64,000 nucleotides of DNA, taken from contig JAFWYP010000018.1 in NCBI GenBank assembly GCA_017517665.1, forward strand, positions 1 through 64,000, read 5' to 3'. Below are positions 1 through 64,000 of the stretch, in pieces (the stretch's first letter is position 1; each line of letters opens with the position of its first letter). The notes beneath the pieces are model-generated. The model saw only the letters and a list, made by a program, of their open reading frames with translations. It was not told the origin of the DNA and ran no database searches. The DNA is from Clostridia bacterium (GTDB lineage: Bacteria; Bacillota; Clostridia; Oscillospirales; Acutalibacteraceae). The position numbers and the translations under genes are program-made.

Positions 1-175
1 CCGTACTCTGCGTGCGTGGAATGTTCGTATTGACGAGGTGTTTTTCCTTGGCGGAGTTAAGAAAAGCGAAGTTCTCAAAGCATTCAATGCCAACATATTC
101 TTTGACGATCAGGCAACCCACACCGACCCCGCATCAAAGCTTGTCCCCTCCGCAAGAGTACCGTATAAGAAATAA
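1..175 (+). CDS. 5'-nucleotidase, C-terminal end (partial)
   Basis: Only the last 57 codons are in the window, read from base 2 to the TAA at 173-175. The tail contains TLRAWNVRIDEVFFLGG and NIFFDDQATH, which match the C-terminal part of the bacterial cytosolic 5'-nucleotidase family (PF06189), enzymes that dephosphorylate nucleoside monophosphates. The FFDDQ segment is the late acidic motif of that family. The start and catalytic N-terminus lie upstream of the window, so substrate preference cannot be judged. A hairpin follows the stop directly, so this is the last gene of its transcript. Confidence 0.75.
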   Translation, partial: RTLRAWNVRIDEVFFLGGVKKSEVLKAFNANIFFDDQATHTDPASKLVPSARVPYKK

Positions 176-176
176 A

Positions 177-211
177 AAACGCCTGCAACAAAACCGTTGC
201 AGGCTGTTTTT
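177..211. terminator. Bidirectional intrinsic terminator
   Basis: A perfect 9 bp stem (GCCTGCAAC at 181-189, GTTGCAGGC at 196-204) with a 6 nt loop is flanked by an A-run on the left and TGTTTTT on the right. It can end both the nucleotidase gene and the convergent minus-strand gene that stops at 210. Confidence 0.85.
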
Positions 212-1046
212 ATGTGTATTCAACTTCTTTTGCGATTTTTCTGATTTCATCAAAATCCCATTGCGAATCAGCAGTTGCAATAATATGTTTTTGGCCCTCT
301 TTCAGAAAGGTTACGATATGATTGACACCCCATTTGTCATAATCATATCTTGTTATGTGCAGACATTCAACATTTTCAATCAGGTACGACGTCATAAGAT
401 TTCGATTATAAAAAAGCAAATCATTTGTGTTCTGTTCAATTGGTAAATTATCGAAATCGTAATGAGTCAGAACATAAAATTCACGCCATATTTTTTCTGC
501 ACTGACCGTTTCTTCTGCGGGACACGAATATATAACATTATCCGTATTATAATCAATACACCGTTGGACTTTATCTGTATAAAAGTAATATATTTCTCCC
601 ATTTCATCGAAATTGTAACCTTGATATAGCGGAGAAAGTTTCCTGCTGACGATATTGTAATATCTCACCGAATTGTTGCGTTTCTCAAGAACAGCAACAT
701 CATTTCCAAATGGGAAATAAATGTTATCGTATTCGCAAGGTGTAATCTTTTCACAACAGATTTTTGTGCTTTTTGAACTCTCTGTGAATTTAAAAGCATA
801 AAGTCCGTGCTTGCCGTTAAGCGAAACTGAAACCATATTGGTAAATCCTTTTTCACTGCAGAAAGTGTCGATATAATCATATTCACAATCAATAAGAACG
901 GTCAGCCTGCTATTTTTGTGCTTTTCTGCAACACCGAATCTACCGTCACGGCTTATTATGCAAAGATCTCTTGTATCAACTCTGAAATCCTTGCACGAAG
1001 TTATATCTGTGAAAAACTTTTTTACAACTTTTATTTTGGTTGACAT
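210..1046 (-). CDS. WG-repeat-like protein of unknown function
   Basis: This 278-residue protein has no signal peptide or membrane segment. It has loosely repeated units of the type GRFGVAEK...LIDCEYDYIDTF and GKHGLYAF...ITPCEYDNIYFP, in which a turn GxxG[VL] is followed by a strand and a (C)EYDxI motif. This resembles WG (beta-strand) repeats common in Firmicutes and Bacteroidetes proteins of unknown role. The C-terminal third (from about residue 165) has no recognisable motif. It starts 4 bp after the stop of the leucine-rich-repeat gene, so the two are probably co-transcribed. Assignment to the WG family is by eye, and no catalytic function is proposed. Confidence 0.6.
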   Translation of the reverse strand: MSTKIKVVKKFFTDITSCKDFRVDTRDLCIISRDGRFGVAEKHKNSRLTVLIDCEYDYIDTFCSEKGFTNMVSVSLNGKHGLYAFKFTESSKSTKICCEKITPCEYDNIYFPFGNDVAVLEKRNNSVRYYNIVSRKLSPLYQGYNFDEMGEIYYFYTDKVQRCIDYNTDNVIYSCPAEETVSAEKIWREFYVLTHYDFDNLPIEQNTNDLLFYNRNLMTSYLIENVECLHITRYDYDKWGVNHIVTFLKEGQKHIIATADSQWDFDEIRKIAKEVEYT

Positions 1047-1050
1047 AATA

Positions 1051-1935
1051 TCACTCCTTTAACTCTCCGGGTCTCGGCCATTCAACATCGGGGTTATTTA
1101 TAATATGCTTATATTTTTCAGCCTCCTGCGGATTGGCAATATCTCTTTCGTTTATAATCATTTGTTTAAGGTTTTTTATTTTTTCTATCCCTTTAAATCC
1201 TAATTTTGTTTTGTACGAAATAACTGTACCACCGATAAATAAATATTCCAGACTTTCAAGCTTTTTGAATTTTGTGAAAAGTCCGCGAATATTGTATACA
1301 CAAAGTATTTTCAGTTTTGTAAGTGTATCGAGATTCTTTAATGTATACATTTTCATATCCAATCCGCACATATGCAGTTCTTTCAGATTTGTAAGCTCTC
1401 TGATAAAACTCAGATCAAACGAACAAACGATTATCCGCAAACAGGAAAGCTCGGGTAACGATTTTAACAATTCGGTGTTTTTCATCTCTTCTCCTATATG
1501 ATCAAACCATATATGTTTTAATTTCTGACAATTTTCAATACCTGAAATATCAAAGAAATCCAAACGCTCATATTGTTTGCATAGATTCCACCTGATTATC
1601 AGACTTTCCAGATTCGGAACGGCAGTCAGAAATTTAAGGTCAGGAAGGCCCGCTGAATGAATTTTTAATTCTTTGAGATTCGGAAAAGCCGGCAAGATTT
1701 TTTTGATCATTTCTGCATCCGCATTTTGTTTGTGAAATTCAAATATTTCCAATCTTTCAATCTCATCGAAAGATTTGTTATAACAACGGGAAAAAGGATT
1801 GTTCAATGCGTTGGCAAGTTCAATTGCTTTTTCAGAATCTATTGAATATCTGTATTGATTGTCAATGCCCCAGTATTCATTATCTCCGCATACTGTTTTA
1901 CATAAATCTATTTTCCTGAAAAAATATGAAATCAT
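1051..1935 (-). CDS. Leucine-rich-repeat protein
   Basis: This 294-residue protein carries about seven irregular leucine-rich repeats between roughly residues 85 and 265, such as FPNLKELKIHSAGLPDLKFL, VPNLESLIIRW, LTNLKELHMCGLD and LESLEYLFIGGTVI. There is no signal peptide, sortase motif or membrane helix, so it is probably cytoplasmic, and LRRs usually bind proteins. The start at 1935 is preferred because GAAAGG lies 9 bases upstream. An in-frame start at 1995 would run through a hairpin. It is followed 4 bp later by the WG-like gene. The partner is unknown. Confidence 0.7.
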   Translation of the reverse strand: MISYFFRKIDLCKTVCGDNEYWGIDNQYRYSIDSEKAIELANALNNPFSRCYNKSFDEIERLEIFEFHKQNADAEMIKKILPAFPNLKELKIHSAGLPDLKFLTAVPNLESLIIRWNLCKQYERLDFFDISGIENCQKLKHIWFDHIGEEMKNTELLKSLPELSCLRIIVCSFDLSFIRELTNLKELHMCGLDMKMYTLKNLDTLTKLKILCVYNIRGLFTKFKKLESLEYLFIGGTVISYKTKLGFKGIEKIKNLKQMIINERDIANPQEAEKYKHIINNPDVEWPRPGELKE

Positions 1936-1970
1936 AACAAACAACCTTTCGTAAGTCAATAAATAAAGAA

Positions 1971-2013
1971 CCATCTCTTGAGGTAAGAATACCAAAAGAG
2001 ATGGCCTTTTTTT
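1971..2013 (-). terminator. Hairpin, probable terminator of the 48-codon gene
   Basis: A 9 bp perfect stem (CCATCTCTT at 1971-1979, AAGAGATGG at 1996-2004) follows the stop of the small minus-strand gene. On the minus strand it is followed by TTCTTTATTTATT, a loose U-tract. On the plus strand it is followed by CCTTTTTTT, but no plus-strand gene upstream needs it. It may be a weak terminator or attenuator ahead of the LRR gene. Confidence 0.5.
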
Positions 2014-2021
2014 GGTACATA

Positions 2022-2168
2022 TCAGACTTTGACTATATACATTATTCTGACGGACTGCCCTGTGTACATACTTCTGACGAGTTTTTCCGCTTCTGCGGCG
2101 CCCGTTGCGGAAACAATAGGCTCGGAATGCACATTGTTAATCTGGCAAACAACCTTCCATCTGTTCAA
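2022..2168 (-). CDS. Small protein (48 aa), TTG start, unknown
   Basis: A TTG start at 2168 is preceded by GGAGGTGA six bases upstream and opens a 48-codon frame ending with TGA at 2022. The product begins MNRWKVVCQINN and ends VRIMYIVKV, with a central helix-prone AAEAEKLVRSMY stretch. The alternation of beta-like ends and a helix suggests a small beta-alpha-beta fold. I do not recognise the family. The strong ribosome site, the placement between a 5' hairpin and a 3' terminator-like hairpin, and sensible codon use argue that it is real. It sits in accessory DNA near a defence-like cluster. Confidence 0.5.
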   Translation of the reverse strand: MNRWKVVCQINNVHSEPIVSATGAAEAEKLVRSMYTGQSVRIMYIVKV

Positions 2169-2175
2169 AAAATCA

Positions 2176-2211
2176 CCTCCCGTTACTTTGTAAATACATA
2201 GTAACAGGAGG
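2176..2211 (-). promoter_or_regulatory. Hairpin sequestering the ribosome site of the small gene
   Basis: On the minus-strand RNA an 11 bp stem forms between CCTCCTGTTAC and GTAACGGGAGG with a 14 nt loop. The stem's 3' arm contains the GGAGG that serves the TTG start at 2168. One pair is U-G in this RNA but would be C-A on the other strand, which suggests the structure matters in the minus-strand transcript. The loop also holds an ATG opening an 8-codon frame ending in the TGA just after the ribosome site. Confidence 0.5.
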
Positions 2212-2241
2212 CGTGGGCTGTTTTAGGGAGATGTTAATATT

Positions 2242-2661
2242 TTATCTGATTTGAGTGAGAGTTAATTCATCTTGTTTACCGCTGTAAAACTTCTGCAAAA
2301 CATCTGCAAAAAGTTCGTCTTTGGTGGCGTAATAAAACAAAGTCATGCATGAACAAAGTTTGAGATTATCGGGATAACCCATCACATCAAGGGCATCTCT
2401 TGATTTACATTCAAGAAGCGCACGGCAGATTTCTATGAGATTCTTGCCGAGATAACTGTCATTATAGAATTCTTTTGCTTCTTCGGCATCTTCAAGTCCG
2501 TAGAAAATAGCATTATGGCTGTAACCCAAAGATTTTAACTGTGGGAAAACATACCATATCCAATGTGACTGCTTGCAACCTGACTTGATTTCCCTCAACG
2601 CCACATCAAAAAACAACTTGTGCGGTTCATAAAAGCGTTCGATGTTCATATTATTGCTCAT
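2242..2661 (-). CDS. DUF1810 family protein
   Basis: This 139-residue protein matches DUF1810 (PF08837) by its hallmark SHWIWYVFPQLKSLGYSHNA near residues 32-51 and by the following HNAIFYGLEDAEEAKEFYND, where a helical region leads to a conserved LG(K)NLIEIC segment. It is a soluble, mainly helical protein of unknown biochemical role. It is the last gene of a minus-strand cluster, 10 bp after the Mrr-like nuclease gene, and no terminator is obvious after it. Its presence next to two nuclease-like genes is the only functional hint, and that is inference. Confidence 0.85.
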   Translation of the reverse strand: MSNNMNIERFYEPHKLFFDVALREIKSGCKQSHWIWYVFPQLKSLGYSHNAIFYGLEDAEEAKEFYNDSYLGKNLIEICRALLECKSRDALDVMGYPDNLKLCSCMTLFYYATKDELFADVLQKFYSGKQDELTLTQIR

Positions 2662-2671
2662 TCTGTAAAAA

Positions 2672-3775
2672 TCAGCTTATTTGTTCATATTTTTTTATAA
2701 ATCCAAGTTGATATTTAAACTCGCCAAGATCATCAAACTTATCAAATATTAATTTAGCAAGTCTTTCGCCGTCAATCAAAATAATATTATTTTCACTGGC
2801 ACTTGAAATTACATCCTCTGAAAAAACTCCGCTGGTTATAAAACAATATCTTATGTTATTTATGTCAACAGAGATATTCAGAGATGTGTCCTTTTCAAGT
2901 AATTCGACAACACCATTCGCCGCTTGTTCTTCTATTTGGTTTTTAAACTCTTTAATCTGTGTTAACCCATGGTTACTTGTGTTACCATCATAATGCTTTG
3001 CTTGAATATAATATACCGATGTGAATTCGTCACCTAATAAAGATTTTTTTATTGCGATAATATCTGCATCGGCAACACCTTTGCCGCATTGTTTGTTCAA
3101 GGTATATGACTCAAAGCCACATGAAGTGAAAAGCTTTGAAATAAGTTTCTCAAAACCAACGCCGTGGGCCTCAAGCGATGTTATTGCATAATTTTGCAGT
3201 GACTTATGTATCTTTTTTATAGTTTCATCATTTTCAAGTTCTTCTTTGTGTTCAAGTATTGTACTGCTTGATAAATCCTTTTGTTCATTTCTCAAGTTAT
3301 CGATTTCATGTTTGATTTTATCACCATCTATGGATAAAACGGTGAAACCTCTGCAACCGAGTTTTGTGGTTAAGGCTGTGTTTTTTCCTTTCCTTTTGAA
3401 ACGTAACGGAGTTCCGTTTTCAAGGATAAAATCTACTTTTAATTGATTGTATAAATAACCATCTTCACTTGCCTTTGAGTATTGGTAAACGTATTCACCT
3501 GTTGATTGTCCGATCATAAAACTATCACCACAAGGGACGACAACTATGTCACCTTTTTCAATACTCATAAACCTTATTATTTCATTTCTTTTTCTTCCTT
3601 TGAGTTGATTTGAAATATTTTCATCTTTGTAGTATGTTTCATCAACTTCTTTTATTAGGCTGGCAATGTCAGCTGTATATGATGAAAAATTAATGTTTTT
3701 CCAACCTACAGCAACAACACCGTCTTTAGCAAAATCATATGCATTATACATTGTTCTGACCATATAATATTTCAT
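2672..3775 (-). CDS. Mrr-like restriction endonuclease with PUA/EVE-like N-terminus
   Basis: This 367-residue protein has two parts. Residues 1-125 contain DGVVAVGW and GDIVVVPCGDSFMIGQ, resembling PUA/EVE-like modules that read modified bases. After a charged linker, residues 205-340 look like an Mrr catalytic domain: GFEKLISKLFTSCGF, then ADADII (acidic residue around 238), then YYIQAKHY, where Q258 and K260 fit the D...QxK form of the PD-(D/E)XK active site. Such proteins are typically type IV restriction enzymes that cut modified DNA. It is 20 bp downstream of a second nuclease gene and shares its operon. Target specificity is unknown. Confidence 0.7.
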   Translation of the reverse strand: MKYYMVRTMYNAYDFAKDGVVAVGWKNINFSSYTADIASLIKEVDETYYKDENISNQLKGRKRNEIIRFMSIEKGDIVVVPCGDSFMIGQSTGEYVYQYSKASEDGYLYNQLKVDFILENGTPLRFKRKGKNTALTTKLGCRGFTVLSIDGDKIKHEIDNLRNEQKDLSSSTILEHKEELENDETIKKIHKSLQNYAITSLEAHGVGFEKLISKLFTSCGFESYTLNKQCGKGVADADIIAIKKSLLGDEFTSVYYIQAKHYDGNTSNHGLTQIKEFKNQIEEQAANGVVELLEKDTSLNISVDINNIRYCFITSGVFSEDVISSASENNIILIDGERLAKLIFDKFDDLGEFKYQLGFIKKYEQIS

Positions 3776-3795
3776 TTATTCAAGTCTCCTTTATT

Positions 3796-4608
3796 TTAAA
3801 AATTAAAGTATTTTTCAAAAACCTTATCATTTCTTACTGTATCTAAAAGTTCTTCCCAATAAATTATATCAAACATGAAATCCGAAGCATTTTTTACACG
3901 TTTTTTTGCTTTTTCATAGTTTTTATTAATGCTTTCATTTTTTTGAGGAACAAGAAAAACAGTATAATTTTCGTTTTGGGCTAAGCAGATGTTGCGAACA
4001 AACTGGTAGTTGTTTTTATAATCAAGAAAAGTTATATGTGCATCGCTGTGGAATTTTTTCTGAAATTTTTCGTAATGGTTGTTGTCAACTGCTTCATTAT
4101 CGCCGATTTTTATCTTTTTACTTGCGTTTCCGAAGTTTTCTTCTGTATATTTTATTTCAAAATAAACCTTTTTGCCTTTATCAAGATAAATCACAAAATC
4201 TACACTTGTTTTATCTGCTGCCTCGTACTCCAGTTCTCCGTGTTTAGCGGCTTCAGGAATGCTCATACCGGTTTTATCATTGATAAATCTGATTATTCTG
4301 TTAAGTTCTGCAGGATTATTTATTATCGGATAAAAATATGAAACACAAAGAATCTGAGACGAGTTCAGATGACTCCAATGAGTATGTAATGTTATTGGCT
4401 TATCGGTATCTGACGGAATGAAAAGTTTATTATCGACTTGTTGATAATTGTTGCCTATCAAATTAAGATTCTCTTTTTCATAGCCTTTTGGAAGAATATG
4501 CTCGTAGTCGATTCCATTGATTGTTACATTGTCTGTAATTTTCAAAACCTCTCTTTTGTACCTACCGAGATGCGTCCATACTTGCGTTCTGAAATCTGTG
4601 TATTTCAT
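3796..4608 (-). CDS. PD-(D/E)XK nuclease-like protein, PGN_0703 type
   Basis: This 270-residue protein shows HLNSSQILCVSYFYPI (about residues 80-95), a signature I associate with PGN_0703-type putative restriction endonucleases. A PD-(D/E)XK core follows: D137 in SVDFVIYL and E151/K153 in YFEIKYTE. No DNA-recognition or methyltransferase domain is present. It lies 9 bp after the WYL regulator and 20 bp before the Mrr-like gene, which suggests a regulated two-nuclease unit. The first ATG is used, and no better alternative is seen. The nuclease call is from motif spacing, not from a profile search. Confidence 0.65.
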   Translation of the reverse strand: MKYTDFRTQVWTHLGRYKREVLKITDNVTINGIDYEHILPKGYEKENLNLIGNNYQQVDNKLFIPSDTDKPITLHTHWSHLNSSQILCVSYFYPIINNPAELNRIIRFINDKTGMSIPEAAKHGELEYEAADKTSVDFVIYLDKGKKVYFEIKYTEENFGNASKKIKIGDNEAVDNNHYEKFQKKFHSDAHITFLDYKNNYQFVRNICLAQNENYTVFLVPQKNESINKNYEKAKKRVKNASDFMFDIIYWEELLDTVRNDKVFEKYFNF

Positions 4609-4617
4609 AATTATTCC

Positions 4618-5670
4618 TCACTCTCCGTACTTCTCCACCGCTTTTTGCAGTGCGGTTTTTATATCATTCACAAGGCTTTCTGGGGATGTTACGGTTATAT
4701 GCTCGGCGTACTGCATCGCCCAGAATTTCATTGCCATTTTGCTGACTCTGACTTCAGCCGTTACCTCGTCTTCGGTTTCATCGCTGAATTTAACGTCCTT
4801 GCCGAACCAGTCAATAATTTCGGTAACAATGTATTTCTTTGCTCTGAATGTGACCTTTTCGGTCTTATCCGCAAACATATAAATATGCTCTGCCATATGT
4901 TTGGGCAAATCAAGTCCGTGTTCAAGACCCTCAACCTTTTTCATCGGTTTTACTGGAGTGTCAAGCAAGCGTATATCCGTTATTCTGTCAAGGCGGTAAT
5001 TTGATACGTTGTTGTATTTATCATAATTGCAGACAAGATAATATCTGCCGTTTGTGGCAACCATCTGATATGGGTTTACAATGTATTCTCTCACATTGCC
5101 CTCGCTGTTTTTGCGTGGGTGCTGTTTTTTGTCCGTACCCATATCGTTATACTTGAAAGCAACCTGTTTACCCTTGCTTATTGCCTCATCAAGAATTTCA
5201 ATCGTCAAGAAAAGTTCCTTATTCTGAGGCATATTCTCAGGTAAGTTGCGGATATGTTTTACTTTATTTCTGAAATATTTGTTTGAAAGCCCCTCAATTT
5301 TCTCAATTAATTCCTTGCACTGCGAATAGGGAATGTGCTTTGAGAAAAGCAGGCTGTCAATCAGCAGACGGAGTTCTGCATCTGTGAAATCACGCACAAG
5401 ATAAAAGTCTGAAAGAATATAGCTTTCTTCAAGCTCTCCCTTTGAATTCTTAACCATTCGCAGAGCTTCACTGTATTCGATTTCATAACCGAATTCAATC
5501 AGATTCATCAGATTGCGCTTGATTGCCTTGCGGTCAACCTTCATATCATATTCCGTTTCAAGAATCTCCGCAATCTCTTTCTGACTCAAACGGTGGTCTT
5601 CATCGGTATACTTTTTGAGAATATCAAGAATGTTGATTATGAGCAATTTTTTCGGCTGCATTGAGTCCAT
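4618..5670 (-). CDS. WYL-domain transcriptional regulator
   Basis: This 350-residue protein has an N-terminal winged helix (LSQKEIAEILETEY followed by RKAIKRNLMNL) and a WYL domain around residues 190-260 with NPYQMVATNGRYYLVCNY and NYRLDRITDI. A C-terminal WCX-like extension follows. WYL proteins often bind nucleic-acid or nucleotide ligands and control phage-defence operons. I chose the start at 5670 because AGAGGT lies seven bases upstream, while the longer frame to 5733 has no ribosome site. It is the first gene of the cluster and probably represses or senses for the nuclease genes that follow within 9-20 bp. Confidence 0.85.
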   Translation of the reverse strand: MDSMQPKKLLIINILDILKKYTDEDHRLSQKEIAEILETEYDMKVDRKAIKRNLMNLIEFGYEIEYSEALRMVKNSKGELEESYILSDFYLVRDFTDAELRLLIDSLLFSKHIPYSQCKELIEKIEGLSNKYFRNKVKHIRNLPENMPQNKELFLTIEILDEAISKGKQVAFKYNDMGTDKKQHPRKNSEGNVREYIVNPYQMVATNGRYYLVCNYDKYNNVSNYRLDRITDIRLLDTPVKPMKKVEGLEHGLDLPKHMAEHIYMFADKTEKVTFRAKKYIVTEIIDWFGKDVKFSDETEDEVTAEVRVSKMAMKFWAMQYAEHITVTSPESLVNDIKTALQKAVEKYGE

Positions 5671-5766
5671 AACTGTCACCTCTGTTTTTATTCTATCATC
5701 ATTGACACCATTATGCAATATGCCGTGGGACATTTTCGGTACATCTTTTTTTGTGTGACGGTCACG

Positions 5767-5832
5767 TCAACAAGTTTTTTCAACACAGGCGGTATCGATA
5801 TTAAATTCACAAGAAATAATGTTATTATTCAT
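5767..5832 (-). CDS. Possible 21-codon leader ORF upstream of the WYL gene
   Basis: An ATG at 5832 preceded by AAAAGGAG (11 bases upstream) opens a 21-codon frame, MNNNIISCEFNIDTACVEKT then Cys and TGA at 5767. Beyond this stop the same frame continues without another stop into the WYL gene. It could be a leader peptide or a remnant of a longer N-terminus cut by a stop codon. Spacing is long and evidence is thin. Confidence 0.3.
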   Translation of the reverse strand: MNNNIISCEFNIDTACVEKTC

Positions 5833-5876
5833 AAGTAAAAAAACTCCTTTTAATAGTTTGAAAAACGTAGGAAAAG

Positions 5877-5975
5877 TAGAGCTTGAAACCGTTGATACAT
5901 AAGGGATTGAAAGTGCGGTAATTGATGGGTACGTATAGTTTGACCCGTAACCCCGATTTTGCGGTTACTTTTTCC
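5877..5975. repeat. Diverged ~100 bp repeat, copy 1
   Basis: This copy shares blocks with 6048-6150: TAGAGCTT, GAAACCGTTG, AGTGCGGTAATT, GTATAGTTTGACC, GTAACCCCGATTTTGCGGTT and a final TTCCA. The left half is less symmetric than in copy 2. It is non-coding and lies in the 600 bp between the WYL regulator and the next plus-strand gene. It may be a remnant recombination or regulatory site. Confidence 0.75.
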
Positions 5976-6047
5976 ACATAACGAACTTTAAGGTTGCAAA
6001 AATCAAGTGATAAAAGACACTTTCATTACAGTTAAAAATTAACCAAA

Positions 6048-6150
6048 TAGAGCTTCTGAAACCGTTGTATATCAACGGTCTCAGAGTGCGGTAATTCAGG
6101 GGTGCGTATAGTTTGACCTGTAACCCCGATTTTGCGGTTCTATTGTTCCA
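6048..6150. repeat. Diverged ~100 bp repeat, copy 2
   Basis: This is the second copy of the repeat at 5877-5975. Here the left half contains a dyad, GAAACCGTTG-TATAT-CAACGGTCTC (about 6058-6082), followed by the shared AGTGCGGTAATT and GTAACCCCGATTTTGCGGTT blocks. The dyad resembles the inverted core sites often seen near integrase genes of Clostridial elements, but no integrase is adjacent. The functional reading is inference. Confidence 0.75.
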
Positions 6151-6201
6151 ATGCCAATTTTTAAATTGTAAGAATCGGGATAATTGCAAATTTGCAAAAA
6201 A

Positions 6202-6230
6202 TTGACAAGATTTCAAAAATTGATTATAAT
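6202..6230 (+). promoter_or_regulatory. Consensus sigma-A promoter
   Basis: TTGACA (6202-6207) and TATAAT (6225-6230) are separated by exactly 17 bases. It drives the small gene at 6283 and a leader of about 45 nt that can fold on GATAA-AT-TTATC type dyads. Confidence 0.85.
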
Positions 6231-6282
6231 ATAATTAGATAAGAAATTATCTCAGCGAGAACAAAGACATTCTCTCGGTCGA

Positions 6283-6486
6283 ATGGTCGAGGGGTTCAAT
6301 ACGGCGGGAAAGGAGATTTTAGCAACAGCCAACAAAGCTTCGCCGTTGAATTCCAAATGCAACGTCGAGCTGCCGCAGTCGGTAACCGACTCATTCGCAA
6401 GGTTTCTTGTGCCGGAGATACGAAAGTATTATGAATCCGAAGAAGGCAAAAAAGCGTTTGAAAAATGGCAGCAAGAAAATGGGTAA
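6283..6486 (+). CDS. Small conserved mobile-element-associated protein
   Basis: This small acidic frame (up to 67 codons) ends VELPQSVTDSFARFLVPEIR followed by KYYESEEGKKAFEKWQQENG. I recall this LPxSVTxxxARxLxPxIxxxxESEEG pattern in short proteins encoded next to recombinases of gut Firmicutes elements, which is memory rather than a search. The true start is uncertain: GGAAAGGAG lies at about 6306-6314, inside the frame, and would suggest a shorter product from a non-ATG start. It lies just outside the left end of the tRNA-Val element. It may be a leftover from an older insertion. Confidence 0.5.
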   Translation: MVEGFNTAGKEILATANKASPLNSKCNVELPQSVTDSFARFLVPEIRKYYESEEGKKAFEKWQQENG

Positions 6487-6522
6487 GACAGTAAGTCTAT
6501 GGTGACATAGCAACATATAAAT

Positions 6523-6562
6523 AAAAGAGAGCCAAGGCTTTAAACCTTGACTCTCTTTTCTG
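6523..6562 (+). terminator. Intrinsic terminator
   Basis: A 15 bp stem with one mismatch (AAAAGAGAGCCAAGG at 6523-6537, CCTTGACTCTCTTTT at 6545-6559) has a 7 nt loop and a U-tract. It ends the transcript of the small gene at 6283. Confidence 0.85.
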
Positions 6563-6631
6563 TTTTGCATCAGATCGGAACCCTTACGGCGAAACCGCCT
6601 TTGAAAAAATAAGTGTTCATCCAATGCCCGT

Positions 6632-6646
6632 TTGGTGGACATTAAC
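6632..6646. other. attL-like direct repeat
   Basis: TTGGTGGACATTAAC here is identical to 14485-14499, where it forms the 3' end of the tRNA-Val gene including its CCA. The flanks differ on both sides, as expected for attachment-site cores of an integrated element. Confidence 0.7.
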
Positions 6647-6804
6647 CAACACCTTTGGCATTCACCTTTTTTCGATACTTGCCTTTGGGGTTTTCAAATC
6701 CACACTTTCACTTCAACACTAAATACAATGAAAATATTGTATTTTTAGGATTATAGCATTTTCTTAATCACATTTCAACATATACAACTAAATTATTATT
6801 GATA

Positions 6805-6845
6805 AAAGCACGCTCTTTGCTTGAAGCATCGAGCGTGCTTTTTCT
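6805..6845. terminator. Intrinsic terminator at the left end of the element
   Basis: An 11 bp perfect stem (AAAGCACGCTC at 6805-6815, GAGCGTGCTTT at 6831-6841) is followed by TTTTTCT. The stretch 6647-6804 before it has no gene. It holds an AT-rich region with a small dyad (AAATACAAT / ATTGTATTT at 6721-6744). The terminator would insulate the element from outside transcription. Confidence 0.75.
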
Positions 6846-6948
6846 ATAATCATCCGTTGTGAATCGCTTTTTAAAACGGAACTTTTTGGTGAACTGTGTC
6901 AATGAAATTTCAAAATCAATGAATTATAATGTCGAAAGGAGTAAAAAA

Positions 6949-7224
6949 TTGAAGAATTTTGGAGGTGTTAGTATAAGCAAATTAACGCCTGAAAGGCTCA
7001 ACGGTGTCTACGCAGAATTGACTGATTTGGTTGGAATGGATAATATGATAAAAATTTATACCAACTATAAAGGTCAGCAAATTAACTTTCCCGTAAAGCT
7101 TTGGTCAAAGGACTATATTGCGGAACAAATCAAAGAAGAATACAACGGTCACAACATTGGTTCACTTGCAACAAAGTTCGGATATTCAGAACGTTGGATT
7201 CGGAAGATAGTCAACAACAAATAA
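6949..7224 (+). CDS. Mor-family transcription activator-like protein
   Basis: A TTG start at 6949 with AAAGGAG seven bases upstream gives a 91-residue protein. A helical N-terminal half (ERLNGVYAELTDLVGMDNMI) is followed by an INFPVKLWSKDYIAEQIKEE strand-helix segment and a C-terminal helix-turn-helix, IGSLATKFGYSERWIRKIV. This order matches the Mor/C (Mu middle operon regulator, PF08765) family found in phages and integrative elements. It is the first gene of the element and likely controls the downstream genes. The longer frame starting at 6859 has no ribosome site. Confidence 0.7.
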   Translation: MKNFGGVSISKLTPERLNGVYAELTDLVGMDNMIKIYTNYKGQQINFPVKLWSKDYIAEQIKEEYNGHNIGSLATKFGYSERWIRKIVNNK

Positions 7225-7242
7225 GGGTCGGGGGGTGAAGCA

Positions 7243-7566
7243 ATGGAAGCGTTTCAAGCATTCTTGGGATTTATTCTCGGCGTAATAATATTTCTTCTCA
7301 TACTATATAACCTAAAAATTATATTTATGGGATATCCAGTAATGATTTTCTTCTTTATGATTTCACTTGCAATCGGTATGATTCTTGCAAAAATATTCAG
7401 TTGGCTTGTAGTAATATTGATTGTTATAGGCATTGTTTTGTTTATACTTTCAAAATTTCTATTAAATGATTCACCGCCAAGTGATAAAGAAGGAGAAGAA
7501 GAAGCAACAACCGAGAATGAAACTCCAAAAGCAAACGAGCAAGAAACAAACACAACAGAAGAATAA
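7243..7566 (+). CDS. Small membrane protein with acidic tail
   Basis: This 107-residue product has hydrophobic segments at about residues 5-24, 30-48 and 52-72, giving two or three membrane helices. A polar, Glu/Thr-rich cytoplasmic-type tail (SDKEGEEEATTENETPKANE and on) follows. The start has GGGGGTG five bases upstream. The gene follows the Mor-like gene by 18 bp and precedes two single-helix membrane proteins. I do not recognise the family. A role at the cell envelope, such as mating-channel accessory, entry exclusion or signalling, would be guesswork. Confidence 0.6.
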   Translation: MEAFQAFLGFILGVIIFLLILYNLKIIFMGYPVMIFFFMISLAIGMILAKIFSWLVVILIVIGIVLFILSKFLLNDSPPSDKEGEEEATTENETPKANEQETNTTEE

Positions 7567-7585
7567 ATAAAAAGGAGCAACAAAA

Positions 7586-8167
7586 ATGGCAAACAACTAC
7601 AAAGAGAAACTCAATGAAATGGCAAATGAAGTAAAAAACACGGCAAATTCAATCGCAACCGAAGAAAACAAGCAAAAACTTGCAGAAGCAGCAAATACAA
7701 CGATGAAAAAAGCAAAGTCACTTGACAAAAAGACCTTGGCAATAATCGCAGCAGTTGTTGTGGCAGTAATTGCGGTATCATCTTTGTTTGGCAATGGAGC
7801 TGAAAAAGATGCAATAAAAGCTGTTGAAAAACATATGGAAGAACAGGGCTATGAGGTAACCAATTTAAAGGTCGAAGAAACATTTGAATTCAAATACAAG
7901 AAAAGCAATGCATTTGATAGCGGTGATACAGAGTTTATTGCAATAATCATCGGCGAATATAAAGGTGAGAAAGCAAAGGAAGAAGGCAGAAAATATTTCT
8001 GCTGCGAATATTCCTTCATGGACTATAAGGACAAAGACAAGGGCGACTATGACAACTTCAGTCCTCAAAGTTTCAATGAGAAATCTTATATAAAAGATGC
8101 CGTAGACTCCGTAATTGAATATAACAAAGACCGTGAAAAGCAGCTTAAAAAGAATGGTGATATATAA
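7586..8167 (+). CDS. Single-helix membrane protein, unknown
   Basis: The 193-residue protein begins with a lysine-rich amphipathic helix (residues 1-48), then one membrane helix (LAIIAAVVVAVIAVSSLFG, about 50-70) and a soluble domain of about 120 residues with a KKYFCCEYSF-like stretch. The segment after the helix, SLFGNGAEKDAIKAVEKHM, resembles SLFGGNKSEKALEEYIAEYY in the next gene, which suggests the two are distant paralogues. AAAAGGAG lies upstream of the ATG. No known domain is recognised. Confidence 0.6.
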   Translation: MANNYKEKLNEMANEVKNTANSIATEENKQKLAEAANTTMKKAKSLDKKTLAIIAAVVVAVIAVSSLFGNGAEKDAIKAVEKHMEEQGYEVTNLKVEETFEFKYKKSNAFDSGDTEFIAIIIGEYKGEKAKEEGRKYFCCEYSFMDYKDKDKGDYDNFSPQSFNEKSYIKDAVDSVIEYNKDREKQLKKNGDI

Positions 8168-8186
8168 AAATAAAGTGGTGAAAAAC

Positions 8187-8642
8187 ATGAGTGACAATAC
8201 AATCAACACTTCGACAGAATCAGTTGAATCCCCCTCAACTAAACCCAAGAAAAAACTTAAAACAATTGTAATTGTTGCAGTTGCTTTTATAGTTGCAATA
8301 GGTGTGTTTTCATTATTCGGCGGTAACAAGAGCGAAAAAGCACTTGAAGAATATATTGCCGAGTATTACAATGATGAAATCAAAAAAATCAAAGAGGTAT
8401 GGAGCAAGGAATACGAAGTTGATTTAGGCTACAACAATTGGGTTGATACAGAGGCAGTTATATATCAAGTAATAGGCGAAGATTTATACTATGCCTGCTT
8501 GGTTACAACTGCAGGTGATTATGTAGATATAGAGGCACAGGTCTATTCGGAAAAATCAGATATGAAAGACGGTCTGAAAGAATTAGAAGAAGTTGCTAAA
8601 TACGCCATTAAAGACGGCAAAAAAGAAGGTATTATAAAGTAA
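8187..8642 (+). CDS. Single-helix membrane protein, paralogue of the preceding gene
   Basis: I chose the ATG at 8187 (AGTGGTG just upstream), giving 151 residues. The upstream in-frame ATG at 8115 overlaps the previous gene by 53 bases and lacks a ribosome site. A Ser/Thr/Lys-rich N-terminus is followed by one membrane helix (TIVIVAVAFIVAIGVFSLFG) and an acidic soluble domain of about 100 residues. It has the same architecture and a similar post-helix motif as the gene at 7586. Function is unknown. Confidence 0.6.
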   Translation: MSDNTINTSTESVESPSTKPKKKLKTIVIVAVAFIVAIGVFSLFGGNKSEKALEEYIAEYYNDEIKKIKEVWSKEYEVDLGYNNWVDTEAVIYQVIGEDLYYACLVTTAGDYVDIEAQVYSEKSDMKDGLKELEEVAKYAIKDGKKEGIIK

Positions 8643-8647
8643 TCAAA

Positions 8648-8686
8648 TCCCGTTCAATCGGACAAAACCGACTGAACGGGATTTTT
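8648..8686 (+). terminator. Intrinsic terminator
   Basis: A 14 bp stem (TCCCGTTCAATCGG / CCGACTGAACGGGA, one G-U type mismatch) has the loop ACAAAA and ends in TTTTTG. It closes the Mor-like and membrane-protein transcript of the element. Confidence 0.9.
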
Positions 8687-8701
8687 GTATAAGGAGGCAA
8701 T

Positions 8702-8773
8702 ATGCAATATTTTATTCTTGGATTTGTGGTAGGATTCACAGTATTATCCGTCACAGACAAAGCATTTCTTTGA
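8702..8773 (+). CDS. 23-codon hydrophobic micro-ORF
   Basis: AAGGAGG four bases before the ATG opens a 23-codon frame (MQYFILGFVVGFTVLSVTDK then AFL) that is almost entirely one hydrophobic helix. It is followed 17 bp later by another short ORF with its own ribosome site. It may be a micro-membrane-protein or a leader. The ribosome site is the main support. Confidence 0.45.
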   Translation: MQYFILGFVVGFTVLSVTDKAFL

Positions 8774-8790
8774 AAGGTAGGTGAAAAATA

Positions 8791-8931
8791 ATGTTATCAG
8801 CTTTATTTGTAACAACAGCATTATCCGCTTCGGCTAAAACGGCAATAGAACTTTTCGGTTGCGGTGTGGTTGCAGCAATGAATCTCTACTGCGGAACTAA
8901 GCTTCCGAGAAACAAGAGGGCAAAATCATGA
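8791..8931 (+). CDS. 46-codon small protein
   Basis: An ATG at 8791 with AGGTAGGTG upstream opens a 46-codon frame, MLSALFVTTALSASAKTAIE followed by LFGCGVVAAMNLYCG and a basic tail PRNKRAKS. The first 30 residues are hydrophobic with small residues, so it may be membrane-inserted. It ends in TGA overlapping the ATG of the next gene (ATGA), which indicates translational coupling and supports its being a real gene. No family is recognised. Confidence 0.55.
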   Translation: MLSALFVTTALSASAKTAIELFGCGVVAAMNLYCGTKLPRNKRAKS

Positions 8932-9350
8932 CAATAATCAATACTCTTAATGACATTGAAGAAAGCAACCTCGATTTCCGTCTGAAACACTACTTAAACA
9001 AGCGTTTTCGTGTCCTTTCCCAATCATTAAAAACTGAAAATTTAGTATGCTTCGGTTCAATATTTGTATTTGATGATGTTTCTGATTCAAGCACTCTTTC
9101 TGACATCGGCATACATTGTCAGCCGTCCGAAATAATCTTTGAAAGCGTTACAAAAATCCATATCTTACACAGCCGAGAGGAATACAACATTCTTCTTGGC
9201 TGTGTTGTTTTAAACAATGATTATGCGGTTGATATTGTATGCATAGAAGGCATAGGCAATAAAGAACTTGAAGCAAATATGATTTCAAACATTGACCGAG
9301 AAGAAATATGGTTTTATCCACAAGGAGAACAAAATGAACAACACAATTGA
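8928..9350 (+). CDS. Hypothetical protein of the element
   Basis: This 140-residue soluble protein is coupled by an ATGA overlap to the preceding small ORF and overlaps the DUF1643 gene by 17 bases. It has a helical N-terminus (DIEESNLDFRLKHYLNKRFR) and then alternating beta segments such as LVCFGSIFVFDDV and NILLGCVVLNNDYAVDIVCI. I do not recognise a family or active site. The tight packing with DUF1643 suggests they act together. Confidence 0.55.
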   Translation: MTIINTLNDIEESNLDFRLKHYLNKRFRVLSQSLKTENLVCFGSIFVFDDVSDSSTLSDIGIHCQPSEIIFESVTKIHILHSREEYNILLGCVVLNNDYAVDIVCIEGIGNKELEANMISNIDREEIWFYPQGEQNEQHN

Positions 9351-9825
9351 AAGAACAAGCGAAATAAAAACAACGGCAATATTCAGCAAGGATTTGAAAC
9401 ACAGATATTGTCTGAAAATTGAGTGGAACAATAAAAAGAAATCTTGTGCCATTCTGATGACATACCCAAGCACGGCAGACGAATTCATCCTCGACCAAAC
9501 AACAATGCTCGTCAGAAACGGGGCAATCAAAAACGACTTCGGCTCTGTTTCAATCGTCAACATCTTTTCGCTTCTTGAAGCCGAACTCCCCAAAAGCGAC
9601 AGAATAAACGCTTCTGTTGTTCTTCGGGAGTGTTCCGATGCTGACATCATCCTCGTTGCATTCGGCAGGAATACGGCACACCAGGAGCAAAAAGAACGGA
9701 TGCTTGAAATGCTCACAGACTACAAAGACAAGCTCCACACCATCATTGACAAAAACGGCAGTCCGTACTCTCACCCTCTTTCGCCCAAGGCAAGAGAATG
9801 GAAAATCGAGAAGCTGAAAATCTGA
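9334..9825 (+). CDS. DUF1643 family protein
   Basis: The start at 9334 (GGAG six bases upstream) gives 163 residues. The protein carries the DUF1643 (PF07799) pattern: RYCLKIEWN, then AILMTYPSTADEFILDQTTM, the VSIVNIFSLLEAELPKS block, and a Rossmann-like ADIILVAFGRNT followed by a short C-terminal DKNGSPYSHPLSPKAREWK. DUF1643 proteins are common on plasmids and integrative elements, and their biochemistry is unknown. A hairpin follows, so this is the last gene of its transcript. Confidence 0.85.
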   Translation: MNNTIERTSEIKTTAIFSKDLKHRYCLKIEWNNKKKSCAILMTYPSTADEFILDQTTMLVRNGAIKNDFGSVSIVNIFSLLEAELPKSDRINASVVLRECSDADIILVAFGRNTAHQEQKERMLEMLTDYKDKLHTIIDKNGSPYSHPLSPKAREWKIEKLKI

Positions 9826-9831
9826 ACGAAG

Positions 9832-9871
9832 CAAGGCAAAGTATTTTTAAAAAATCCGATACTTTGCCTTG
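9832..9871 (+). terminator. Stem-loop, probable terminator
   Basis: A 13 bp stem (CAAGGCAAAGTAT / ATACTTTGCCTTG) with a 14 nt loop directly follows the DUF1643 stop. The trailing sequence GATTTTCGGATTTTC is only moderately U-rich. Confidence 0.6.
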
Positions 9872-10072
9872 GATTTTCGGATTTTCGGGAAAGTCGCCGT
9901 TTCACCGCCTTGAACAAAGGCAAACGCATTTTCAAAAAGTGGATTTTTTTTGGAAAAACTCCAAAGTGAATCCGTTCATAAAAAATTAATAAATTCAACT
10001 GCCACAGCCATATAGGCATAACAAGTTATGGGTATAACCGAGTGTTCATAAAACAACCCGATTTTGCACCTA
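9872..10072. other. Gene-free stretch upstream of the DUF927 gene
   Basis: No gene is seen here. The stretch contains two GTTCATAAAA-type words (about 9975 and 10043), A/T-tracts around 9943-9960 and the small dyad ATAACAAGTTAT (about 10018-10029). Its place upstream of the helicase-like gene would suit a replication origin or control region, but I see no clear iterons. Confidence 0.3.
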
Positions 10073-10101
10073 TTGACGAATTGTAATTTTCTGCGTAACA
10101 T
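10073..10101 (+). promoter_or_regulatory. Probable promoter of the DUF927 gene
   Basis: TTGACG (10073-10078) and TAACAT (10096-10101) are separated by 17 bases, about 35 bases before the gene start. The match is good at -35 and moderate at -10. Confidence 0.6.
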
Positions 10102-10135
10102 ATAAGTACAGTCCAGACGAAAGGAGGCGAAAAAT

Positions 10136-11833
10136 ATGAGTACAATCGATTTTTCAAAAAAATACAAATTATCGGATGAAGGTTTTTTAAAAGCCAAAGA
10201 GTCGGTTGTTTTTCCGTATTTTTTCAAAGGTGAAAACGGAAAATGCACATTTATCTGTCGAATAGTCTCAAATAAAGATAAAACATATAATTTCATTTCA
10301 AGTGGCATAGAAGTATCAAAAAAATATATTGACTTAGACAGTGGAAAAGTTAAATTTTTAATAACATACAATAACGGCATAAAAATGTCGAAAAAATATG
10401 CAGAGCGTTCCATTCTTTCAAAAAGCGGAATTGAAAAACTTATAAACTACGGTGTTTCATTCAACACAGATAAACCTAAACATTTGATTAATTATCTTAT
10501 GGCTTCGGAACAGATTGCCCCCGTTGAATATTCACACACCCAACTCGGATGGGATAAGCTGAATGGAAAAACCGTTTTCAAAAGCGGAAAACTTATTTCA
10601 GCCGATGAAAGCGGTGCAAAAAGCACATATTTCGGAAACCTTGACCTTGTTCCTTCGGGAAGCAGGGAAAAGTGGTTCGAAATGGTCAAAACGGAAGTCA
10701 TAGGCAATATTCCTTTGACAACCGTTATGCTCGCTGGTTTTGCAAGTCCGATACTCGGCTACTTGAACCAAAAGTATGACCTTGGTTCTGTTTTGCTTAA
10801 CCTATCAAATTCCAGCAGTAAAGGAAAAACAACTGCGGCTATGCTTGCGACAAGCGTATTCGGCAATCCTGCGATGAACAAGTCAACGCTAATCACATTT
10901 AATGCAACTAATAATGCTCTCGTCAACTTTGCGTCACAATGCAATTCGCATACAATCGCCCTTGATGAAGCGGTCATTAGTACAGCAAGCGATGTGACAA
11001 AGCAATTATATACCCTTTGTTCTGGCAGGGATAAACTTCGCCTTAATACGGATAGCGAGCTTAAAGAAGCATCCACTTTTTCCTCTTTCATAATTTCAAC
11101 AGCCGAGTTTGATTTGATACCAGATTCAGCTACAAATGGCATCAGAGCGAGAGTCTTTGAACTTAAAGATACTTTCACTACATCAGCCGAAAACAGCGTT
11201 AAAATCAAGTCAATCGTAGCCGAAAACTACGGCTTTGCAGGAGCAGAATTCGTTGAATTTTTATTAAAAGAAAAAATAAATAATATTGAAAAAGACTATC
11301 TTAAATGTCAGTCTGAACTTATGAGTGAATATAACGAAGAATTTGCCCCTTGCAAAAAAGGAGAATTGACCGAGAGGGTATTTTCAAAACTCGCAATTTT
11401 ATTACAAACTGCGATATATTTTGAAAAATGCTTCGGCATAAAAATAGAAGGAAATTTTATCGAGTATCTCAAAAAGATTGAAAAAAGCGTTCAAGGCAAT
11501 TCCGATAGGTCGGCATTCCTTCTTGAATGCATCAAACGCTCTGTCGGAGACAACGCAAGCAAATACATCACAAATCCGAGCAATGCATTTTCGGGTGCTC
11601 TCGGCAAAATCACAACAGACAGCAAAGGTACAAAAAAAATAATAATTACTGTTTCAGAAGCTAATCGTATTTTTGAAGTAAACAACATTGAAAATCCGAA
11701 AAATCTTCTCCAACAGTTAAAGAAAGACAAAATATTGCTTTGCGAAAAAGACAGATTATACAAAAGAATTCAGCTCTGTCCCTTTACACACGTAAAGCAA
11801 CATTGCTATGAATTTATCGTAGATATGATTTAA
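10136..11833 (+). CDS. DUF927 domain protein (helicase/primase-like)
   Basis: The 565-residue protein fits the DUF927 (PF06048) family of mobile-element ATPases. A beta-rich N-terminus (about 1-130) contains SHTQLGWDKLNGKTVF. A central domain has GYLNQKYDLGSVLLNLSNSS followed by SKGKTTAAMLATSVFG, a Walker A-like loop near residue 228. TIALDEAVI near 281 acts as a Walker B-like segment, and ISTAEFDLIPDSATNGIRAR as a sensor or arginine-finger region. Such proteins are thought to unwind DNA or prime replication. AAAGGAGG precedes the ATG. It is the largest protein of the element besides the recombinase and is its likely replication or mobilisation ATPase. Confidence 0.8.
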   Translation: MSTIDFSKKYKLSDEGFLKAKESVVFPYFFKGENGKCTFICRIVSNKDKTYNFISSGIEVSKKYIDLDSGKVKFLITYNNGIKMSKKYAERSILSKSGIEKLINYGVSFNTDKPKHLINYLMASEQIAPVEYSHTQLGWDKLNGKTVFKSGKLISADESGAKSTYFGNLDLVPSGSREKWFEMVKTEVIGNIPLTTVMLAGFASPILGYLNQKYDLGSVLLNLSNSSSKGKTTAAMLATSVFGNPAMNKSTLITFNATNNALVNFASQCNSHTIALDEAVISTASDVTKQLYTLCSGRDKLRLNTDSELKEASTFSSFIISTAEFDLIPDSATNGIRARVFELKDTFTTSAENSVKIKSIVAENYGFAGAEFVEFLLKEKINNIEKDYLKCQSELMSEYNEEFAPCKKGELTERVFSKLAILLQTAIYFEKCFGIKIEGNFIEYLKKIEKSVQGNSDRSAFLLECIKRSVGDNASKYITNPSNAFSGALGKITTDSKGTKKIIITVSEANRIFEVNNIENPKNLLQQLKKDKILLCEKDRLYKRIQLCPFTHVKQHCYEFIVDMI

Positions 11834-11852
11834 AAGAAAGGAGGTATTCTCA

Positions 11853-12236
11853 ATGGACATATCAATCCTTGAGAATGCGAAAAAATTCAAACGCATTCCG
11901 AAGCAATCAAACGCTCAAAGAAGCTGCATTACTATAGTATATGCTCCAACGGGCAAGAGAATTGAACTTTCCAAAAAAGTTCACGAAATGCTTGGTAATG
12001 CCGAAAAGGTCGAGTTCTTATTCGACAGCGACAAAAAAGTTCTTATAGTTTACCCCGATGAAAACGGTTCATCGGTAAAAATCAATAAGAACAAAGCCGT
12101 TGTTTATGATTCTGAACTTATCAAGGAAATCATAACCGAATTCAACCTCGATTTCGAAAACCGTTCAAGCATGGGATTCGAAAAATTTGAAGCCGTTGAA
12201 GGCAAAGAAAATACCGTCTGTATTTTCCTTAAATAA
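11853..12236 (+). CDS. Hypothetical protein downstream of DUF927
   Basis: This 127-residue protein is preceded by AAAGGAGG and follows the DUF927 gene by 19 bp. It has a basic N-terminus (AKKFKRIPKQSNAQR) and a beta-rich body (CITIVYAPTGKRIELSKKV, KVEFLFDSDKKVLIVYPDEN). This layout would suit a small DNA-binding accessory protein, but I recognise no family. Coupling to the helicase-like gene is the main clue. Confidence 0.55.
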   Translation: MDISILENAKKFKRIPKQSNAQRSCITIVYAPTGKRIELSKKVHEMLGNAEKVEFLFDSDKKVLIVYPDENGSSVKINKNKAVVYDSELIKEIITEFNLDFENRSSMGFEKFEAVEGKENTVCIFLK

Positions 12237-12312
12237 AAGCACCTCTTGTGCTTATCACAAAATTAGCTAAAAGCTAATCCCAAGGGTTTATAACCGTCCC
12301 GAGCTTCTCGGG
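12237..12312 (+). promoter_or_regulatory. Three consecutive hairpins in the leader of a 46-codon ORF
   Basis: Three short stem-loops follow each other: AAGCAC-CTCTT-GTGCTT (12237-12253), ATTAGCT...AGCTAAT (about 12262-12278) and CCCGAG-CTT-CTCGGG (12298-12312). The GGGAGGTG ribosome site follows 19 bases later. The first may end the previous gene. The set could form a regulatory leader. Confidence 0.45.
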
Positions 12313-12343
12313 AAAGATAAAATAACTCACGGGAGGTGCAAAC

Positions 12344-12484
12344 ATGAAAGAGCTTAATTTCTGTGTCATTTCAAAAAATGAAGATGAGAAACAAAGCGGT
12401 GATTTCACTGCGGATAATGACCTCTTTAATGAGGTGGTTTCTATAATAACAGAAGAAATAATATTTAAAATCGAAAATAAATAA
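12344..12484 (+). CDS. 46-codon acidic small protein
   Basis: GGGAGGTG five bases before the ATG opens a 46-codon frame: MKELNFCVISKNEDEKQSGD, then FTADNDLFNEVVSIITEEII and a short FKIENK tail. The product is acidic with a likely C-terminal helix. Its position, 118 bases before the recombinase and behind three leader hairpins, would suit a small regulator such as a recombination directionality factor or anti-repressor, but that is speculation. No family is recognised. Confidence 0.5.
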   Translation: MKELNFCVISKNEDEKQSGDFTADNDLFNEVVSIITEEIIFKIENK

Positions 12485-12505
12485 ATTTGAAATATAATGA
12501 CACAA

Positions 12506-12541
12506 CGCCCGACTACAACTTAAAAAAATTGCAGTCGGGCG
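12506..12541 (+). terminator. Stem-loop, probable terminator
   Basis: A 13 bp stem with one mismatch (CGCCCGACTACAA / TTGCAGTCGGGCG) has an A-rich 10 nt loop. The following TAACTATCTCTATTTT is only moderately U-rich. It separates the 46-codon gene from the recombinase. Confidence 0.6.
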
Positions 12542-12601
12542 TAACTATCTCTATTTTAAAAAATATATTATAACTTTGAATAAAAACAAGGAGTGATTTT
12601 T

Positions 12602-14263
12602 ATGAGCGAAACACTTGAACATATTAACTTACAACCTGCGGTAGGATATTGCCGTTATTCATCAAACGCACAACGTGAAGAATCAATCGCAGCACAAAAA
12701 AGAGCCATCGGAAGCTACTGTGCAATAAGCGGCTACGAAATCGTCGAATGGTATTGCGATGAAGCCGTTTCGGGTACAACCGATAAAAGACCCGAATTCC
12801 AACGCCTCATTTCTGATATTGAAAACCATAAAGTAAAAACGCTTATTGTGCATAAATTAGACCGCTTTTCGAGAAATAAAAAAGATACGTTTAATTATAT
12901 GGATTTATGCGAAGATTGCGGAGTAAAGCTTATTTCTGTTTCAGAACCTATCGGAAATTCACCTGCAGACAAAATGATGGTGACTGTTCTTTCGGGTATA
13001 AATGAATATTACTCGCTGAACCTTTCAGGCGAAGTAATGAAGGGCATGAAGGAAAACGCCTACAAATGCGAATCTACGGGCGGTCCGCCCCCTCTCGGCT
13101 ATGATATGGTGAATAAAAAGCTTGTCATCAACGAAAAGGAAGCAGAAGCAGTCAGACTAATCTATGAAATGTGTGCCGAAGGATATGGCTACGGAAAGAT
13201 TATTGACCGCTTAAATCTTCTCGGATACAGAACTAAAAAAGGCAATAAATTCGCAAAAAATTCTTTATGCGACTTAATTACAAACGAAAAATACAAGGGT
13301 GTTTATGTTTTTAATAAACGCTCAAGTAAAGCAAAGAGAGATAAAAAGCGTAACAACCACAAATACAAACCAGATGAAGAAATCATCAGAATCCCTGGCG
13401 GATGCCCTGCAATAGTCAGCGAGGAGCTTTGGAATAAAGCAAATTCGGTTCGCAAGGTCACTGGCAAATTCAAATCCAACGCCAAAAGACAGTACCTTCT
13501 CACAGGTATGCTCGTATGCGGTGAGTGTGGTGCGAAAATGCACGGTAATTTGAGAACATCAACAAAAGGTCACAAGTATATGACATACAGATGCAACAAC
13601 CGCATCAATCAGCACTCTTGCAGTAAAAAAGAAATCAGAACCGAAATCGTTGACGATTTTGTACTTGATGAGATTTTCAAAAACTTTTTCACTGATGCAA
13701 CCATCAGCAAATTAACAGATGCCGTAAACAAGCATAAAAGCAAAATCCTTTCATCAAACGACAGATATCAGAATGTGAAAGAAGGACTTGAAGCCGACAT
13801 TAAAACAAGAGATGTTTTGATTGAAGCATTAGAGGAAACAAGCAGCATCGCAATCAGTTCAAGAATCAAAGAAATCGAAGAAAAAATAGCCACCTCTCAA
13901 AGCTTCATTCTCAACTATAAAAAAGCTTGCAGAACAAAGCTCACCGATGATGATATAAAAGCTGCTCTTGAACCTCTCAAAGAGCGTATGAAAAAGGCTG
14001 AAAGCATTGAGCAAACAAAGCTTATTCTTTCACATCTGATTGATAAAATAGTAATCAGCGACAGCGAAATAACCTTATATCTTAAATTCTCCGTTCCTCA
14101 AAGTGAGGAAGAAAAAGCGGAAGAAATTGACGTTGAGCCTTTTGTTTTTGACTCAACAATAAGCAGAAAAGCAATTGAAACATATAAATCCTTAAATCAG
14201 GAATTATACGTCAGTCCTGATATGTTTAAAACCAGATTAAAATCATTCACATACAGAAACTAA
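12602..14263 (+). CDS. Large serine recombinase (element integrase)
   Basis: The start at 12602 (AAGGAG eight bases upstream) gives 553 residues. The N-terminal resolvase domain has VGYCRYSSNAQREESIAAQ with catalytic Ser20, and later KLDRFSRNKKDTF. The Recombinase domain follows (GGPPPLGYDMVNKKLVINEK, NEKYKGVYVFNKR). A zinc ribbon starts with GMLVCGECGAKM and continues to YRCNN...HSC. A C-terminal coiled coil spans about 370-500. Such enzymes integrate elements by attP x attB crossover and need a directionality factor to excise. The gene lies 220 bp from the tRNA-Val repeat and is the obvious candidate for inserting this element. Confidence 0.95.
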   Translation: MSETLEHINLQPAVGYCRYSSNAQREESIAAQKRAIGSYCAISGYEIVEWYCDEAVSGTTDKRPEFQRLISDIENHKVKTLIVHKLDRFSRNKKDTFNYMDLCEDCGVKLISVSEPIGNSPADKMMVTVLSGINEYYSLNLSGEVMKGMKENAYKCESTGGPPPLGYDMVNKKLVINEKEAEAVRLIYEMCAEGYGYGKIIDRLNLLGYRTKKGNKFAKNSLCDLITNEKYKGVYVFNKRSSKAKRDKKRNNHKYKPDEEIIRIPGGCPAIVSEELWNKANSVRKVTGKFKSNAKRQYLLTGMLVCGECGAKMHGNLRTSTKGHKYMTYRCNNRINQHSCSKKEIRTEIVDDFVLDEIFKNFFTDATISKLTDAVNKHKSKILSSNDRYQNVKEGLEADIKTRDVLIEALEETSSIAISSRIKEIEEKIATSQSFILNYKKACRTKLTDDDIKAALEPLKERMKKAESIEQTKLILSHLIDKIVISDSEITLYLKFSVPQSEEEKAEEIDVEPFVFDSTISRKAIETYKSLNQELYVSPDMFKTRLKSFTYRN

Positions 14264-14266
14264 AAT

Positions 14267-14305
14267 TTGGGCAGACACAACACCGTGTCTGCCCAAACTC
14301 TTTGC
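14267..14305 (+). terminator. Intrinsic terminator of the recombinase gene
   Basis: A perfect 12 bp stem (TTGGGCAGACAC / GTGTCTGCCCAA) with a 6 nt loop is followed by ACTCTTTGCTTTTTTG. The remaining 14306-14484 holds no gene, only a second dyad (ATGCACGGG / CCCGTGCAT, 14454-14481) just after the tRNA 3' end. Confidence 0.85.
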
Positions 14306-14484
14306 TTTTTTGAACCGTTCCGAACGAATTCACAACGGCAACAAATTTCGATTTGAGAATAAAAACCACTTCAAATTCCTCGTTTTTGCACGCAAAAACA
14401 TCGGAACATAGAAATTTTTGCTTTTCCGCTCTCAAAAAGCCGTTGCATGAGAAATGCACGGGCATAAATATACCCGTGCATTCA

Positions 14485-14499
14485 TTGGTGGACATTAAC
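14485..14499. other. attR-like direct repeat (tRNA-Val 3' end)
   Basis: This is the second copy of TTGGTGGACATTAAC. Bases from 14486 on are the acceptor end of tRNA-Val with CCA. Insertion here leaves the tRNA intact and places the element downstream of it. Confidence 0.7.
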
Positions 14500-14561
14500 G
14501 GACTCGAACCGCTGACCCTTCGCACGTCAAGCGAATGCTCTACCAGCTGAGCTAAATGTCC
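14486..14561 (-). tRNA. tRNA-Val (GAC)
   Basis: This is a 76 nt cloverleaf with an encoded CCA. The acceptor GGACATT pairs with AATGTCC, the D arm is GCTC/GAGC, the anticodon stem is TTCGC/GCGAA around the loop TTGACGT (anticodon GAC), and the T arm contains TTCGAGT. It reads GUC and GUU valine codons. It is transcribed alone from a consensus promoter and serves as the attachment site of the 7.9 kb element. Confidence 0.95.
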
Positions 14562-14588
14562 GTATGCGTCCTTTCGGGCGCAGGTGAT

Positions 14589-14617
14589 ATTATATAGAAA
14601 GACGGCATTTTTGTCAA
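14589..14617 (-). promoter_or_regulatory. tRNA-Val promoter
   Basis: On the minus strand TTGACA (14612-14617) and TATAAT (14589-14594) are separated by 17 bases, a perfect consensus, about 30 bases before the tRNA. Confidence 0.9.
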
Positions 14618-14631
14618 GAGGTTATTTCAGT

Positions 14632-14886
14632 TTATTTATAAGAAAAAATCTCCTTTTTACCCTCATGAGGATCATAATATGTTTTAAGATATTCTGCAAT
14701 TTCCCTTGTTTCTCTTTGCTCTGCATAGAGAGTTTTAAGTTCGCTCTTAAGAACATATGCTTCGTTTGAACAAATACTTTCTTTAAGTTCACGAAGCTGT
14801 TTCCTTTTTGCAGCAATGCGTTCTTTTATAATCGCAGCCGCCGATTCATATTCTTCGCCAAGTTCTCTCAATGATTTATCAGACAT
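14632..14886 (-). CDS. Small coiled-coil protein, unknown
   Basis: This 84-residue charged helical protein runs from MSDKSLRELGEEYESAAAII through KERIAAKRKQLRELKE to a C-terminal YYDPHEGKKE. It overlaps the upstream sigma/XRE-like gene by 8 bases, so the two are translationally coupled, with a ribosome-like GAAAGGAG just before its ATG. No family is recognised. The coupling suggests it works with the regulator, for instance as an adaptor or anti-factor, but that is inference. Confidence 0.6.
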   Translation of the reverse strand: MSDKSLRELGEEYESAAAIIKERIAAKRKQLRELKESICSNEAYVLKSELKTLYAEQRETREIAEYLKTYYDPHEGKKEIFSYK

Positions 14887-15502
14887 TGTTTTCTCCTTTC
14901 AATAGAAAATCCGTTGTAACCGCAAAAAATTCACTCAGACAAACAATTTCCTCAATAGAAGGCACACATCCCCGTTCAATTTCTTCAACCCTCTTGTGCG
15001 GAATGCGTGATGCAAGACTGAATGACCTTAAAGAAAACCCGTTCTCCAGTCTTAATTTTGAAACCCTCTCCCCGATTTCAACAGGTTTCATTTTTTTTGC
15101 AGATAAAATAACTTTTGCCCGACCTGCTGCAGCAGGAACAATGCTTTCATTTATAATATCCCGCTGATAAAAAACAACATACTGCAAAACATTTTCAAGT
15201 TTTTTTAACGCTCTATCAGATGTTTGCTTTACCGCAGCGGGAGATATTCCTCTGTTCAATGCAATCTGAGAATACGAAAGTGAATTAAACCATTTATCCC
15301 TTATGATGCTTTTTTCTTTTTCAGTCAATTCATTTTCAATTGCCATTTCAAGAAGAAGTGACATATCAACTTCTCTTTTTCTCCACGCATACGCTGCAGG
15401 TGTTTCGCACATTTTACACACTCTTCCGCAACAGGCAAGCTGTGCCGCCTGCATCTCCTCCTCCGAGGGATATGATATATCCGATATATTTATGTTTTCC
15501 AT
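14879..15502 (-). CDS. Sigma-70 region-4-like plus XRE helix-turn-helix protein
   Basis: The start at 15502 (AGGAGG four bases upstream) gives 207 residues. Near residues 22-32 lies a cysteine cluster, ACCGRVCKMC. Residues 55-105 contain LTEKEKSIIRDKWFNSLSYS followed by QIALNRGISPAAVKQTSDRA, a sigma-70 region 4-type helix-turn-helix. Residues 140-200 carry an XRE-type helix-turn-helix (VSKLRLENGFSLRSFSLASR, then IPHKRVEEIERG). This looks like a transcription factor of an integrated element or phage remnant. Its promoter carries a GAAC-N4-GTTC operator and it is divergent from an S24 repressor. Targets are unknown. Confidence 0.7.
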   Translation of the reverse strand: MENINISDISYPSEEEMQAAQLACCGRVCKMCETPAAYAWRKREVDMSLLLEMAIENELTEKEKSIIRDKWFNSLSYSQIALNRGISPAAVKQTSDRALKKLENVLQYVVFYQRDIINESIVPAAAGRAKVILSAKKMKPVEIGERVSKLRLENGFSLRSFSLASRIPHKRVEEIERGCVPSIEEIVCLSEFFAVTTDFLLKGENNV

Positions 15503-15533
15503 TTTTCCTCCTGAATTAATAGTTCTGCTATTG

Positions 15534-15562
15534 ATTATAGTGAACATTTGTTCGTTTGTCAA
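15534..15562 (-). promoter_or_regulatory. Promoter of the sigma/XRE-like gene
   Basis: On the minus strand TTGACA (15557-15562) and TATAAT (15534-15539) have a 17 base spacer. The spacer contains the palindromic operator at 15542-15553. Confidence 0.85.
15542..15553. promoter_or_regulatory. LexA/DinR-like operator GAAC-N4-GTTC
   Basis: GAACATTTGTTC is a perfect palindrome with the half-sites of the Gram-positive SOS box. It lies between the -35 and -10 of the leftward promoter, so a bound repressor would block RNA polymerase. The adjacent S24-type repressor is the likely binder, and the host LexA is the alternative. Confidence 0.7.
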
Positions 15563-15590
15563 GTATATTTTTTGAATGTAAAGTTTTTTC

Positions 15591-15618
15591 TTGACATTTT
15601 CAATAGTTATGCTAATAT
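15591..15618 (+). promoter_or_regulatory. Promoter of the S24 repressor gene
   Basis: TTGACA (15591-15596) and TAATAT (15613-15618) are separated by 16 bases, about 29 bases before the repressor start. No copy of the GAAC-N4-GTTC operator is seen within it. Confidence 0.7.
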
Positions 15619-15646
15619 TTTATCAGGATATTTCGCGGAGGAAAAT

Positions 15647-16195
15647 ATGAGTATAATAAGGGAATTGAGAAAAGAAAAAGGCATATCTCAGCAAGAACTT
15701 GCCAAACTTTGTTCCGTTCATCAGACTGCTGTCAGCCAATGGGAAAAGGGGCGCACAACACCCGACAGTAACAGCCTTAAGCTGCTTTCCAAGGTTTTCG
15801 GAGTATCTGTTGATACTCTTCTCGGTGAAGAAAAGACTGAGGATGAAAACAAAATTCCCGTTTACGGTCAGATAACCGCCGCGGGACTTTGCAGTAAGCT
15901 CGGTTCAACCGAATACTACGCTCTGAGCGTTTCCGACAGCAGTATGTCTCCCATAATGTTCGCGGGAGATACGGTTGTTGTGTGCCGTTCCATGGAAGTC
16001 AATAACGGTGAAATCGGAGTTTTTGCCATAGGAAACGGCTGTGCAGTTCTGCGCAAAATAATAAAAAAAGACACAAGCATAATGCTTGTGTCCGAAAATA
16101 CATCATATGAACCGCTTGTTTTCACAAAAGCGGAATGTGATTCCCTGCCCGTTTATGTTCTGGGCAAAGCCATTGAGCTTCGCAGACAGCTTTAA
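15647..16195 (+). CDS. XRE-S24 (CI/LexA-like) autocleaving repressor
   Basis: The start at 15647 (GGAGG five bases upstream) gives 182 residues. An N-terminal XRE helix-turn-helix, ISQQELAKLCSVHQTAVSQW, is followed by a linker and an S24 peptidase domain: SDSSMSPIMFAGDTVVVC with the candidate catalytic Ser before Met, and CAVLRKIIKK with the candidate Lys. The cleavage-site region should lie near residues 75-90 (TAAGLCS). Such repressors are inactivated by RecA-stimulated self-cleavage. It is divergent from the sigma/XRE-like gene and probably controls it. Its last bases overlap the stop of the convergent S41 gene. Confidence 0.9.
   Translation: MSIIRELRKEKGISQQELAKLCSVHQTAVSQWEKGRTTPDSNSLKLLSKVFGVSVDTLLGEEKTEDENKIPVYGQITAAGLCSKLGSTEYYALSVSDSSMSPIMFAGDTVVVCRSMEVNNGEIGVFAIGNGCAVLRKIIKKDTSIMLVSENTSYEPLVFTKAECDSLPVYVLGKAIELRRQL
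16063..16092 (-). terminator. Intrinsic terminator embedded in the S24 coding region
   Basis: GACACAAGCAT-A-ATGCTTGTGTC is a perfect 11 bp inverted repeat (16070-16092). Read on the minus strand it is followed by seven T residues (complement of the A-run 16063-16069). It therefore looks like the terminator for the minus-strand S41/pcsB operon, placed about 100 bases inside the convergent repressor gene. Confidence 0.75.
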
Positions 16196-17397
16196 GCCGC
16201 CAGCATATTTAAAGCTGTCATAAACTGATTATCCTGCTCAGCGGTAAGCAAATCAATATCTATATCATTACCCGTTGCAAGGCTGACTTCTGTTGTGGGT
16301 GTCAGTCCTTTATTATGATAAACGGCATCCGCACCGTTCTTCGGTTCAACAAGTGCAACCGTAAGAAGAACCGCGCCGCCGTCCTCAAGCGCAAAAAGCT
16401 CCTGAGTTGTGCCGTTGCCTGCGGTTTTTGTTCCGACAAGCTGTGCCTGACTGATATCCCGGAGGTCGCAAGCAAAAAGCTCTGCAGGTCCGCTTGTCCC
16501 CTCGTTGATAAGGACAATATAAGGCACCATGATACTGCTGCTTTCAGCCGTATACATTTTTTCTTTATAAATGTTTCCTTTTTCATCCTTAAGAACAGCT
16601 ATATTGCCCTGAATATTGGGAACAATGACGTCAATAACCTGAGCCGCGTAGTCAACAGTGCCTTCGGATGTGCCTCTTACATCCAGAATCAGACTCTCTG
16701 CACCCTGTTCAATAAGCTTTTCGGCTTCCGACTTGAATTCCGAGGCTGTGTCTTTATAGAAACCTCTGATTTTTATATAGCCCACATTGCTCTCAAGCCT
16801 GCCGCTGACACTCGGAATACGGAAACCGAGCATAGGTTCAACAACTTTTGTTTCGCTGTTTCTTTCATACTCAACCTTTACCGCAGAAAGTCTGCTTCCG
16901 TAAAGGTTTTCGCTGAGAACGCTGTAATTGAATCTGTCAACGGGGACATCCGCAATCGCTGTTATGACATCAAGAGCCTTGAGGCCTGCTTTTTCCGCAG
17001 GTGAATCGGCATAAACATGAGTTATTACAAAATCGCCCGTGCGGTAGTCAAACGCGGTTTCCACACCGATACCGGTGACACCGCCTTCAAGCTTTGAAGT
17101 ATATGCGACATATTCTTCGGAATCAAGATAACGGCTGTTATTATCATTGAGGCCCTTGATATAGCCTTCCGCAAGAGAAGCACTCAGCGAGCTTTTGCCG
17201 TCAACGCTGCCGTAAAAATAGTTTGAAACTATATTTTCGATTTCCTCAACGGATTTATAGTTGACGGAGCGCTGGGAAAGTCCGCTGATGATACCGTCAT
17301 AAATTCTGGAGGATATAACCATGGTTACCGCAAAGGACGCAGTGATTGCAATGATGACAAGCGAGATACATATTCCCAAAGATACTTTCTTGTTCAT
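16192..17397 (-). CDS. S41 (CtpA-like) family protein with degenerate catalytic site
   Basis: The start at 17397 (AAGGA about eight bases upstream) gives 401 residues. An N-terminal signal anchor (about 5-30) is followed by an S41 N-terminal helix region, a PDZ domain (GVTGIGVETAF...ADSPAEKAGLKALDVI, about 105-145) and a C-terminal S41 fold. The catalytic segments align without gaps to CtpA-type enzymes, but INEGTSGPAELFA has Gly303 where the Ser should be, and GTKTAGNGTTQ has Asn328 in place of Lys, while Gln332 remains. It is therefore probably a non-peptidase scaffold outside the membrane. It is the last gene of the ftsEX-pcsB run, separated by a hairpin. Confidence 0.85.
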   Translation of the reverse strand: MNKKVSLGICISLVIIAITASFAVTMVISSRIYDGIISGLSQRSVNYKSVEEIENIVSNYFYGSVDGKSSLSASLAEGYIKGLNDNNSRYLDSEEYVAYTSKLEGGVTGIGVETAFDYRTGDFVITHVYADSPAEKAGLKALDVITAIADVPVDRFNYSVLSENLYGSRLSAVKVEYERNSETKVVEPMLGFRIPSVSGRLESNVGYIKIRGFYKDTASEFKSEAEKLIEQGAESLILDVRGTSEGTVDYAAQVIDVIVPNIQGNIAVLKDEKGNIYKEKMYTAESSSIMVPYIVLINEGTSGPAELFACDLRDISQAQLVGTKTAGNGTTQELFALEDGGAVLLTVALVEPKNGADAVYHNKGLTPTTEVSLATGNDIDIDLLTAEQDNQFMTALNMLAA

Positions 17398-17415
17398 ATA
17401 AATCATCCTTTATAA

Positions 17416-17447
17416 AAACTGCCGACCGAGTTTTTAATTCGGTCGGT
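17416..17447 (-). terminator. Intergenic terminator or attenuator before the S41 gene
   Basis: A 9 bp stem (GCCGACCGA / TCGGTCGGT with one wobble) has a 9 nt loop and, on the minus strand, is followed by AGTTTTTATA. It lies between the PcsB-like gene and the S41 gene and would lower S41 expression relative to ftsEX-pcsB. Confidence 0.75.
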
Positions 17448-17454
17448 AATTATT

Positions 17455-18861
17455 TTATACAACTGTCTTTACATAATATGACGGCTTGGATACATACTTG
17501 AGCGGATTTTCTCTGCTTACGCTGCCGTCGGAGTTTTTGACTCTTACTTCAAAATGAAGGTGAGGACCGGTAACATTGCCCGTATCACCCATAAGTCCGA
17601 GCTGCTGACCCTTCTTTACAACATCACCCTTCTTGACATTCAATGACTTTGAATGCGCATAAAGAGTCTGCTTGCCGTCGCCGTGGTCAACAACAACATA
17701 GTTGCCGAAGCTCTTGTGCCAGTCTGCAATGATTACCTCGCCGCCCTGAGAAGCATAGTAGGGTTTGCCGTAGGAAAGACTGTTGCCGTTTGAATCTCTC
17801 GTACTGCCGCTTTTGGTGCAAAGACAAAGGTCAATACCCCAATGTCTGCCGCCGCTGGGATAGGTGGGATAACCTGCTGTAATAGTGTTTCTTTCTTTAA
17901 GAGGCCATGCGAGTGTGCCGTCGTTTTCGTATTCCTCATCGGGAGTATCGCCGACCTGAGAACCTTCCTGCTGAATGATTCTGTCAATTTCTGCTTCAAG
18001 AGCCTCACGTTCAGCTTCTTTCTGCTTTATTGCCTTTTTATAAGCTGCGCTGTCCTTATCGAGTTCATCAATAAGGTCCTCAACCTCACTGTATTTCTTA
18101 GCCGCTTCTTCCTGCTTTTTCTGCTGTGACTTCTTGTTGCTCTCAAGTTCGTTCTGTCTTGTATTGAGAGTATTCATCTGAGAATCAAGCTCTGCCTTTT
18201 TGCCTTCAAGAGATGTCTTTGTTGATTCAAGCTCTTTCTGAAGGTCTGCAAGTTCGTTTATCTTTTCGGTAAGTTCGGTGATAAGCTGTGCATCGTTTTC
18301 TGAAACTCTTTTAACAAGTTCCTGCCTTGCGAAGAAGGTTGCAAGGTCGGTGCTTGAGAAGAGAAGCTCCACCGTTGATGCTTCGCCCGACATGTAGTTC
18401 TCGCGGATTCTGCCGAGGAGAATTTCTCTTGTGCTTTCCATGAGTGCTTCTGTTTGCGCAATCTGCGTTTCAATCAGCGCAATCTGCGAATTTATTTCTT
18501 TTATATCGTTCGATGTAACATTGATATCTCCCTGCAAATCGTCGATATCATCATTGAGAATATCAATGCTTTCTTTAAGCAGGTCAACCTGCTGCGAAAT
18601 TTTATCAAGCTGATCATTAAGGTTATCAAGCTTTTTTTCGTTGTTTTTTATATCCTTTTCAACTTCAGCCAAAGCTTTGTTGTCCTCAACAATATCCTTT
18701 TCGATTTCATCAATCTGATTTCTCAAATCCTCAAGGCTTTCCTGCGCCGAAGCGTGAGGAACCGAGTAAGGAGCCGCAACCGAGAATACACAGATAAAAG
18801 CCATAATAAGGCAAATAACTTTTCTTGTTATGGTTTTTCCATTATTCTTCAAGCTCAACAA
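17455..18861 (-). CDS. PcsB/EnvC-like M23 murein hydrolase with coiled coil
   Basis: The 468-residue protein has a signal peptide (VICLIMAFICVFSVAAPYSV to ASAQE), a long coiled coil (about 40-295) and a C-terminal M23 domain. The zinc-ligand motifs are GGRHWGIDL (HxxxD) and GPHLHFEVR (HxH). This is the layout of FtsEX-activated peptidoglycan hydrolases (PcsB, EnvC and CwlO-like roles), which cleave septal or lateral wall when FtsX transmits ATP hydrolysis. The TTG start at 18861, with AAAGGAAG upstream, overlaps the end of ftsX by 20 bases. The hydrolase, ftsX and ftsE are clearly one unit. Confidence 0.92.
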   Translation of the reverse strand: MLSLKNNGKTITRKVICLIMAFICVFSVAAPYSVPHASAQESLEDLRNQIDEIEKDIVEDNKALAEVEKDIKNNEKKLDNLNDQLDKISQQVDLLKESIDILNDDIDDLQGDINVTSNDIKEINSQIALIETQIAQTEALMESTREILLGRIRENYMSGEASTVELLFSSTDLATFFARQELVKRVSENDAQLITELTEKINELADLQKELESTKTSLEGKKAELDSQMNTLNTRQNELESNKKSQQKKQEEAAKKYSEVEDLIDELDKDSAAYKKAIKQKEAEREALEAEIDRIIQQEGSQVGDTPDEEYENDGTLAWPLKERNTITAGYPTYPSGGRHWGIDLCLCTKSGSTRDSNGNSLSYGKPYYASQGGEVIIADWHKSFGNYVVVDHGDGKQTLYAHSKSLNVKKGDVVKKGQQLGLMGDTGNVTGPHLHFEVRVKNSDGSVSRENPLKYVSKPSYYVKTVV

Positions 18862-19756
18862 ACTTCCTTTCCTTAAGATATTTTCTTATTGATGTTGCAC
18901 TGCCGAAAATACCGGTGAAAATACCAATTCCGACAAATGCCGCTGCAAGATAAAGTGCATAATCAAGGAACTCAATCCTTGCACTTCCGCCGAAGCCTGA
19001 AAGCACCGCCGTGAATGAACCGAGAGCAAATTCATAAATACCCCATACTGCTCCCGTTGCAAGAATACCCGCTATTATGCCGATGATAATACCTTCAACC
19101 ATAAAGGGAAGACGAATAAATGAGTTCGTTGCGCCGACGCTCTTCATGATACTGATTTCAAGTCGGCGGCTGAACATTGTTACTTTGATTGTGTTTGAAA
19201 TAATAAAGAGTGAAACCACAAGAAGCAAGGCAATCATACCGATACTGATATATGTTACGGAGTCTCTGATTCCCTGAAGCTGTCTTGCAAGACCGCTGTT
19301 TTCATAAACTCTCTCGATACCGTCGAGGGTCTTTATTTCTGAAACAACCGTTTCAAATCCCGACATATCCGCAACCGTTACTCTGTAAGCATCCGGGAGA
19401 GGATTTTCTTCGATTGAGGTAAGATATGCGCGGAGACCTTCGTCAAGGTCTGCAAGAATTTCTTCGTAAGCAGCTTCCTTTTTAACTTTTTCGATTGAAG
19501 CAACATTTGCTATATCGTCAAGTCTGTTGCCCAGAGAAATATAGTCAAGCTCGGTTGAATCGAGGTCAGCATAAACCATGATAACGTTTTCGGCTTCTAT
19601 TCCACCTATGAATGCCTCGATATTGACAAGAAGCATGAAAGCGATGCCTATGAGCATAAGGCAGCTGAAAAGAACAGTTACGGAAGCAACCGACATAAGC
19701 TTGTTTACCTTAAGATTGCGGAAGCCTTCTTTAATAAGATAACCGAATTTACCCAT
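18842..19756 (-). CDS. ftsX: Cell division protein FtsX
   Basis: The 304-residue protein has the FtsX layout. There is one N-terminal membrane helix (about 22-45) and an extracellular domain of about 120 residues that contacts the hydrolase coiled coil. A FtsX membrane module follows with three helices (about 172-192, 220-245 and 265-290) containing RRLEISIMKSVGATNSFIRL. It pairs with FtsE. The start codon overlaps the ftsE stop. It passes the conformational signal from FtsE to the PcsB-like hydrolase encoded immediately downstream. Confidence 0.95.
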   Translation of the reverse strand: MGKFGYLIKEGFRNLKVNKLMSVASVTVLFSCLMLIGIAFMLLVNIEAFIGGIEAENVIMVYADLDSTELDYISLGNRLDDIANVASIEKVKKEAAYEEILADLDEGLRAYLTSIEENPLPDAYRVTVADMSGFETVVSEIKTLDGIERVYENSGLARQLQGIRDSVTYISIGMIALLLVVSLFIISNTIKVTMFSRRLEISIMKSVGATNSFIRLPFMVEGIIIGIIAGILATGAVWGIYEFALGSFTAVLSGFGGSARIEFLDYALYLAAAFVGIGIFTGIFGSATSIRKYLKERKFVELEE

Positions 19757-20604
19757 TATTCGTCGCCTCCTGCAATAATGAATTCTTCTTCAGCCACTTC
19801 AACCGGATTTTCTTCTGAAGACTCTTCCGAATCCGAAACGCTCGAATAGGCCGAATAATCCTCCTCGGGAGGAACAACATATTCATTTGAAATCTCGCTT
19901 ATGGGATTGATATGAGCCGTTGCTGCTTCGCGGATAATCGCTCCGCCGTCGGAAACAACGCTTCCCTTATCGAGAATGATAACTCGCTTATCAAAGCAAC
20001 GGACAAGGCTGTGTTCATGAGTAACCATGATAACCGTTGTTCCCGCTTCGTTAAGACGCATGAGCAAATCAACGATTTCATAGCTCATCTGAGGGTCAAC
20101 ATTACCCGTAGGCTCGTCCGCAATGATGATTTCGGCATTGTTTGCAAGAGCGCGTGCAAGAGCAACTCTCTGCTGTTCACCGCCGGATAATTCCTTGGGA
20201 TAGTTTCTCGCCTTATCGTTAAGACCCATAAGGCTGAGAACATAAGGAACTCTTCTGCGGATTTTCTTTTCCTTTGTTCCGATAACACGCATTGCGAATG
20301 CAACGTTGTCAAACACGGTCATATTGGGAATAAGGCGGAAATCCTGAAAAACAATTCCGAGTCTGCGGCGGAATTTCGGGATATCCCTTTTCTTTATTTT
20401 GGTAAGGTCGGTATCGTCAACAACAATTGTTCCCGTTGAAGGAACATCTTCTCTCATCATCAGTTTGAGGAAGGTGCTTTTGCCGGCTCCCGATGAACCG
20501 ACAACGAAGACGAACTCGCCTTTATCTATAGTCAAGTTAATATCCTTAAGAGCATGAACGTTTGCGCCGTCATACTTTTTAGATACATTCTTAAATTCAA
20601 TCAC
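19756..20604 (-). CDS. ftsE: Cell division ATP-binding protein FtsE
   Basis: This 282-residue ABC ATPase has Walker A GSSGAGKSTFLK (about residue 36), a Q-loop, the signature LSGGEQQRVALARALAN and Walker B IIIADEPTGNVDP. The core ends near residue 225. A further acidic tail of about 55 residues (PPEEDYSAYSSVSDSEESSE and on) exceeds typical FtsE length and has unknown purpose. It forms a complex with FtsX and energises the hydrolase. It follows cdaR by 39 bp on the same strand, so read-through is possible. Confidence 0.95.
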   Translation of the reverse strand: MIEFKNVSKKYDGANVHALKDINLTIDKGEFVFVVGSSGAGKSTFLKLMMREDVPSTGTIVVDDTDLTKIKKRDIPKFRRRLGIVFQDFRLIPNMTVFDNVAFAMRVIGTKEKKIRRRVPYVLSLMGLNDKARNYPKELSGGEQQRVALARALANNAEIIIADEPTGNVDPQMSYEIVDLLMRLNEAGTTVIMVTHEHSLVRCFDKRVIILDKGSVVSDGGAIIREAATAHINPISEISNEYVVPPEEDYSAYSSVSDSEESSEENPVEVAEEEFIIAGGDE

Positions 20605-20643
20605 CGTATCAAATCCTTAAATTATTTTGTAGATTATGACAGC

Positions 20644-21726
20644 TTAATACTTAACAGGCTTTGCGTCAAGATACTTCTTAACCATGAGTGCAACTTTGAA
20701 TACGATAGCATCATCAAACTCACGAAGGTCAAGACCTGTGAGCTTCTTGATTTTTTCAAGTCTGTAAACAAGAGTGTTTCTGTGAACAAACAGCTTTCTC
20801 GATGTTTCGGAAACATTAAGATTGTTTTCAAAGAAGCGCTGTATTGTGAACAGAGTTTCGTGGTCAAGACTTTCAATTGAGCCTCTCTTGAATACCTCTC
20901 TGAGGAACATATCGCAAAGAGTGGTGGGAAGCTGATAAATAAGACGGGCAATGCCGAGATTTTCATAGCTGACAATTGTTTTTTCCGTGTCAAACACCTT
21001 GCCTACTTCAAGAGCAATCTGTGCTTCCTTGAATGAACGCGCAAGGTCCTTGATTCCCTCAACCGTTGTGCCTATGCCGACAAGAACATGGGTATAAAGC
21101 TCTGTGCTGAGTGAATCCGAAATTGAGCGTGCAAGCTTTTCGAGGTCTTTTGTTTCAATGTTGCTGCGTACTTCCTTGACGATGGCGATATCATGCTCAT
21201 TGATATTGATAACAAAATCCTTGCTCTTATCGGGGAAAAGATTCTGGACAGTATCAAATACCGAAGCATCGTTGTGGTCAGTTATTCTTATAAGAAGAAC
21301 AACTCTTGTTGCCTCCGAGGCAAAACGCAGTTCTCTTGATTTGATATAAATGTCACCGGGAAGTATGTTATCGAGAATAACATTCTTGATAAAGTTTCCT
21401 CTGTCAAACTTTTCTTCATAATACTGCTTGAGATTTTCGAGCGAAACACAGCAGACAGCCGCAAATCTGCCTGCGAGCTCATCTGTACCTTCAACAAAAA
21501 CGGCATATTCGGTCTGAATATGTGTGCCGAAATTGCAGAAAGTATATCCGTTGATATAATGAAGCTCGTTGTCCGCAAAAATGTCGTTTGCAGTTGAAAT
21601 AACCTCGCCGATTTTGCTCAGCTCGCTGCAAGCGATAATGGTGCCTGTTTCATCAATTACGCCCAGGGTTCTTCCTACCGCATCTCTCATCTGATGAACA
21701 AGACCCTGGAAAATTCTGTTAGACAT
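20644..21726 (-). CDS. CdaR/PucR-family transcriptional regulator
   Basis: The 360-residue protein has an N-terminal sugar-diacid-recognition-like region (GVIDETGTIIACSELSKIGE), a GGDEF-like central module and a C-terminal PucR helix-turn-helix: FFENNLNVSETSRKLFVHRN then TLVYRLEKIKKLTGLDLREF. Such regulators usually sense metabolites such as diacids, purines or amino acids. The ATG has GGGG a few bases upstream. It sits ahead of ftsEX on the same strand. That arrangement is seen in some Clostridia, but a regulatory link to cell division is not established. Confidence 0.85.
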   Translation of the reverse strand: MSNRIFQGLVHQMRDAVGRTLGVIDETGTIIACSELSKIGEVISTANDIFADNELHYINGYTFCNFGTHIQTEYAVFVEGTDELAGRFAAVCCVSLENLKQYYEEKFDRGNFIKNVILDNILPGDIYIKSRELRFASEATRVVLLIRITDHNDASVFDTVQNLFPDKSKDFVININEHDIAIVKEVRSNIETKDLEKLARSISDSLSTELYTHVLVGIGTTVEGIKDLARSFKEAQIALEVGKVFDTEKTIVSYENLGIARLIYQLPTTLCDMFLREVFKRGSIESLDHETLFTIQRFFENNLNVSETSRKLFVHRNTLVYRLEKIKKLTGLDLREFDDAIVFKVALMVKKYLDAKPVKY

Positions 21727-22382
21727 AATTATTACCCCACAATTCGATTTGTTTTAACTTCTTGTGAATTTATACAAAATGACCATCGGGACATCTACAT
21801 TTTACACAACAAACAACCTTTTTGCAATAGAAATATTCGCTTTTTTTCAATATTTTTTTGAATTTTTTGTGAATTAATGCCCGTTTTTATTGAAAATTAA
21901 CAAATTTTTGCAATTTTTTATGTGTCAAAAAATTTGTGACACATAAAATTTACCAACACTGTTTTTAAGTATTTGGCACAAAAAGCGTTCTTCTGTTTTG
22001 TTCAAATTCACAAACAACACTCACTTTTCTTCTTAACTTTGTCATCTGTTCGGTTAAAAAGACGAAAAGATGTTCCGTCAAAAAACCATTGGACAATTTC
22101 AATAAATCAAGGCTTTATTTTTTAGCTGTTTTAACTTTAGACTCTCAAATTATTTACAGCATATATGCACCGCATTTCACGGCATACTATATCTGCAATC
22201 TGTTTTACATTCATGTAAACCGTCGCAAAAAATGCAAAAATTACAAAAAACCACAAAAAAGTTACATCTTTTTTTAATTTGGGTCTTTTCAAATAAGAAA
22301 CATCATGATATAATATATTTTGGATTTTTATTAGAAATATTTACTTTTATATAAACAACAGAAACGAAATGAGGGAATTTCT
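21727..22382. other. 655 bp AT-rich intergenic region between cdaR and murA
   Basis: No gene is supported here. The region contains a perfect 12 bp inverted repeat at 21916-21948 (TTTTATGTGTCA / TGACACATAAAA, 9 nt spacer). It could be an operator for the leftward regulator gene or a hairpin. Further right are many T/A tracts, then the murA promoter. A short open frame at 22089-22277 lacks a ribosome site. Confidence 0.5.
22286..22314 (+). promoter_or_regulatory. Probable murA promoter
   Basis: TATAAT at 22309-22314 is preceded, 17 bases upstream, by a weak -35 (TTTTCA at 22286-22291). The leader to the murA start is about 60 nt. Confidence 0.5.
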
Positions 22383-23675
22383 TTGGAGAAATTTGTAATC
22401 AACGGCGGAACGCCTCTTCGCGGCGAAGTCGAAATAAGCGGCGCCAAAAACGCTGCTCTTGCAATCATACCTGCCGCCATTCTCTCACAGGATGTCTGCA
22501 TAATCGAAAACCTTCCTTGCTCGATAAGCGACATCGGATATATGATGAAAATTCTCAAGCAAATCGGTGCAGATGTCAGAGTTATAAACAAACACACAAT
22601 TGAAATAGATTCAAGCCGTGTTGATTCATATGTTATTTCTCATGATATGACAAAGCACCTTCGCGCTTCTTATTATTTCATCGGTGCTCTTCTCGGAAGA
22701 TTTGCAAGAGCAAAGGTGTCAATGCCCGGCGGTTGCTATCTCGGTCCCAGACCCATTGACCAGCACATCAAAGGCTTTGAACTTCTCGGCGCAACCGTTA
22801 CCGTTGAAGATAATGCCATCGTTGATGCAAAAGCAGATAAGCTCATCGGAAGCCCCATTTATCTTGACATGGCTTCCGTAGGTGCAACTGTTAATATTCT
22901 TCTCGCTGCAGTCAGAGCAGAAGGTCTTACCGTTATTGAGAATGCAGCCAAAGAGCCTCATATAGTTGACCTTGCAAACTTCCTTAACTCAATGGGTGCC
23001 GATATCAGGGGCGCAGGTACGGATGTTATCAAGGTAAGAGGCGTTGACAGACTTCACGGCTGCACATATTCCATCATTCCCGACCAGATTGAGGCAGGCA
23101 CATTTATGGTTGCCGCAGCCGCAACAATGGGCGATGTTGTTATCAAAAACGTTATTCCCAAGCATCTCGAGTCAATTTCAAAGAAGCTTATCGAATCAGG
23201 AGCAATTGTTGAAGAGTATGATGATGCTGTAAGAGTCGCTCTCGGCAGGCGTCCCGATAAATGCAACATCAAAACCATGCCCCACCCCGGTTTTCCCACC
23301 GATATGCAGCCTCAGTTTGCAGTTCTTCTTGCTCTTGCTGAAGGTACAAGCATTATTTCAGAAAGTGTTTGGTCCAACCGTTTCAAATATACCGAGCAGC
23401 TCAACCGAATGGGCGCAGACATCAAGGCTGACGGTCAGCTTGCCGTAGTTCAGGGAGTTGAACAGCTTAAAGGTGCACCCGTAAAAGCAGATGACCTCCG
23501 TGCAGGTGCCGCAATGATTATTGCAGGTCTTGCCGCAAGCGGCATAACCGAGATTGAGGATATCTATCATATCGACAGAGGATATGAGTATGTTGTTGAG
23601 AAATTCAAAGGTCTGGGCGCGGACATAAAGAGAATCCTTTATCCGGAACCCGATGCTCTCATCAGTGCAGGTTGA
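22383..23675 (+). CDS. murA: UDP-N-acetylglucosamine 1-carboxyvinyltransferase
   Basis: The 430-residue enzyme catalyses the first committed step of peptidoglycan synthesis, transferring enolpyruvate from PEP to UDP-GlcNAc in the cytoplasm. SGAKNAAL holds the substrate lysine (Lys22), and the active-site loop MPGGCYLGPRPID holds Cys118, the fosfomycin target. Later blocks IPDQIEAGTFMVAAA, TMPHPGFPTDMQPQ and RFKYTEQLNRMGAD are standard. The TTG start at 22383 has GAGGGA nine bases upstream. The gene has its own terminator, so it is probably monocistronic. Confidence 0.97.
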   Translation: MEKFVINGGTPLRGEVEISGAKNAALAIIPAAILSQDVCIIENLPCSISDIGYMMKILKQIGADVRVINKHTIEIDSSRVDSYVISHDMTKHLRASYYFIGALLGRFARAKVSMPGGCYLGPRPIDQHIKGFELLGATVTVEDNAIVDAKADKLIGSPIYLDMASVGATVNILLAAVRAEGLTVIENAAKEPHIVDLANFLNSMGADIRGAGTDVIKVRGVDRLHGCTYSIIPDQIEAGTFMVAAAATMGDVVIKNVIPKHLESISKKLIESGAIVEEYDDAVRVALGRRPDKCNIKTMPHPGFPTDMQPQFAVLLALAEGTSIISESVWSNRFKYTEQLNRMGADIKADGQLAVVQGVEQLKGAPVKADDLRAGAAMIIAGLAASGITEIEDIYHIDRGYEYVVEKFKGLGADIKRILYPEPDALISAG

Positions 23676-23705
23676 TTTTACGGAATATATAATGTATATA
23701 ATATT

Positions 23706-23744
23706 ACCGCCGTAAGCCTTGATGGATTATGGCGGTTTCTTTTG
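23706..23744 (+). terminator. Intrinsic terminator of murA
   Basis: A 10 bp stem (ACCGCCGTAA / TTATGGCGGT, one wobble) is followed by TTCTTTT. The ribosome site of the next gene overlaps the end of the T-tract, so partial read-through is likely. Confidence 0.75.
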
Positions 23745-23753
23745 GAGTTTTAT

Positions 23754-24539
23754 ATGGCAAGATTTTGTTCTTTATATTCATCAAGCAGCGGAAACTGCAC
23801 ATACATAGGTTCTTCTTACGGAGGTATTCTGATAGATGTCGGAGTCAGTGCAAAAAGAGCCTCGGAAGCATTGTGTGAAATCGGTGTTGATCCATCGTCA
23901 ATCGGCGCAATTTTTATAACCCATGAGCATTGGGACCACATAAACGGCGTAAGAGTCTTTGCTGAGCGTCACGGAGTCAGGGTATATGCATCGGAAGGTA
24001 CTCTTTCGGGTATGGAAGAACTCGGCGCACTCACCGAAAAAATGACGGCAGATGTTATTCCTTACAGCGGAATCGAGGTATGCGGAATACATATCAAACC
24101 TTTCAGAACACCTCATGACACCAAGGAAAGTACGGGATTTGCCGTTGTGACTCCCGACTGCAAGCGCATTGCAGTGGCAACTGATATCGGCTGTGTTGAC
24201 GAATCGGTTATGAATTCTATTTACGGCAGCGACCTTGTTCTTCTTGAATCAAATCACGATGTCGGTATGCTCCAGAACGGACCTTATCCGTATTTTCTCA
24301 AGCAGAGAATTCTTTCCGACCGCGGACATCTTTCCAACGAAAACTGCGCAAGAACAGCCGTAAAGCTCGTAGAATCGGGCACAACACGTCTTGTTCTCGG
24401 ACATTTGAGCAAAGAAAATAACATCCCCTCCCTCGCCTTTGAAACAACCCGTGCTGCATTGACAATGGCAGGCGCAAAGGAAAATATCGACTATCTGCTG
24501 ACCGTTGCAGGTGACAGAAATCCCGTTATTGCTCTGTAA
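23754..24539 (+). CDS. yycJ: Metallo-beta-lactamase-fold hydrolase YycJ/WalJ
   Basis: The start at 23754 (GGAG seven bases upstream) gives 261 residues. The motifs HEHWDHINGV (HxHxDH), RTPHD and ESNHD, with a late GHLSKENN histidine, define the YycJ/WalJ subgroup of the MBL superfamily. In Bacilli this gene belongs to the walRK locus, and the protein is a 5'-3' exonuclease linked to replication and wall coordination. Here no walRK genes are adjacent. Its last 14 bases overlap the convergent M23 peptidase gene. Confidence 0.9.
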   Translation: MARFCSLYSSSSGNCTYIGSSYGGILIDVGVSAKRASEALCEIGVDPSSIGAIFITHEHWDHINGVRVFAERHGVRVYASEGTLSGMEELGALTEKMTADVIPYSGIEVCGIHIKPFRTPHDTKESTGFAVVTPDCKRIAVATDIGCVDESVMNSIYGSDLVLLESNHDVGMLQNGPYPYFLKQRILSDRGHLSNENCARTAVKLVESGTTRLVLGHLSKENNIPSLAFETTRAALTMAGAKENIDYLLTVAGDRNPVIAL

Positions 24540-25614
24540 TTTCTGTCGGTGCAAGGGTTGTGATATGTCTCATGTCGTCAGGATATGAGTCGTCAAAAAC
24601 ATCGTAAACCCTTTTGTACTCACCGCTTTCCGAATCTTTTACAACACTTGATTTATTCTTGTTGAGCAATTCAACAAGGGCATACATATCAAGCCATATC
24701 TGATTTGTGCCCTCTTTCTGAACCTCATTGAAGATAAGCTGCATTCCGAAATGAAGATGCGGAACGGTCATTCCGTTCACGTTTTCTTCGGTTGAATAAC
24801 CCGTCATTCCGAGATAACCGATAACCTGCCCCGCCTTTACTCTCGACCCGATTTCAAGACCCTCGGCATAGGGACGGTTTCTCCTAAGATGAGCATAATA
24901 ATATGAACGTTTGCCGTCAAAGCTTCGCACGGCAATTCTCCAGCCGCCGTAACGGTTCCATCCGATTGCTTCAACCGTTCCGCCCTCCACCGCAATTATC
25001 GGAGTGCCGATTGAACCCATCAGGTCATTGCCCAGATGACGGCGTTTATAGCCGTATGAACGCGAAACCCCGAAATCGTCATAGTGGCTGTATCCGAACC
25101 CCTCGGCAATCGGCGAATACGCTTTCAGACCGTACCCCTCCACCACCTTCACTCCCCCGTTTCCGTCGGGTGCGGCTTTGGTGTATTCTCCTAAAATTCC
25201 CGAAAGAACCGCCGAAAAAGCTTCCTTGTGGAATCGGTAATACTTGTTTGTTTTCATAAGGTCATCGGGCATAAGATCATCGCCGAGTGCCTCAACAAGC
25301 TTATCAAGCTGCGTGCTTTTATATTCGCTCCATTTACCGCCGTTTTTGCATGAAAGATAAGAAAGCGTGTCAATCCACGAGAGATGTCTTTCCGTGCCGT
25401 AGGTGGAAATATCAAGCTCCATCGCATCGCGCAAAGCGTTGTAGGGAACGGAAAAATCAACCCATTTTATATAATTTTTGGTTGTCGCTTCCGTCTGCGT
25501 AACCGTGACCGCGGTATCGGTAATCCTGCGTGAAAGCTGCACTCCGAAAACACAGCAGACAACCGTAAATAAACAGAAAAACAAAACAACAAGTCTGTCC
25601 TTAAGCACTTTCAT
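24526..25614 (-). CDS. M23 family metallopeptidase, membrane-anchored
   Basis: The 362-residue protein has an N-terminal signal anchor (LVVLFFCLFTVVCCVFGVQL), a helical middle domain and an M23 domain (about 195-310) with RRHLGNDLMG (HxxxD), YYYAHLRRN and PHLHFGMQ. All zinc-ligand positions look intact. It is probably a peptidoglycan endopeptidase or a sporulation-type LytM protein acting outside the membrane. It is divergent from rlmH with only 43 bp between starts and convergent with yycJ. Confidence 0.85.
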   Translation of the reverse strand: MKVLKDRLVVLFFCLFTVVCCVFGVQLSRRITDTAVTVTQTEATTKNYIKWVDFSVPYNALRDAMELDISTYGTERHLSWIDTLSYLSCKNGGKWSEYKSTQLDKLVEALGDDLMPDDLMKTNKYYRFHKEAFSAVLSGILGEYTKAAPDGNGGVKVVEGYGLKAYSPIAEGFGYSHYDDFGVSRSYGYKRRHLGNDLMGSIGTPIIAVEGGTVEAIGWNRYGGWRIAVRSFDGKRSYYYAHLRRNRPYAEGLEIGSRVKAGQVIGYLGMTGYSTEENVNGMTVPHLHFGMQLIFNEVQKEGTNQIWLDMYALVELLNKNKSSVVKDSESGEYKRVYDVFDDSYPDDMRHITTLAPTEITEQ

Positions 25615-25657
25615 ATAATCACTCCCGTTGTAAAAATATGCAAATCAGGAGGTCGCA

Positions 25658-26140
25658 ATGATTAATATAAACATAATATGCGTGGGAAAGCTCAAAGAAG
25701 ATTATCTCCGCATGGCTTGTGCCGAATACGAAAAAAGGCTCGGTGCATTCTGTAAACTGAAAATAACCGAGCTCACTCCCGCAAGACTCCCGGAAAATCC
25801 CAACGACGCACAGATTGAAGCTGCTCTCAACGATGAAAGTGACAGAATTCTGTCAAAAATCTCCGCAAACGAAGCTGTTTTTGCTCTCTGCATAGAAGGC
25901 AAAGAGTTATCATCGGAAGGTCTTTCAAAAGAGATAGAAAAGTGTGCGGTTTCGGGATTCGGCTCGCTCTGCTTCATAATAGGAGGCTCTCACGGTCTTT
26001 CCCCCGCGGTCAAAAACAGGGCAAAATTCCGTCTTTCCATGAGTCCCATGACTTTCCCCCATCAGCTTGCAAGAGTTATGCTTCTTGAGCAGATTTACCG
26101 TTCATTCATGATTTCAAGCGGCGGAAAATACCATAAATAA
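25658..26140 (+). CDS. rlmH: 23S rRNA (pseudouridine-1915-N3)-methyltransferase RlmH
   Basis: The 160-residue SPOUT methyltransferase has the family's FIIGGSHGLSP knot motif (about 107-117), FPHQLARVMLLEQIYRSFMI and the C-terminal GGKYHK that completes the active site. It methylates pseudouridine 1915 in helix 69 of 23S rRNA on assembled 70S ribosomes. AGGAGG precedes the ATG. The length is normal for the family. Confidence 0.97.
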   Translation: MININIICVGKLKEDYLRMACAEYEKRLGAFCKLKITELTPARLPENPNDAQIEAALNDESDRILSKISANEAVFALCIEGKELSSEGLSKEIEKCAVSGFGSLCFIIGGSHGLSPAVKNRAKFRLSMSPMTFPHQLARVMLLEQIYRSFMISSGGKYHK

Positions 26141-26253
26141 AATCAAAGTGCATAAAAACACATCAGGTTTTTTGTTGGATTTGCACCGTTTTTTACGCTG
26201 ATTTTTGTAATTTTGTTCAGTTTACCAAAAGTTTGAAAAATATCAAAAAACTG

Positions 26254-26282
26254 TTGCATATTTGATAAAAAATGTATAGAAT
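26254..26282 (+). promoter_or_regulatory. gapA promoter
   Basis: TTGCAT (26254-26259) and TAGAAT (26277-26282) have a 17 base spacer. A 43 nt leader with TGGAGG before the ATG follows. Confidence 0.7.
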
Positions 26283-26325
26283 ATATCTTGTCAAAAAAAG
26301 AAATTATTTTTGGAGGTAATTCACT

Positions 26326-27342
26326 ATGGCAGTTAAAGTTGCAATCAATGGCTTCGGCCGTATCGGCCGTCTCGCATTCCGTCAGATGTTCGGTGCAGAA
26401 GGCTACGAAATCGTTGCTATCAACGACCTTACAAATCCCGCTATGCTCGCTCACCTTCTCAAGTACGACACAGCTCAGGGCAGATACGCTCTCGCTGATA
26501 CAGTAGTTGCAGGCGAAGACAGCATCACAGTTGACGGCAAAGAAATCAAAATCTATGCTAAGGCTAACGCTGCAGAACTTCCCTGGGGCGAAATCGGTGT
26601 TGACGTTGTTCTTGAATGCACAGGTTTCTACACCTCAAAGGCTAAGAGCCAGGCTCACATCGACGCTGGCGCAAAGAAAGTTGTTATTTCTGCTCCCGCA
26701 GGCAACGACCTTCCCACAATCGTTTACAGCGTAAACGAAAACACTCTTACAGCTGAAGATACAATCATCTCCGCTGCTTCCTGCACAACAAACTGCCTTG
26801 CTCCCATGGCTAAGGCTCTCAACGACTACGCTCCCATCCAGAGCGGTATCATGACAACTGTTCATGCATACACAGGCGACCAGATGGTTCTTGACGGTCC
26901 TCACAGAAAGGGCGACTTCAGAAGAGCAAGAGCTGCTGCTGCTAACATCGTTCCCAACTCAACAGGCGCTGCAAAGGCTATCGGCCTTGTTATTCCCGAA
27001 CTCAACGGCAAACTCATCGGTTCTGCACAGCGTGTTCCTGTTCCTACCGGTTCTACAACAATCCTTGTTGCTGTTGTTAAGGGTAAGGACATTACTAAGG
27101 AAGGCATCAATGCTGCTATGAAGGCTGCTTCATCAGCTTCCTTCGGCTACACAGAAGAAGAACTCGTTTCCAGCGATATCATCGGTATCACATACGGTTC
27201 ACTCTTCGATGCAACTCAGACAATGGTTACAAAGCTTGCTGACGATATGTATCAGGTTCAGGTTGTTTCATGGTATGACAATGAAAACAGCTACACAAGC
27301 CAGATGGTTCGTACAATCAAGTACTTCGCAGAGCTTGCATAA
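26326..27342 (+). CDS. gapA: Glyceraldehyde-3-phosphate dehydrogenase
   Basis: The 338-residue glycolytic enzyme oxidises glyceraldehyde-3-phosphate with NAD and phosphate. It has the Rossmann start [15 protein letters not shown], the catalytic ASCTTNC (Cys153) and WYDNENSY near the end. Codon use is strongly biased (AAG, GGC, CTC, GTT), as expected for a very highly expressed gene. It is monocistronic, with its own promoter and a strong terminator, and no pgk/tpi genes are adjacent. Confidence 0.98.
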
Positions 27343-27360
27343 TTTAAGCTAAACCCAATC

Positions 27361-27391
27361 AAGGACCGGTTGTTTCAGCCGGTCCTTTTAA
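27361..27391 (+). terminator. Intrinsic terminator of gapA
   Basis: A 9 bp GC-rich stem (AAGGACCGG / CCGGTCCTT) is followed by TTTAATTA. Confidence 0.9.
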
Positions 27392-27411
27392 TTAGTGAAC
27401 GGAGAGATTTT

Positions 27412-28140
27412 ATGGGTCTTAAACGTCTTGACAAGTTAATAGCGCTCAACTGCAATGTGTCCCGAAAAGACGCAAGAAAGCTCATAAAGGATGCCGCCGT
27501 TTCGGTGAATTCAAGGGTTTGTCTGCGCGCTGAGGAACTTGTTGACCCCGAGGTTGACGAAATAGATGTAAAGGGATATAACTTTACAGCTAAGGAGCAT
27601 ATTTACATAATGCTCAACAAGCCTCAGGGAGTTATAAGTGCTACCACTGACCCTGCAAAAAAGACGGTTATCGACATCATCCCTCCGGAGCTTAAAAGGC
27701 GCAGTCTTTTCCCCGCTGGAAGACTTGACAGAAATACCGTGGGTCTTTTAATTATAACGGATGACGGCGCTTTTGCCCATAGAATAATGAGCCCTGCACA
27801 CCATGTTTTCAAGACGTATGAAGCCACTCTTTCCTTCCCGATTGACGAAAATGACATCGCAAAATTAGAATCAGGAATCACCCTCGGAGACGGCACGGAA
27901 TGCCTGCCCGCAAAGGTGAAAGCCTTTACAACCACAGAAGGTCTGCCTGCCGCTGAAATCAAAATCAGAGAGGGTAAATACCATCAGGTCAAGCGTATGT
28001 TTCACGCTTTGGGCAACAATGTTGAGCATCTGAGAAGAATTCAGATAGGTTCGCTGAAGCTCGACACTTCTCTTGCAGAAGGCGAATGCCGTGAAATGAC
28101 CGATGAAGAGCTTGAACTTGTTTTTCTTGATGAAAACTGA
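27412..28140 (+). CDS. RsuA/RluB-family pseudouridine synthase
   Basis: The start at 27412 (GGAGAG six bases upstream) gives 242 residues. An N-terminal S4 RNA-binding domain (RLDKLIALNCNVSRKDARKL) is followed by the catalytic domain with MLNKPQGVISA and GRLDRNTVGLLIITDDG, where the Asp is the catalytic residue. EGKYHQVKRMFHALG is the family's C-terminal motif. It modifies 16S or 23S rRNA in the cytoplasm. The length and motifs suggest the RsuA (16S psi516) side, but the exact site cannot be fixed from sequence alone. Confidence 0.92.
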   Translation: MGLKRLDKLIALNCNVSRKDARKLIKDAAVSVNSRVCLRAEELVDPEVDEIDVKGYNFTAKEHIYIMLNKPQGVISATTDPAKKTVIDIIPPELKRRSLFPAGRLDRNTVGLLIITDDGAFAHRIMSPAHHVFKTYEATLSFPIDENDIAKLESGITLGDGTECLPAKVKAFTTTEGLPAAEIKIREGKYHQVKRMFHALGNNVEHLRRIQIGSLKLDTSLAEGECREMTDEELELVFLDEN

Positions 28141-28213
28141 ATAAAAATCAAACACATTATTATTTCATCTCACGCATAGTTTTGTAATAAACTGCCTTGA
28201 GAGGAGTAATAAT

Positions 28214-29062
28214 GTGTTTGTTGTTTTAAAAACCGTCGTCCCCGAGAAAAACTGCTTAAAACGGAGAAAACAGATTAAAAGGATCAAAAATTCTCCTGCC
28301 GCTGTATACAAAACCGAAATGGGACTTCCGTTTTATATTCTTGAGATTATTGAACCGAAAAAAGAATCCGATTTTGCAAAAATTTCCGGAAAATGCGGAA
28401 GATATGCCTCGCGGATAATCGCCTCCCATTCATTTCCTCTGCCGGATAATTCGGGACTGAAAAGATTTATCCCCGTTTCAATGAATTCTTTTCTGATTTT
28501 TAACACCGCATTGGCAGCAATCGGGAAAGCCTCTCTGCCCGCCGATAAAATCTGCATCACCGTAACCGACAGAAATGCCGTTGTAAGCTCGAGAATATGC
28601 GAGCTTCTCCCCTATGCATCAACAATCAGAATAATCACGTCTCATCCCGAAAGATACGCACTTGCGGTAACGGAAGCTTATGAAAATCACGGTGCGTCGC
28701 TCGTGATACGCAACAATTACGAACCCGTTTCTCAGCCCGAAATTGTCATCTGCTGTGACGGTGCAGTTTTATCTTCGATGAATAACGCGGCTGTTTTTGT
28801 TGCAAAAAGGAAAACAGGCGGCAAGGTGCGCTTCAACGGCATCGGTGTCAGGCTTTCGGATTATCACCAAGAGCTTATACCCGATGACATTGAAACTGTT
28901 GATTTTGCAGGGGCATTGACAGAGCTTTGCGGCAGCTCGGAATACAAATTTTCTCCGTTTTCGGAAATTGAAATAAGCTGCAGTAATTGCGAAAATCCTG
29001 TCGCGGAAAAGTGTCTGAAATGTTGTGTTTGTAACCAATCTGTAACCAATCCGAAGGCATGA
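28214..29062 (+). CDS. Hypothetical protein, conserved-type
   Basis: A GTG start at 28214 with GAGGAG seven bases upstream gives 282 residues. The N-terminus is basic (KRRKQIKRIKNS). The middle has a Rossmann-like alternation (ICITVTDRNAVVSSRICELL, IRIITSHPERYALAVTEAYE) and the end has a Cys-rich tail (CSNCENPVAEKCLKCCVCNQ), which could bind a metal. I do not recognise the family. It lies between the pseudouridine synthase and greA and has its own ribosome site. Confidence 0.65.
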   Translation: MFVVLKTVVPEKNCLKRRKQIKRIKNSPAAVYKTEMGLPFYILEIIEPKKESDFAKISGKCGRYASRIIASHSFPLPDNSGLKRFIPVSMNSFLIFNTALAAIGKASLPADKICITVTDRNAVVSSRICELLPYASTIRIITSHPERYALAVTEAYENHGASLVIRNNYEPVSQPEIVICCDGAVLSSMNNAAVFVAKRKTGGKVRFNGIGVRLSDYHQELIPDDIETVDFAGALTELCGSSEYKFSPFSEIEISCSNCENPVAEKCLKCCVCNQSVTNPKA

Positions 29063-29067
29063 AAAAC

Positions 29068-29096
29068 TTGACATATTTATATATATATATTATAAT
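29068..29096 (+). promoter_or_regulatory. greA promoter
   Basis: TTGACA (29068-29073) and TATAAT (29091-29096) have an AT-alternating 17 base spacer. This is a perfect consensus, starting a transcript about 50 nt before greA. Confidence 0.9.
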
Positions 29097-29150
29097 ATAA
29101 AAGATTTTACGCACACGTATATAATATCAAATTAAAGGAGATATATCGAA

Positions 29151-29621
29151 ATGGAAAAAAAGACAGTCTTTACCCGTGAAGATTATAACAAATTGAGCGA
29201 GGAACTCAACAAACTCAAAACCGAGGGAAGAGACGATATCGCTGAAAAAATTAAGGAAGCACGTTCACACGGCGACCTTTCAGAAAACGCTGAATATGAT
29301 GAGGCAATGAACGAACAAGCTAAGCTTGAAGCTGAAATCGCAAAGCTTGAAGCTGACCTTCGCAATGCAAAAATTCTTGACGAAACAGAGCTTACAACCG
29401 AATTCGTTCGTATCGGTTCAAAGGTTAAGCTTTATGACATGGACTTTGAAGAAGAAGTTGAATATAAAATTCTCGGCAAGAGTGACCTTGACAACGGCAT
29501 CATTTCCGACCTTTCACCCGTCGGTTCCGCTGTAATGGGCAAGAAAGTCGGCGACATCGCTGGAGTTCAGACTCCTTCCGGCAAGGTTATCAAAATGGAG
29601 ATTCTTGAAATTTCCAAATAA
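29151..29621 (+). CDS. greA: Transcription elongation factor GreA
   Basis: The 156-residue protein has an N-terminal antiparallel coiled coil (about 1-75) with the conserved ARSHGDLSENAEYDEA acidic tip, and a C-terminal FKBP-like domain (GSKVKLYDMDFEEEVEYKIL...SPVGSAVMGKKVGD). It rescues backtracked RNA polymerase by stimulating transcript cleavage. AAGGAG lies upstream of the ATG. The gene precedes lysS, a common arrangement. Confidence 0.98.
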   Translation: MEKKTVFTREDYNKLSEELNKLKTEGRDDIAEKIKEARSHGDLSENAEYDEAMNEQAKLEAEIAKLEADLRNAKILDETELTTEFVRIGSKVKLYDMDFEEEVEYKILGKSDLDNGIISDLSPVGSAVMGKKVGDIAGVQTPSGKVIKMEILEISK

Positions 29622-29634
29622 CAAATCCGAAATA

Positions 29635-29680
29635 AGCGGCGATGGGATTCGGGAGTAAATTTCCCCCTATCGCTTTTTGG
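29635..29680 (+). terminator. Hairpin, probable terminator between greA and lysS
   Basis: GCGATGGG and CCCTATCGC form an interrupted stem (one bulge) with a long loop, followed by TTTTTGG. It is weaker than the others in the window and may only attenuate read-through into lysS. Confidence 0.6.
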
Positions 29681-29707
29681 CATTAAAAGAGAAAGGAATT
29701 AATAACA

Positions 29708-31216
29708 ATGGCTGAAGAAAAGATTGTTAACGCCGTTCCCGAAGAAGAACAGGAACAGGACACCAACGAACTCAGACAGATAAGGGTTGAAAAGCTCGAA
29801 GCTCTCCAGGCTGCAGGCAATGACCCGTTTCAGATTACACTCGCAGAGCAGACTATCCACAACGCAGAGATAGTTGAACGCTTTGAAGAGCTTGAAAACA
29901 CAGACGTATCAATCTGCGGCAGAATGATGAGCCGCCGTGATATGGGTAAGGCAAACTTCATCGACGTAAGAGACCTCACCGGCAGAATGCAGGTTTATGT
30001 CAAGATTGACGAAATCGGCGAAGAAAGCTTTGCGGACTTCAAGAAGTGGGATATCGGCGATATCGTTGAAGTCAAGGGCTTTGTTTTCAGAACAAGAAGA
30101 GGCGAAGTTTCCGTTCATGCAAAGGCAATCCGTCTTCTTTCAAAGTCACTTCTTCCCCTCCCCGAGAAATTCCACGGTCTCACAAACACCGATACACGCT
30201 ACAGAAGACGTTATCTTGACCTCATCATGAACCCCGATGTAAAGGATACTTTTGTAAAGCGTTCGCTTATTCTCCGTGAAATCAGAAACTATCTTGATTC
30301 ACAAGGCTTCCTCGAGGTTGAAACACCCGTTCTTGTTTCAAACGCAGGCGGTGCGGCTGCAAGACCCTTTGAAACTCACCACAACGCTCTCAATGAAGAT
30401 TTCAAGCTCCGCATTTCTCTTGAGCTTTACCTCAAAAGACTTATCGTAGGCGGTATGGAAAAAGTTTATGAAATCGGCAGAGTTTTCAGAAACGAAGGCG
30501 TTGACACCCGTCATAACCCCGAATTCACTCTCATGGAACTCTATCAGGCATATACCGACTACAACGGCATGATGGAACTGACCGAAAATCTCTACCGTCA
30601 CGTTGCTCAGGCTGTTCTCGGCACAACAAAGATTTCCTACAACGGCGTTGAAATGGACCTCGGCAAACCCTTTGAGAAGATCACAATGGTTGATGCCGTC
30701 AAGAAGTATGCAGGCGTTGACTGGAACGAAATTGAAACTCTCGAAGATGCAAGAGCTGTTGCCGACAAGCATCATATCGAATACGAAAAGAGACACGGCA
30801 AGGGCGATATTCTTGCTCTCTTCTTTGAAGAATATGCTGAAGAACATCTCATCCAGCCTACATTCGTTATCGACCATCCCATCGAAATTTCTCCCCTTAC
30901 AAAGAAAAAACCCGAAGACCCCAACTTTGTTGAACGCTTCGAGTTCTTTATGAACGGCTGGGAAATGGCTAACGCATATTCCGAACTTAACGACCCCATC
31001 GACCAGAGAGAACGCTTCAAGGCTCAGGAAGCACAGCTTGCTCAGGGTGACGAAGAAGCAAACACAACAGACGAAGACTTCATGATGGCTCTTGAATACG
31101 GTATGCCCCCCACAGGCGGTATCGGCTTCGGCATCGACAGAATGTGCATGCTTCTCACCGACTCTCAGGCTATCAGAGACGTGCTTCTCTTCCCCACAAT
31201 GAAATCAATCGACTGA
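29708..31216 (+). CDS. lysS: Lysyl-tRNA synthetase, class II
   Basis: The 502-residue enzyme charges tRNA-Lys. An acidic N-terminal extension is followed by an OB-fold anticodon-binding domain (VSICGRMMSRRDMGKANFID) and the class II core: motif 2 FRNEGVDTRHNPEFTLMELY and motif 3 GFGIDRMCMLLTD. The ribosome site GAAAGGAA is upstream. A glycosyltransferase gene starts 1 bp after the stop, so the whole surface-polymer operon may be read from the lysS transcript. Confidence 0.97.
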   Translation: MAEEKIVNAVPEEEQEQDTNELRQIRVEKLEALQAAGNDPFQITLAEQTIHNAEIVERFEELENTDVSICGRMMSRRDMGKANFIDVRDLTGRMQVYVKIDEIGEESFADFKKWDIGDIVEVKGFVFRTRRGEVSVHAKAIRLLSKSLLPLPEKFHGLTNTDTRYRRRYLDLIMNPDVKDTFVKRSLILREIRNYLDSQGFLEVETPVLVSNAGGAAARPFETHHNALNEDFKLRISLELYLKRLIVGGMEKVYEIGRVFRNEGVDTRHNPEFTLMELYQAYTDYNGMMELTENLYRHVAQAVLGTTKISYNGVEMDLGKPFEKITMVDAVKKYAGVDWNEIETLEDARAVADKHHIEYEKRHGKGDILALFFEEYAEEHLIQPTFVIDHPIEISPLTKKKPEDPNFVERFEFFMNGWEMANAYSELNDPIDQRERFKAQEAQLAQGDEEANTTDEDFMMALEYGMPPTGGIGFGIDRMCMLLTDSQAIRDVLLFPTMKSID

Positions 31217-31217
31217 T

Positions 31218-31910
31218 ATGAAAATATCCGTTGCGCTTGCCGCATATAAAGGCGAGCAATATATATCCGAGCAGATAGATTCCATCCTCTCTCAGCTCGG
31301 CGAAAACGATGAACTGATAGTTTCGGACGATTATCCCGCAGGTAAAACCCGTGAAATCGTCCTCGGTTATCAGTCGGAAGACAAAAGAGTGCGTTATATT
31401 GAAGGCGACGGCAAGGGCGTTGTTAAAAATTTTGAAAATGCTCTCAGAGCCTGCACGGGAGATGTTGTTTTTCTCTGTGACCAGGATGATATGTGGATGC
31501 CCGATAAGGTTAAGCTCGTCATGAAAGAATTTTCAAACGGCGCAGACCTTGTTCTCCACGATGCATCCGTCACCGACTCCTCGCTCAATATAACCGAGCC
31601 TTCATATTTTGCAGTTCACGGCTCAAACGCTTCATTCATCGGCAATCTGGCAAGAAATTCATTTGTCGGCTGCTGTATGGCGTTCACAAAGCAGGTTTTG
31701 CATGAGTCACTGCCTTTCCCCGGGGCACTTGCCATGCATGATTGGTGGATTGCGCTTGTTGCGCTGAAGAAAAAAAGAAATGTTGTTCTTCTTCAAAAGC
31801 CGCTTATAAAGTGGCGCAGACATTCCGCAACCGTAACAGGCGGAAAAACATCTCTTTTTCAAAAAATAAGATGGCGTGTAAATATTCTTTTATCTTTATT
31901 AAAAATTTAA
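31218..31910 (+). CDS. Glycosyltransferase family 2
   Basis: The 230-residue enzyme has a GT-A fold with VALAAYKGEQYISEQIDSIL, the divalent-metal motif DQDDMWMPDK and an NSFVGCCMAFTK acceptor-loop. This resembles rhamnosyl/galactosyl transferases of capsule and rhamnan clusters. It lacks membrane helices, so it acts at the cytoplasmic face. It begins 1 bp after lysS. No separate ribosome site is clear, so translation is probably coupled to lysS. Confidence 0.9.
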   Translation: MKISVALAAYKGEQYISEQIDSILSQLGENDELIVSDDYPAGKTREIVLGYQSEDKRVRYIEGDGKGVVKNFENALRACTGDVVFLCDQDDMWMPDKVKLVMKEFSNGADLVLHDASVTDSSLNITEPSYFAVHGSNASFIGNLARNSFVGCCMAFTKQVLHESLPFPGALAMHDWWIALVALKKKRNVVLLQKPLIKWRRHSATVTGGKTSLFQKIRWRVNILLSLLKI

Positions 31911-31952
31911 ATGCAGTTTCCAATATGTGCCTTGGAAAGGAATAAATAAATT

Positions 31953-32714
31953 ATGGATAAAACCGTAACCGGTTGCATTGTGACCTACAATAATATGTCA
32001 ACCATTGACAATGCCGTAGGCTCACTTCTCAGATGCACCGAGGTTCCGTTCCGTCTTTATGTTGTTGACAACGGTTCAACCGACGGAACAATTGAACATA
32101 TAGAGAAAAATTATCCCGAGGTTACTCTTATAAAAAGCGGAGGAAACATCGGCTTCGGAAAGGGTCACAACCTCATAATGGACAAGCTTGATTCGGATTA
32201 TCACGTTATCATAAATCCCGATATAATCGTCAAAGACGATGTTATCGCAAAACTTGTTGATTTTCTCGAAAAGAACGAAGATATAGGCATGGCTTCTCCC
32301 GAAATCCGTTTTCCTGACGGAAGACTCCAGATTCTCGGTAAAAGAACGCCCTGCCTCAAATATCTCGTTGCAAGCAGACTCAGAGGAAGCGGCGAGCCAA
32401 GCGATATTCTCCGTGAATACGCAATGCTTGACTGCGACCTTTCAAAGCCTGTCGATATTGAAAATGCCACCGGCTGCTTCATGTTTATCAGAACAAAGCT
32501 TTTCAAGGAAATCGGCGGTTTTGACAAAAGATACTTTATGTATTTTGAAGACAGCGACCTCACCCGCGAAGTTAACCGCCGCTGCAGAACGGTTTATTAT
32601 CCCGAAGCAACGGTTTATCACGAATGGGGACGCGAGTCCAAAAAGAATTTCAAGCTCAAGCTTGTTCAGATTAACTCCATGCTCAACTTCTTTGCAAAAT
32701 GGGGTTTAAAATAA
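31953..32714 (+). CDS. Glycosyltransferase family 2, rhamnosyltransferase-like
   Basis: This 253-residue GT2 has GCIVTYNNMSTIDNAVGSLL, VVDNGSTDGT, the DxD-like NPDIIV and the late ATGCFMFIRTKLFKEIGGFD...EDSDLTREV signature of WbbL-type rhamnosyltransferases. GGAAAGGA precedes the ATG. It follows another GT2 by 42 bp and precedes the ABC exporter permease by 21 bp. It likely adds a sugar to the lipid-linked polymer primer. The donor is not certain from sequence. Confidence 0.9.
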   Translation: MDKTVTGCIVTYNNMSTIDNAVGSLLRCTEVPFRLYVVDNGSTDGTIEHIEKNYPEVTLIKSGGNIGFGKGHNLIMDKLDSDYHVIINPDIIVKDDVIAKLVDFLEKNEDIGMASPEIRFPDGRLQILGKRTPCLKYLVASRLRGSGEPSDILREYAMLDCDLSKPVDIENATGCFMFIRTKLFKEIGGFDKRYFMYFEDSDLTREVNRRCRTVYYPEATVYHEWGRESKKNFKLKLVQINSMLNFFAKWGLK

Positions 32715-32735
32715 CGGCAGAAACGGGAAGATAAT

Positions 32736-33545
32736 ATGAAATATTTAAAGAACTTCTATAAATACAGATATCTGCTTTACGAAATAGTCCGCAAAAACAT
32801 AAAGCTGCAATACAGAAACTCCGTTCTCGGAATTTTCTGGACTTTCCTGCAGCCTCTTCTCACAACAATCATCCTTGTTGTTGTTTTCAGCGGAGTATTC
32901 GGCGGAAAGCGTGCGGGAGTGGTAAATTATCCCATTTACCTGCTCTGCGGCCGTCTTATATTTGAATTCTTCACCCAGTCCACCAAAAGGGCAATGCGTT
33001 CAATACGAAACAGCGCTTCGGTTATCAAGAAGGTTTATGTGCCGAAGTACATCTATCCCCTTTCAAACATCATTGCAAACTTCGTCACCTTCCTTATCTC
33101 GCTGACGGTGCTTGTTTGCTTCATGGTCTATTTCTATTTCTTCTCAAATGAACCGCCGCACATTACTCCCTATATTTTCCTTTCACCGATTCCCATTCTT
33201 GTTCTACTTCTTGTGAGCATCGGTGTAGGTCTCATTCTTTCAACTCTTGATGTTTTCTTCAAGGATGTTGACTATCTCTATGAAGTTTTCTGTACCCTTC
33301 TTTTCTACCTCACCCCGATTTTCTATCAGGTTGAGCAGCTTAATATCAAGAGCGAAATCTTCAAAATGGCACTCATGGCAAATCCGCTTTATTCGATAAC
33401 CCAGATGTTCCGCAGCTGCGTGCTTTACGGCGAGATGTTCAATATTAACCACCTGCTCTATTCGCTTGCATTCGGAATCGTTACCGTTGTTATCGGACTT
33501 GTCGCTTTCTATAAAAAGCAGGATAAATTCATTCTTCACATCTGA
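32736..33545 (+). CDS. ABC-2 polysaccharide/teichoic-acid export permease (TagG/Wzm-like)
   Basis: The 269-residue protein has six predicted membrane helices and the family's N-terminal amphipathic motif RNIKLQYRNSVLGIFWTFLQ leading into PLLTTIILVVVF. A conserved LFYLTPIFY lies near residue 190. It forms a dimer that, with the ATPase encoded next, carries lipid-linked polymer across the membrane. Spacing to the ATPase gene is 15 bp. Confidence 0.93.
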   Translation: MKYLKNFYKYRYLLYEIVRKNIKLQYRNSVLGIFWTFLQPLLTTIILVVVFSGVFGGKRAGVVNYPIYLLCGRLIFEFFTQSTKRAMRSIRNSASVIKKVYVPKYIYPLSNIIANFVTFLISLTVLVCFMVYFYFFSNEPPHITPYIFLSPIPILVLLLVSIGVGLILSTLDVFFKDVDYLYEVFCTLLFYLTPIFYQVEQLNIKSEIFKMALMANPLYSITQMFRSCVLYGEMFNINHLLYSLAFGIVTVVIGLVAFYKKQDKFILHI

Positions 33546-33560
33546 TGAAAGGAAAAGCTT

Positions 33561-34307
33561 ATGAGTAAACCGGCAATTGTTGTTGAAAACATGAGTATGA
33601 TGTTCAACCTCAACAAAGAAAAGGTTGATAACATCAAAGAATATTTTATAAAGCTTATCACGAGAAAGCTTCATTTCACCGAATTCTGGGCTTTGCAGGA
33701 TATCAGCTTCACGGTTGAAAAGGGCGAAAGAGTGGGCGTTCTCGGCTTCAACGGCGCAGGCAAATCAACTCTTCTCAAGGTTATTGCAGGCGTTCTCAAG
33801 CCCACAAAGGGAAGCGTCAAGGTGACGGGTGTTATCGCACCCATGCTCGAGCTCGGTGCAGGCTTCGACCTCAACTATTCGGGCAAGGAAAACATTTTCC
33901 TATACGGTGCAACCATGGGCTATTCGAGAAAATTCATCGAGGAAAAATATGATGAAATCGTTGAATTTTCCGAGCTTCAGGATTTTATCGAAGTCCCCGT
34001 GAAAAACTATTCATCGGGAATGCGCGCAAGACTCGGCTTTGCAATTGCAACCGCAGTTGAACCCGAAGTTCTTATTCTCGACGAGGTTTTATCCGTCGGT
34101 GACGCAAAATTCAGAAAAAAAAGCGAAGCAAAGGTGCGCTCAATGTTTGACAAGGGCACAACCGTTTTGTTCGTTTCACACAGCACACAGCAGGTGCTCA
34201 ATATATGCAACAAAGCTATCATTCTTGACCACGGAAAACTTATTGCGCAGGGCGATGCCAAAGAAATCTGCGCTCTTTATGACGAAATGGTCAAGGGCGG
34301 TAAATAA
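33561..34307 (+). CDS. ABC polysaccharide/teichoic-acid export ATPase (TagH/Wzt-like)
   Basis: The 248-residue ATPase has Walker A GFNGAGKSTLLK, the signature YSSGMRARLGF, Walker B VLILDEVLSVGD and H-loop SHSTQQV. The early MSMMFNLNKEKVDNIKEYFI is typical of TagH/Wzt exporters. The C-terminal carbohydrate-binding module of some Wzt proteins is absent, as is the TagH extracellular tail. It powers the permease encoded upstream. Confidence 0.95.
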   Translation: MSKPAIVVENMSMMFNLNKEKVDNIKEYFIKLITRKLHFTEFWALQDISFTVEKGERVGVLGFNGAGKSTLLKVIAGVLKPTKGSVKVTGVIAPMLELGAGFDLNYSGKENIFLYGATMGYSRKFIEEKYDEIVEFSELQDFIEVPVKNYSSGMRARLGFAIATAVEPEVLILDEVLSVGDAKFRKKSEAKVRSMFDKGTTVLFVSHSTQQVLNICNKAIILDHGKLIAQGDAKEICALYDEMVKGGK

Positions 34308-34336
34308 GGATTATTCCTCATGAAAGGATGATAAAT

Positions 34337-35053
34337 ATGGTATTTGCAGCAGTTTTCGCAGGCGGCATAGGAAGCCGCATGGGCAATTCCGACACTCCCA
34401 AGCAGTATCTTGAACTCGGAACAAAACCCGTTATTATCCACACAATCGAAAAATTCTTTGTAAACGATAAAATTGACGAAATACTTGTTCTTTGTCCCAA
34501 GGCATGGATTGCACACACTCAGGATTTGATTAAGAAGCATCTTCCCGAGGGCAAAAAAGTTACCGTTATTGCAGGCGGTGCTTCAAGAAACGGTACACTT
34601 GAAAATGCAATTGAATATATAGAAAAAAATTACGAAACCGATGAAAACACGGTTATCGTAACTCACGACGCGGTAAGGCCCTTCCTTACCCACAGAATCA
34701 TTGAGGAAAATGTTGCCGCAGCACTTGAATACGGCGCTTGCGACACCGTCATTCCCGCAACAGACACCATTGTTGAAAGTGCCGACGGAAAAATCATTTC
34801 TTCGATTCCCGACAGAACCAAAATGTATCAGGGTCAGACTCCCCAGTCCTTCCGTCTTAAGGAACTTGCAAGAGTTCTTTCGAGTCTCACGGAAGAAGAA
34901 AAGGCAATTCTCACCGATGCCTGCAAAATTTTCTCAATCAAAAACAAGGATGTTTTCATGGTTGAGGGCGAAGTATTCAACATCAAAATCACCTATCCGT
35001 ATGACCTCAAGGTTGCTCATACGCTTTTGAAAGGCAAGGATTCAGATGATTAA
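34337..35053 (+). CDS. tarI: D-ribitol-5-phosphate cytidylyltransferase (TarI)
   Basis: The 238-residue enzyme belongs to the IspD/TarI family, with FAGGIGSRMG-NSDTPKQYLE nucleotide-binding loop, VTHDAVRPF and TPQSFRLKEL. The neighbour TarJ gene points to ribitol-5-phosphate + CTP -> CDP-ribitol rather than to MEP synthesis. The start at 34337 is chosen because AAAGG is nine bases upstream. An ATG at 34328 is too close to it. Its 3' end overlaps tarJ by 8 bases. Confidence 0.88.
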   Translation: MVFAAVFAGGIGSRMGNSDTPKQYLELGTKPVIIHTIEKFFVNDKIDEILVLCPKAWIAHTQDLIKKHLPEGKKVTVIAGGASRNGTLENAIEYIEKNYETDENTVIVTHDAVRPFLTHRIIEENVAAALEYGACDTVIPATDTIVESADGKIISSIPDRTKMYQGQTPQSFRLKELARVLSSLTEEEKAILTDACKIFSIKNKDVFMVEGEVFNIKITYPYDLKVAHTLLKGKDSDD

Positions 35054-36068
35054 TTCAGTTTACAGGCTCATTGCACCGGGCATGATTGACATTGCCTGCA
35101 CACAGCCGGATATAAAAAACAGCGTTCTTCTGCGACCTCTTTATCTCTCGGTCTGTAAGGCTGACCAGCGTTATTATCTCGGCAACAGAAGCCGCGAAGC
35201 ACTTAAGGCAAAGCTTCCCATGGCACTCATTCACGAATGCGTTGCCAAGGTTGTTTTTGACCCCACGGGTAGTTTCAAGCCGGGCGAAATTGTTGTTCCC
35301 GTTCCGAATACTCCCATGGATGAGGACGACATAATTGCCGAAAACTACAGACCCACAAGCCGTTTCTGTTCAAGCGGATACGACGGCTTTCTGAGGGATT
35401 ATATTGATATTGCACCCGACAGACTCGTAAGAGTACCCGAGGGCACAGACCTGCGCATTGCTTCTTTTGCAGAGCTTATCAGCGTTTCCGTTCATGCAAT
35501 CTCACGCTTTGAGAAGTTTTCACATAAGCGCAAAGAATCTGTCGGTATCTGGGGTGATGGCAATGTAGGTTTTATAACCGCACTCATTCTCAGAGCGCTT
35601 TATCCCGAAATGAAGATTTATGTTTTCGGTACGGTTTACGATAAGCTCGCCTACTTCTCTTTTGCAGACGGCGCATATCATGTTGACCATGTACCCGAAG
35701 GGCTTAAGATTGACCATGCATTTGAATGCGTCGGCGGTGAAGGCTCAAGATTTGCCATTGCGCAGATAATTGACCTCATCAATCCCGAGGGTTCAATAGG
35801 TCTTATGGGTGTAAGCGAAAGATTTGTTGATATCAACACAAGAATGGTGCTTGAAAAAGGTCTTAATCTTTTTGGCTCAAGCCGCAGCGGTGTCGAGGAT
35901 TTTCAACGTACGATGGATATCCTTGCAGAAAATCCAAAGATTCCTGCTTATCTTGAAAATCTAATCGGCGGTGTTGTTGAAGTGAGAACAATTTCCGATA
36001 TTCACTCGGCATTCGCTCAGGATATAAGCCGTCACTTCGGTAAAACCGTTATCAAATGGGAAAAATAA
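35046..36068 (+). CDS. tarJ: Ribulose-5-phosphate reductase (TarJ)
   Basis: The 340-residue medium-chain dehydrogenase reduces ribulose-5-phosphate to ribitol-5-phosphate with NADPH. It has MALIHECVAKVV, the TarJ-type SRFCSSGYDGFLRDYIDI and the Rossmann motif GIWGDGNVGFI. It overlaps tarI by 8 bases, the usual arrangement in wall-teichoic-acid clusters, so the two enzymes act in succession to supply CDP-ribitol. Confidence 0.92.
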   Translation: MINSVYRLIAPGMIDIACTQPDIKNSVLLRPLYLSVCKADQRYYLGNRSREALKAKLPMALIHECVAKVVFDPTGSFKPGEIVVPVPNTPMDEDDIIAENYRPTSRFCSSGYDGFLRDYIDIAPDRLVRVPEGTDLRIASFAELISVSVHAISRFEKFSHKRKESVGIWGDGNVGFITALILRALYPEMKIYVFGTVYDKLAYFSFADGAYHVDHVPEGLKIDHAFECVGGEGSRFAIAQIIDLINPEGSIGLMGVSERFVDINTRMVLEKGLNLFGSSRSGVEDFQRTMDILAENPKIPAYLENLIGGVVEVRTISDIHSAFAQDISRHFGKTVIKWEK

Positions 36069-36070
36069 AC

Positions 36071-37348
36071 ATGAAATTATCTGTTATTATACCTGCATAC
36101 AACGCCGAAATGTTTCTTGCCGAAACCCTTGACTGTCTCGAAAGACAAACGCTGAAAGATATTCAGATTATTATTGTCAACGACGGTTCAACGGATAAAA
36201 CAGCGGAAATTATTGCAGAGTATGCAAATAAAAACAGCAATATCCTTCCGATTTATCAGGAAAATTCGGGGGTTTCCGCTGCAAGAAACAACGGCATAAG
36301 CCATGCCGAGGGTAAATACACCCTCTTTCTTGACTCCGATGATATTTTTACTCCCGAATCTTTTGAAAATATATATAATGCGCTTGAAGAAAGCAATGCA
36401 GATATGGCAGTCTGCCGCATAACCAGCTTCGGCTACGGCGGTGAACAATTGAATCCCGTTGCAGAGGCACTTTCAAAAGAAACTCTTATTGATTACTCGG
36501 ACAAGCGTCTTTTGTGGAATTTTCTCATAAGCAACAAATGCTTCCGCACGGAAATGCTCAGAAACAGCGAGGTGCGCTTTCCTCCCCTGCGTTACAGCGA
36601 GGACGGTGCGTTCACCATGCAGCTGGTTTATAAAGAAAATCCCAAAATCATCGGCGTTGACGGTGCGCTTTTCAAGTATCGCCGCCACACTCCGAAGGAA
36701 GGCTTTTCCGTCAGTCAGAGCATCAGCACGGAGCTTGTGAATCATTTTCTCGGCTCAATGAGCATTGTTTATGATGCCGCCGAAAAAGCAGGTATGCAGG
36801 AAGATTATCTTCAGGAAATTCTCTGCAAAACCTATTCGGCACTTATAAATGAATTCTACCGCATTCTCTGGCGTGCCGATTCCGAAACGGTGAATCTTAT
36901 TGTCGACAAATGTAAAGAACTCAAAAGCCGCATGAATGCAGAAACCGCAAGAAAATGCAATGACGTTCAGAAGGATATCGGCAAAGAGGTTTGTACCAAA
37001 TCCGAAATTGCCGAAAAGCCTTTCATTTCCGTTATTGCCAAAAATTGCACGGCGGAATTCATCGACTCCGTCTATGCGCAGTCGATGCCCGTTTTTGAGT
37101 TTATAACAACAAAAAGTGATTTGCTTCCCGAGAAGGAAAACATAAAGATTTTGCCCGAAAACGGTTTCAAATCAGCTTCAAAAAAACTTGTAAAAGGCAG
37201 AATTGTTCTGTGTCTTGACGGCAAAAAAGCTCTTGACACAAGATTCTTTAAGGTTGTGACGCTTCTCAAAAGGTCTCCGAAATTCGGACTGTTCCCCGAT
37301 TTTCTTATTAAATTCGGTGCAAAATTGTTTTTGAAAATCAAACGGTGA
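36071..37348 (+). CDS. Glycosyltransferase family 2 with C-terminal extension
   Basis: The start at 36071 gives 425 residues beginning MKLSVIIPAYNAEMFLAETL. The GT-A domain has VNDGSTDKT, DSDDIFTPE and the late RYSEDGAFTMQL. Residues 230-425 form a second, poorly recognisable region with a short motif NCTAEFIDSVYAQSMPVFEF that itself resembles a second degenerate GT2 start. It is 2 bp after tarJ and 4 bp before the polyol phosphotransferase. It may glycosylate the ribitol-type polymer, as TarS/TarQ-like enzymes do. Confidence 0.88.
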   Translation: MKLSVIIPAYNAEMFLAETLDCLERQTLKDIQIIIVNDGSTDKTAEIIAEYANKNSNILPIYQENSGVSAARNNGISHAEGKYTLFLDSDDIFTPESFENIYNALEESNADMAVCRITSFGYGGEQLNPVAEALSKETLIDYSDKRLLWNFLISNKCFRTEMLRNSEVRFPPLRYSEDGAFTMQLVYKENPKIIGVDGALFKYRRHTPKEGFSVSQSISTELVNHFLGSMSIVYDAAEKAGMQEDYLQEILCKTYSALINEFYRILWRADSETVNLIVDKCKELKSRMNAETARKCNDVQKDIGKEVCTKSEIAEKPFISVIAKNCTAEFIDSVYAQSMPVFEFITTKSDLLPEKENIKILPENGFKSASKKLVKGRIVLCLDGKKALDTRFFKVVTLLKRSPKFGLFPDFLIKFGAKLFLKIKR

Positions 37349-37352
37349 TATT

Positions 37353-38483
37353 TTGAAAAAGATTTTTTATTCTCTCTATGCCGTATTTTTTAATATCTGC
37401 CGCATATTCCCCGTAAAGAAAAACAGGGTTGCTTTTGTTGCTCCCCACAACGGCGGCGAAAAAGACTCTCTCGGAGTTATGCGCTCATATATTGAAAAAA
37501 TCGGCGGATACGATATCGTGAATATTTCAACAAGGGATTTACAGCTTGATTTTTCGGGCATAAAATCCCTTGTGATATCCTGCCTCAAAGCGGCGGGATT
37601 TTTCACTTTAAAGGCAAAGGCTCTTGCAACATCAAAATATGTTTTTCTCAACGATAACTTCATGCCCATGGCAGACCTCAATTTCAGCAAAGAAGCGGTT
37701 ATAACCCAGCTATGGCACGCGGAAGGAGCATTCAAGAAATTCGGACTTTCCGCACCGCTTACCGATGGGGTTGCAGACCGTGAAAAGAAGTGCTCGGAAA
37801 AGCTTACATATGTTATCTGTTCATCAAAAAATGTTGTACCCGTTTACTCTGAAGCGTTCGGCATTGATGAAAATAAAATTCTCCCACTCGGCGCGCCGAG
37901 AATCGACCTTCTTTTAGCTGAAAGAAATACGGATGAACTCAGGAAAATATTTGATAAAGCTCATCCCGAATGCAAGGGCAAAAAACTCATTCTTTATGCA
38001 CCCACCTTTCGTGAAAACGGCGAAGCAGATAAAAAGCTTCTTGATAACATTGATATGAAGGCATTTAACGAACAGCTTGGCTATAAATACTGCCTGCTTA
38101 TTAAGCTTCATCCGCAGATAAACTCTTCAAAACCCGTTGAGGGTGCGGTTGATGTTACAAAAGGTCATGATATCGGTGATTTGACTCTCATATCCGATAT
38201 GCTCATAACCGACTATTCCTCCGCCTGCATGGATTTTGCTCTTCTTTCAAAACCCTGCATTTTCTTTGCGTTTGACCTTGAGGAATACGAAAAAGAGCGT
38301 TCATTCTATTATGATTATGAAAGCTATGTGCCCGGTGATGTCGCCAAAACCTTTGATGAGGTTATAAGCGCAATAAAAAATCCCCGAAGCAGTGAAGAAA
38401 AACTCCGTGCATTCAGGGAATTTAATTTTGACTATACAGACTGCAATAATGCTGAACGAATTTATAACAGAATTTTCAAGTGA
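37353..38483 (+). CDS. CDP-glycerol/CDP-ribitol polyol-phosphotransferase (TagF/TarF-like)
   Basis: The 376-residue peripheral membrane enzyme belongs to the Glyphos_transf family (PF04464). It has TQLWHAEGAFKKFG, a KLILYAPTFRE motif, KLHP and the diagnostic TDYSSACMDFALLSKPCIFF followed by YDYESYVPGD. Such enzymes add or polymerise polyol-phosphate units. With TarI and TarJ upstream, ribitol phosphate is the likely unit. A TTG start at 37353 with GGTGA upstream is used. It is the last gene of the operon and is followed by a terminator. Confidence 0.9.
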   Translation: MKKIFYSLYAVFFNICRIFPVKKNRVAFVAPHNGGEKDSLGVMRSYIEKIGGYDIVNISTRDLQLDFSGIKSLVISCLKAAGFFTLKAKALATSKYVFLNDNFMPMADLNFSKEAVITQLWHAEGAFKKFGLSAPLTDGVADREKKCSEKLTYVICSSKNVVPVYSEAFGIDENKILPLGAPRIDLLLAERNTDELRKIFDKAHPECKGKKLILYAPTFRENGEADKKLLDNIDMKAFNEQLGYKYCLLIKLHPQINSSKPVEGAVDVTKGHDIGDLTLISDMLITDYSSACMDFALLSKPCIFFAFDLEEYEKERSFYYDYESYVPGDVAKTFDEVISAIKNPRSSEEKLRAFREFNFDYTDCNNAERIYNRIFK

Positions 38484-38489
38484 TAAAAA

Positions 38490-38530
38490 ATAAAACCGCT
38501 GTACGAGGTGTACAGCGGTGATTTTTTATC
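38490..38530. terminator. Bidirectional intrinsic terminator
   Basis: A perfect 10 bp stem (ACCGCTGTAC at 38495-38504, GTACAGCGGT at 38510-38519) has A-rich sequence on the left and GATTTTTTATC on the right. It serves the polymer operon and the convergent rpsR operon. Confidence 0.9.
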
Positions 38531-38774
38531 AGTCACTTGTGTAAGGAAGAAGAGCAATCTGACGTGCGCGCTTGATAGCGGTTGTGAGTTCACGCTGATG
38601 CTTTGCGCATGTGCCTGTCACACGGCGGGGAAGAATCTTTGCTCTGTCTGAAGTGAACTTGTTGAGCTTGTTAACATCCTTGTAATCGATGCATTCAACT
38701 TTTTCAACACAGAAAGCACAAACCTTTCTGCGACCCTTCTTGTTGGGTCTTCTGTCATTCTTATCGTATGCCAT
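38529..38774 (-). CDS. rpsR: 30S ribosomal protein bS18
   Basis: The 81-residue protein has the bS18 core [20 protein letters not shown] then [20 protein letters not shown] and [20 protein letters not shown]. It pairs with bS6 on the small-subunit platform. Cysteines in CAFC...C and TGTC suggest a zinc-binding (C+) form. AAGGAGG precedes the ATG. It is the third gene of rpsF-ssb-rpsR. Confidence 0.98.
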
Positions 38775-38817
38775 TTCGGATTAAACCTCCTTTTTTCAGT
38801 TTCAGTTTTGTACGACC

Positions 38818-39264
38818 TTAAAACGGAAGGTCGTCTTCGGGGATTTCCTTGAAATCACCTTCATCGGCAGTTGAGTATGAGGGTGCGGGCTGTGCTGCTG
38901 CATAGCTTTCTTCTCTTGAATAGGAAGAACCGCTGCCTGTTTCATTCTTTGAGCCGCAGAAACTCACGTTATCTGCAACAACTTCAACAGCCTTTCTCTT
39001 GTTGCCGTTTTTGTCTTCATACATTCTGGTCTGGATATGACCCTGAATGGCAATCATTGAGCCCTTACGGAAATACTTGCTGATAAACTCAGCAGTCTGT
39101 CTCCACGCAATAACGTCAATGAAATCTGCCTGACGGTCTTCACCCTGACGAACGAAGCCTCTGTCAACAGCAACTGTGAAGGATAATACGGAAATACCGC
39201 TTCCTGTAGTGCGAAGCTCGGGGTCTGCAACAAGTCTGCCCATGATTACGGCATTATTTAACAT
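38818..39264 (-). CDS. ssb: Single-stranded DNA-binding protein
   Basis: The 148-residue protein has an N-terminal OB fold (MLNNAVIMGRLVADPELRTT, ISVLSFTVAVDR, FIDVIAWRQTAEFISKYFRK) and a flexible linker ending in the acidic tip EDDLPF that recruits repair and replication proteins. It is co-transcribed between rpsF and rpsR, the standard Firmicutes order. AGGAGG precedes the ATG. Confidence 0.98.
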   Translation of the reverse strand: MLNNAVIMGRLVADPELRTTGSGISVLSFTVAVDRGFVRQGEDRQADFIDVIAWRQTAEFISKYFRKGSMIAIQGHIQTRMYEDKNGNKRKAVEVVADNVSFCGSKNETGSGSSYSREESYAAAQPAPSYSTADEGDFKEIPEDDLPF

Positions 39265-39276
39265 TTTGCGACCTCC

Positions 39277-39567
39277 TTAGTTCTTCTTGACAATGAGTGA
39301 ACGAAGCACGCCGTCTGTAATCTTAACAACACGGTCGAGCTCTGCGGGAAATTCAGGTGTTGCCTGATAATTGAAGAGAACGTAGTAACCCTCTGCTTCG
39401 TCGTTGATAAGGTATGCGAGCTTACGCTTACCCCATTCATCAACGCTCTCAAGAGTGCCGTTAGCTTCGATCATGCCCTTGAATTTCTCCATGAGAGGCT
39501 GAACAGCTTCTTCACCGTTGGCAACTGAAAAAACCATCATTGTCTCATAGCTGATGTTTGCTGACAT
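39277..39567 (-). CDS. rpsF: 30S ribosomal protein bS6
   Basis: The start at 39567 (AAGGAGG eight bases upstream) gives 96 residues with the bS6 pattern: YETMMVFSV, ANGTLESVDEWGKRKLAYLI and EGYYVLFNYQATPEFPAELD. It heads the rpsF-ssb-rpsR operon. A hairpin just upstream matches the idea of S6:S18 feedback control. A longer frame to 39615 runs through this leader and is rejected. Confidence 0.97.
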   Translation of the reverse strand: MSANISYETMMVFSVANGEEAVQPLMEKFKGMIEANGTLESVDEWGKRKLAYLINDEAEGYYVLFNYQATPEFPAELDRVVKITDGVLRSLIVKKN

Positions 39568-39589
39568 TCTTAAAGCACCTCCTTCTGGT

Positions 39590-39616
39590 CTTTGGCCACG
39601 GTGCATCCGTGGCAAG
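39590..39616 (-). promoter_or_regulatory. Candidate S6:S18 autoregulatory hairpin in the rpsF leader
   Basis: On the minus-strand RNA GCCACGG and CCGTGGC pair around a 5 nt loop, 28 bases before the bS6 start. S6:S18-binding leaders carry a CCG-containing stem resembling the rRNA site. Here the stem is CCG-rich and correctly placed. A second stem (CTGCTG / CAGCAG, about 39637-39657) lies nearer the promoter. Assignment is by position and composition. Confidence 0.5.
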
Positions 39617-39663
39617 GAATAAAATTTGTTTTAATCCTGCTGCATTCTCTACAGCAGTTTAGT

Positions 39664-39692
39664 ATTTTAACAGAATAATCCTGACTTGTCAA
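39664..39692 (-). promoter_or_regulatory. rpsF-ssb-rpsR promoter
   Basis: On the minus strand TTGACA (39687-39692) and TAAAAT (39664-39669) have a 17 base spacer. It lies just after the stop of the secreted beta-helix gene, giving a leader of about 90 nt. Confidence 0.85.
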
Positions 39693-39699
39693 GCCTTTT

Positions 39700-40818
39700 T
39701 CACTTGATCAAGCTGAAAATCATGCAGAAAAATCCATAAATTCTCTCAAAAAAGCTTGCATCTTCTTCGTAAGCAAGATAAGTGAAATCCGTAACTGCCT
39801 TTGTATTGGTTGAAAGGTTCTCAATTTTACCCGTGCCGTCAAAAGCGCCGACATCAAGAACAACATTCTCGGGTGTTTCATCCTTGAAATCTGCCTTAAA
39901 ATTGGTGAGGGTTGAGTTGAATCCCTTGTCTGCCTTGAATGCGGTATGCCGGTCCTTATCGGGGGAATACCAGTAGCAGAAGCAGTTGTTATAAATACCT
40001 GCCGCATAGCCCGTTGTTCTGAAGCCTATGGCAAACTGATCGCTGTAGCAATAGTCAAACCAGTTGTTGCCGCTTTCGTCGAGGAATCCGCAGCTGTTTT
40101 GATAATCGGTGTAATCCGAATAATAAAGCGGATGAACATTTCTGAGCATATTACCCGAACCCTTGAGATGAACACCCGTGAAAATATTTCCGATACGGAC
40201 GTTTGTTATCGTGTTGTCAAAGCCCTCAACAAGAATACCGACAGAATCCGTTTTGCCCGTACCGATAATATTAACGCCCGAGATATCCGCATCGGAAGAC
40301 CCGCTGTTTGCACCGTACATGATATGAATTCCTACAACTGTGTTTTTGATTGAAACATCTCTTATGGCTGTTTCTCTGCCGCTGTTTACGGAAACACCGT
40401 TTGCAATACCGCTGCCGTCGATAATTCCGCCTTCAACGGCATAGTTGCTGCCGTTGGTATGGGTGTCGTTATAGGGGTCTTTTCCGCCAAGCTGAATAAC
40501 CGCCTCGCCTGCCTGCCATTCTCCAATCGCTTTGATAACAGCAAAATCCGAAAGCTCGAGAGAAACACTTTTTCTCGGATTTGCGGAAGTCAGAATCGGC
40601 TGCGAAACAAGATATTCACCGTCGGGGAAATAAATTGTTCTGTTGGGATTTTCGTCAATTATGCTCTGGATTTGTAATGAAACATCCTCTCCCGAATTTA
40701 CCGCAACGGTATCGGTTACAATTATATAATTTTTATCCGATACATCTGCAAATACCGTTAACTGAAAAACAGAGAAAAGCATAACAAATGCAAGCAAAAC
40801 AGAAAAAACTTTTTTCAT
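39700..40818 (-). CDS. Secreted parallel beta-helix (pectate-lyase-like) protein
   Basis: The start at 40818 (GGTGATATT upstream) gives 372 residues with a clear signal peptide (VFSVLLAFVMLFSVFQLTVFAD). Early residues match pectate-lyase-3-type folds: IQSIIDENPNRTIYFPDGEY. Later strands repeat with NGSNYAVEGGIIDGSG, IRDVSIKNTVVGIHI, ISGVNIIGTGKTDSVGILVE and ITNVRIGNIFTGVHLKG. No catalytic residues can be assigned. It probably binds or cuts a polysaccharide outside the cell. The C-terminus (RIYGFFCMIFSLIK) is hydrophobic and could anchor it. Confidence 0.75.
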   Translation of the reverse strand: MKKVFSVLLAFVMLFSVFQLTVFADVSDKNYIIVTDTVAVNSGEDVSLQIQSIIDENPNRTIYFPDGEYLVSQPILTSANPRKSVSLELSDFAVIKAIGEWQAGEAVIQLGGKDPYNDTHTNGSNYAVEGGIIDGSGIANGVSVNSGRETAIRDVSIKNTVVGIHIMYGANSGSSDADISGVNIIGTGKTDSVGILVEGFDNTITNVRIGNIFTGVHLKGSGNMLRNVHPLYYSDYTDYQNSCGFLDESGNNWFDYCYSDQFAIGFRTTGYAAGIYNNCFCYWYSPDKDRHTAFKADKGFNSTLTNFKADFKDETPENVVLDVGAFDGTGKIENLSTNTKAVTDFTYLAYEEDASFFERIYGFFCMIFSLIK

Positions 40819-40882
40819 AATATCACCAACCTTTTTCTCAATTATAACATTATTTTCACAAAACGCAACATCAAGATTACTC

Positions 40883-40911
40883 TTGCAGAAATGAATATAT
40901 AAAGGTATAAT
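40883..40911 (+). promoter_or_regulatory. uvrC promoter
   Basis: TTGCAG (40883-40888) and TATAAT (40906-40911) have a 17 base spacer. A leader of about 75 nt with the small hairpin ACGGG-TGAAA-CCCGT (40920-40934) follows. Confidence 0.8.
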
Positions 40912-40993
40912 ATAATAGGTACGGGTGAAACCCGTCATAACGCGCGAAAGCTATATAACTGCTTAACGAAGTAAAGCTTTGGAGGTGACCCCG

Positions 40994-42841
40994 ATGAATG
41001 AAAGACTGCCCTGTCTTCGCAAAAAATCAATGAGTCTGCCCCTTACTCCCGGGGTGTACCTTATGAAAAACAAAAAAGGCGAAATCATTTATGTGGGCAA
41101 GGCAAAGGCTCTCAAAAACAGAGTCAGCACCTATTTCGGTTCGCAGAATAACCACGGCATTAAAGTGCGCAGAATGGTTGAAAACGTTGAGGATTTTGAC
41201 TATATCATGTGCGACAGCGAGTTTGAAGCGCTCGTGCTTGAATGCTCGCTTATCAAGCAGCACAGCCCCAAATACAACATTCTTTTAAAGGATGACAAAG
41301 GTTATCATTATATAAAAATCACATCAAACGGCTGGAAAAACATCCTTGCGGTCAAGCAAAGACTTGACGACGGTGCGGAATATATCGGACCATATACCAA
41401 CTCATTCGGAATAACCAATGCTGTTGAAGAGGCTAAAAAAATCTTTCTTCTGCCGCAATGCTCAAAGGTTTTTCCGAGGGATTATAACAAAAGTCGCCCC
41501 TGCCTTAATTATTATATCGGACAATGCTCCGCACCTTGTGCAGGCAAAATAACCGAAAAAGCTCACGCTGAAGCGATTGAACAAGCGATAGATTTTATTA
41601 TAAACGGCTCGGGCAAGGCGATAGATGCACTCACCGAAAAGATGCTTGAAGCATCCGAAAACCTTGAATTTGAAAAGGCGGCTAAAATCAGAGACAAAAT
41701 CAATGCAATAAAAAAAATTACCGAAAAGCAGAAGGTTGTTGCAGCTTCGGTCGAGGAGCAGGATGTTTTTGCCGTTGTATGCTCCGAAAACAAAGCCTGC
41801 CTTTCCGTTATCCGATTCAGGGATTCACGGCTTTACGATACGGAACATTTTATTTTTGACACACCCGAAAACCTGCCCGAGGCAAGACATGAACTCATAA
41901 GAAGCTATTATTCCATGCGTGATTTCGTGCCGAGGAGAATAGCGGTTGACGGTGAAGTTGCCGACAGCGAGGTGCTTTGTGAATGGCTTTCGTCACTTGC
42001 AAAACGCAAGGTGAATATTGCTCTGCCACAGAGAGGCGAACAGCATTCGCTCATGGAAATGTGCCGTTCAAATGCGGCGCAAAAGCTCGGAATTTATCTC
42101 GGCAAAACAGGCAAATCAACCGCGGCGCTCGATGAGCTTGCAACCTTACTCGGTCTTAAATCAACACCCGAATTCATTGAATCTTACGATATATCACACA
42201 CCGCAGGCAGTGAAAATGTTGCAGGCATGGTAGTTTTCAAAGGCGGACTTCCCTATAAAAAAGCTTACCGCCGTTTTGCAATCAAAGGCTTTTCGGGTCA
42301 GGATGACTATGCTTCAATGGCAGAGGTTATTGAAAGAAGAATTCTGCGTTATTTTGAAGAAAAAGACACGGGCGAAGGCTTCGGCAGACTTCCCGACCTT
42401 ATTCTGCTTGACGGCGGAAGCGGTCAGGTAAACGCAGTTAAACCCGTGCTCGAAAAATACAATCTCGATATTCCGCTTTTCGGCATGGTCAAGGATTCGC
42501 ACCACCGCACAAGGGCAATTGCCTGCTCGGGCGATGAGCTTTCACTCACCTCAAAAAGAGCCGCTTTTACTCTTGTTTCCACAATTCAGGAGGAGGTTCA
42601 CCGCTATTCGGTTGAATATCACCGTAACCGCAGAAAAAAAGCCTCTCTTTCTTCTACCCTCACTTCGATTGAGGGAATCGGCGAAAACAGATGCAAGGCT
42701 CTTCTTAAGCATTTCAAAACAGTCAAGGCGGTTTCCGGAGCAAGCATTGATGAACTTGCAGAAGTCAAAGGAATGAATAAAAATACCGCAAAGGCGGTTT
42801 TTGAAGCATTTCACGGCAAAAATACAGACAAAGATGACTGA
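40994..42841 (+). CDS. uvrC: Excinuclease ABC subunit C
   Basis: The start at 40994 (GGAGGTGA six bases upstream) gives 615 residues. It has the GIY-YIG nuclease domain (PGVYLMKNKKGEIIYVGKAK), a UVR motif that contacts UvrB (about 195-230), the RNase H-like second nuclease (ESYDISHTAGSENVAGMVVF, LPDLILLDGGSGQVNAV) and a C-terminal helix-hairpin-helix. UvrC makes both incisions in nucleotide excision repair. It is transcribed from its own promoter. Confidence 0.98.
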   Translation: MNERLPCLRKKSMSLPLTPGVYLMKNKKGEIIYVGKAKALKNRVSTYFGSQNNHGIKVRRMVENVEDFDYIMCDSEFEALVLECSLIKQHSPKYNILLKDDKGYHYIKITSNGWKNILAVKQRLDDGAEYIGPYTNSFGITNAVEEAKKIFLLPQCSKVFPRDYNKSRPCLNYYIGQCSAPCAGKITEKAHAEAIEQAIDFIINGSGKAIDALTEKMLEASENLEFEKAAKIRDKINAIKKITEKQKVVAASVEEQDVFAVVCSENKACLSVIRFRDSRLYDTEHFIFDTPENLPEARHELIRSYYSMRDFVPRRIAVDGEVADSEVLCEWLSSLAKRKVNIALPQRGEQHSLMEMCRSNAAQKLGIYLGKTGKSTAALDELATLLGLKSTPEFIESYDISHTAGSENVAGMVVFKGGLPYKKAYRRFAIKGFSGQDDYASMAEVIERRILRYFEEKDTGEGFGRLPDLILLDGGSGQVNAVKPVLEKYNLDIPLFGMVKDSHHRTRAIACSGDELSLTSKRAAFTLVSTIQEEVHRYSVEYHRNRRKKASLSSTLTSIEGIGENRCKALLKHFKTVKAVSGASIDELAEVKGMNKNTAKAVFEAFHGKNTDKDD

Positions 42842-42877
42842 TTTTACAACTTTTTTTCCATTTGTTAACATTTTATC

Positions 42878-42907
42878 TTGACATTATATTATAAATAATG
42901 AGATAAT
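42878..42907 (+). promoter_or_regulatory. Promoter of the rsmD-coaD operon
   Basis: TTGACA (42878-42883) and GATAAT (42902-42907) are separated by 18 bases, about 55 bases before the rsmD start. Confidence 0.65.
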
Positions 42908-42962
42908 AGATTGATAATAGTTTATTGGGTGTAGTATGCCCGAAAACTATACGGAGGATTAT

Positions 42963-43499
42963 ATGAGAGTTATAACAGGTTCGGCAAGAGGTATGGTTCT
43001 CAGAACACTTGAAGGAAACGACGTAAGACCTACAACCGACAAGGTCAAGGAAGCTGTTTTCAGCGCAATTCAGTTTGAGATTGAAGGCAGACGCATTCTT
43101 GATTTGTTTGCAGGCTCGGGTCAGCTCGGTATTGAGGCGCTCAGCAGAGGCGCTGAAAGTGCGGTTTTTATTGACTCCGATAAAAGCGCCATTAAAATCA
43201 TCAAGGAAAATCTTGCCAAAACAAAGCTTGAATCACTCGCTTCGGTTGCACAGACCGATTCAATAGCATTCCTCTCCATGACCGACAGAGTTTTTGACGT
43301 TGCTTTTCTTGACCCGCCCTACGGCAAGGGTCTTTTGCAGAAGGCTCTTTCAAAAATCGGCGAGCACATTGCCGAAGGCGGCATCGTTATCTGCGAGCAT
43401 CCCTTCGGAGAAGAGCTTGAAGAAGAAACCGGCGGTCTTGTGAAACAGAAAGAATATAAGTACAGCAAGGTTGCGGTAACTCTTTACCGAAAGGTATGA
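42963..43499 (+). CDS. rsmD: 16S rRNA (guanine-966-N2)-methyltransferase RsmD
   Basis: The start at 42963 (GGAGG five bases upstream) gives 178 residues. The protein has MRVITGSARG, RPTTDKVKEAVFSAI, the SAM motif LDLFAGSGQLGIEALSRGA and the catalytic DPPY in FLDPPYGKGL. It methylates G966 of 16S rRNA in the assembled small subunit. It is coupled to coaD (4 bp gap), a widely conserved pair. Confidence 0.96.
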   Translation: MRVITGSARGMVLRTLEGNDVRPTTDKVKEAVFSAIQFEIEGRRILDLFAGSGQLGIEALSRGAESAVFIDSDKSAIKIIKENLAKTKLESLASVAQTDSIAFLSMTDRVFDVAFLDPPYGKGLLQKALSKIGEHIAEGGIVICEHPFGEELEEETGGLVKQKEYKYSKVAVTLYRKV

Positions 43500-43503
43500 T
43501 TAT

Positions 43504-44004
43504 ATGAAAATTGCAATTTGTCCCGGCAGTTTTGACCCCGTAACAATAGGTCACATTGATATCATTCACCGTGCGGCAAAGCTTTTTGATAAAGTTATTG
43601 TCGTTGTTATGTTCAACTATCACAAGCCCGACGGATATTTCACCGTTGAGGAAAGAGTTGAGCTTCTCAAACGCAGTATCACGGATATAGATAATATCGA
43701 AATCGAAATGTACGGCGGTCTTCTTGCGGAATATGCTGACAAAAAAGGTGCGTGCGCCGTTGTAAAAGGTCTGCGCGCGGTTTCGGACTTTGAATATGAA
43801 TTTCAGCAGGCATTGACAAACAAAAAGCTCAATCCTGAGCTTGAAACAGTATTCCTCACCGCAAATGCGGAAAATATGTATCTTTCATCCAGCGTAGTTA
43901 AGCAGGTATGCGAATTCGGCGGAGATATCAGCGAATTTGTTCCCGCAGAAATATGCGATGACATAATAAAAAGAATAAAAGAAAGGAACAGGTTTTCAAA
44001 ATGA
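43504..44004 (+). CDS. coaD: Phosphopantetheine adenylyltransferase
   Basis: The 166-residue enzyme catalyses the fourth step of coenzyme A synthesis, making dephospho-CoA from phosphopantetheine and ATP. It has the nucleotidyltransferase start CPGSFDPVTIGHIDII, KGLRAVSDFEYE and the late YLSSSVVKQVCEFGGDIS. It overlaps the next gene by 4 bases and follows rsmD by 4 bp. Confidence 0.97.
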   Translation: MKIAICPGSFDPVTIGHIDIIHRAAKLFDKVIVVVMFNYHKPDGYFTVEERVELLKRSITDIDNIEIEMYGGLLAEYADKKGACAVVKGLRAVSDFEYEFQQALTNKKLNPELETVFLTANAENMYLSSSVVKQVCEFGGDISEFVPAEICDDIIKRIKERNRFSK

Positions 44005-44774
44005 ACATTGAGAATTTACTCGACCAGATAGAAGATATTTTAGAGGCAGGCTCAAAAGTTCCTCTGTCGAATAAAACAGGCGTTGATGCAAACGCAATCA
44101 GAACAATTATTGAGGATATCAGACTCAATCTTCCCACAGAAATTACTCAGGCAAGAGCAATCGTTGCTGACAGAAACAACCTTCTTGTTAAGGCAAAGAA
44201 CGAAGCTGTTGCTGCAGTTACAGGCGCTCAGGAGAAATCAAGAGCACTTATTTCCACCGCGGAAGATAAGGTAAGAGCACTCGTTCTTAAAACAGAGGAT
44301 TATTCAAAGAACAAGGTCGCAGAGGCCGAAGCTCAGGCAAAGCAGATTGTTAACACCGCAAACGAAGATGCAAAAATCATCAGAGCAAACGCTCAGCTTG
44401 AAGCTGCAGCTATGGTTGACAGCAGCGAAATCGTTGTTCAGTCAAAGGCTACCGCAGAATCAATTGCTCTTGCTGCTCAGGAAGAAGCCGCATCAACAAT
44501 TGCAGGCGCAAAGGCTCAGGCGGAAAACATTGTAAATGCCGCAACAGAGCAGGCTGAAAGAACAATTGAAGAAGCAAGACGCCGTTCAGATGAAGCCATC
44601 GACAAGGCAAACAAGTGGTCATCCGAAATCAGAATGGCTGCAGGCGATTTTGTTGAGGATATCATGAAAACCGCCGACGAAGCCGTTGCCGCAAGCCTTG
44701 AAAGAATTCAGACTGCAAGAGGCAACATCAAAAATGTTGTCGGCAAAATCGACATCCCCACAGCCAACGAATAA
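44001..44774 (+). CDS. Alanine-rich coiled-coil protein
   Basis: The 257-residue protein is almost wholly helical and rich in Ala, Glu and Gln, from LLVKAKNEAVAAVTGAQEKS to EQAERTIEEARRRSDEAIDK. This resembles DivIVA-like or F-type ATPase b-subunit-like helices, but neither family's diagnostic N-terminus is present. The first 45 residues (MNIENLLDQIEDILEAGSKV) form a separate short module that I have seen in Clostridial proteins encoded after coaD. A role in septum or membrane organisation is possible but not shown. It overlaps coaD by 4 bases. Confidence 0.7.
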   Translation: MNIENLLDQIEDILEAGSKVPLSNKTGVDANAIRTIIEDIRLNLPTEITQARAIVADRNNLLVKAKNEAVAAVTGAQEKSRALISTAEDKVRALVLKTEDYSKNKVAEAEAQAKQIVNTANEDAKIIRANAQLEAAAMVDSSEIVVQSKATAESIALAAQEEAASTIAGAKAQAENIVNAATEQAERTIEEARRRSDEAIDKANKWSSEIRMAAGDFVEDIMKTADEAVAASLERIQTARGNIKNVVGKIDIPTANE

Positions 44775-44783
44775 TAAAAACAA

Positions 44784-44812
44784 AAAGCCCTCTGTTTTTA
44801 ACAGAGGGCATA
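44784..44812. terminator. Bidirectional intrinsic terminator
   Basis: A perfect 10 bp stem (GCCCTCTGTT at 44787-44796, AACAGAGGGC at 44800-44809) has a 3 nt loop. On the minus strand it is followed by TTTTTGTTTTTATT, so it mainly ends the XRE gene. It also ends the convergent plus-strand operon. Confidence 0.85.
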
Positions 44813-44822
44813 AATGCGTTTA

Positions 44823-45233
44823 TCAGTCAACTTTCACATCATTCACTATTTCTATATCGGCATTGAAGATTTCTTCGGCAGCACGAAGTATCTCCGCTTT
44901 ACGGATGCTTCCGCGGTAATATTCAAGAAGCAGTTTTTCAGCTTTGGTCACACTCTGCATTTCTTCCGATTTATCCGGAGATTTTGCAACTGATACGGCT
45001 GAATTTTCTTCAAAAAAGGGTCTGAAGAAATCATCAAGTGAGGTATTGTAAAGCTTGCAAAGCTTGATTATGACGCTGATTTCGGGCGTTCTCATTGTTT
45101 CGTATTTGGCATAAGCCGACCTTGAAACCCTGAGATAATCCGCCACTTTTTGCTGAGTCATACGGTTGGATTTTCTGTAAATTCTGAGAATATCGCCAAC
45201 AGATTTCTCGTCAACCACGCTGAACTTCTTCAT
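44823..45233 (-). CDS. XRE-family transcriptional regulator
   Basis: The 136-residue protein has an N-terminal Cro/CI helix-turn-helix, MTQQKVADYLRVSRSAYAKY then ETMRTPEISVIIKLCKLYNT, and a C-terminal helical region (KAEKLLLEYYRGSIRKAEIL) that may dimerise. It is divergent from the HAD phosphatase gene, with 103 bp between them holding inverted repeats that may be its operator. Its targets are unknown. Confidence 0.85.
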   Translation of the reverse strand: MKKFSVVDEKSVGDILRIYRKSNRMTQQKVADYLRVSRSAYAKYETMRTPEISVIIKLCKLYNTSLDDFFRPFFEENSAVSVAKSPDKSEEMQSVTKAEKLLLEYYRGSIRKAEILRAAEEIFNADIEIVNDVKVD

Positions 45234-45268
45234 TACACCTCACCCTTTCGCCTTATAGATTAGAGTAT

Positions 45269-45305
45269 ACATTCATTCGGAAACGTTTTGATTGAATGTT
45301 CCGAA
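45269..45305. promoter_or_regulatory. Nested inverted repeats, candidate XRE operator
   Basis: ACATTCA (45269-45275) pairs with TGAATGT (45293-45299), and TTCGGAA (45276-45282) is the reverse complement of TTCCGAA (45299-45305). The two copies lie between the divergent XRE and HAD genes, which suits an autoregulated operator. Confidence 0.45.
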
Positions 45306-45336
45306 TTGTCACACTTTTGTGCAGGAGTAATAAATT

Positions 45337-46122
45337 ATGACAAACAGTATTTTTGAAAAAACAAAGTATTTTATAATTGACATGGACGGAACTTTTTACC
45401 TTGACGGTAATATTATCGAAGGTTCAAAGGATTTTATCGAAAAGGTGAAAGAAAGCGGCAGAGATTTTTATTTTTTCACCAACAACTCCTCAAATAACGT
45501 TGAGGTATGCCGCGCAAAGCTCGAAAAAATGGGTTTTCCCGTTGACGAAAACAGAGTTATCATCTCCTCTCACGTTGCCGCCGATTATCTCAACAAAAAC
45601 TATGCAGGCAAGAAGGTTTTCCTTCTCGGCAACGAAAGACTTACCGGTGATTTTGAAAAAGCGGGAATCAATCTTGTTTCCGAAAATCCCGATATAGTTG
45701 TTCTCGGATTTGACACCACTCTCACCTATCAGAAGATGTGGGATGCGGTTCGCTATATCGACGGCGGTGCAGTTTATCTTGCAACCCATCCCGACCTCAA
45801 CTGCCCCACCGCAGACGGCTATATGCCCGACACAGGTTCGATGATTGAGCTTTTCGCCGCATCAACAGGCAAAAGACCTGTTGTTCTCGGAAAGCCCATG
45901 ACCGCAACGGTTGATTACATCACCGAAATGCTCGGATGCGAAAGAGAAGAACTCGCTTTTGTAGGCGACAGACTTGCTACCGATATCGCGATCGGCGCAA
46001 ATCACGGCATTCCCTGCGTTCTTGTTTACAGCGGTGTAACAACTCCCGAAGAATACGCAAATTCACATATCAAGGCAAGCGTGGCTGTTGAAAACCTCAA
46101 AGCACTTGCGGAGTATCTTTAA
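45337..46122 (+). CDS. NagD-like HAD-superfamily phosphatase
   Basis: The 261-residue enzyme has the HAD motif I IIDMDGTFYLDGN (both Asp), motif II FFTNNSSNN, the NagD cap region with PDLNCPTADGYMPDTGSM, motif III Lys in VVLGKPM and motif IV FVGDRLATDIAIGANHG. It is a class IIA phosphatase, family members of which dephosphorylate small phospho-sugars or nucleotides. AGGAGTAATAA lies upstream. Substrate cannot be told from sequence. Confidence 0.93.
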   Translation: MTNSIFEKTKYFIIDMDGTFYLDGNIIEGSKDFIEKVKESGRDFYFFTNNSSNNVEVCRAKLEKMGFPVDENRVIISSHVAADYLNKNYAGKKVFLLGNERLTGDFEKAGINLVSENPDIVVLGFDTTLTYQKMWDAVRYIDGGAVYLATHPDLNCPTADGYMPDTGSMIELFAASTGKRPVVLGKPMTATVDYITEMLGCEREELAFVGDRLATDIAIGANHGIPCVLVYSGVTTPEEYANSHIKASVAVENLKALAEYL

Positions 46123-46130
46123 TATAGATA

Positions 46131-46216
46131 AAACAACGTCAGTTCGTAACCTTCCTGACGGGCATCTGCTCGGTGCCGAACAAAACTAAAGGCGCTGCAC
46201 GGCAGCAAAAGGAGCA
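46131..46216 (+). ncRNA. Probable preQ1 riboswitch (class III-like) upstream of queT
   Basis: The leader of the queuosine-precursor transporter gene contains CGTCAG / CTGACG, then GGCA(TCTGCTC)GGTGCC, then GTTCG pairing with the later CGAAC, a conserved-looking AACTAAA tail and a small stem GCTGC / GCAGC before AAAGGAGC. TGCTC in the middle loop can pair with GAGCA of the ribosome site, so ligand binding would block translation. The gene context strongly supports preQ1. The class is inferred from layout. Confidence 0.65.
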
Positions 46217-46221
46217 TTAAA

Positions 46222-46737
46222 ATGAACAAGAAAAAAATCACCGTCATGGCTCACGGTGCCATGATAGCGGCAATCTATGCCGCAGCAACCTATCTGTGTG
46301 CCGTTTTTGCAATTGCATACGGCAATATTCAGTTCCGCCTTTCCGAGGCACTGACAATTCTTTCCGTTTTCACCCCTGCGGCAATTCCGGGGCTTGCAAT
46401 CGGCTGTATAATCGGAAATCTTTCAAGTCCGTTCGGTGTATGGGATATTGTTTTCGGCTCGCTTGCAACACTTTTCGCGGCGATAACCGCCCGTGCGTTA
46501 AGAAACATCAGGTTCAGAGGATTTCCGTTTCTCTCTTTTATTATGCCCGTTATTTTCAACGGATTGATAGTCGGTGCGGAATTAACATTTCTTCTGCCGA
46601 CGGACAAAGCAAAGCTTTCTGCTTTCGTAATTTATGCGCTTGAGGTTGCGGCTGGTGAACTTGCAGTCTGCATTGCGGGAGGAATCCCTCTCTTCTACGC
46701 GGTACGCAAGGCGGGAATTTTCAATAACAAATTATAA
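46222..46737 (+). CDS. queT: Queuosine precursor (preQ1) transporter QueT
   Basis: The 171-residue protein has five to six membrane helices and the QueT (DUF988) features: AAIYAAATYLCAVFAIAYGN, FRLSEALTILSVFTPAAIPG and LAIGCIIGNLSSPFGVWDIV. It is the substrate-binding S component of an ECF-type transporter that imports preQ1/preQ0 for tRNA queuosine. AAAGGAGC lies before the ATG. Control by the upstream riboswitch is likely. No queuosine synthesis gene is nearby. Confidence 0.93.
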   Translation: MNKKKITVMAHGAMIAAIYAAATYLCAVFAIAYGNIQFRLSEALTILSVFTPAAIPGLAIGCIIGNLSSPFGVWDIVFGSLATLFAAITARALRNIRFRGFPFLSFIMPVIFNGLIVGAELTFLLPTDKAKLSAFVIYALEVAAGELAVCIAGGIPLFYAVRKAGIFNNKL

Positions 46738-46749
46738 AAAGACACAAAA

Positions 46750-46790
46750 AAGCTGTGCAATTCGCAACTGAATTGCACAGCTTAATTTTA
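46750..46790. terminator. Bidirectional intrinsic terminator
   Basis: A perfect 14 bp stem (AAGCTGTGCAATTC at 46750-46763, GAATTGCACAGCTT at 46770-46783) is flanked by AAAAA and AATTTTAT. It closes queT and the convergent membrane-protein gene. Confidence 0.9.
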
Positions 46791-46796
46791 TATGTT

Positions 46797-47552
46797 TTAA
46801 GCGTTTACGGTTTCTTTTTCCTCTGTTTTTTCTTCCTCTTTATCTTCCTCGGGAAGAACAACCTTCTGCCTTGAAACGCAGAAATTGGTTATTGACGAGA
46901 CAAGGAAAAGCGCACCGCTTACGAAAACACCCCAGCTCGGTGCACAGCTTACCGCATCTGCAAGAGTGCTTGATGCAAGCATATCGGAAAGGCTGTTGAA
47001 GCAGTATGCACTCGCGAACATCATAATGCTCGCAATCAAATTGGTCATGCCAAGTCCGATACTGTTGAATTTCTTGAAATTGAGCATAAGAAAAACAAGG
47101 CTCACAAGAAGTGAGAGTGCGCTGAGAACAACCAACAGAAGCGCAAGAAGGAACATGAGCGCACCGTCGCCGATTACCCCTGAAGAAGGTCCTTTTATAA
47201 TTCCTCCGATATCAAAATTGAGTATGTTCATAACGATTGTGATTGCGTTGAGTGAGAATTTATCCTCAAAGAACGGAATGGCAACCGAAAGAGTTCCGAG
47301 CGGAAGAAGGAACGAAAACAGAGGAAGCACGCTGATAGGGATTCTTGCAATTCTCAGCTTTGTTCCCACAAATGAATATCTGAATTTCTTGAAAGTATCG
47401 CGAAGCTTTGCGAAAGCGATTTCCGCTTCAATCGCGTCCTGTTCAAGACGGTTTTCCCAGTCATAGTTTGCTATGTTGACGCCGCAGTCGGGACATTCCG
47501 CTTTGATATTCCATATATGGAGCTTGCGGTTACACTTGGGACAATTTGCCAT
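46797..47552 (-). CDS. Zinc-ribbon integral membrane protein
   Basis: The 251-residue protein starts with a zinc ribbon, CPKCNRKLHIWNIKAECPDC (CxxC-x14-CxxC). A charged helical stretch (residues 35-65) and four membrane helices (about 72-95, 130-155, 165-185 and 200-225) follow. The C-terminus is an acidic Glu/Lys tail. This layout is common in Clostridial proteins of unknown role. It is separated from araD upstream by 64 bp. No function is proposed. Confidence 0.8.
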   Translation of the reverse strand: MANCPKCNRKLHIWNIKAECPDCGVNIANYDWENRLEQDAIEAEIAFAKLRDTFKKFRYSFVGTKLRIARIPISVLPLFSFLLPLGTLSVAIPFFEDKFSLNAITIVMNILNFDIGGIIKGPSSGVIGDGALMFLLALLLVVLSALSLLVSLVFLMLNFKKFNSIGLGMTNLIASIMMFASAYCFNSLSDMLASSTLADAVSCAPSWGVFVSGALFLVSSITNFCVSRQKVVLPEEDKEEEKTEEKETVNA

Positions 47553-47616
47553 AAAAACACACCTTTTTCAAATCTATAATTCTATTTTATACATAAAACA
47601 GGGTCGTGTCAAGAAA

Positions 47617-48306
47617 TTATTTCTGACCGTAATATGCACCTGCACCGTGTTTTCTGTAATAATGCTTTTTACGGATATCCTCGCTTGCGGGCTTTGCCTC
47701 AAGAGTTCTGCTGAGGTATGCCATCTTTGCAACTTCTTCGAGAATCGCCGAATTCTTTGCGGCTTCCATGCCGTTTTTGCCCCATGTAAAGGGTCCGTGA
47801 GAATGAACAAGCACTGCGGGCACTGCATTGCAGTCGATATTGCCGTTTTCAAAGGTTTCTGCGATAACTTTACCTGTGTTAAGCTCGTATTCGCCCTCAA
47901 TTTCTTCCTTTGTCAGATCCCTTGTGCAAGGCACTGCGCCGAATGCAAAATCTGCATGAGTTGTGCCGTAACAGGGAATTTCGCTTGCCGCCTGAGCAAA
48001 CGAAACCGCAAAGGTTGAATGGGTATGTGCAACGCCTCCGATTTCGGGGAAACGGCGGTAAAGCTCAAGATGAGTCGGAGTGTCGGATGAGGGATTGAGT
48101 CTGCCTTCAACCTTATCGCCGTTAAGGTTCATAACAACCATGTCATCGGGAGTCATCTTATCGTAGTCAACACCCGAGGGCTTGATAACCACAAGACCGC
48201 TTTCTCTGTCGATTTCCGACACATTGCCCCATGTAAAAAGGACAAGCTTATATTCAACAAGCTTAAGATTTGCTTCGTAAACTTTCTGTTTGAGATTTTC
48301 AAGCAT
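47617..48306 (-). CDS. araD: L-ribulose-5-phosphate 4-epimerase
   Basis: The 229-residue class II aldolase-fold enzyme interconverts L-ribulose-5-P and D-xylulose-5-P. It has GNVSEID, IKPSGVDYD, the metal ligands in GVAHTHSTFAV (His94/His96) and LVHSHGPFTWGK, and PCYGTTHADF. It shares a minus-strand run with DUF4364 (11 bp upstream) and a GPH sugar symporter. A role in arabinose or related pentose use is therefore likely, although araA and araB are not in the window. Confidence 0.94.
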   Translation of the reverse strand: MLENLKQKVYEANLKLVEYKLVLFTWGNVSEIDRESGLVVIKPSGVDYDKMTPDDMVVMNLNGDKVEGRLNPSSDTPTHLELYRRFPEIGGVAHTHSTFAVSFAQAASEIPCYGTTHADFAFGAVPCTRDLTKEEIEGEYELNTGKVIAETFENGNIDCNAVPAVLVHSHGPFTWGKNGMEAAKNSAILEEVAKMAYLSRTLEAKPASEDIRKKHYYRKHGAGAYYGQK

Positions 48307-48317
48307 GGTTTTAACTC

Positions 48318-48869
48318 CTATATGAAAAGTGATGCGGCAACGGTGGAATAAACATGAGCAGGGTCTTTGAGAAAATTGCTTTTAAGCTGCTCTGCCTGCT
48401 CAAAATCCGCCGCATAAACCGTAAGCTCCATGAGCGAAATATTCTTGTGCATAATACGGAAGGTTACATAATATCCGTCTTCCGTCTTTTTGATATCAAC
48501 GGTATTTTCACTTTCACGTTTTTCAAGAAGAATAAGCTTCATGGCATCGGAAAGAGCCGTTTCTTTTACGGAACTCGGCAATTCCTCCGAAAGCTCGCCG
48601 ATTGATAAAACACCTTTCGGTGTGATATAAAGCAATCCGTCCGTTGCGGAAAGATTACCGTTTTCTATAAGGTCGTCAACCGCCTGAGTTACCTCAAAAT
48701 AATTTGCAAGGCCGTGTAGCTGCAATGCCTCAATAATTATCGAAACACTCACAGGCTCTTTTATATTGGCAACAACATAGTTCACAAGAACCTTAATCTG
48801 TGTTTTGCTTCTTAAACCGCCCGGTTCAACGCCCTGCGAAAAAGCATCAAATTCATTATGCATTGACAT
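48318..48869 (-). CDS. DUF4364 family winged-helix protein
   Basis: The 183-residue protein matches DUF4364, a Clostridial family: residues 22-85 form a winged helix (TQIKVLVNYVVANIKEPVSV, FEVTQAVDDLIENGNL, YITPKGV), followed by an alpha/beta domain ending LKDPAHVYSTVAASLFI. The family is thought to be regulatory. It overlaps the symporter gene by 14 bases and precedes araD by 11 bp. Confidence 0.85.
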   Translation of the reverse strand: MSMHNEFDAFSQGVEPGGLRSKTQIKVLVNYVVANIKEPVSVSIIIEALQLHGLANYFEVTQAVDDLIENGNLSATDGLLYITPKGVLSIGELSEELPSSVKETALSDAMKLILLEKRESENTVDIKKTEDGYYVTFRIMHKNISLMELTVYAADFEQAEQLKSNFLKDPAHVYSTVAASLFI

Positions 48870-50271
48870 TTGTATTCTCCCTGCGTTCTGTAAGCTCTTT
48901 TATAATCTTATCCTTCTTTTTGCCCGTGTAATCATTGAAGAACATCGGGATTGCACACAGAGCAAGGCTGACAGCGGGGATGATTGAAATCATTATGAAC
49001 ATACCCCTGAGAGTTTCGTCAGACTGAGCCTGCGCGAGCTCGATTGTTACTCCGAAATCATTCTTAGCCTTGATGGGTTCAACATAATTATAGGCTTCGA
49101 GCACAAAGCTTGTGATAAGGGTTGAAATACCTGCGGTAAGCTTGCTGATAAAGGTCTGCGATGCAAAGCAGATACCCTCTGAGCGTCTGCCTGTTTTCCA
49201 CTCAAGATAATCAACGCTGTCGCCAACCATTGCGTAGGTTATAACATTGAAAATTCCCAGAGGAAGACCTACGATTGCAAGTACGGCAAGAAGTGCATAG
49301 AAATTACTGTAGCCCATGAAATAGAGAATAACATGGAGAACTGCTCCGAAAAGGGCGGAGCCGATATAAATCTGCTTTAACGAAAACTTTTTGCGGAGCA
49401 TGGGCATAACAAGCATCGCTATCATCATACCTGCACCGATTGCAACGGTCATAACAACCTGAACAGAGCCGTGAGGAACGATGCCCGAATCCTGAATAAG
49501 ATATGTTGCGATATATGAACCCGAGGTCTGCGCCATAAGCATTGCCGAACCGAGAATGCTTGCGGCAATAAGAAGAAGCAACGGCTTATTCTTTGTGTAT
49601 GCCGAAACAACCTCTTTTACAGTAACTTTATCTTTGGGAGGCTGTTCAACCTTTTCTTTTGTGCCGAAAAAGGCAAGCAGAGAAATCATTGAACCGACGA
49701 TGCCGAAAATAAGACCGCCTGCAAAGTAACCCTTTGTTATGCCGAGAGACGATGTGCGGAGCACGGGAATGAGAACCGTGGGAAGAATGCCGCCGATTGT
49801 GCTGCCTATTCTGGCGATTGAAAGGAATTTGTTGCGTTCGTTTTCGAGAGGAGTAACAACAGCGCTCAGTCCCCAGAACGGAACATCCTGAATCGTAAAA
49901 CAAATGCCCCAGATTATGTAAGTTATTGCGGCATAAGCGACCTTTGCACCGTAGCTCTGAAAACCGGGAACGGTGAAAAGCGCTATGGTTGAAGCCATAA
50001 TAAGGAATGGCGAGAAAAGAAGATAGGGGCGGAGCTTACCGAATTTGGTTTTTGTTCTGTCAGCAATCATACCCATTACGGGGTCGTTTGCCGCATCGAA
50101 AATTCTTGCAGCGAAGATAATCCAGCCTGCGTGCGTTGCCTGAATACCGGCAGCATCGGTATAGAAAATAAGCAGGAAGGTTGACATAAGAGTGTATATC
50201 ATACTTCTGCCGAAAGCTGAGGTCGCAAACGAGGCTATTTCGCTTGTTTTGAGATATTTCTTTTCCATCAT
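48856..50271 (-). CDS. GPH-family sugar:cation symporter
   Basis: The 471-residue protein has twelve predicted membrane helices and the MelB/XynP (glycoside-pentoside-hexuronide:cation) family motifs DAANDPVMGMIADRTKTKFG then KLRPYLLFSP, WGLSAVVTPLENERNKFLSI and GDSVDYLEWKTGRRSEGICF. It imports a sugar or glycoside with H+ or Na+. Its placement before araD points to a pentose or pentoside substrate. It starts inside the end of the upstream HEYGH protein gene (4-base overlap). Confidence 0.93.
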   Translation of the reverse strand: MMEKKYLKTSEIASFATSAFGRSMIYTLMSTFLLIFYTDAAGIQATHAGWIIFAARIFDAANDPVMGMIADRTKTKFGKLRPYLLFSPFLIMASTIALFTVPGFQSYGAKVAYAAITYIIWGICFTIQDVPFWGLSAVVTPLENERNKFLSIARIGSTIGGILPTVLIPVLRTSSLGITKGYFAGGLIFGIVGSMISLLAFFGTKEKVEQPPKDKVTVKEVVSAYTKNKPLLLLIAASILGSAMLMAQTSGSYIATYLIQDSGIVPHGSVQVVMTVAIGAGMMIAMLVMPMLRKKFSLKQIYIGSALFGAVLHVILYFMGYSNFYALLAVLAIVGLPLGIFNVITYAMVGDSVDYLEWKTGRRSEGICFASQTFISKLTAGISTLITSFVLEAYNYVEPIKAKNDFGVTIELAQAQSDETLRGMFIMISIIPAVSLALCAIPMFFNDYTGKKKDKIIKELTERRENTNVNA

Positions 50272-50810
50272 TTACTCCTTTTTCTTCCTTTTATGTCTTT
50301 ACGGCTGTTTCTGTTGGGATACATGGGCTTTCCGTATTTACCTCTGTTTATGAGTTCGTCGGTGAGGAAACGCTCTTTTGTTGCCCATGCGCCGCACTCA
50401 TTTGACCAGCCTTCGCAGTATGCTCTGTAGTACGAAACACCTTTTGTTTTACGGAGCTTCACAAAATACGGAAGATTGCACCAGACAACAGAGGGGATTG
50501 CGATAACAAAGAGCCAGAGAGGTCCGAGAATGAGCGATTGCACGGTATGACCGTATTCATGGATTTTTGTGTCATGAAGTTTGTCGCCGTCTCTGCTTTT
50601 ATTAATGAAAATGAACATTCCGAGCGAAACGCCGCCGAAATTCTTTTTGTCGATATATGTTACCAATGCGTTGTGATACCATTCGCTTTCTGCGCCTTTT
50701 GATTTTTGTATCGCAAGCATGATAAGACCGATGATGTTCTGCACTATCGCATAAGTAAACTGCCAGAAATAAAAAAGAATTGATTTCAGGATTTTCAAAC
50801 AATCACCCAC
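50268..50810 (-). CDS. Membrane protein with HEYGH motif
   Basis: The product is up to 180 residues, from the GTG at 50810. A TTG at 50798 with GGTGAT upstream is an alternative start. It has membrane helices at about 8-32 and 115-132, and between them TKIHEYGHTVQSLILGPLWL. HEYGH fits the HExxH zinc-protease core, but no third ligand or GluZincin follow-up is obvious. The C-terminus is basic. The function is unknown. The 4-base overlap with the symporter suggests a shared transcript. Confidence 0.7.
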   Translation of the reverse strand: MGDCLKILKSILFYFWQFTYAIVQNIIGLIMLAIQKSKGAESEWYHNALVTYIDKKNFGGVSLGMFIFINKSRDGDKLHDTKIHEYGHTVQSLILGPLWLFVIAIPSVVWCNLPYFVKLRKTKGVSYYRAYCEGWSNECGAWATKERFLTDELINRGKYGKPMYPNRNSRKDIKGRKRSK

Positions 50811-50887
50811 TTTAAATGTTTATGATATTCTACCATAAATACGTTGATAATGCAAGAACTATATATTAATTATAATCTTTATAAATG

Positions 50888-50916
50888 TTGACATTGCGGA
50901 AATCTTGTGTTATACT
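50888..50916 (+). promoter_or_regulatory. ileS promoter
   Basis: TTGACA (50888-50893) and TATACT (50911-50916) have a 17 base spacer. The leader to the ileS start is about 85 nt, too short for a T-box. It contains a small stem (GTGCGGT / ACCGCAT, 50938-50958). Confidence 0.8.
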
Positions 50917-51007
50917 TTTTCAGCATATAATCGGTTCGTGCGGTCTTTTTTACCGCATAAAATCAAGGAAATTATCAAGATTTTCAAATAAATCGGAGGA
51001 ATGCAGA

Positions 51008-54000
51008 ATGTACGAAAAAGTTTCATCGAATTTCGATTTCGTCACCAGAGAAAAAGCCGTGCTTGATTTCTGGAAAGAAAACAAGATTTTCGAGAAGAGC
51101 ATCGAAGAAAGAAAAGGCTGTCCCACATATACTTTCTATGACGGCCCTCCCACAGCCAACGGCAAGCCTCATATCGGTCACGTTCTGACCCGCGTTATCA
51201 AGGATATGATTCCCAGATACCGCACAATGAAAGGCTACATGGTTCCCAGAAAAGCAGGCTGGGATACCCACGGTCTCCCCGTTGAGCTTGAAATAGAAAA
51301 AGAACTCGGCATCAACGGTAAGGAACAGATTGAAAATTACGGCCTTGAACCCTTCATCGGCAGATGCAAGGAAAGCGTTTGGAAATACAAGGGAATGTGG
51401 GAAGATTTCTCCGGTACCGTCGGCTTCTGGGCAGACATGGACGACCCCTATGTTACTTATCACAACAGCTATATCGAATCAATCTGGTGGTCACTCAAAG
51501 AAATCTGGAACAAAGGACTTCTTTACAAAGGCTTCAAGATTGTTCCCTACTGCCCCCGCTGCGGAACTCCTCTTTCATCCCACGAGGTTGCACAGGGCTA
51601 CAAGGCTGTAAAAGAGCGTTCGGCAGTTGTAAGATTCAAGGTTGTGGGCGAAGATGCATATTTCCTTGCATGGACAACCACTCCCTGGACACTTCCCTCA
51701 AACTGCGCACTCTGCGTAAACCCCGAAGAAACTTACTGCAAGGTTAAGGCTGCAGACGGTTATACCTACTACATGGCAAAGGCTCTTCTTGACAACGTTC
51801 TCGGTTCACTCGGCGACAAGGAAAACGGCGTTGCTGCCTATGAAATCCTTGAAACATACAAGGGAACAGACCTTGAATACAAGGAATACGAACCTCTTTT
51901 TGCTTGTGCAGGCGATGTTGCAAAGAAGCAGAATAAGAAGGCTCACTTTGTAACCGTTGACAATTATGTTACCATGTCCGACGGTACAGGTATCGTTCAC
52001 ATTGCACCCGCATTCGGTGAAGACGACGCAAAGGTCGGCAGAAGCTATGACCTTCCCTTTGTTCAGTTTGTTGACGGCAAGGGTAACATGACCGAAGAAA
52101 CACCCTATGCCGGTATGTTCGTTAAAGATGCAGACCCCAAAATCCTCGTTGACCTCGACAGCGAAGGCAAGCTCTTCTCTGCACCCAAGTTTGAGCATGA
52201 CTATCCCTTCTGCTGGAGATGCGACACTCCGCTTATCTACTATGCAAGAGAATCCTGGTTCATAAAGATGACAGCCGTTAAGGATAATCTTGTCAAGAAC
52301 AACAACACCGTTAACTGGATTCCCGAAAGCATCGGCAAGGGCAGATTCGGCGACTGGCTTGAGAATATTCAGGACTGGGGCATCAGCCGTAACCGTTACT
52401 GGGGTACTCCCCTCAACATCTGGGAATGCGAATGCGGCCACAGACATTCAATCGGTTCAATCGAAGAACTCAAGTCAATGAGCAGCAATTGTCCCGATGA
52501 TATTGAGCTTCACCGTCCGTTCATCGACGATGTAACAATCAAGTGCGAAAAGTGCGGCAAAGAAATGAAGCGCGTCCCCGAGGTTATCGACTGTTGGTAC
52601 GATTCAGGCGCAATGCCCTTCGCACAGCACCACTATCCGTTTGAAAACAAAGACCTCTTTGAACAGCAGTTCCCCGCAGAGTTTATCTCCGAGGCTGTTG
52701 ACCAGACAAGAGGCTGGTTCTATTCTCTCATGGCAATCTCAACCCTTCTCTTTGACAAGTCCCCGTATAAGAACGTTATCGTTCTCGGTCTTGTTCAGGA
52801 CGAAAACGGTCAGAAGATGTCAAAATCCAAGGGTAATGCGGTTGACCCGTTTGATGCTCTTGCAAAGCACGGCGCAGACGCCATCCGTTGGTATTTCTAC
52901 ACCAACTCTGCACCCTGGCTTCCCAACCGTTTCCACGACAATGCGGTTGTTGAAGGCAAGCGTAAATTCATGGGTACTCTCTGGAATACCTATGCTTTCT
53001 ATGTTCTTTATGCGAACATTGACAAGTTCAATCCCGCAGAGCATGAGCTTGATTATGACAAGCTTTCCATCATGGATAAGTGGCTTCTTTCAAAGCTCAA
53101 CACGCTCATTGATACAGTTGACGGTTATCTTGACAGCTACTCAATTCCCGAAGCTGCAAAGGCACTCCAGAGCTTCGTTGACGATATGAGTAACTGGTAT
53201 GTACGCCGCGGCAGAGAACGTTTCTGGGCACAGGGTCTTGAGCAGGATAAGATTAATGCTTACATGACTCTTTACACAGCTCTTGTAACAGTTGTCAAGC
53301 TTGCTGCTCCCATGATTCCCTTCATGGCAGAAGATATCTACCGCAATCTTGTATGCAACGTTGATAAGAATGCTCCCATCAGTGTTCACCTTTGCGATTA
53401 TCCCGTTTCGGATGCAAAGCTCATCAATGCAGACCTTGAAGCTTCAATGGACGAAGTTCTCAACATCGTTGTTCTCGGACGTGCGGCAAGAAACACCGCA
53501 AACATCAAGAACAGACAGCCTCTCGGCAAGATTTATGCAACAGCTGCAAAGGCACTTGACAGAGATTTCTGTGAAATCATTGAGGATGAACTCAATGTTA
53601 AGTCACTTGAATTCGTAACCGACTCTTCGGGCTATGTTTCCTACAGCTTCAAGCCTCAGCTTAAGACTCTCGGACCCAAGTACGGCAAGCTTCTCGGTGC
53701 TATCAGAAATCACCTTGCTTCTCTTGACGGCTCAGCTGCAAAGAAAGAGCTTGACGAAAAGGGCACAATCAGCTTCACCGCAGACGGCACAGAAATTGCT
53801 CTTGCAGTTGAAGACCTCCTTATCGAAACCGTGCAGAAGGAAGGCTACCACGCAGAAAGCGGCAACGGTGTAACAGTTGTTCTCGATACAAACCTTACCG
53901 ATGAGCTTATTGAAGAAGGCTTCGTGAGAGAGCTTGTTTCAAAGATTCAGACTATGCGTAAGGATGCAGGCTTTGAGGTTATGGACACCATTAAGATTTA

Positions 54001-54163
54001 TGTAAGCGGCAACGAAAAGATTGAAGCAATTTTCAGTAAGAATGCCGACGGAATCAAGAAGGATGTTCTCGCAACCGATATCATCATTTCTGCAGGCGGC
54101 TCATTTGCCAAGGATTGGGATATCAACGGCGAAAAAGTAACCATGGGCGTTGAAAAGAACTGA
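51008..54163 (+). CDS. ileS: Isoleucyl-tRNA synthetase
   Basis: The start at 51008 (GGAGGA eight bases upstream) gives 1051 residues, about 100 more than typical bacterial IleS. It has the HIGH-type motif in GPPTANGKPHIGHVLTRVIK, an editing (CP1) domain with WTTTPWTLPSN and DGTGIVHIAPAFGEDDAKVG, KMSKSKGN, and a long C-terminal anticodon domain. Length and motifs match the clade-2 (eukaryote-like) IleS of Clostridia, which is typically less sensitive to mupirocin. It has its own promoter and a terminator. Confidence 0.97.
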   Translation: MYEKVSSNFDFVTREKAVLDFWKENKIFEKSIEERKGCPTYTFYDGPPTANGKPHIGHVLTRVIKDMIPRYRTMKGYMVPRKAGWDTHGLPVELEIEKELGINGKEQIENYGLEPFIGRCKESVWKYKGMWEDFSGTVGFWADMDDPYVTYHNSYIESIWWSLKEIWNKGLLYKGFKIVPYCPRCGTPLSSHEVAQGYKAVKERSAVVRFKVVGEDAYFLAWTTTPWTLPSNCALCVNPEETYCKVKAADGYTYYMAKALLDNVLGSLGDKENGVAAYEILETYKGTDLEYKEYEPLFACAGDVAKKQNKKAHFVTVDNYVTMSDGTGIVHIAPAFGEDDAKVGRSYDLPFVQFVDGKGNMTEETPYAGMFVKDADPKILVDLDSEGKLFSAPKFEHDYPFCWRCDTPLIYYARESWFIKMTAVKDNLVKNNNTVNWIPESIGKGRFGDWLENIQDWGISRNRYWGTPLNIWECECGHRHSIGSIEELKSMSSNCPDDIELHRPFIDDVTIKCEKCGKEMKRVPEVIDCWYDSGAMPFAQHHYPFENKDLFEQQFPAEFISEAVDQTRGWFYSLMAISTLLFDKSPYKNVIVLGLVQDENGQKMSKSKGNAVDPFDALAKHGADAIRWYFYTNSAPWLPNRFHDNAVVEGKRKFMGTLWNTYAFYVLYANIDKFNPAEHELDYDKLSIMDKWLLSKLNTLIDTVDGYLDSYSIPEAAKALQSFVDDMSNWYVRRGRERFWAQGLEQDKINAYMTLYTALVTVVKLAAPMIPFMAEDIYRNLVCNVDKNAPISVHLCDYPVSDAKLINADLEASMDEVLNIVVLGRAARNTANIKNRQPLGKIYATAAKALDRDFCEIIEDELNVKSLEFVTDSSGYVSYSFKPQLKTLGPKYGKLLGAIRNHLASLDGSAAKKELDEKGTISFTADGTEIALAVEDLLIETVQKEGYHAESGNGVTVVLDTNLTDELIEEGFVRELVSKIQTMRKDAGFEVMDTIKIYVSGNEKIEAIFSKNADGIKKDVLATDIIISAGGSFAKDWDINGEKVTMGVEKN

Positions 54164-54173
54164 ATGAAATAAT

Positions 54174-54207
54174 AAATCCCCGATGTTCATGCGAATGTCG
54201 GGGATTT
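54174..54207 (+). terminator. Stem-loop after ileS, probable terminator
   Basis: A perfect 10 bp stem (AAATCCCCGA at 54174-54183, TCGGGGATTT at 54198-54207) has a 14 nt loop. The trailing AGAGTG is not U-rich, so the 3' arm's own TTT gives only a weak terminator. Confidence 0.6.
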
Positions 54208-54224
54208 AGAGTGACGGAGATAAT

Positions 54225-54731
54225 ATGCAATATTACATAGGACAGTTTCTCGGCATTGTCGTCACAATAGGCGCGATTCTGACAATGCAGATAAAAAACA
54301 AAAAGCCGATGCTCATCGTTTCCGCAATAGTCAACGTGCTTTCGGCTCTTAATATTCTTCTTCTCGATAAATTCAGCTCGGGGGTTATAATCTGCTTCGT
54401 TGCCGTTTTTCAGATTCTCTTTTCTCTTTGGCACGAAAAAAAAGGCACGGATATTCCTCTTGCAGAAAAAATAATCTTCCTTGTACTCTATATTACAGGC
54501 GGTTTGCTCGGATTTGAAAAACCGATTGATATCCTTTCAATTATTGCCGCAGTTCTCTATATGCTTGCAATGATTCAGAAAAAGGAACAGCATATCAGAC
54601 TTTTTCTTCTCGGAAACATGGCAACGTGGACGGTTTATCACACAATTCTCGGTTCAACCGCCGTTTTTGCACAGCTTGCAGGCATAATATCCTCGCTTAT
54701 CGCACTTTACCGTTACAGAAAATCCAAATAA
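54225..54731 (+). CDS. YgjV-family inner membrane protein
   Basis: The 168-residue protein has about five membrane helices. It matches the Imp-YgjV (PF10688) family by length and by GQFLGIVVTIGAILTMQIKN near the start and NMATWTVYHTILGSTAVFAQ near the end. The family's function is unknown. The gene begins 61 bp after ileS and ends before a strong hairpin. The ATG is preceded by ACGGAG. Confidence 0.75.
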   Translation: MQYYIGQFLGIVVTIGAILTMQIKNKKPMLIVSAIVNVLSALNILLLDKFSSGVIICFVAVFQILFSLWHEKKGTDIPLAEKIIFLVLYITGGLLGFEKPIDILSIIAAVLYMLAMIQKKEQHIRLFLLGNMATWTVYHTILGSTAVFAQLAGIISSLIALYRYRKSK

Positions 54732-54736
54732 AAATC

Positions 54737-54770
54737 AAGGCTTGTACAGTTTTATACCGTACAAGCCTTC
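54737..54770. terminator. Bidirectional intrinsic terminator
   Basis: A perfect 11 bp stem (AAGGCTTGTAC at 54737-54747, GTACAAGCCTT at 54759-54769) is followed by CTTTATTAT. It lies between ygjV and the convergent ddh gene. Confidence 0.85.
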
Positions 54771-54774
54771 TTTA

Positions 54775-55761
54775 TTATAACAGTTTCTTGCGGAGTTCAG
54801 CCGCATCTGTTGCAGAAAGGTATGCGGGAGGAATGTCAAACATTGTTTTGCAGCCTGTCATGCCTTCGTTCTTCATGCGGTAAGCTGCCCTTGCAGAGGC
54901 GGCAATAACGCTTGCTGTGAATTCAGGGTTTGAATCGAGCTTGAGGCTGTATTCAATGACGTGGTTATGCTCGTCATTCCAGCCTGTCTTGCCTGTTCTG
55001 ATAACAAATCCGCCGTGAGGAATTCCGCTGTGGTCGCGGTCAAGCTCTTCCTTTGAAATGAAGTGAACAATCGTGTTGTAATCTGCAAAATAGTTGGGCA
55101 TATTCACGATTTCGCTCTCAATTCTCGCCTTGTCTGCGCCTTCTTCAGCAACAACGAAGCATTCTCTGATATGCTTGTCACGAACGGCAAGCTCGGGATT
55201 TGAACCGCTTCTTACAGCTTCAAGTGCCGCATCAACGGGAATTGTGTACTGCTTTGCATCCGTAACGCCTTCAATTCTTCTGATTGCATCGGAATGACCC
55301 TGACTTACGCCCTTGCCCCAGAAAGTATAGTCTTTTCCGTCGGGAAGAATAGCGTTTGCATAAAGACGGCTGAGAGAAAACATACCGGGGTCCCATCCGC
55401 ATGAGATAACGGCGATGTTTTTGCCTTCCTTTGCCGCCGCATCAACAGCCTCAAAATGCTCGGGGATTTTTGCATGGGTATCAAAGCTGTCAACAACGGT
55501 GAAATGCTTTGCATATGCGGGAGTCTGCACGGGAAGGTCGGTTGCGCTTCCGCCGCAGAGAATAAGCACATCAATTTTATCGGTGAAATTCATTATTTCA
55601 TCCGCATGGTAAACCTTTGCGGTTTCTGTCAATATTTTAACTGTTTCGGGATTTCTGCGTGAAAAAACCGCAACAAGCTCAAGGTCGCTGTTTTTCTTGA
55701 CGGCGCATTCGATTCCTCTGCCGAGATTGCCGTAACCCATAATTCCTATACGAATGCTCAA
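54775..55761 (-). CDS. ddh: meso-Diaminopimelate D-dehydrogenase
   Basis: The 328-residue NADPH enzyme makes meso-diaminopimelate directly from tetrahydrodipicolinate, for lysine and peptidoglycan. It has the Rossmann start IGIMGYGNLGRGIECAVKKN, LCGGSATDLP, ISCGWDPGMFSLSRL and FWGKGVSQGHSDAIRRIEGV, all typical of Ddh. A TTG start at 55761 with AAAGGAGAG upstream is used. It is monocistronic. This indicates that the organism can use the single-step dehydrogenase route. Confidence 0.95.
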   Translation of the reverse strand: MSIRIGIMGYGNLGRGIECAVKKNSDLELVAVFSRRNPETVKILTETAKVYHADEIMNFTDKIDVLILCGGSATDLPVQTPAYAKHFTVVDSFDTHAKIPEHFEAVDAAAKEGKNIAVISCGWDPGMFSLSRLYANAILPDGKDYTFWGKGVSQGHSDAIRRIEGVTDAKQYTIPVDAALEAVRSGSNPELAVRDKHIRECFVVAEEGADKARIESEIVNMPNYFADYNTIVHFISKEELDRDHSGIPHGGFVIRTGKTGWNDEHNHVIEYSLKLDSNPEFTASVIAASARAAYRMKNEGMTGCKTMFDIPPAYLSATDAAELRKKLL

Positions 55762-55936
55762 TTTAACTCTCTCCTTTTCATATCATCCATATGATTTGCA
55801 ATTATAACACAGAATTTTGAAAAATGATATAAATTATTTTAAAAAATTTATAATAAAAAGGGATGAATTTTTGTATAAAGTATGATATATTTATAACGTA
55901 TAATTATAATCATTAATATGAAAGTGAGAGATTTTA

Positions 55937-58114
55937 TTGGCAAAAACTCTTGTTTTAACCGAAAAGCCGTCTGTTGCAAGGGATATCGCCCGTGTGCTCG
56001 GATGCAAGAAAAACGGAAACGGCTGTATAATCGGTGATAAATATATCATCACATGGGCGCTGGGTCATCTTGTCACTCTTGCCGACCCTGAAGCCTATGA
56101 CAACAAATATAAAACATGGCGCATGGAGGATTTGCCCATGCTGCCGAACAACATGAAACTTGTTGTTATCGGTCAGACCTCAAAGCAATTCAAGGCTGTA
56201 AGCTCTCTTCTCGGCAGTAACGAGGTTGATAGGGTTGTTATTGCAACCGATGCGGGCCGTGAGGGCGAGCTTGTCGCACGCTGGATAATCAAAAAAGCAA
56301 ACTGCAGAAAACCCATGATGCGTCTGTGGATTTCTTCGCAGACCGATAAAGCGATAAAAGAAGGCTTTGCCGCGCTTAAACCTGCTTCACAGTACGATAA
56401 TCTTTACAGAAGCGCGCAGTGCAGAGCCGAGGCGGACTGGCTTATCGGTCTGAATGTCAGCCGTGCTCTCACCTGCAAACATAACGCACAGCTTTCCGCA
56501 GGCAGAGTTCAGACTCCGACTCTTGCCATGATAGTGAAGCGTGAAGAAGAAATCCTTAAATTCCGCCCCAAGGATTATTTCACCGTAAAGGCAGATTTTG
56601 ACGGATTTTCCGCAATATATAAAGATTCACGCAATCAGGCAAGGTTCTTTGATGCCGCGGCGGCGCAGGCGGTTGCAGATGCCGTCAAAGGTCAGAGAGG
56701 CAGTCTTTCCGAAGTTAAGAAGACCTATAAATTCAAATCTCCCCCTGCTGCATACGACCTGACAGAGCTTCAGAGGGATGCCAACAAAAAATACGGCTAT
56801 TCCGCAAAACAGACTCTTTCGCTCATGCAGAGTCTTTACGAAACACATAAGCTTCTCACTTATCCGAGAACGGACTCGAGATATATAACAAAAGACGTTG
56901 CCGCAACTCTTCCTGAAAGACTGCGTGCAATAGCAATCGGACCCTATAAAGATTTTGCAAATGCAATTCTGCGTTCAAAACCCATTTCCACAAAATATAT
57001 TGTAAACGATGCAAAGGTGACAGACCACCATGCAATTATTCCCACGGAGCAATATGTTGACCTCAACAAGCTCACCCGTGAAGAAAGACATATCTATGAT
57101 TTGGTTGTGCGCCGTTTTCTTGCCGTACTCAGCGCACCGTTTGAATATGACGAAATGCAGGTTACCGTAACAATCGGTAAGCATAAATTCTACACAAAGG
57201 GTCAGGCTGTCAAATTCGCAGGCTGGAAAGCTCTCTACGATTCATCGCTCAATGATGATGACGACGGCGATGATGATGTTGTTTCACAGCAGCTTCCCGC
57301 ACTTTCGCAGGGTCAGCCTGTATTCCCGAGGAGTGTCAGAATTGTTGCAGGCAAAACAACTCCCCCTGCAAGATACACCGAAGCAACTCTTCTTTCCGCT
57401 ATGGAAAATCCGACGGGTCAGGTTGATGACGGCTCGCTCAGGGATGCACTTAAAACCGCAGGCGGTCTCGGCACTCCTGCCACAAGAGCTGACATAATCG
57501 AAAAACTATTCGATTCTTTTTGCGTTGAACGCAGAGGAAAAGAGATATTCCCCACCTCAAAGGGCAAACAGCTTATTGAAATCGTTCCGCCCGACCTCAA
57601 ATCCGCAGAGCTTACCGCAAGATGGGAGCAAAGGCTTTCGTTGATTGCAAAAGGCGGTGCGGATAACAAAAAATTTATTGAAGAAATGCGTGCGTATGCA
57701 ACGTCGCTCGTTTCATCCGTAAAATCAAGCGATTCAAAATACAGACATGACAATATGACAATGGAAGTCTGCCCCGAATGCGGCAAATATCTGCTTGAGG
57801 TCAACGGCAAGAAGGGCAAAATGCTCGTTTGTCAGGACAGAGAATGCGGCTACCGCAAGAGCATTTCGGTTGTTACAAATGCAAGATGCCCCGAATGCCA
57901 TAAAAAGCTTGAAATGCGCGGAGAAGGCGACAAAAAGTCCTTCTTCTGTGTCTGCGGCTACAGAGAAAAGCTTTCGGATTTTGAAAAGAGAAAAGAAAGC
58001 TCGGGTGCAGGCAAAAGAGATGTTGCAAAATATATGCAGCAGCAATCGAAACAAAAAACCGCAAGCAATCCTCTTGCCGACCAGCTTGCAAAATGGATGG
58101 AGGAAAACAAATGA
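55937..58114 (+). CDS. topB: DNA topoisomerase III
   Basis: The 725-residue type IA topoisomerase has the Toprim domain (LVLTEKPSVARDIARVLG, VIATDAGREGELVARWI), SAGRVQTPTLAMI and the active-site LLTYPRTDSRYI with Tyr309. The C-terminus has two zinc ribbons (CPECGKYLLEV...CQDREC, and CPECHKKLEM...CVC). It decatenates and relaxes DNA. The TTG start has AGTGAGAG upstream. Clostridia often carry such TopB homologues on integrative elements, but this one is among core genes. Its end overlaps the next gene by 4 bases. Confidence 0.95.
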   Translation: MAKTLVLTEKPSVARDIARVLGCKKNGNGCIIGDKYIITWALGHLVTLADPEAYDNKYKTWRMEDLPMLPNNMKLVVIGQTSKQFKAVSSLLGSNEVDRVVIATDAGREGELVARWIIKKANCRKPMMRLWISSQTDKAIKEGFAALKPASQYDNLYRSAQCRAEADWLIGLNVSRALTCKHNAQLSAGRVQTPTLAMIVKREEEILKFRPKDYFTVKADFDGFSAIYKDSRNQARFFDAAAAQAVADAVKGQRGSLSEVKKTYKFKSPPAAYDLTELQRDANKKYGYSAKQTLSLMQSLYETHKLLTYPRTDSRYITKDVAATLPERLRAIAIGPYKDFANAILRSKPISTKYIVNDAKVTDHHAIIPTEQYVDLNKLTREERHIYDLVVRRFLAVLSAPFEYDEMQVTVTIGKHKFYTKGQAVKFAGWKALYDSSLNDDDDGDDDVVSQQLPALSQGQPVFPRSVRIVAGKTTPPARYTEATLLSAMENPTGQVDDGSLRDALKTAGGLGTPATRADIIEKLFDSFCVERRGKEIFPTSKGKQLIEIVPPDLKSAELTARWEQRLSLIAKGGADNKKFIEEMRAYATSLVSSVKSSDSKYRHDNMTMEVCPECGKYLLEVNGKKGKMLVCQDRECGYRKSISVVTNARCPECHKKLEMRGEGDKKSFFCVCGYREKLSDFEKRKESSGAGKRDVAKYMQQQSKQKTASNPLADQLAKWMEENK

Positions 58115-59733
58115 AGCGTTTTCTTTCTTTAGCAGTTGCGCTGATAATGATATTTTCACTTGCCTCATGCTCGGATGACGGTGCAGGCGGGGCGATATCC
58201 TATGCGCTTGATGCTTCTCCTTCAACACTCGACCCCCAGTATGCAGGTGAAACTTCGGCACAGATTGTCATAAACAATGTTTTTGAGGGGCTTGTCCGTG
58301 TTTCGGAAAACGGTGAGATTATCCCCGGAATTGCAGACAGCTGGGAGATTTCTCCCGACGGTCTGACATACACCTTCAAGCTTAATCAGAACACAAAATG
58401 GAAATGTCCTACAGTTATAAAAAAGGAGTTCGGCGATGAATTCTATAACAGATTTAATGTTGAACCGGTAACTGCGCATGACTTTGTTTTTGCAATGAAA
58501 AGAGCCGTTTCGCCCGAAATCAATTCTTCTCTTGCACACAGACTTTTTGCGATAGTAAACGCAACGGAAATTTATTCGGGAAAGCTTGATGCTTCATCGC
58601 TCGGAGTAGCGGCACCCGATGACTATACTCTCACAATCAATCTGCGCGAGCGCTGTGACGATATGCTTGAAAGACTCAGCGAGGGTGTTTTCATGCCCTG
58701 CAACGAGGATTTCTATAACGCCATGGAAGGCAGATACGGTCTTACACATAAGCATATTCTCTGCAACGGACCTTTCTATATCACGGGTTGGGACACCGAA
58801 TCCCAGCTCATAATCAGAAAAAACAACGAATATGTGCGCCCCGACAGCGTTTTGCCCTCATCGGTTTCGTTCAGCTTCACATCCGACCTGAGTAAAACCA
58901 TCAATAAGCTTGAGGTGCAGTCACTCTCTGCGGCGCTTCTTCCGCCCGACTGCAAAACTCCCGAGGGTACGGTTGTTGCAAGTGAAAAAGAAAACTCCGT
59001 TTTCGGCTTCATTTTTAATTGCTCGGACTCAAATCTTCAGAATGCAAACATCCGCAAGGCTCTCTGCGCATCAATCAACAGAAGCCTGTTTGAATTTGAC
59101 AGCATAAACGGCACTCCGCAGACGGGATTTGTTCCGAAAAGCTGCACGGCGGGAAGTCTTAATTACAGAGCGGCAGTCGGCTCGCAGACTCCCGAAATCG
59201 TTTATAACACGGATGCTGCAAAATCGCTTTGGGAAACGGGTCTTGCCGAACTCGGAGTAAACAAAATCACCCTTACCGTTCTCTGTCCCGAAGCACTCGA
59301 TTCCGCAGTACGCAGACAGCTTCAGATATGGCAGCAGGTTATGGGCATCAGCATAGCGGTCACAATCGAAAACGCAGCGGCTGACGATATCACAAAAGCT
59401 GTTTCAAGCGGAGATTATCAGATTGCACTTTCGGGAACGGAATCCGAGGATGAAAGCGCGGTTGACTTCTTTGCTTCTCTTGAAGACGGCGGAATATTCC
59501 GTTTTAAATCCGAAGAATACAGCTTAATTATTGACCGACTGCTTCAGGTTGAGGGAGACAGTGAGCTTCTCGGCGGCTGCTTCACAGCTGAAAACTTTAT
59601 CCTTCAGCAGGGAATCTGTTATCCCCTCTGTTCACGTTCAAGCCGCTTTGTTACAATTGAAGAAGTTGAGGGAATAACAATCCACGGCTCCGAAAGCACG
59701 GTTTCTTTCATTGCCGCAAAGAGGTATGACTGA
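58111..59733 (+). CDS. Oligopeptide/nickel-type ABC substrate-binding lipoprotein (SBP_bac_5)
   Basis: The start at 58111 (GGAGG seven bases upstream, ATGA overlap with topB) gives 540 residues. A lipobox LASC at about residue 20 shows that it is a membrane-anchored lipoprotein. The family 5 features are DASPSTLDPQYAGETSAQIV, FEGLVRVSENGEIIPGIADS and SPDGLTYTFKLNQNTKWKCP. It captures peptides or similar ligands outside the cell. No ABC permease or ATPase gene follows, so it must use a transporter encoded elsewhere. Confidence 0.92.
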   Translation: MKRFLSLAVALIMIFSLASCSDDGAGGAISYALDASPSTLDPQYAGETSAQIVINNVFEGLVRVSENGEIIPGIADSWEISPDGLTYTFKLNQNTKWKCPTVIKKEFGDEFYNRFNVEPVTAHDFVFAMKRAVSPEINSSLAHRLFAIVNATEIYSGKLDASSLGVAAPDDYTLTINLRERCDDMLERLSEGVFMPCNEDFYNAMEGRYGLTHKHILCNGPFYITGWDTESQLIIRKNNEYVRPDSVLPSSVSFSFTSDLSKTINKLEVQSLSAALLPPDCKTPEGTVVASEKENSVFGFIFNCSDSNLQNANIRKALCASINRSLFEFDSINGTPQTGFVPKSCTAGSLNYRAAVGSQTPEIVYNTDAAKSLWETGLAELGVNKITLTVLCPEALDSAVRRQLQIWQQVMGISIAVTIENAAADDITKAVSSGDYQIALSGTESEDESAVDFFASLEDGGIFRFKSEEYSLIIDRLLQVEGDSELLGGCFTAENFILQQGICYPLCSRSSRFVTIEEVEGITIHGSESTVSFIAAKRYD

Positions 59734-60161
59734 TGAAACCGAACAAAAAAGCAATCATCTCATGGGCGGCGGTTTTGCTGTGCATGGCGGTTATCTTTAT
59801 TCTGTCCGCACAAAAAGGCGATGAATCGCAGAAATTAAGTGACGGCATTATCGTTTTTTCAGGGCTTGAATTCGGAAGCGATTTCGTAAGAACCTGCGCC
59901 CATTTTCTTGAATACTCGGGTCTTGCGGTGCTTATATATAATGCACTCTTTCAGACCTTCGGACACACAAAACCGATTCTTTCCGTTATCATGTCTTCGG
60001 CATATGCCGTCACGGATGAAATACATCAGCTTTTTGTTGAAGGACGCGCATGTCAGATATCGGATATCATAATCGACTCTGCAGGTGCGGCGGCGGGAAT
60101 TGCCGCGCTTACCTTATTGATATTTATTTATAAGAAAATTAAAAGGAGGAAACAAGTATGA
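59733..60161 (+). CDS. VanZ-like family membrane protein
   Basis: The 142-residue protein has four membrane helices (about 8-25, 55-75, 80-100 and 110-135). It carries the VanZ motif set FILSAQKGDESQKLSDGI, CAHFLEYSGLAVLIYNAL and AYAVTDEIHQLFVEGRACQI followed by DIIIDSAGAAAG. VanZ-like proteins are linked to teicoplanin resistance in one case, but most members have unknown function. The start overlaps the lipoprotein stop and its stop overlaps the next start. Confidence 0.9.
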   Translation: MKPNKKAIISWAAVLLCMAVIFILSAQKGDESQKLSDGIIVFSGLEFGSDFVRTCAHFLEYSGLAVLIYNALFQTFGHTKPILSVIMSSAYAVTDEIHQLFVEGRACQISDIIIDSAGAAAGIAALTLLIFIYKKIKRRKQV

Positions 60162-61480
60162 CAGACAGCGAAAAAATCCTTGCTGCAGGCTGTGCGGCGG
60201 GAGTTGCGGCTGCGGCCATACCGACTGTTTACGGATATATGAAGGCTACTGCGCCCCGTCCGATTAACGAGGACGATTTTCTTCATACCGAAAACGGCGG
60301 ATTTGTTTCCGAATGCGGCGCGCACCTCAGCCTGCGTGGCATAAACCTCAATGATGACCTTTTTTATTTTACCAAAGCAGACCTTGATGAAAACGCAAAG
60401 AGCTATGACGTTTTCGCATCTCTTGAAAGCCGTTTCGGACGCTACGGCGCAAAAGAGCTTGTCAAAAAATATAATGAATCATTTATCTCCCCTGCCGATT
60501 TGAAATATATCAGAAAACTCGGCGCAAACTGCGTGAGGATTCCTCTGCGTTACAGATATCTTTACCGCAAGGAAAACTGCAAGGGCGATATCGACTTTGA
60601 AAGACTCGATTTTCTGGTTGAGAAATGCAAAAAACTCGGCATCTATGTTATATTTGACCTTCATTCCGCACCCGGATTTCAGAACAACGGTTCATCATGC
60701 GGCATGGGCGACGAAAGCGTGCTTTTTGATTCGGGCAAAGACGGCTTTGAAGCAAGAAATGCCGTTATAAAGCTCTGGACACAGGTTGCAGCGCACTACA
60801 AAGACGAGCCTGCCGTTGCGGCATACGACCTTCTCAACCGTCCTCTGCATTTTGTTACAGACTGGGAAAAAAAGCTCGATACGCTTCATAAATTCTACAG
60901 AAGAATATACAAGGCAATAAGAAACGTCGGCGATAACCACATCGTTATCATGCAGGCGCCGTTTGACCCCGACACTCTTCCGCCCGAAAACGAATATCAC
61001 AGCGATAATGTTGCCTACGGTCTTTATTCGCATTTCCGCACAACCTTTGAAACCGATGCACTCATCAACGGCATCCGTTCACTCCGAAACAGAAACGTAC
61101 CGTTCATAATCTGCAAAATCCGTTCCGAAGAAAATCTTGATTATTCGCTCACAGCGCTGAACGATGCAGGCGCATCATGGCTTATCGGCGATTTCAAGGG
61201 ATGCGGCAATGACTTTGAGTATCTTTTCAACGGCAGCATTTCCCCTGCCGACCTGACCTATGACAGCTACGAAACCATAGGTGAAAAGTGGTCGAAACCC
61301 ATCGCAACAAAAAATTTCACCGAAAACAAGGACACCGCAAAAATTCTTAAAAGAGCTTTCAGGTACGGCGAAATATTTGCCGATATGCCGAAAGCCAAAG
61401 AAAAAGGAAAGCTTAAATTTAAAGTGAAATTCGGATATAATATTGTCAAAGGGATAAACAAGCCGTCAGAAACTTGTTAA
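60158..61480 (+). CDS. GH5-fold protein lacking both catalytic glutamates
   Basis: The 440-residue protein starts with a hydrophobic helix (ILAAGCAAGVAAAAIPTVYG). A glycoside hydrolase family 5 TIM barrel follows: LSLRGINLND, LGANCVRIPLRYR, FDLHSAPGFQN and VAAYDLLNRPLHF. The acid/base Glu of the NEP motif is Arg228, and the nucleophile region, normally GEF, reads VPFIICKIRS with Lys320. It is thus probably a non-catalytic sugar-binding relative. The GTG/ATG overlap with the VanZ gene indicates co-expression. Length is normal for GH5. Confidence 0.75.
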   Translation: MTDSEKILAAGCAAGVAAAAIPTVYGYMKATAPRPINEDDFLHTENGGFVSECGAHLSLRGINLNDDLFYFTKADLDENAKSYDVFASLESRFGRYGAKELVKKYNESFISPADLKYIRKLGANCVRIPLRYRYLYRKENCKGDIDFERLDFLVEKCKKLGIYVIFDLHSAPGFQNNGSSCGMGDESVLFDSGKDGFEARNAVIKLWTQVAAHYKDEPAVAAYDLLNRPLHFVTDWEKKLDTLHKFYRRIYKAIRNVGDNHIVIMQAPFDPDTLPPENEYHSDNVAYGLYSHFRTTFETDALINGIRSLRNRNVPFIICKIRSEENLDYSLTALNDAGASWLIGDFKGCGNDFEYLFNGSISPADLTYDSYETIGEKWSKPIATKNFTENKDTAKILKRAFRYGEIFADMPKAKEKGKLKFKVKFGYNIVKGINKPSETC

Positions 61481-61575
61481 CTTTCATAAAAAATCTCATA
61501 TATTTTATAAAAATTATTGCAAAATGCATTAATATGATGTAAAATGAATCAATAACCCAAGTAAGGAGGATTTTT

Positions 61576-62220
61576 ATGCCGACAACGAGTATTACCAAAA
61601 TCAAAACAAAGAGAAATAACCTTTTCCTTCGTGTTGCCAAGGGACACTTTGCAACAAGCCATTCTCACAGCAACTATTACATCGACGTTGCCGCACAGAA
61701 ATCAAGACTTTCCGAAGCAAAAGCCGTTGCACAGGAGCTTTGCGCACACTATAATTATAAGGTTAAGATTGTTGACACAATTCTCTGCCTTGACGGCACG
61801 GAAGTTATCGGCGCATGCCTTGCCGATGAGCTGACAAAGAGCAACCTTATGAATATAAATGCTCACCAGACAATTTATGTTGTAACCCCTGAAGTCACAA
61901 ACGGTTCACAGCTTTTCTTCAGAGACAACATTGTTCCCATGATTAAGGGTAAGCACGTTCTTATACTTGCTGTTTCCGTTGCAACGGGCACAACCGCCAA
62001 GGCAGCCGTTGAAGCCGTTAAATATTACGGCGGCGAGGTTGTAGGTATTGCTTCGATTTTTGCAACCGCGGAAGAATGTGACGGATACACCGTTAATTCC
62101 GTTTTCAACCCCAATGACCTTGAGGGATATTTCACCTGTCCCTCGCATGAATGTCCGCTGTGTAAGGAAGGCAAAAAGCTTGATGCACTTATCAACTGCC
62201 ACGGATTCTCAAAACTGTAA
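61576..62220 (+). CDS. Orotate phosphoribosyltransferase-like protein
   Basis: The 214-residue protein resembles a Clostridial group of PRTase-fold proteins annotated as orotate phosphoribosyltransferase: MPTTSITKIKTKRNNLFLRV, SHSHSNYYIDVAAQKSRLSE, LDGTEVIGACLADEL and the PRPP-loop region HVLILAVSVATGTTAKAAVE. The two acidic residues usually before the PRPP loop are not present (AVS instead of DD), so PRPP use is uncertain. A late CPSHECPLC motif may bind zinc. AAGGAGG precedes the ATG. It is monocistronic. Confidence 0.75.
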   Translation: MPTTSITKIKTKRNNLFLRVAKGHFATSHSHSNYYIDVAAQKSRLSEAKAVAQELCAHYNYKVKIVDTILCLDGTEVIGACLADELTKSNLMNINAHQTIYVVTPEVTNGSQLFFRDNIVPMIKGKHVLILAVSVATGTTAKAAVEAVKYYGGEVVGIASIFATAEECDGYTVNSVFNPNDLEGYFTCPSHECPLCKEGKKLDALINCHGFSKL

Positions 62221-62616
62221 AAAAAATTCTGTCTGTCAGCCGGATGTTCATAAAACAGTAATTTCAGAAAACTGTTGTTTATAGCATCTGTCTGACGTGG
62301 GTTGACAAAAACAGAACACGAGAAATTGAAGCATCACTTCGTTTCTCGTGTTTTTTGTGTGCTTGGCTTGGCTCTTTTTATTTAAAGTGATTTGCAGACA
62401 TCTTTAAAACAACACTCCGTTTTATAATTAACAAAAATCAATCTGTTGTGGGAAATATATTATATTCGGAATTTACAATCTGAATTTTCGCTTTTGTAAC
62501 GGTTAAAGCGCAAAAGCTCGGAGACTTTGCCAAACACAATTACAACGCCGGATAAATCTGACGACAATTTGTAGCAGCTCTTATTCAACATTTGTTTTTT
62601 GTGGAGGTAATTAATT
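62221..62616. other. Intergenic region with a terminator
   Basis: No gene is seen in this 396 bp stretch. A terminator at 62315-62357 is followed by an AT-rich stretch with no clear promoter; AATATATTATAT near 62456 is the best -10 candidate. The MFS gene's ribosome site GGAGGTAA is at 62603. Confidence 0.5.
62315..62357 (+). terminator. Intrinsic terminator of the PRTase-like gene
   Basis: An 11 bp stem (AACACGAGAAA at 62315-62325, TTTCTCGTGTT at 62342-62352) with a 16 nt loop is followed by TTTTGTG. Confidence 0.88.
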
Positions 62617-63798
62617 GTGGTAACCATACTTCTTGTTGTAATTTATATTGCATTTATAGGTCTTGGAGTCCCTGATTCGCTCATCGGCTCTGCATGGCCT
62701 GCTATACATACGGAAATGAACATACCCGTTGAAGCAGTGAGCATTCTCACATTTATCATTTCAGGCTGCACCGTTTTATCAAGTATGTTCAGTGCAGGAA
62801 TTCTCAATAAATTCGGAACTGCTAAGGTTACAGCTTTCAGCACAGCTATGACTGCAGCGGCTTTGTTGGGTTTTTCCCTGACACCATCCTTTTGGTTTAT
62901 GATACCGTTAGCCGTTGTTCTCGGACTCGGTGCAGGCGCAATTGATTCGGGGCTTAATAATTATGTTGCTCTTCACTGCAAAGCAAGCCATATGAATTTT
63001 CTGCATTGTTTTTACGGTGTGGGAGTAAGTCTCAGTCCTTACCTTATGTCCCATGCATTAAGTGATATAGGTTGGCGTGGCGGCTACCGCTATGCTTTTT
63101 ATGTGCAGTTGGTTATTACAATCCTGCTGATTGTGTCTGTTCCTTTGTGGAAAAAGACTTCTTCGGCTAAAGGAACAGAAGAGGAAAATGGTATAAACCT
63201 TACTCTTTTGCAGATGGCTAAAAAGGCAGAGGTGCGACAGGTATGGATTATTATGCTCGCAACAAATGCAATTGAATACGCCTGCGGAGTATGGGGAAGC
63301 ACATATCTTGTAACAGAAAAAGGCTTTGAAACAAAGCACGGTGCACTTGCGCTGACAATATATTATGTCGGTATGTCAATCGGACGTTTTGTTTCCGGTT
63401 TGCTTTCTGAAAGAATCAGCACATGGAAGCGTATCGGTATAGGTGCTGCAGTTCTTGCTCCCGCCATTGCAATTATGCTTCTTCCCCTGCCCGGTGCGGT
63501 TACTGTGGTCGGTTTGTTCCTTGTGGGTTTGGGTAACGGTTCTATCTATCCTAACATGATACACCTGACACCGCACAACTTCGGTAAAGAAGTATCACAA
63601 TCAATTATGGGCTCTCAGATTGCGTTTGCATATATCGGTGTTATGTCAGCACCGCCAATGGTCAGTCTTGTAAGCGGATTGTTTGGCATAAAAATATATC
63701 CCGTTCTGCTTGCCATATTCTATGCAATAATGGTTATCACATTGAAATGCTTCATAAACCGATTGAAAAAGCAAGGCAGATACGATACAAATATCTGA
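62617..63798 (+). CDS. MFS transporter, sugar-type
   Basis: The 393-residue permease has twelve predicted membrane helices: LVVIYIAFIGLGVPDSLIGS first, GLGAGAIDSGLNNYVALHCK in the middle and YVGMSIGRFVSGLLSERIST later. The pattern resembles the FucP/sugar-proton symporter side of the MFS. GTG start, GGAGGTAA seven bases upstream. A probable glycoside hydrolase gene starts 20 bp downstream, which suggests uptake of a sugar that it releases. Confidence 0.88.
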   Translation: MVTILLVVIYIAFIGLGVPDSLIGSAWPAIHTEMNIPVEAVSILTFIISGCTVLSSMFSAGILNKFGTAKVTAFSTAMTAAALLGFSLTPSFWFMIPLAVVLGLGAGAIDSGLNNYVALHCKASHMNFLHCFYGVGVSLSPYLMSHALSDIGWRGGYRYAFYVQLVITILLIVSVPLWKKTSSAKGTEEENGINLTLLQMAKKAEVRQVWIIMLATNAIEYACGVWGSTYLVTEKGFETKHGALALTIYYVGMSIGRFVSGLLSERISTWKRIGIGAAVLAPAIAIMLLPLPGAVTVVGLFLVGLGNGSIYPNMIHLTPHNFGKEVSQSIMGSQIAFAYIGVMSAPPMVSLVSGLFGIKIYPVLLAIFYAIMVITLKCFINRLKKQGRYDTNI

Positions 63799-63818
63799 AT
63801 TTCAAGGATGGCTAAAAC

Positions 63819-64000
63819 ATGAAAAGCAACGATAATTTTGATATAAACAGCTTTATCTCACCCGATGTTTCACATTCCCCCGTGTATGTCTGGGTATGGA
63901 ATGATATCTGCACTAAGGACATTATAGATGTTCAGCTTGCTGAAATGCACAACCTCGGTATACGGGCATTTTATATTCTTCCCGAGCCGAAGAATTTCCG
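63819..64000 (+). CDS. Glycoside hydrolase-like protein, N-terminal end (partial)
   Basis: The ATG at 63819 has AAGGATG upstream, and the frame stays open to the window edge (60 codons). It reads ISPDVSHSPVYVWVWNDICT then DIIDVQLAEMHNLGIRAFYI and LPEPKNF. The W(x)WN followed by QLxEMxxxGIxxFxI pattern is typical of the start of large bacterial glycoside hydrolases, such as GH106-type rhamnosidase-like proteins. The catalytic part is outside the window, so the family is provisional. It is coupled to the MFS gene upstream. Confidence 0.55.
   Translation, partial: MKSNDNFDINSFISPDVSHSPVYVWVWNDICTKDIIDVQLAEMHNLGIRAFYILPEPKNF

Follow-up and report, generated by a model that had tools for sequence, protein, structure and literature searches.

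A probable SCC-like integrative cassette of about 7.9 kb at the 3' end of tRNA-Val in a gut bacterium

SCC elements sit at the 3' end of rlmH and carry two recombinases, CcrA and CcrB. Their pattern 1 consists of LP1413-Cch, CcrAB and DUF950-DUF960-DUF1643 (PMC7581432). SCC-type recombinase genes also occur in islands whose target is changed or shared, as ccrDE islands sit at rimL (PMC10581047) and the Enterococcus cassette chromosome at rlmH (PMC6222049); both targets are protein genes, unlike that of the element reported here. RNA genes are the target in the Dehalococcoides ssrA islands, in which the CcrB-related DsiB lies at an RNA-gene 3' end and a 20 bp 3'-end repeat is displaced (PMC3146451), and serine recombinases at tRNA genes, described as rare, are found in Mycobacterium AICEs at tRNA-Leu and in phage phiRSM1 at tRNA-Ser (PMC3218068). 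The AICEs (conjugative) and phiRSM1 (a filamentous phage) share a tRNA target and a serine recombinase with our element but are other element types, while SaPI and PICI elements share a related DUF927-type Rep helicase with our element, which has neither packaging genes over cut-off nor a tyrosine integrase.

Here we describe an SCC-like integrative cassette of about 7.9 kb at the 3' end of tRNA-Val in a gut bacterium, found in a window of 64,000 nucleotides (the whole stretch of DNA analysed). Its features are listed below; the sister elements are the homologous elements at the same tRNA-Val in G017 and RGIG3084, and the family comprises eight elements, this one counted.

6632..6646, plus strand: distal direct repeat, the displaced tRNA-Val 3' end and outer element junction (repeat search, empty sites)
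6647..6852, no strand: conserved non-coding element end adjoining the distal repeat (identity to relatives, hairpin at 6804-6842)
6952..7224, plus strand: Mor-like transcription regulator (PF08765; PHROGs)
7243..7566, plus strand: 107-aa cargo protein, hydrophobic stretches by inspection, no Pfam family over cut-off
7586..8167, plus strand: 193-aa cargo protein, one hydrophobic stretch by inspection, no Pfam family over cut-off
8190..8642, plus strand: 150-aa cargo protein, partial-length 29% identity to the 193-aa protein
8928..9350, plus strand: P140, present in 8/8 family elements upstream of DUF1643
9334..9825, plus strand: DUF1643 protein, an SCC core gene (PF07799)
9826..10135, no strand: intergenic stretch holding a perfect inverted repeat of 13 bp (9832-9844 / 9859-9871) that both sister elements share
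10136..11833, plus strand: Cch-like replicative helicase of the DUF927 type, its C-terminal HTH being that of Cch (PF06048, PF18662)
11853..12236, plus strand: P127, encoded between the helicase and recombinase genes; a small protein lacking an assigned family or fold
12344..12484, plus strand: P46, an ORF of 46 aa that both sister elements conserve
12602..14263, plus strand: large serine recombinase, 553 aa, intact frame, likely integrase (PF00239, PF07508, PF13408)
14440..14485, minus strand: strong element-supplied hairpin immediately behind the tRNA 3' end (z -4.35)
14485..14499, plus strand: tRNA-side direct repeat, the tRNA-Val acceptor end plus one base (tRNA call, repeat search)
14486..14561, minus strand: tRNA-Val(gac), the target gene (tRNA call)

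Exact copies of TTGGTGGACATTAAC at 6632-6646 and 14485-14499 bound the element, and no other copy exists in the window at up to two mismatches (0.15 matches expected by chance; 2 of 100 shuffles had at least 2). Its 13-base core, GGTGGACATTAAC, has exactly two copies in the 2,766,191-base genome (88.67% complete), with none on the opposite strand and none for the reversed control. As tRNA-Val(gac) occupies 14486-14561 on the minus strand, 14 of the 15 repeat bases are its acceptor end. Natural empty sites rejoin at the repeat in two related genomes, G008 and G033, where tRNA-Val runs straight into the sequence outside base 6632 and the alignments (615 bp at 96.4% in G008, 273 bp at 98.9% in G033) both start in the repeat. 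The preliminary description had proposed identical 15-mers around the block, one of them a tRNA acceptor end, and an insertion at the 3' end of tRNA-Val, and had named empty sites and a chance-frequent 15-mer as checks; repeat, tRNA call, empty sites and genome count all agree with it, except that the 15 bp length holds for this element and becomes 14 bp in both sister elements. An intact tRNA and a displaced tRNA fragment surround the island, as in the Islander definition of tRNA genomic islands, without the tyrosine integrase that this definition also expects on board (none among ten element ORFs, Pfam).

Read from the sequence, insertion has left the tRNA whole; its former acceptor end of 14-15 bases, and the DNA that once followed it, now lie beyond the element. 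In the mechanism we propose, the recombinase would join the chromosomal tRNA to an element site in which the tRNA end is duplicated, so that the tRNA would be rebuilt and would acquire a new hairpin behind it. A strong hairpin lies behind the tRNA in 5/5 elements folded. In the homologous elements at this tRNA, both repeats follow the variant of the local tRNA, which reads ACATT in G000 and ACGTT in the others. Conservation with the sister elements extends to both ends of the element, whose repeats are perfect; at the distal end, identity is 94% with RGIG3084 (6633-6741) and 84% with G017 (6633-6852).

The likeness to SCC lies in the Cch-type DUF927 helicase, the large serine recombinase and DUF1643, with DUF960 added in the G204 relative, and in the use of a gene 3' end as insertion point, that of a tRNA in our element and of rlmH in SCC. 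The preliminary description listed a Mor-like regulator, small membrane proteins, DUF1643, DUF927 and an integrase, and held that such a combination is not a named element type. The list survives with the integrase corrected to a large serine recombinase, as does the plus-strand gene block (within the repeats, every ORF that has a family match or a conserved relative lies on the plus strand), but a named parallel does exist: helicase, DUF1643 and large serine recombinase are SCC core genes (PMC7581432).

The element differs from SCC in lying at tRNA/tmRNA with one recombinase rather than at rlmH with CcrA and CcrB, and its gene order resembles a circular permutation of that of SCC. P140 occupies the place of DUF950/SaUGI, with no sequence or fold link to SaUGI and no Pfam link to DUF950. 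No SaUGI, LP1413 or CcrA partner was recognised in the element; P127 lies downstream of the helicase and the ssDNA-binding LP1413 of SCC upstream of Cch, so that their positions differ, and P127 has no family match, no match to solved LP1413 and a poor predicted model (pLDDT 42). The cassette would work like SCC yet falls outside SCC in the strict sense: no CcrA/CcrB or CcrC reaches its curated cut-off, tRNA-Val replaces the rlmH 3' end, and DUF1643 alone represents the DUF950, DUF960 and DUF1643 set, DUF960 being absent from the genome carrying the tRNA-Val(gac) element.

The order P140-DUF1643-Cch-recombinase is kept in 8/8 family elements, seven of which abut the 3' end of tRNA-Val, tRNA-Leu(caa) or tmRNA. 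The G204 element has no adjoining tRNA or tmRNA, and is the only one of the eight with the SCC gene DUF960, which lies between P140 and DUF1643. By tblastn, the Mor-like regulator has relatives in four of the seven remaining members of the family.

We consider it likely that this is an SCC-related integrative cassette of 7.85 kb in which the serine recombinase carries out insertion at the 3' end of tRNA-Val and restores that gene. Replication of the excised circle is probable and would be started by the Cch-like helicase, as has been proposed for SCC; P127, P46 and P140 may be accessory replication or host-interaction proteins, and the inverted repeat in 9826..10135 could be a terminator or a candidate origin. 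Cell-to-cell transfer would use machinery from elsewhere (a conjugative plasmid, a phage or competence). No relaxase, secretion, conjugation, capsid or terminase family was found over cut-off (ten ORFs in Pfam, nine in NCBIfam), in agreement with the earlier remark that relaxase, secretion and capsid genes are not seen. The lack of transfer genes over cut-off would also suit an IME mobilised by a conjugative element through oriT alone, a reading compatible with an SCC-like cassette but in itself unlikely; an SCC-like Enterococcus cassette was transferred when a conjugative plasmid was present (PMC6222049), and the 150-aa cargo protein weakly matches the pilin-like conjugal transfer model NF045849 (0.0056, 16.3 bits, below the cut-off of 40), against which stands the absence of any relaxase over cut-off among the element ORFs.

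The helicase is a near full-length homologue of SCC Cch, matching the SCC Cch1 model NF047345 (NCBIfam) at 9.6e-58 over 496/542 positions and scoring 196 bits on this equivalog model, whose cut-off is 700. It matches PDB 5dgk, which we take to be SCCmec Cch, at 1e-38, and the pathogenicity island protein 8tch, presumably SaPI Rep, at 6e-15. It also matches the phage primase/helicase family phrog_8841 (PHROGs, 1.4e-50) and is therefore not SCC-only; DUF1643, too, matches a PHROGs phage family (1.5e-22). An element derived from a phage, or a PICI/SaPI-like phage satellite, that relies on a helper phage for induction and packaging would account for the 8tch and phrog_8841 matches, for Mor-like proteins being phage late activators in PHROGs, and for related recombinases in some phages (E 1e-40 or better in 23/50,697 phage records; 40.6% identity to that of Moorella phage MCACPph1). 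We nevertheless regard such an origin as improbable, as 5dgk is much closer to the helicase than 8tch, the ten ORFs show no terminase, capsid or tail family over the Pfam cut-off, and the viral contigs yielded four distant recombinases and, in a scan restricted to close relatives, no close relative of the helicase. The last result also lends no support to the minimal satellite that the preliminary description raised as a possibility, although phrog_8841 is matched. It is similarly improbable that the element is a decayed remnant with its mobility lost; small size and a missing DUF960, present in the G204 relative, would fit, but the helicase and recombinase frames are intact, and conserved ends and perfect repeats remain.

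Resolvase, Recombinase and zinc ribbon domains, each over cut-off in one chain, make the sole recombinase recognised on the element a large serine recombinase; its gene ends 222 bp from tRNA-Val. A tyrosine integrase identity was ruled out by these serine-class domains, and no tyrosine recombinase was found among the ten ORFs. The CcrB model (NCBIfam) gives it 196 bits against an equivalog cut-off of 900, a match we consider unspecific because CcrB is also the best NCBIfam model for two ordinary relatives, L034 and L051 (167 and 168 bits). Among 118 related loci, 109 were assessable, and in 38 of these a tRNA/tmRNA 3' end faces the recombinase end within 520 bp; no such end lies upstream or in the opposite orientation at any of the loci. 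The reading frame enters the tRNA/tmRNA gene in 29 of the 38, so that the gene end lies over the att site as in DsiB islands, which is not the case in the window. No displaced tRNA fragment of at least 12 bases was present in 10 of 16 recombinase loci (recombinase side, about 10 kb or less examined). In a quick tree computed without staphylococcal/enterococcal Ccr and Dehalococcoides DsiB, the recombinase clade has 7 rows (SH-aLRT 99). It is very improbable that the tRNA repeats stem from the tyrosine integrase of an element that came earlier or has been lost, with the serine recombinase as a passenger: the enzymes usually found at tRNA 3' ends are tyrosine integrases (PMC4383910), and 14-15 bp is long beside the very short repeats described for Firmicutes serine-recombinase IMEs (PMC5704250), but streptococcal rumA elements have repeats of 2-21 bp (PMC4701971), which tempers the argument from length, no ORF matches a tyrosine recombinase, and the related serine recombinases themselves sit at RNA-gene 3' ends in one orientation, mostly with the frame entering the gene.

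The SCC-like cassette shares with the Dehalococcoides ssrA islands a CcrB-related large serine recombinase, an RNA-gene 3' end and a displaced 3'-end repeat; those islands have DsiA and ParB-, Mom- and RecF-like genes beside DsiB at tmRNA, whereas this element has Cch and DUF1643 at tRNA-Val and no ParB or Mom matches. Serine recombinases at tRNA/tmRNA are already published and called rare, and the tRNA-Val element and its relatives widen the class; as the recombinase family recurs at tRNA/tmRNA genes, such islands may be under-counted. More tentatively, it is possible, if somewhat doubtful, that SCC cassettes belong, as one branch, to a broader family of serine-recombinase cassettes normally resident at tRNA/tmRNA 3' ends: in Clostridia the recombinase family would be spread over tmRNA and at least 10 tRNA genes (Val, three Leu, Ser, Gly, Gln, Ala, Arg, Met), each target rebuilt as by tyrosine integrases, and the rlmH site would reflect a derived switch of target in a set of genes (Cch, DUF960, DUF1643, recombinase) already present in gut anaerobes. 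Related serine integrases with many RNA-gene targets form a natural series from which the coding of target choice could be learned, and non-staphylococcal relatives offer material for asking about SCC origin and replication after excision.

Over 6,292 bp, the sister elements in G017 and RGIG3084 share 86.6% identity, whereas the detected flank matches reach 68-79%, a difference that points to horizontal spread. One 228-bp stretch within these two elements has an identity of only 73%.

Two copies of the 15-mer TTGGTGGACATTAAC are present in the window, at 6632-6646 and 14485-14499, and no further copy appears when up to two mismatches are allowed; since the tRNA-Val gene occupies minus-strand positions 14486-14561, the right-hand copy consists of the tRNA acceptor end and one extra base. 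This upholds the preliminary description, which had the element flanked by identical 15-mers, one of them the tRNA-Val acceptor end. The 13-base core of the repeat has two exact copies in the genome (2,766,191 bases, 88.67% complete), both at the element, whose length is 7,853 bp if crossover fell within the repeat. The main features are:

6632-6646, distal direct repeat
8928-9350, plus strand, the protein here called P140
10136-11833, plus strand, DUF927 helicase
12344-12484, plus strand, 46-aa ORF
12602-14263, plus strand, recombinase
14485-14499, direct repeat at the tRNA
14486-14561, minus strand, tRNA-Val(gac)

An empty tRNA-Val site joining base 6631 to 14500, which the same description proposed looking for, is present in two searched relatives. 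In both, tRNA-Val runs directly into the sequence outside base 6632 of the window (96.4% identity over 615 bp in G008, 98.9% over 273 bp in G033), and both alignments begin within the repeat. Among the bases compared, the real empty sites (attB) differ from the predicted one by an A/G variant in the repeat and a C/T variant in the tRNA, with one additional far-end difference in G008; other relatives carry different sequences behind tRNA-Val. The insertion is precise: the tRNA is intact, its acceptor end is displaced, and one recognised recombinase lies at the tRNA side. Just outside the distal repeat, 5779-6646 is 95% identical to G008 over 870 bp, the core beyond tRNA-Val being only about 74% identical; from these identities, this flank seems to be horizontally shared itself.

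Pfam matches in the element comprise Mor, DUF1643 and DUF927 with a helix-turn-helix domain of Cch, the replicative helicase of the staphylococcal cassette chromosome (SCC); Resolvase, Recombinase and zinc-ribbon domains all reside in a single 553-aa chain. In line with the preliminary description, which saw no relaxase or capsid genes, none of the ten element ORFs matched a Pfam family for relaxase, conjugation, capsid or terminase functions above cut-off; a 150-aa cargo protein weakly matches a pilin-like conjugal transfer family of NCBIfam (16.3 bits, cut-off 40). Among solved structures, the DUF927 protein is closest to 5dgk, ‘Active helicase’ (1e-38), taken here as SCCmec Cch, with 8tch, ‘Pathogenicity island protein’ (6e-15), next; the NCBIfam SCC Cch1 model aligns with the DUF927 protein over residues 46-541 (9.6e-58) at 196 bits, far below the cut-off of 700. 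Because phage families in PHROGs match the helicase (phrog_8841, 1.4e-50), the DUF1643 protein (1.5e-22), the recombinase (phrog_95, 4.7e-121) and the Mor-like protein, these genes are not exclusive to SCC. The best NCBIfam model for the recombinase is CcrB (7.6e-58, 196 bits, cut-off 900), a match that is not specific, since CcrB was also the top model for two ordinary relatives serving as controls, at 167 and 168 bits. Within this one 2.77-Mb genome, a threshold of E 0.001 gives 18 serine recombinase matches.

The SCC core, as set out in the accessible text of PMC7581432, comprises LP1413 and Cch, Ccr recombinases, and small ORFs with DUF950 (SaUGI), DUF960 and DUF1643. A helicase search of 394 genomes of the order and 60 relatives, and a recombinase search of a phage collection that added one further element, yielded eight elements chosen for carrying the helicase and a close recombinase together: those of the window, G017, the goat rectum MAG RGIG3084, G118, G217, G222, G204 and human faecal MT835879.1. 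Of twelve stretches read around helicase matches, four belong to this set; six (L145, L147, L148, L149, L151, L152) lack a close recombinase, and the last two carry only more distantly related ones (L144, 26%; L150, two, 37% and 34%). All eight elements share the same-direction order P140, DUF1643, Cch, recombinase, the P140 profile having been built from members of six of them. A DUF960 protein (2.5e-19) lies between P140 and DUF1643 in G204, which puts P140 in the SCC position of DUF950, and coordinates of a second block on contig C34 of G118 give the order P140, DUF960, DUF1643; P140 has no sequence match to DUF950, and its predicted model is weak. The element thus works like SCC and has part of the SCC core, but it is not classed as SCC, because it differs in target, scores below the cut-off for Ccr and has an incomplete set of the small ORFs. 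SCC-like islands are reported at rimL and rlmH (PMC10581047, PMC6222049, accessible text), and titles and abstract openings of the open-licence papers found by literature searches disclosed no SCC-like element in a tRNA gene. The record MT835879.1, filed as ‘Bacteriophage sp.’, has the appearance of bacterial chromosome, and its element adjoins a tmRNA gene.

Behind the recombinase of seven of the eight elements lies the 3' end of an RNA gene (tRNA-Val in three, tmRNA in three, tRNA-Leu(caa) in one); for G204 (L146, 6573-12506), the 19.9 kb read held no tRNA or tmRNA and the target was not found. A search for displaced 3'-end fragments covered 18 items, two of them without such a recombinase at the tRNA. 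Exact runs of at least 12 bases occur in the window (15), RGIG3084 (14), G217 (12) and G222 (12), and, among more distant elements, at tRNA-Ser(gct) of G033 (13) and tRNA-Leu(gag) of locus L108 (13); they are absent from 10 of the 16 recombinase loci, G118 among them. On the right-hand side of the tRNA, the same procedure returned runs of 4-11 for the 18 items, and the G017 fragment was measured separately. The G033 element (L066, 10592-16157, contig C25) spans 5.5 kb; besides its 13-bp displaced fragment and its related recombinase, it has another, smaller protein that resembles resolvases. At L065 (7489-8480, contig C8 of G022), tRNA-Ala(cgc) is followed by a similar element end and a recombinase matched in its C-terminal part alone (44% identity), which suggests a related element that has decayed at a different tRNA.

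We assembled 118 recombinase loci, namely the window, 29 of 30 from a same-genus search (the 30th being the window), 32 of 33 from a second search (L080, which duplicates G017, was omitted) and 56 new loci (E limit 1e-60; 13 listed matches without a locus left out); nine are too short downstream and five upstream. Of 109 assessable loci, 38 have a tRNA or tmRNA 3' end facing the recombinase end within 520 bp and 71 do not; none has one downstream on the other strand, or upstream within a comparable distance.

RNA genes facing the recombinase (number of loci; L087/L189 are identical and L091/L092/L102 nearly so)
tmRNA, 15
Leu(gag), 5
Ser(gct), 4
Val(gac), 3
Met(cat), 3
Gln(ctg), 2
Ala(ggc), 2
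Gly(ccc), 1
Leu(caa), 1
Leu(tag), 1
Arg(tcg), 1

By tblastn E to the window's recombinase, the share is 6/7 to 1e-120, 27/53 to 1e-80, 4/25 to 1e-60 and 1/24 for weaker matches; as loci were selected by similarity to the window, these figures do not describe serine recombinases in general. A quick tree built from 116 rows, with two short sequences omitted, shows the RNA-gene label to be clustered (19 changes, versus 31.5 in shuffles; 0/500 as low) without forming a single clade. One 34-row clade has no such locus (32 assessable), and the window's recombinase falls in a seven-row clade (SH-aLRT 99). Insertion at tRNA genes is as a rule the work of tyrosine integrases (PMC4383910), and serine-recombinase exceptions, called rare, include Mycobacterium AICEs at tRNA-Leu and phage phiRSM1 at tRNA-Ser (PMC3218068); CcrB-related DsiB acts at tmRNA in Dehalococcoides (PMC3146451), as far as the accessible portions of these papers go. 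A recombinase frame running into the RNA gene, reported for dsiB, recurs in 29 of our 38 loci. The term ‘tRNA’ is absent from the main text, as accessible, of a large serine recombinase survey (PMC10083194).

The window's element supplies a strong hairpin immediately behind the tRNA (z -4.35), as do four others (z -3.1 to -6.5, one folded on the complementary strand); the first 50 bases of the displaced flank hold none (z 0.01). The element's own site (attP) would bear a copy of the tRNA end, so that recombination would restore the tRNA and provide a new 3' hairpin, and the Cch-like helicase may, by analogy with the SCC proposal, replicate the element after excision.

Homologous elements occupy the same tRNA-Val in G017, of the same genus, and in RGIG3084 (L079), with 14-bp repeats. 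The host tRNA reads ACATT in the window's genome and ACGTT in G017 and RGIG3084; within every one of these genomes, both repeat copies match the local variant. Between the elements of G017 and RGIG3084, identity is 86.6% across 6,292 bp, 97.0% across a further 397 bp and only 73% in one 228-bp stretch; being more alike than the detected flank matches (68-79%), these elements argue, at the level of sequence, for horizontal transfer. Among 36 other same-genus genomes, G017 alone has a close recombinase relative (80%; next best G033, 40%), and among the 60 relatives it alone has a close helicase relative, the G019 match being weak (6e-18). The goat-rectum element encodes a 347-aa cargo protein (L079, 3368-4411, minus) on the strand opposite to the rest, with no counterpart seen in the window's element. 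Adjoining the latter, 210-5733 (minus) encodes WG-repeat, LRR and DUF1810 proteins, Mrr-type and REase-ARP/PDDEXK nucleases and a WYL regulator, a block that appears restriction- or defence-like. Around the 46-aa ORF, the non-coding stretch 12239-12600 contains several inverted repeats, looks similar by eye in the sister elements, and may be a regulatory RNA, terminator or origin.
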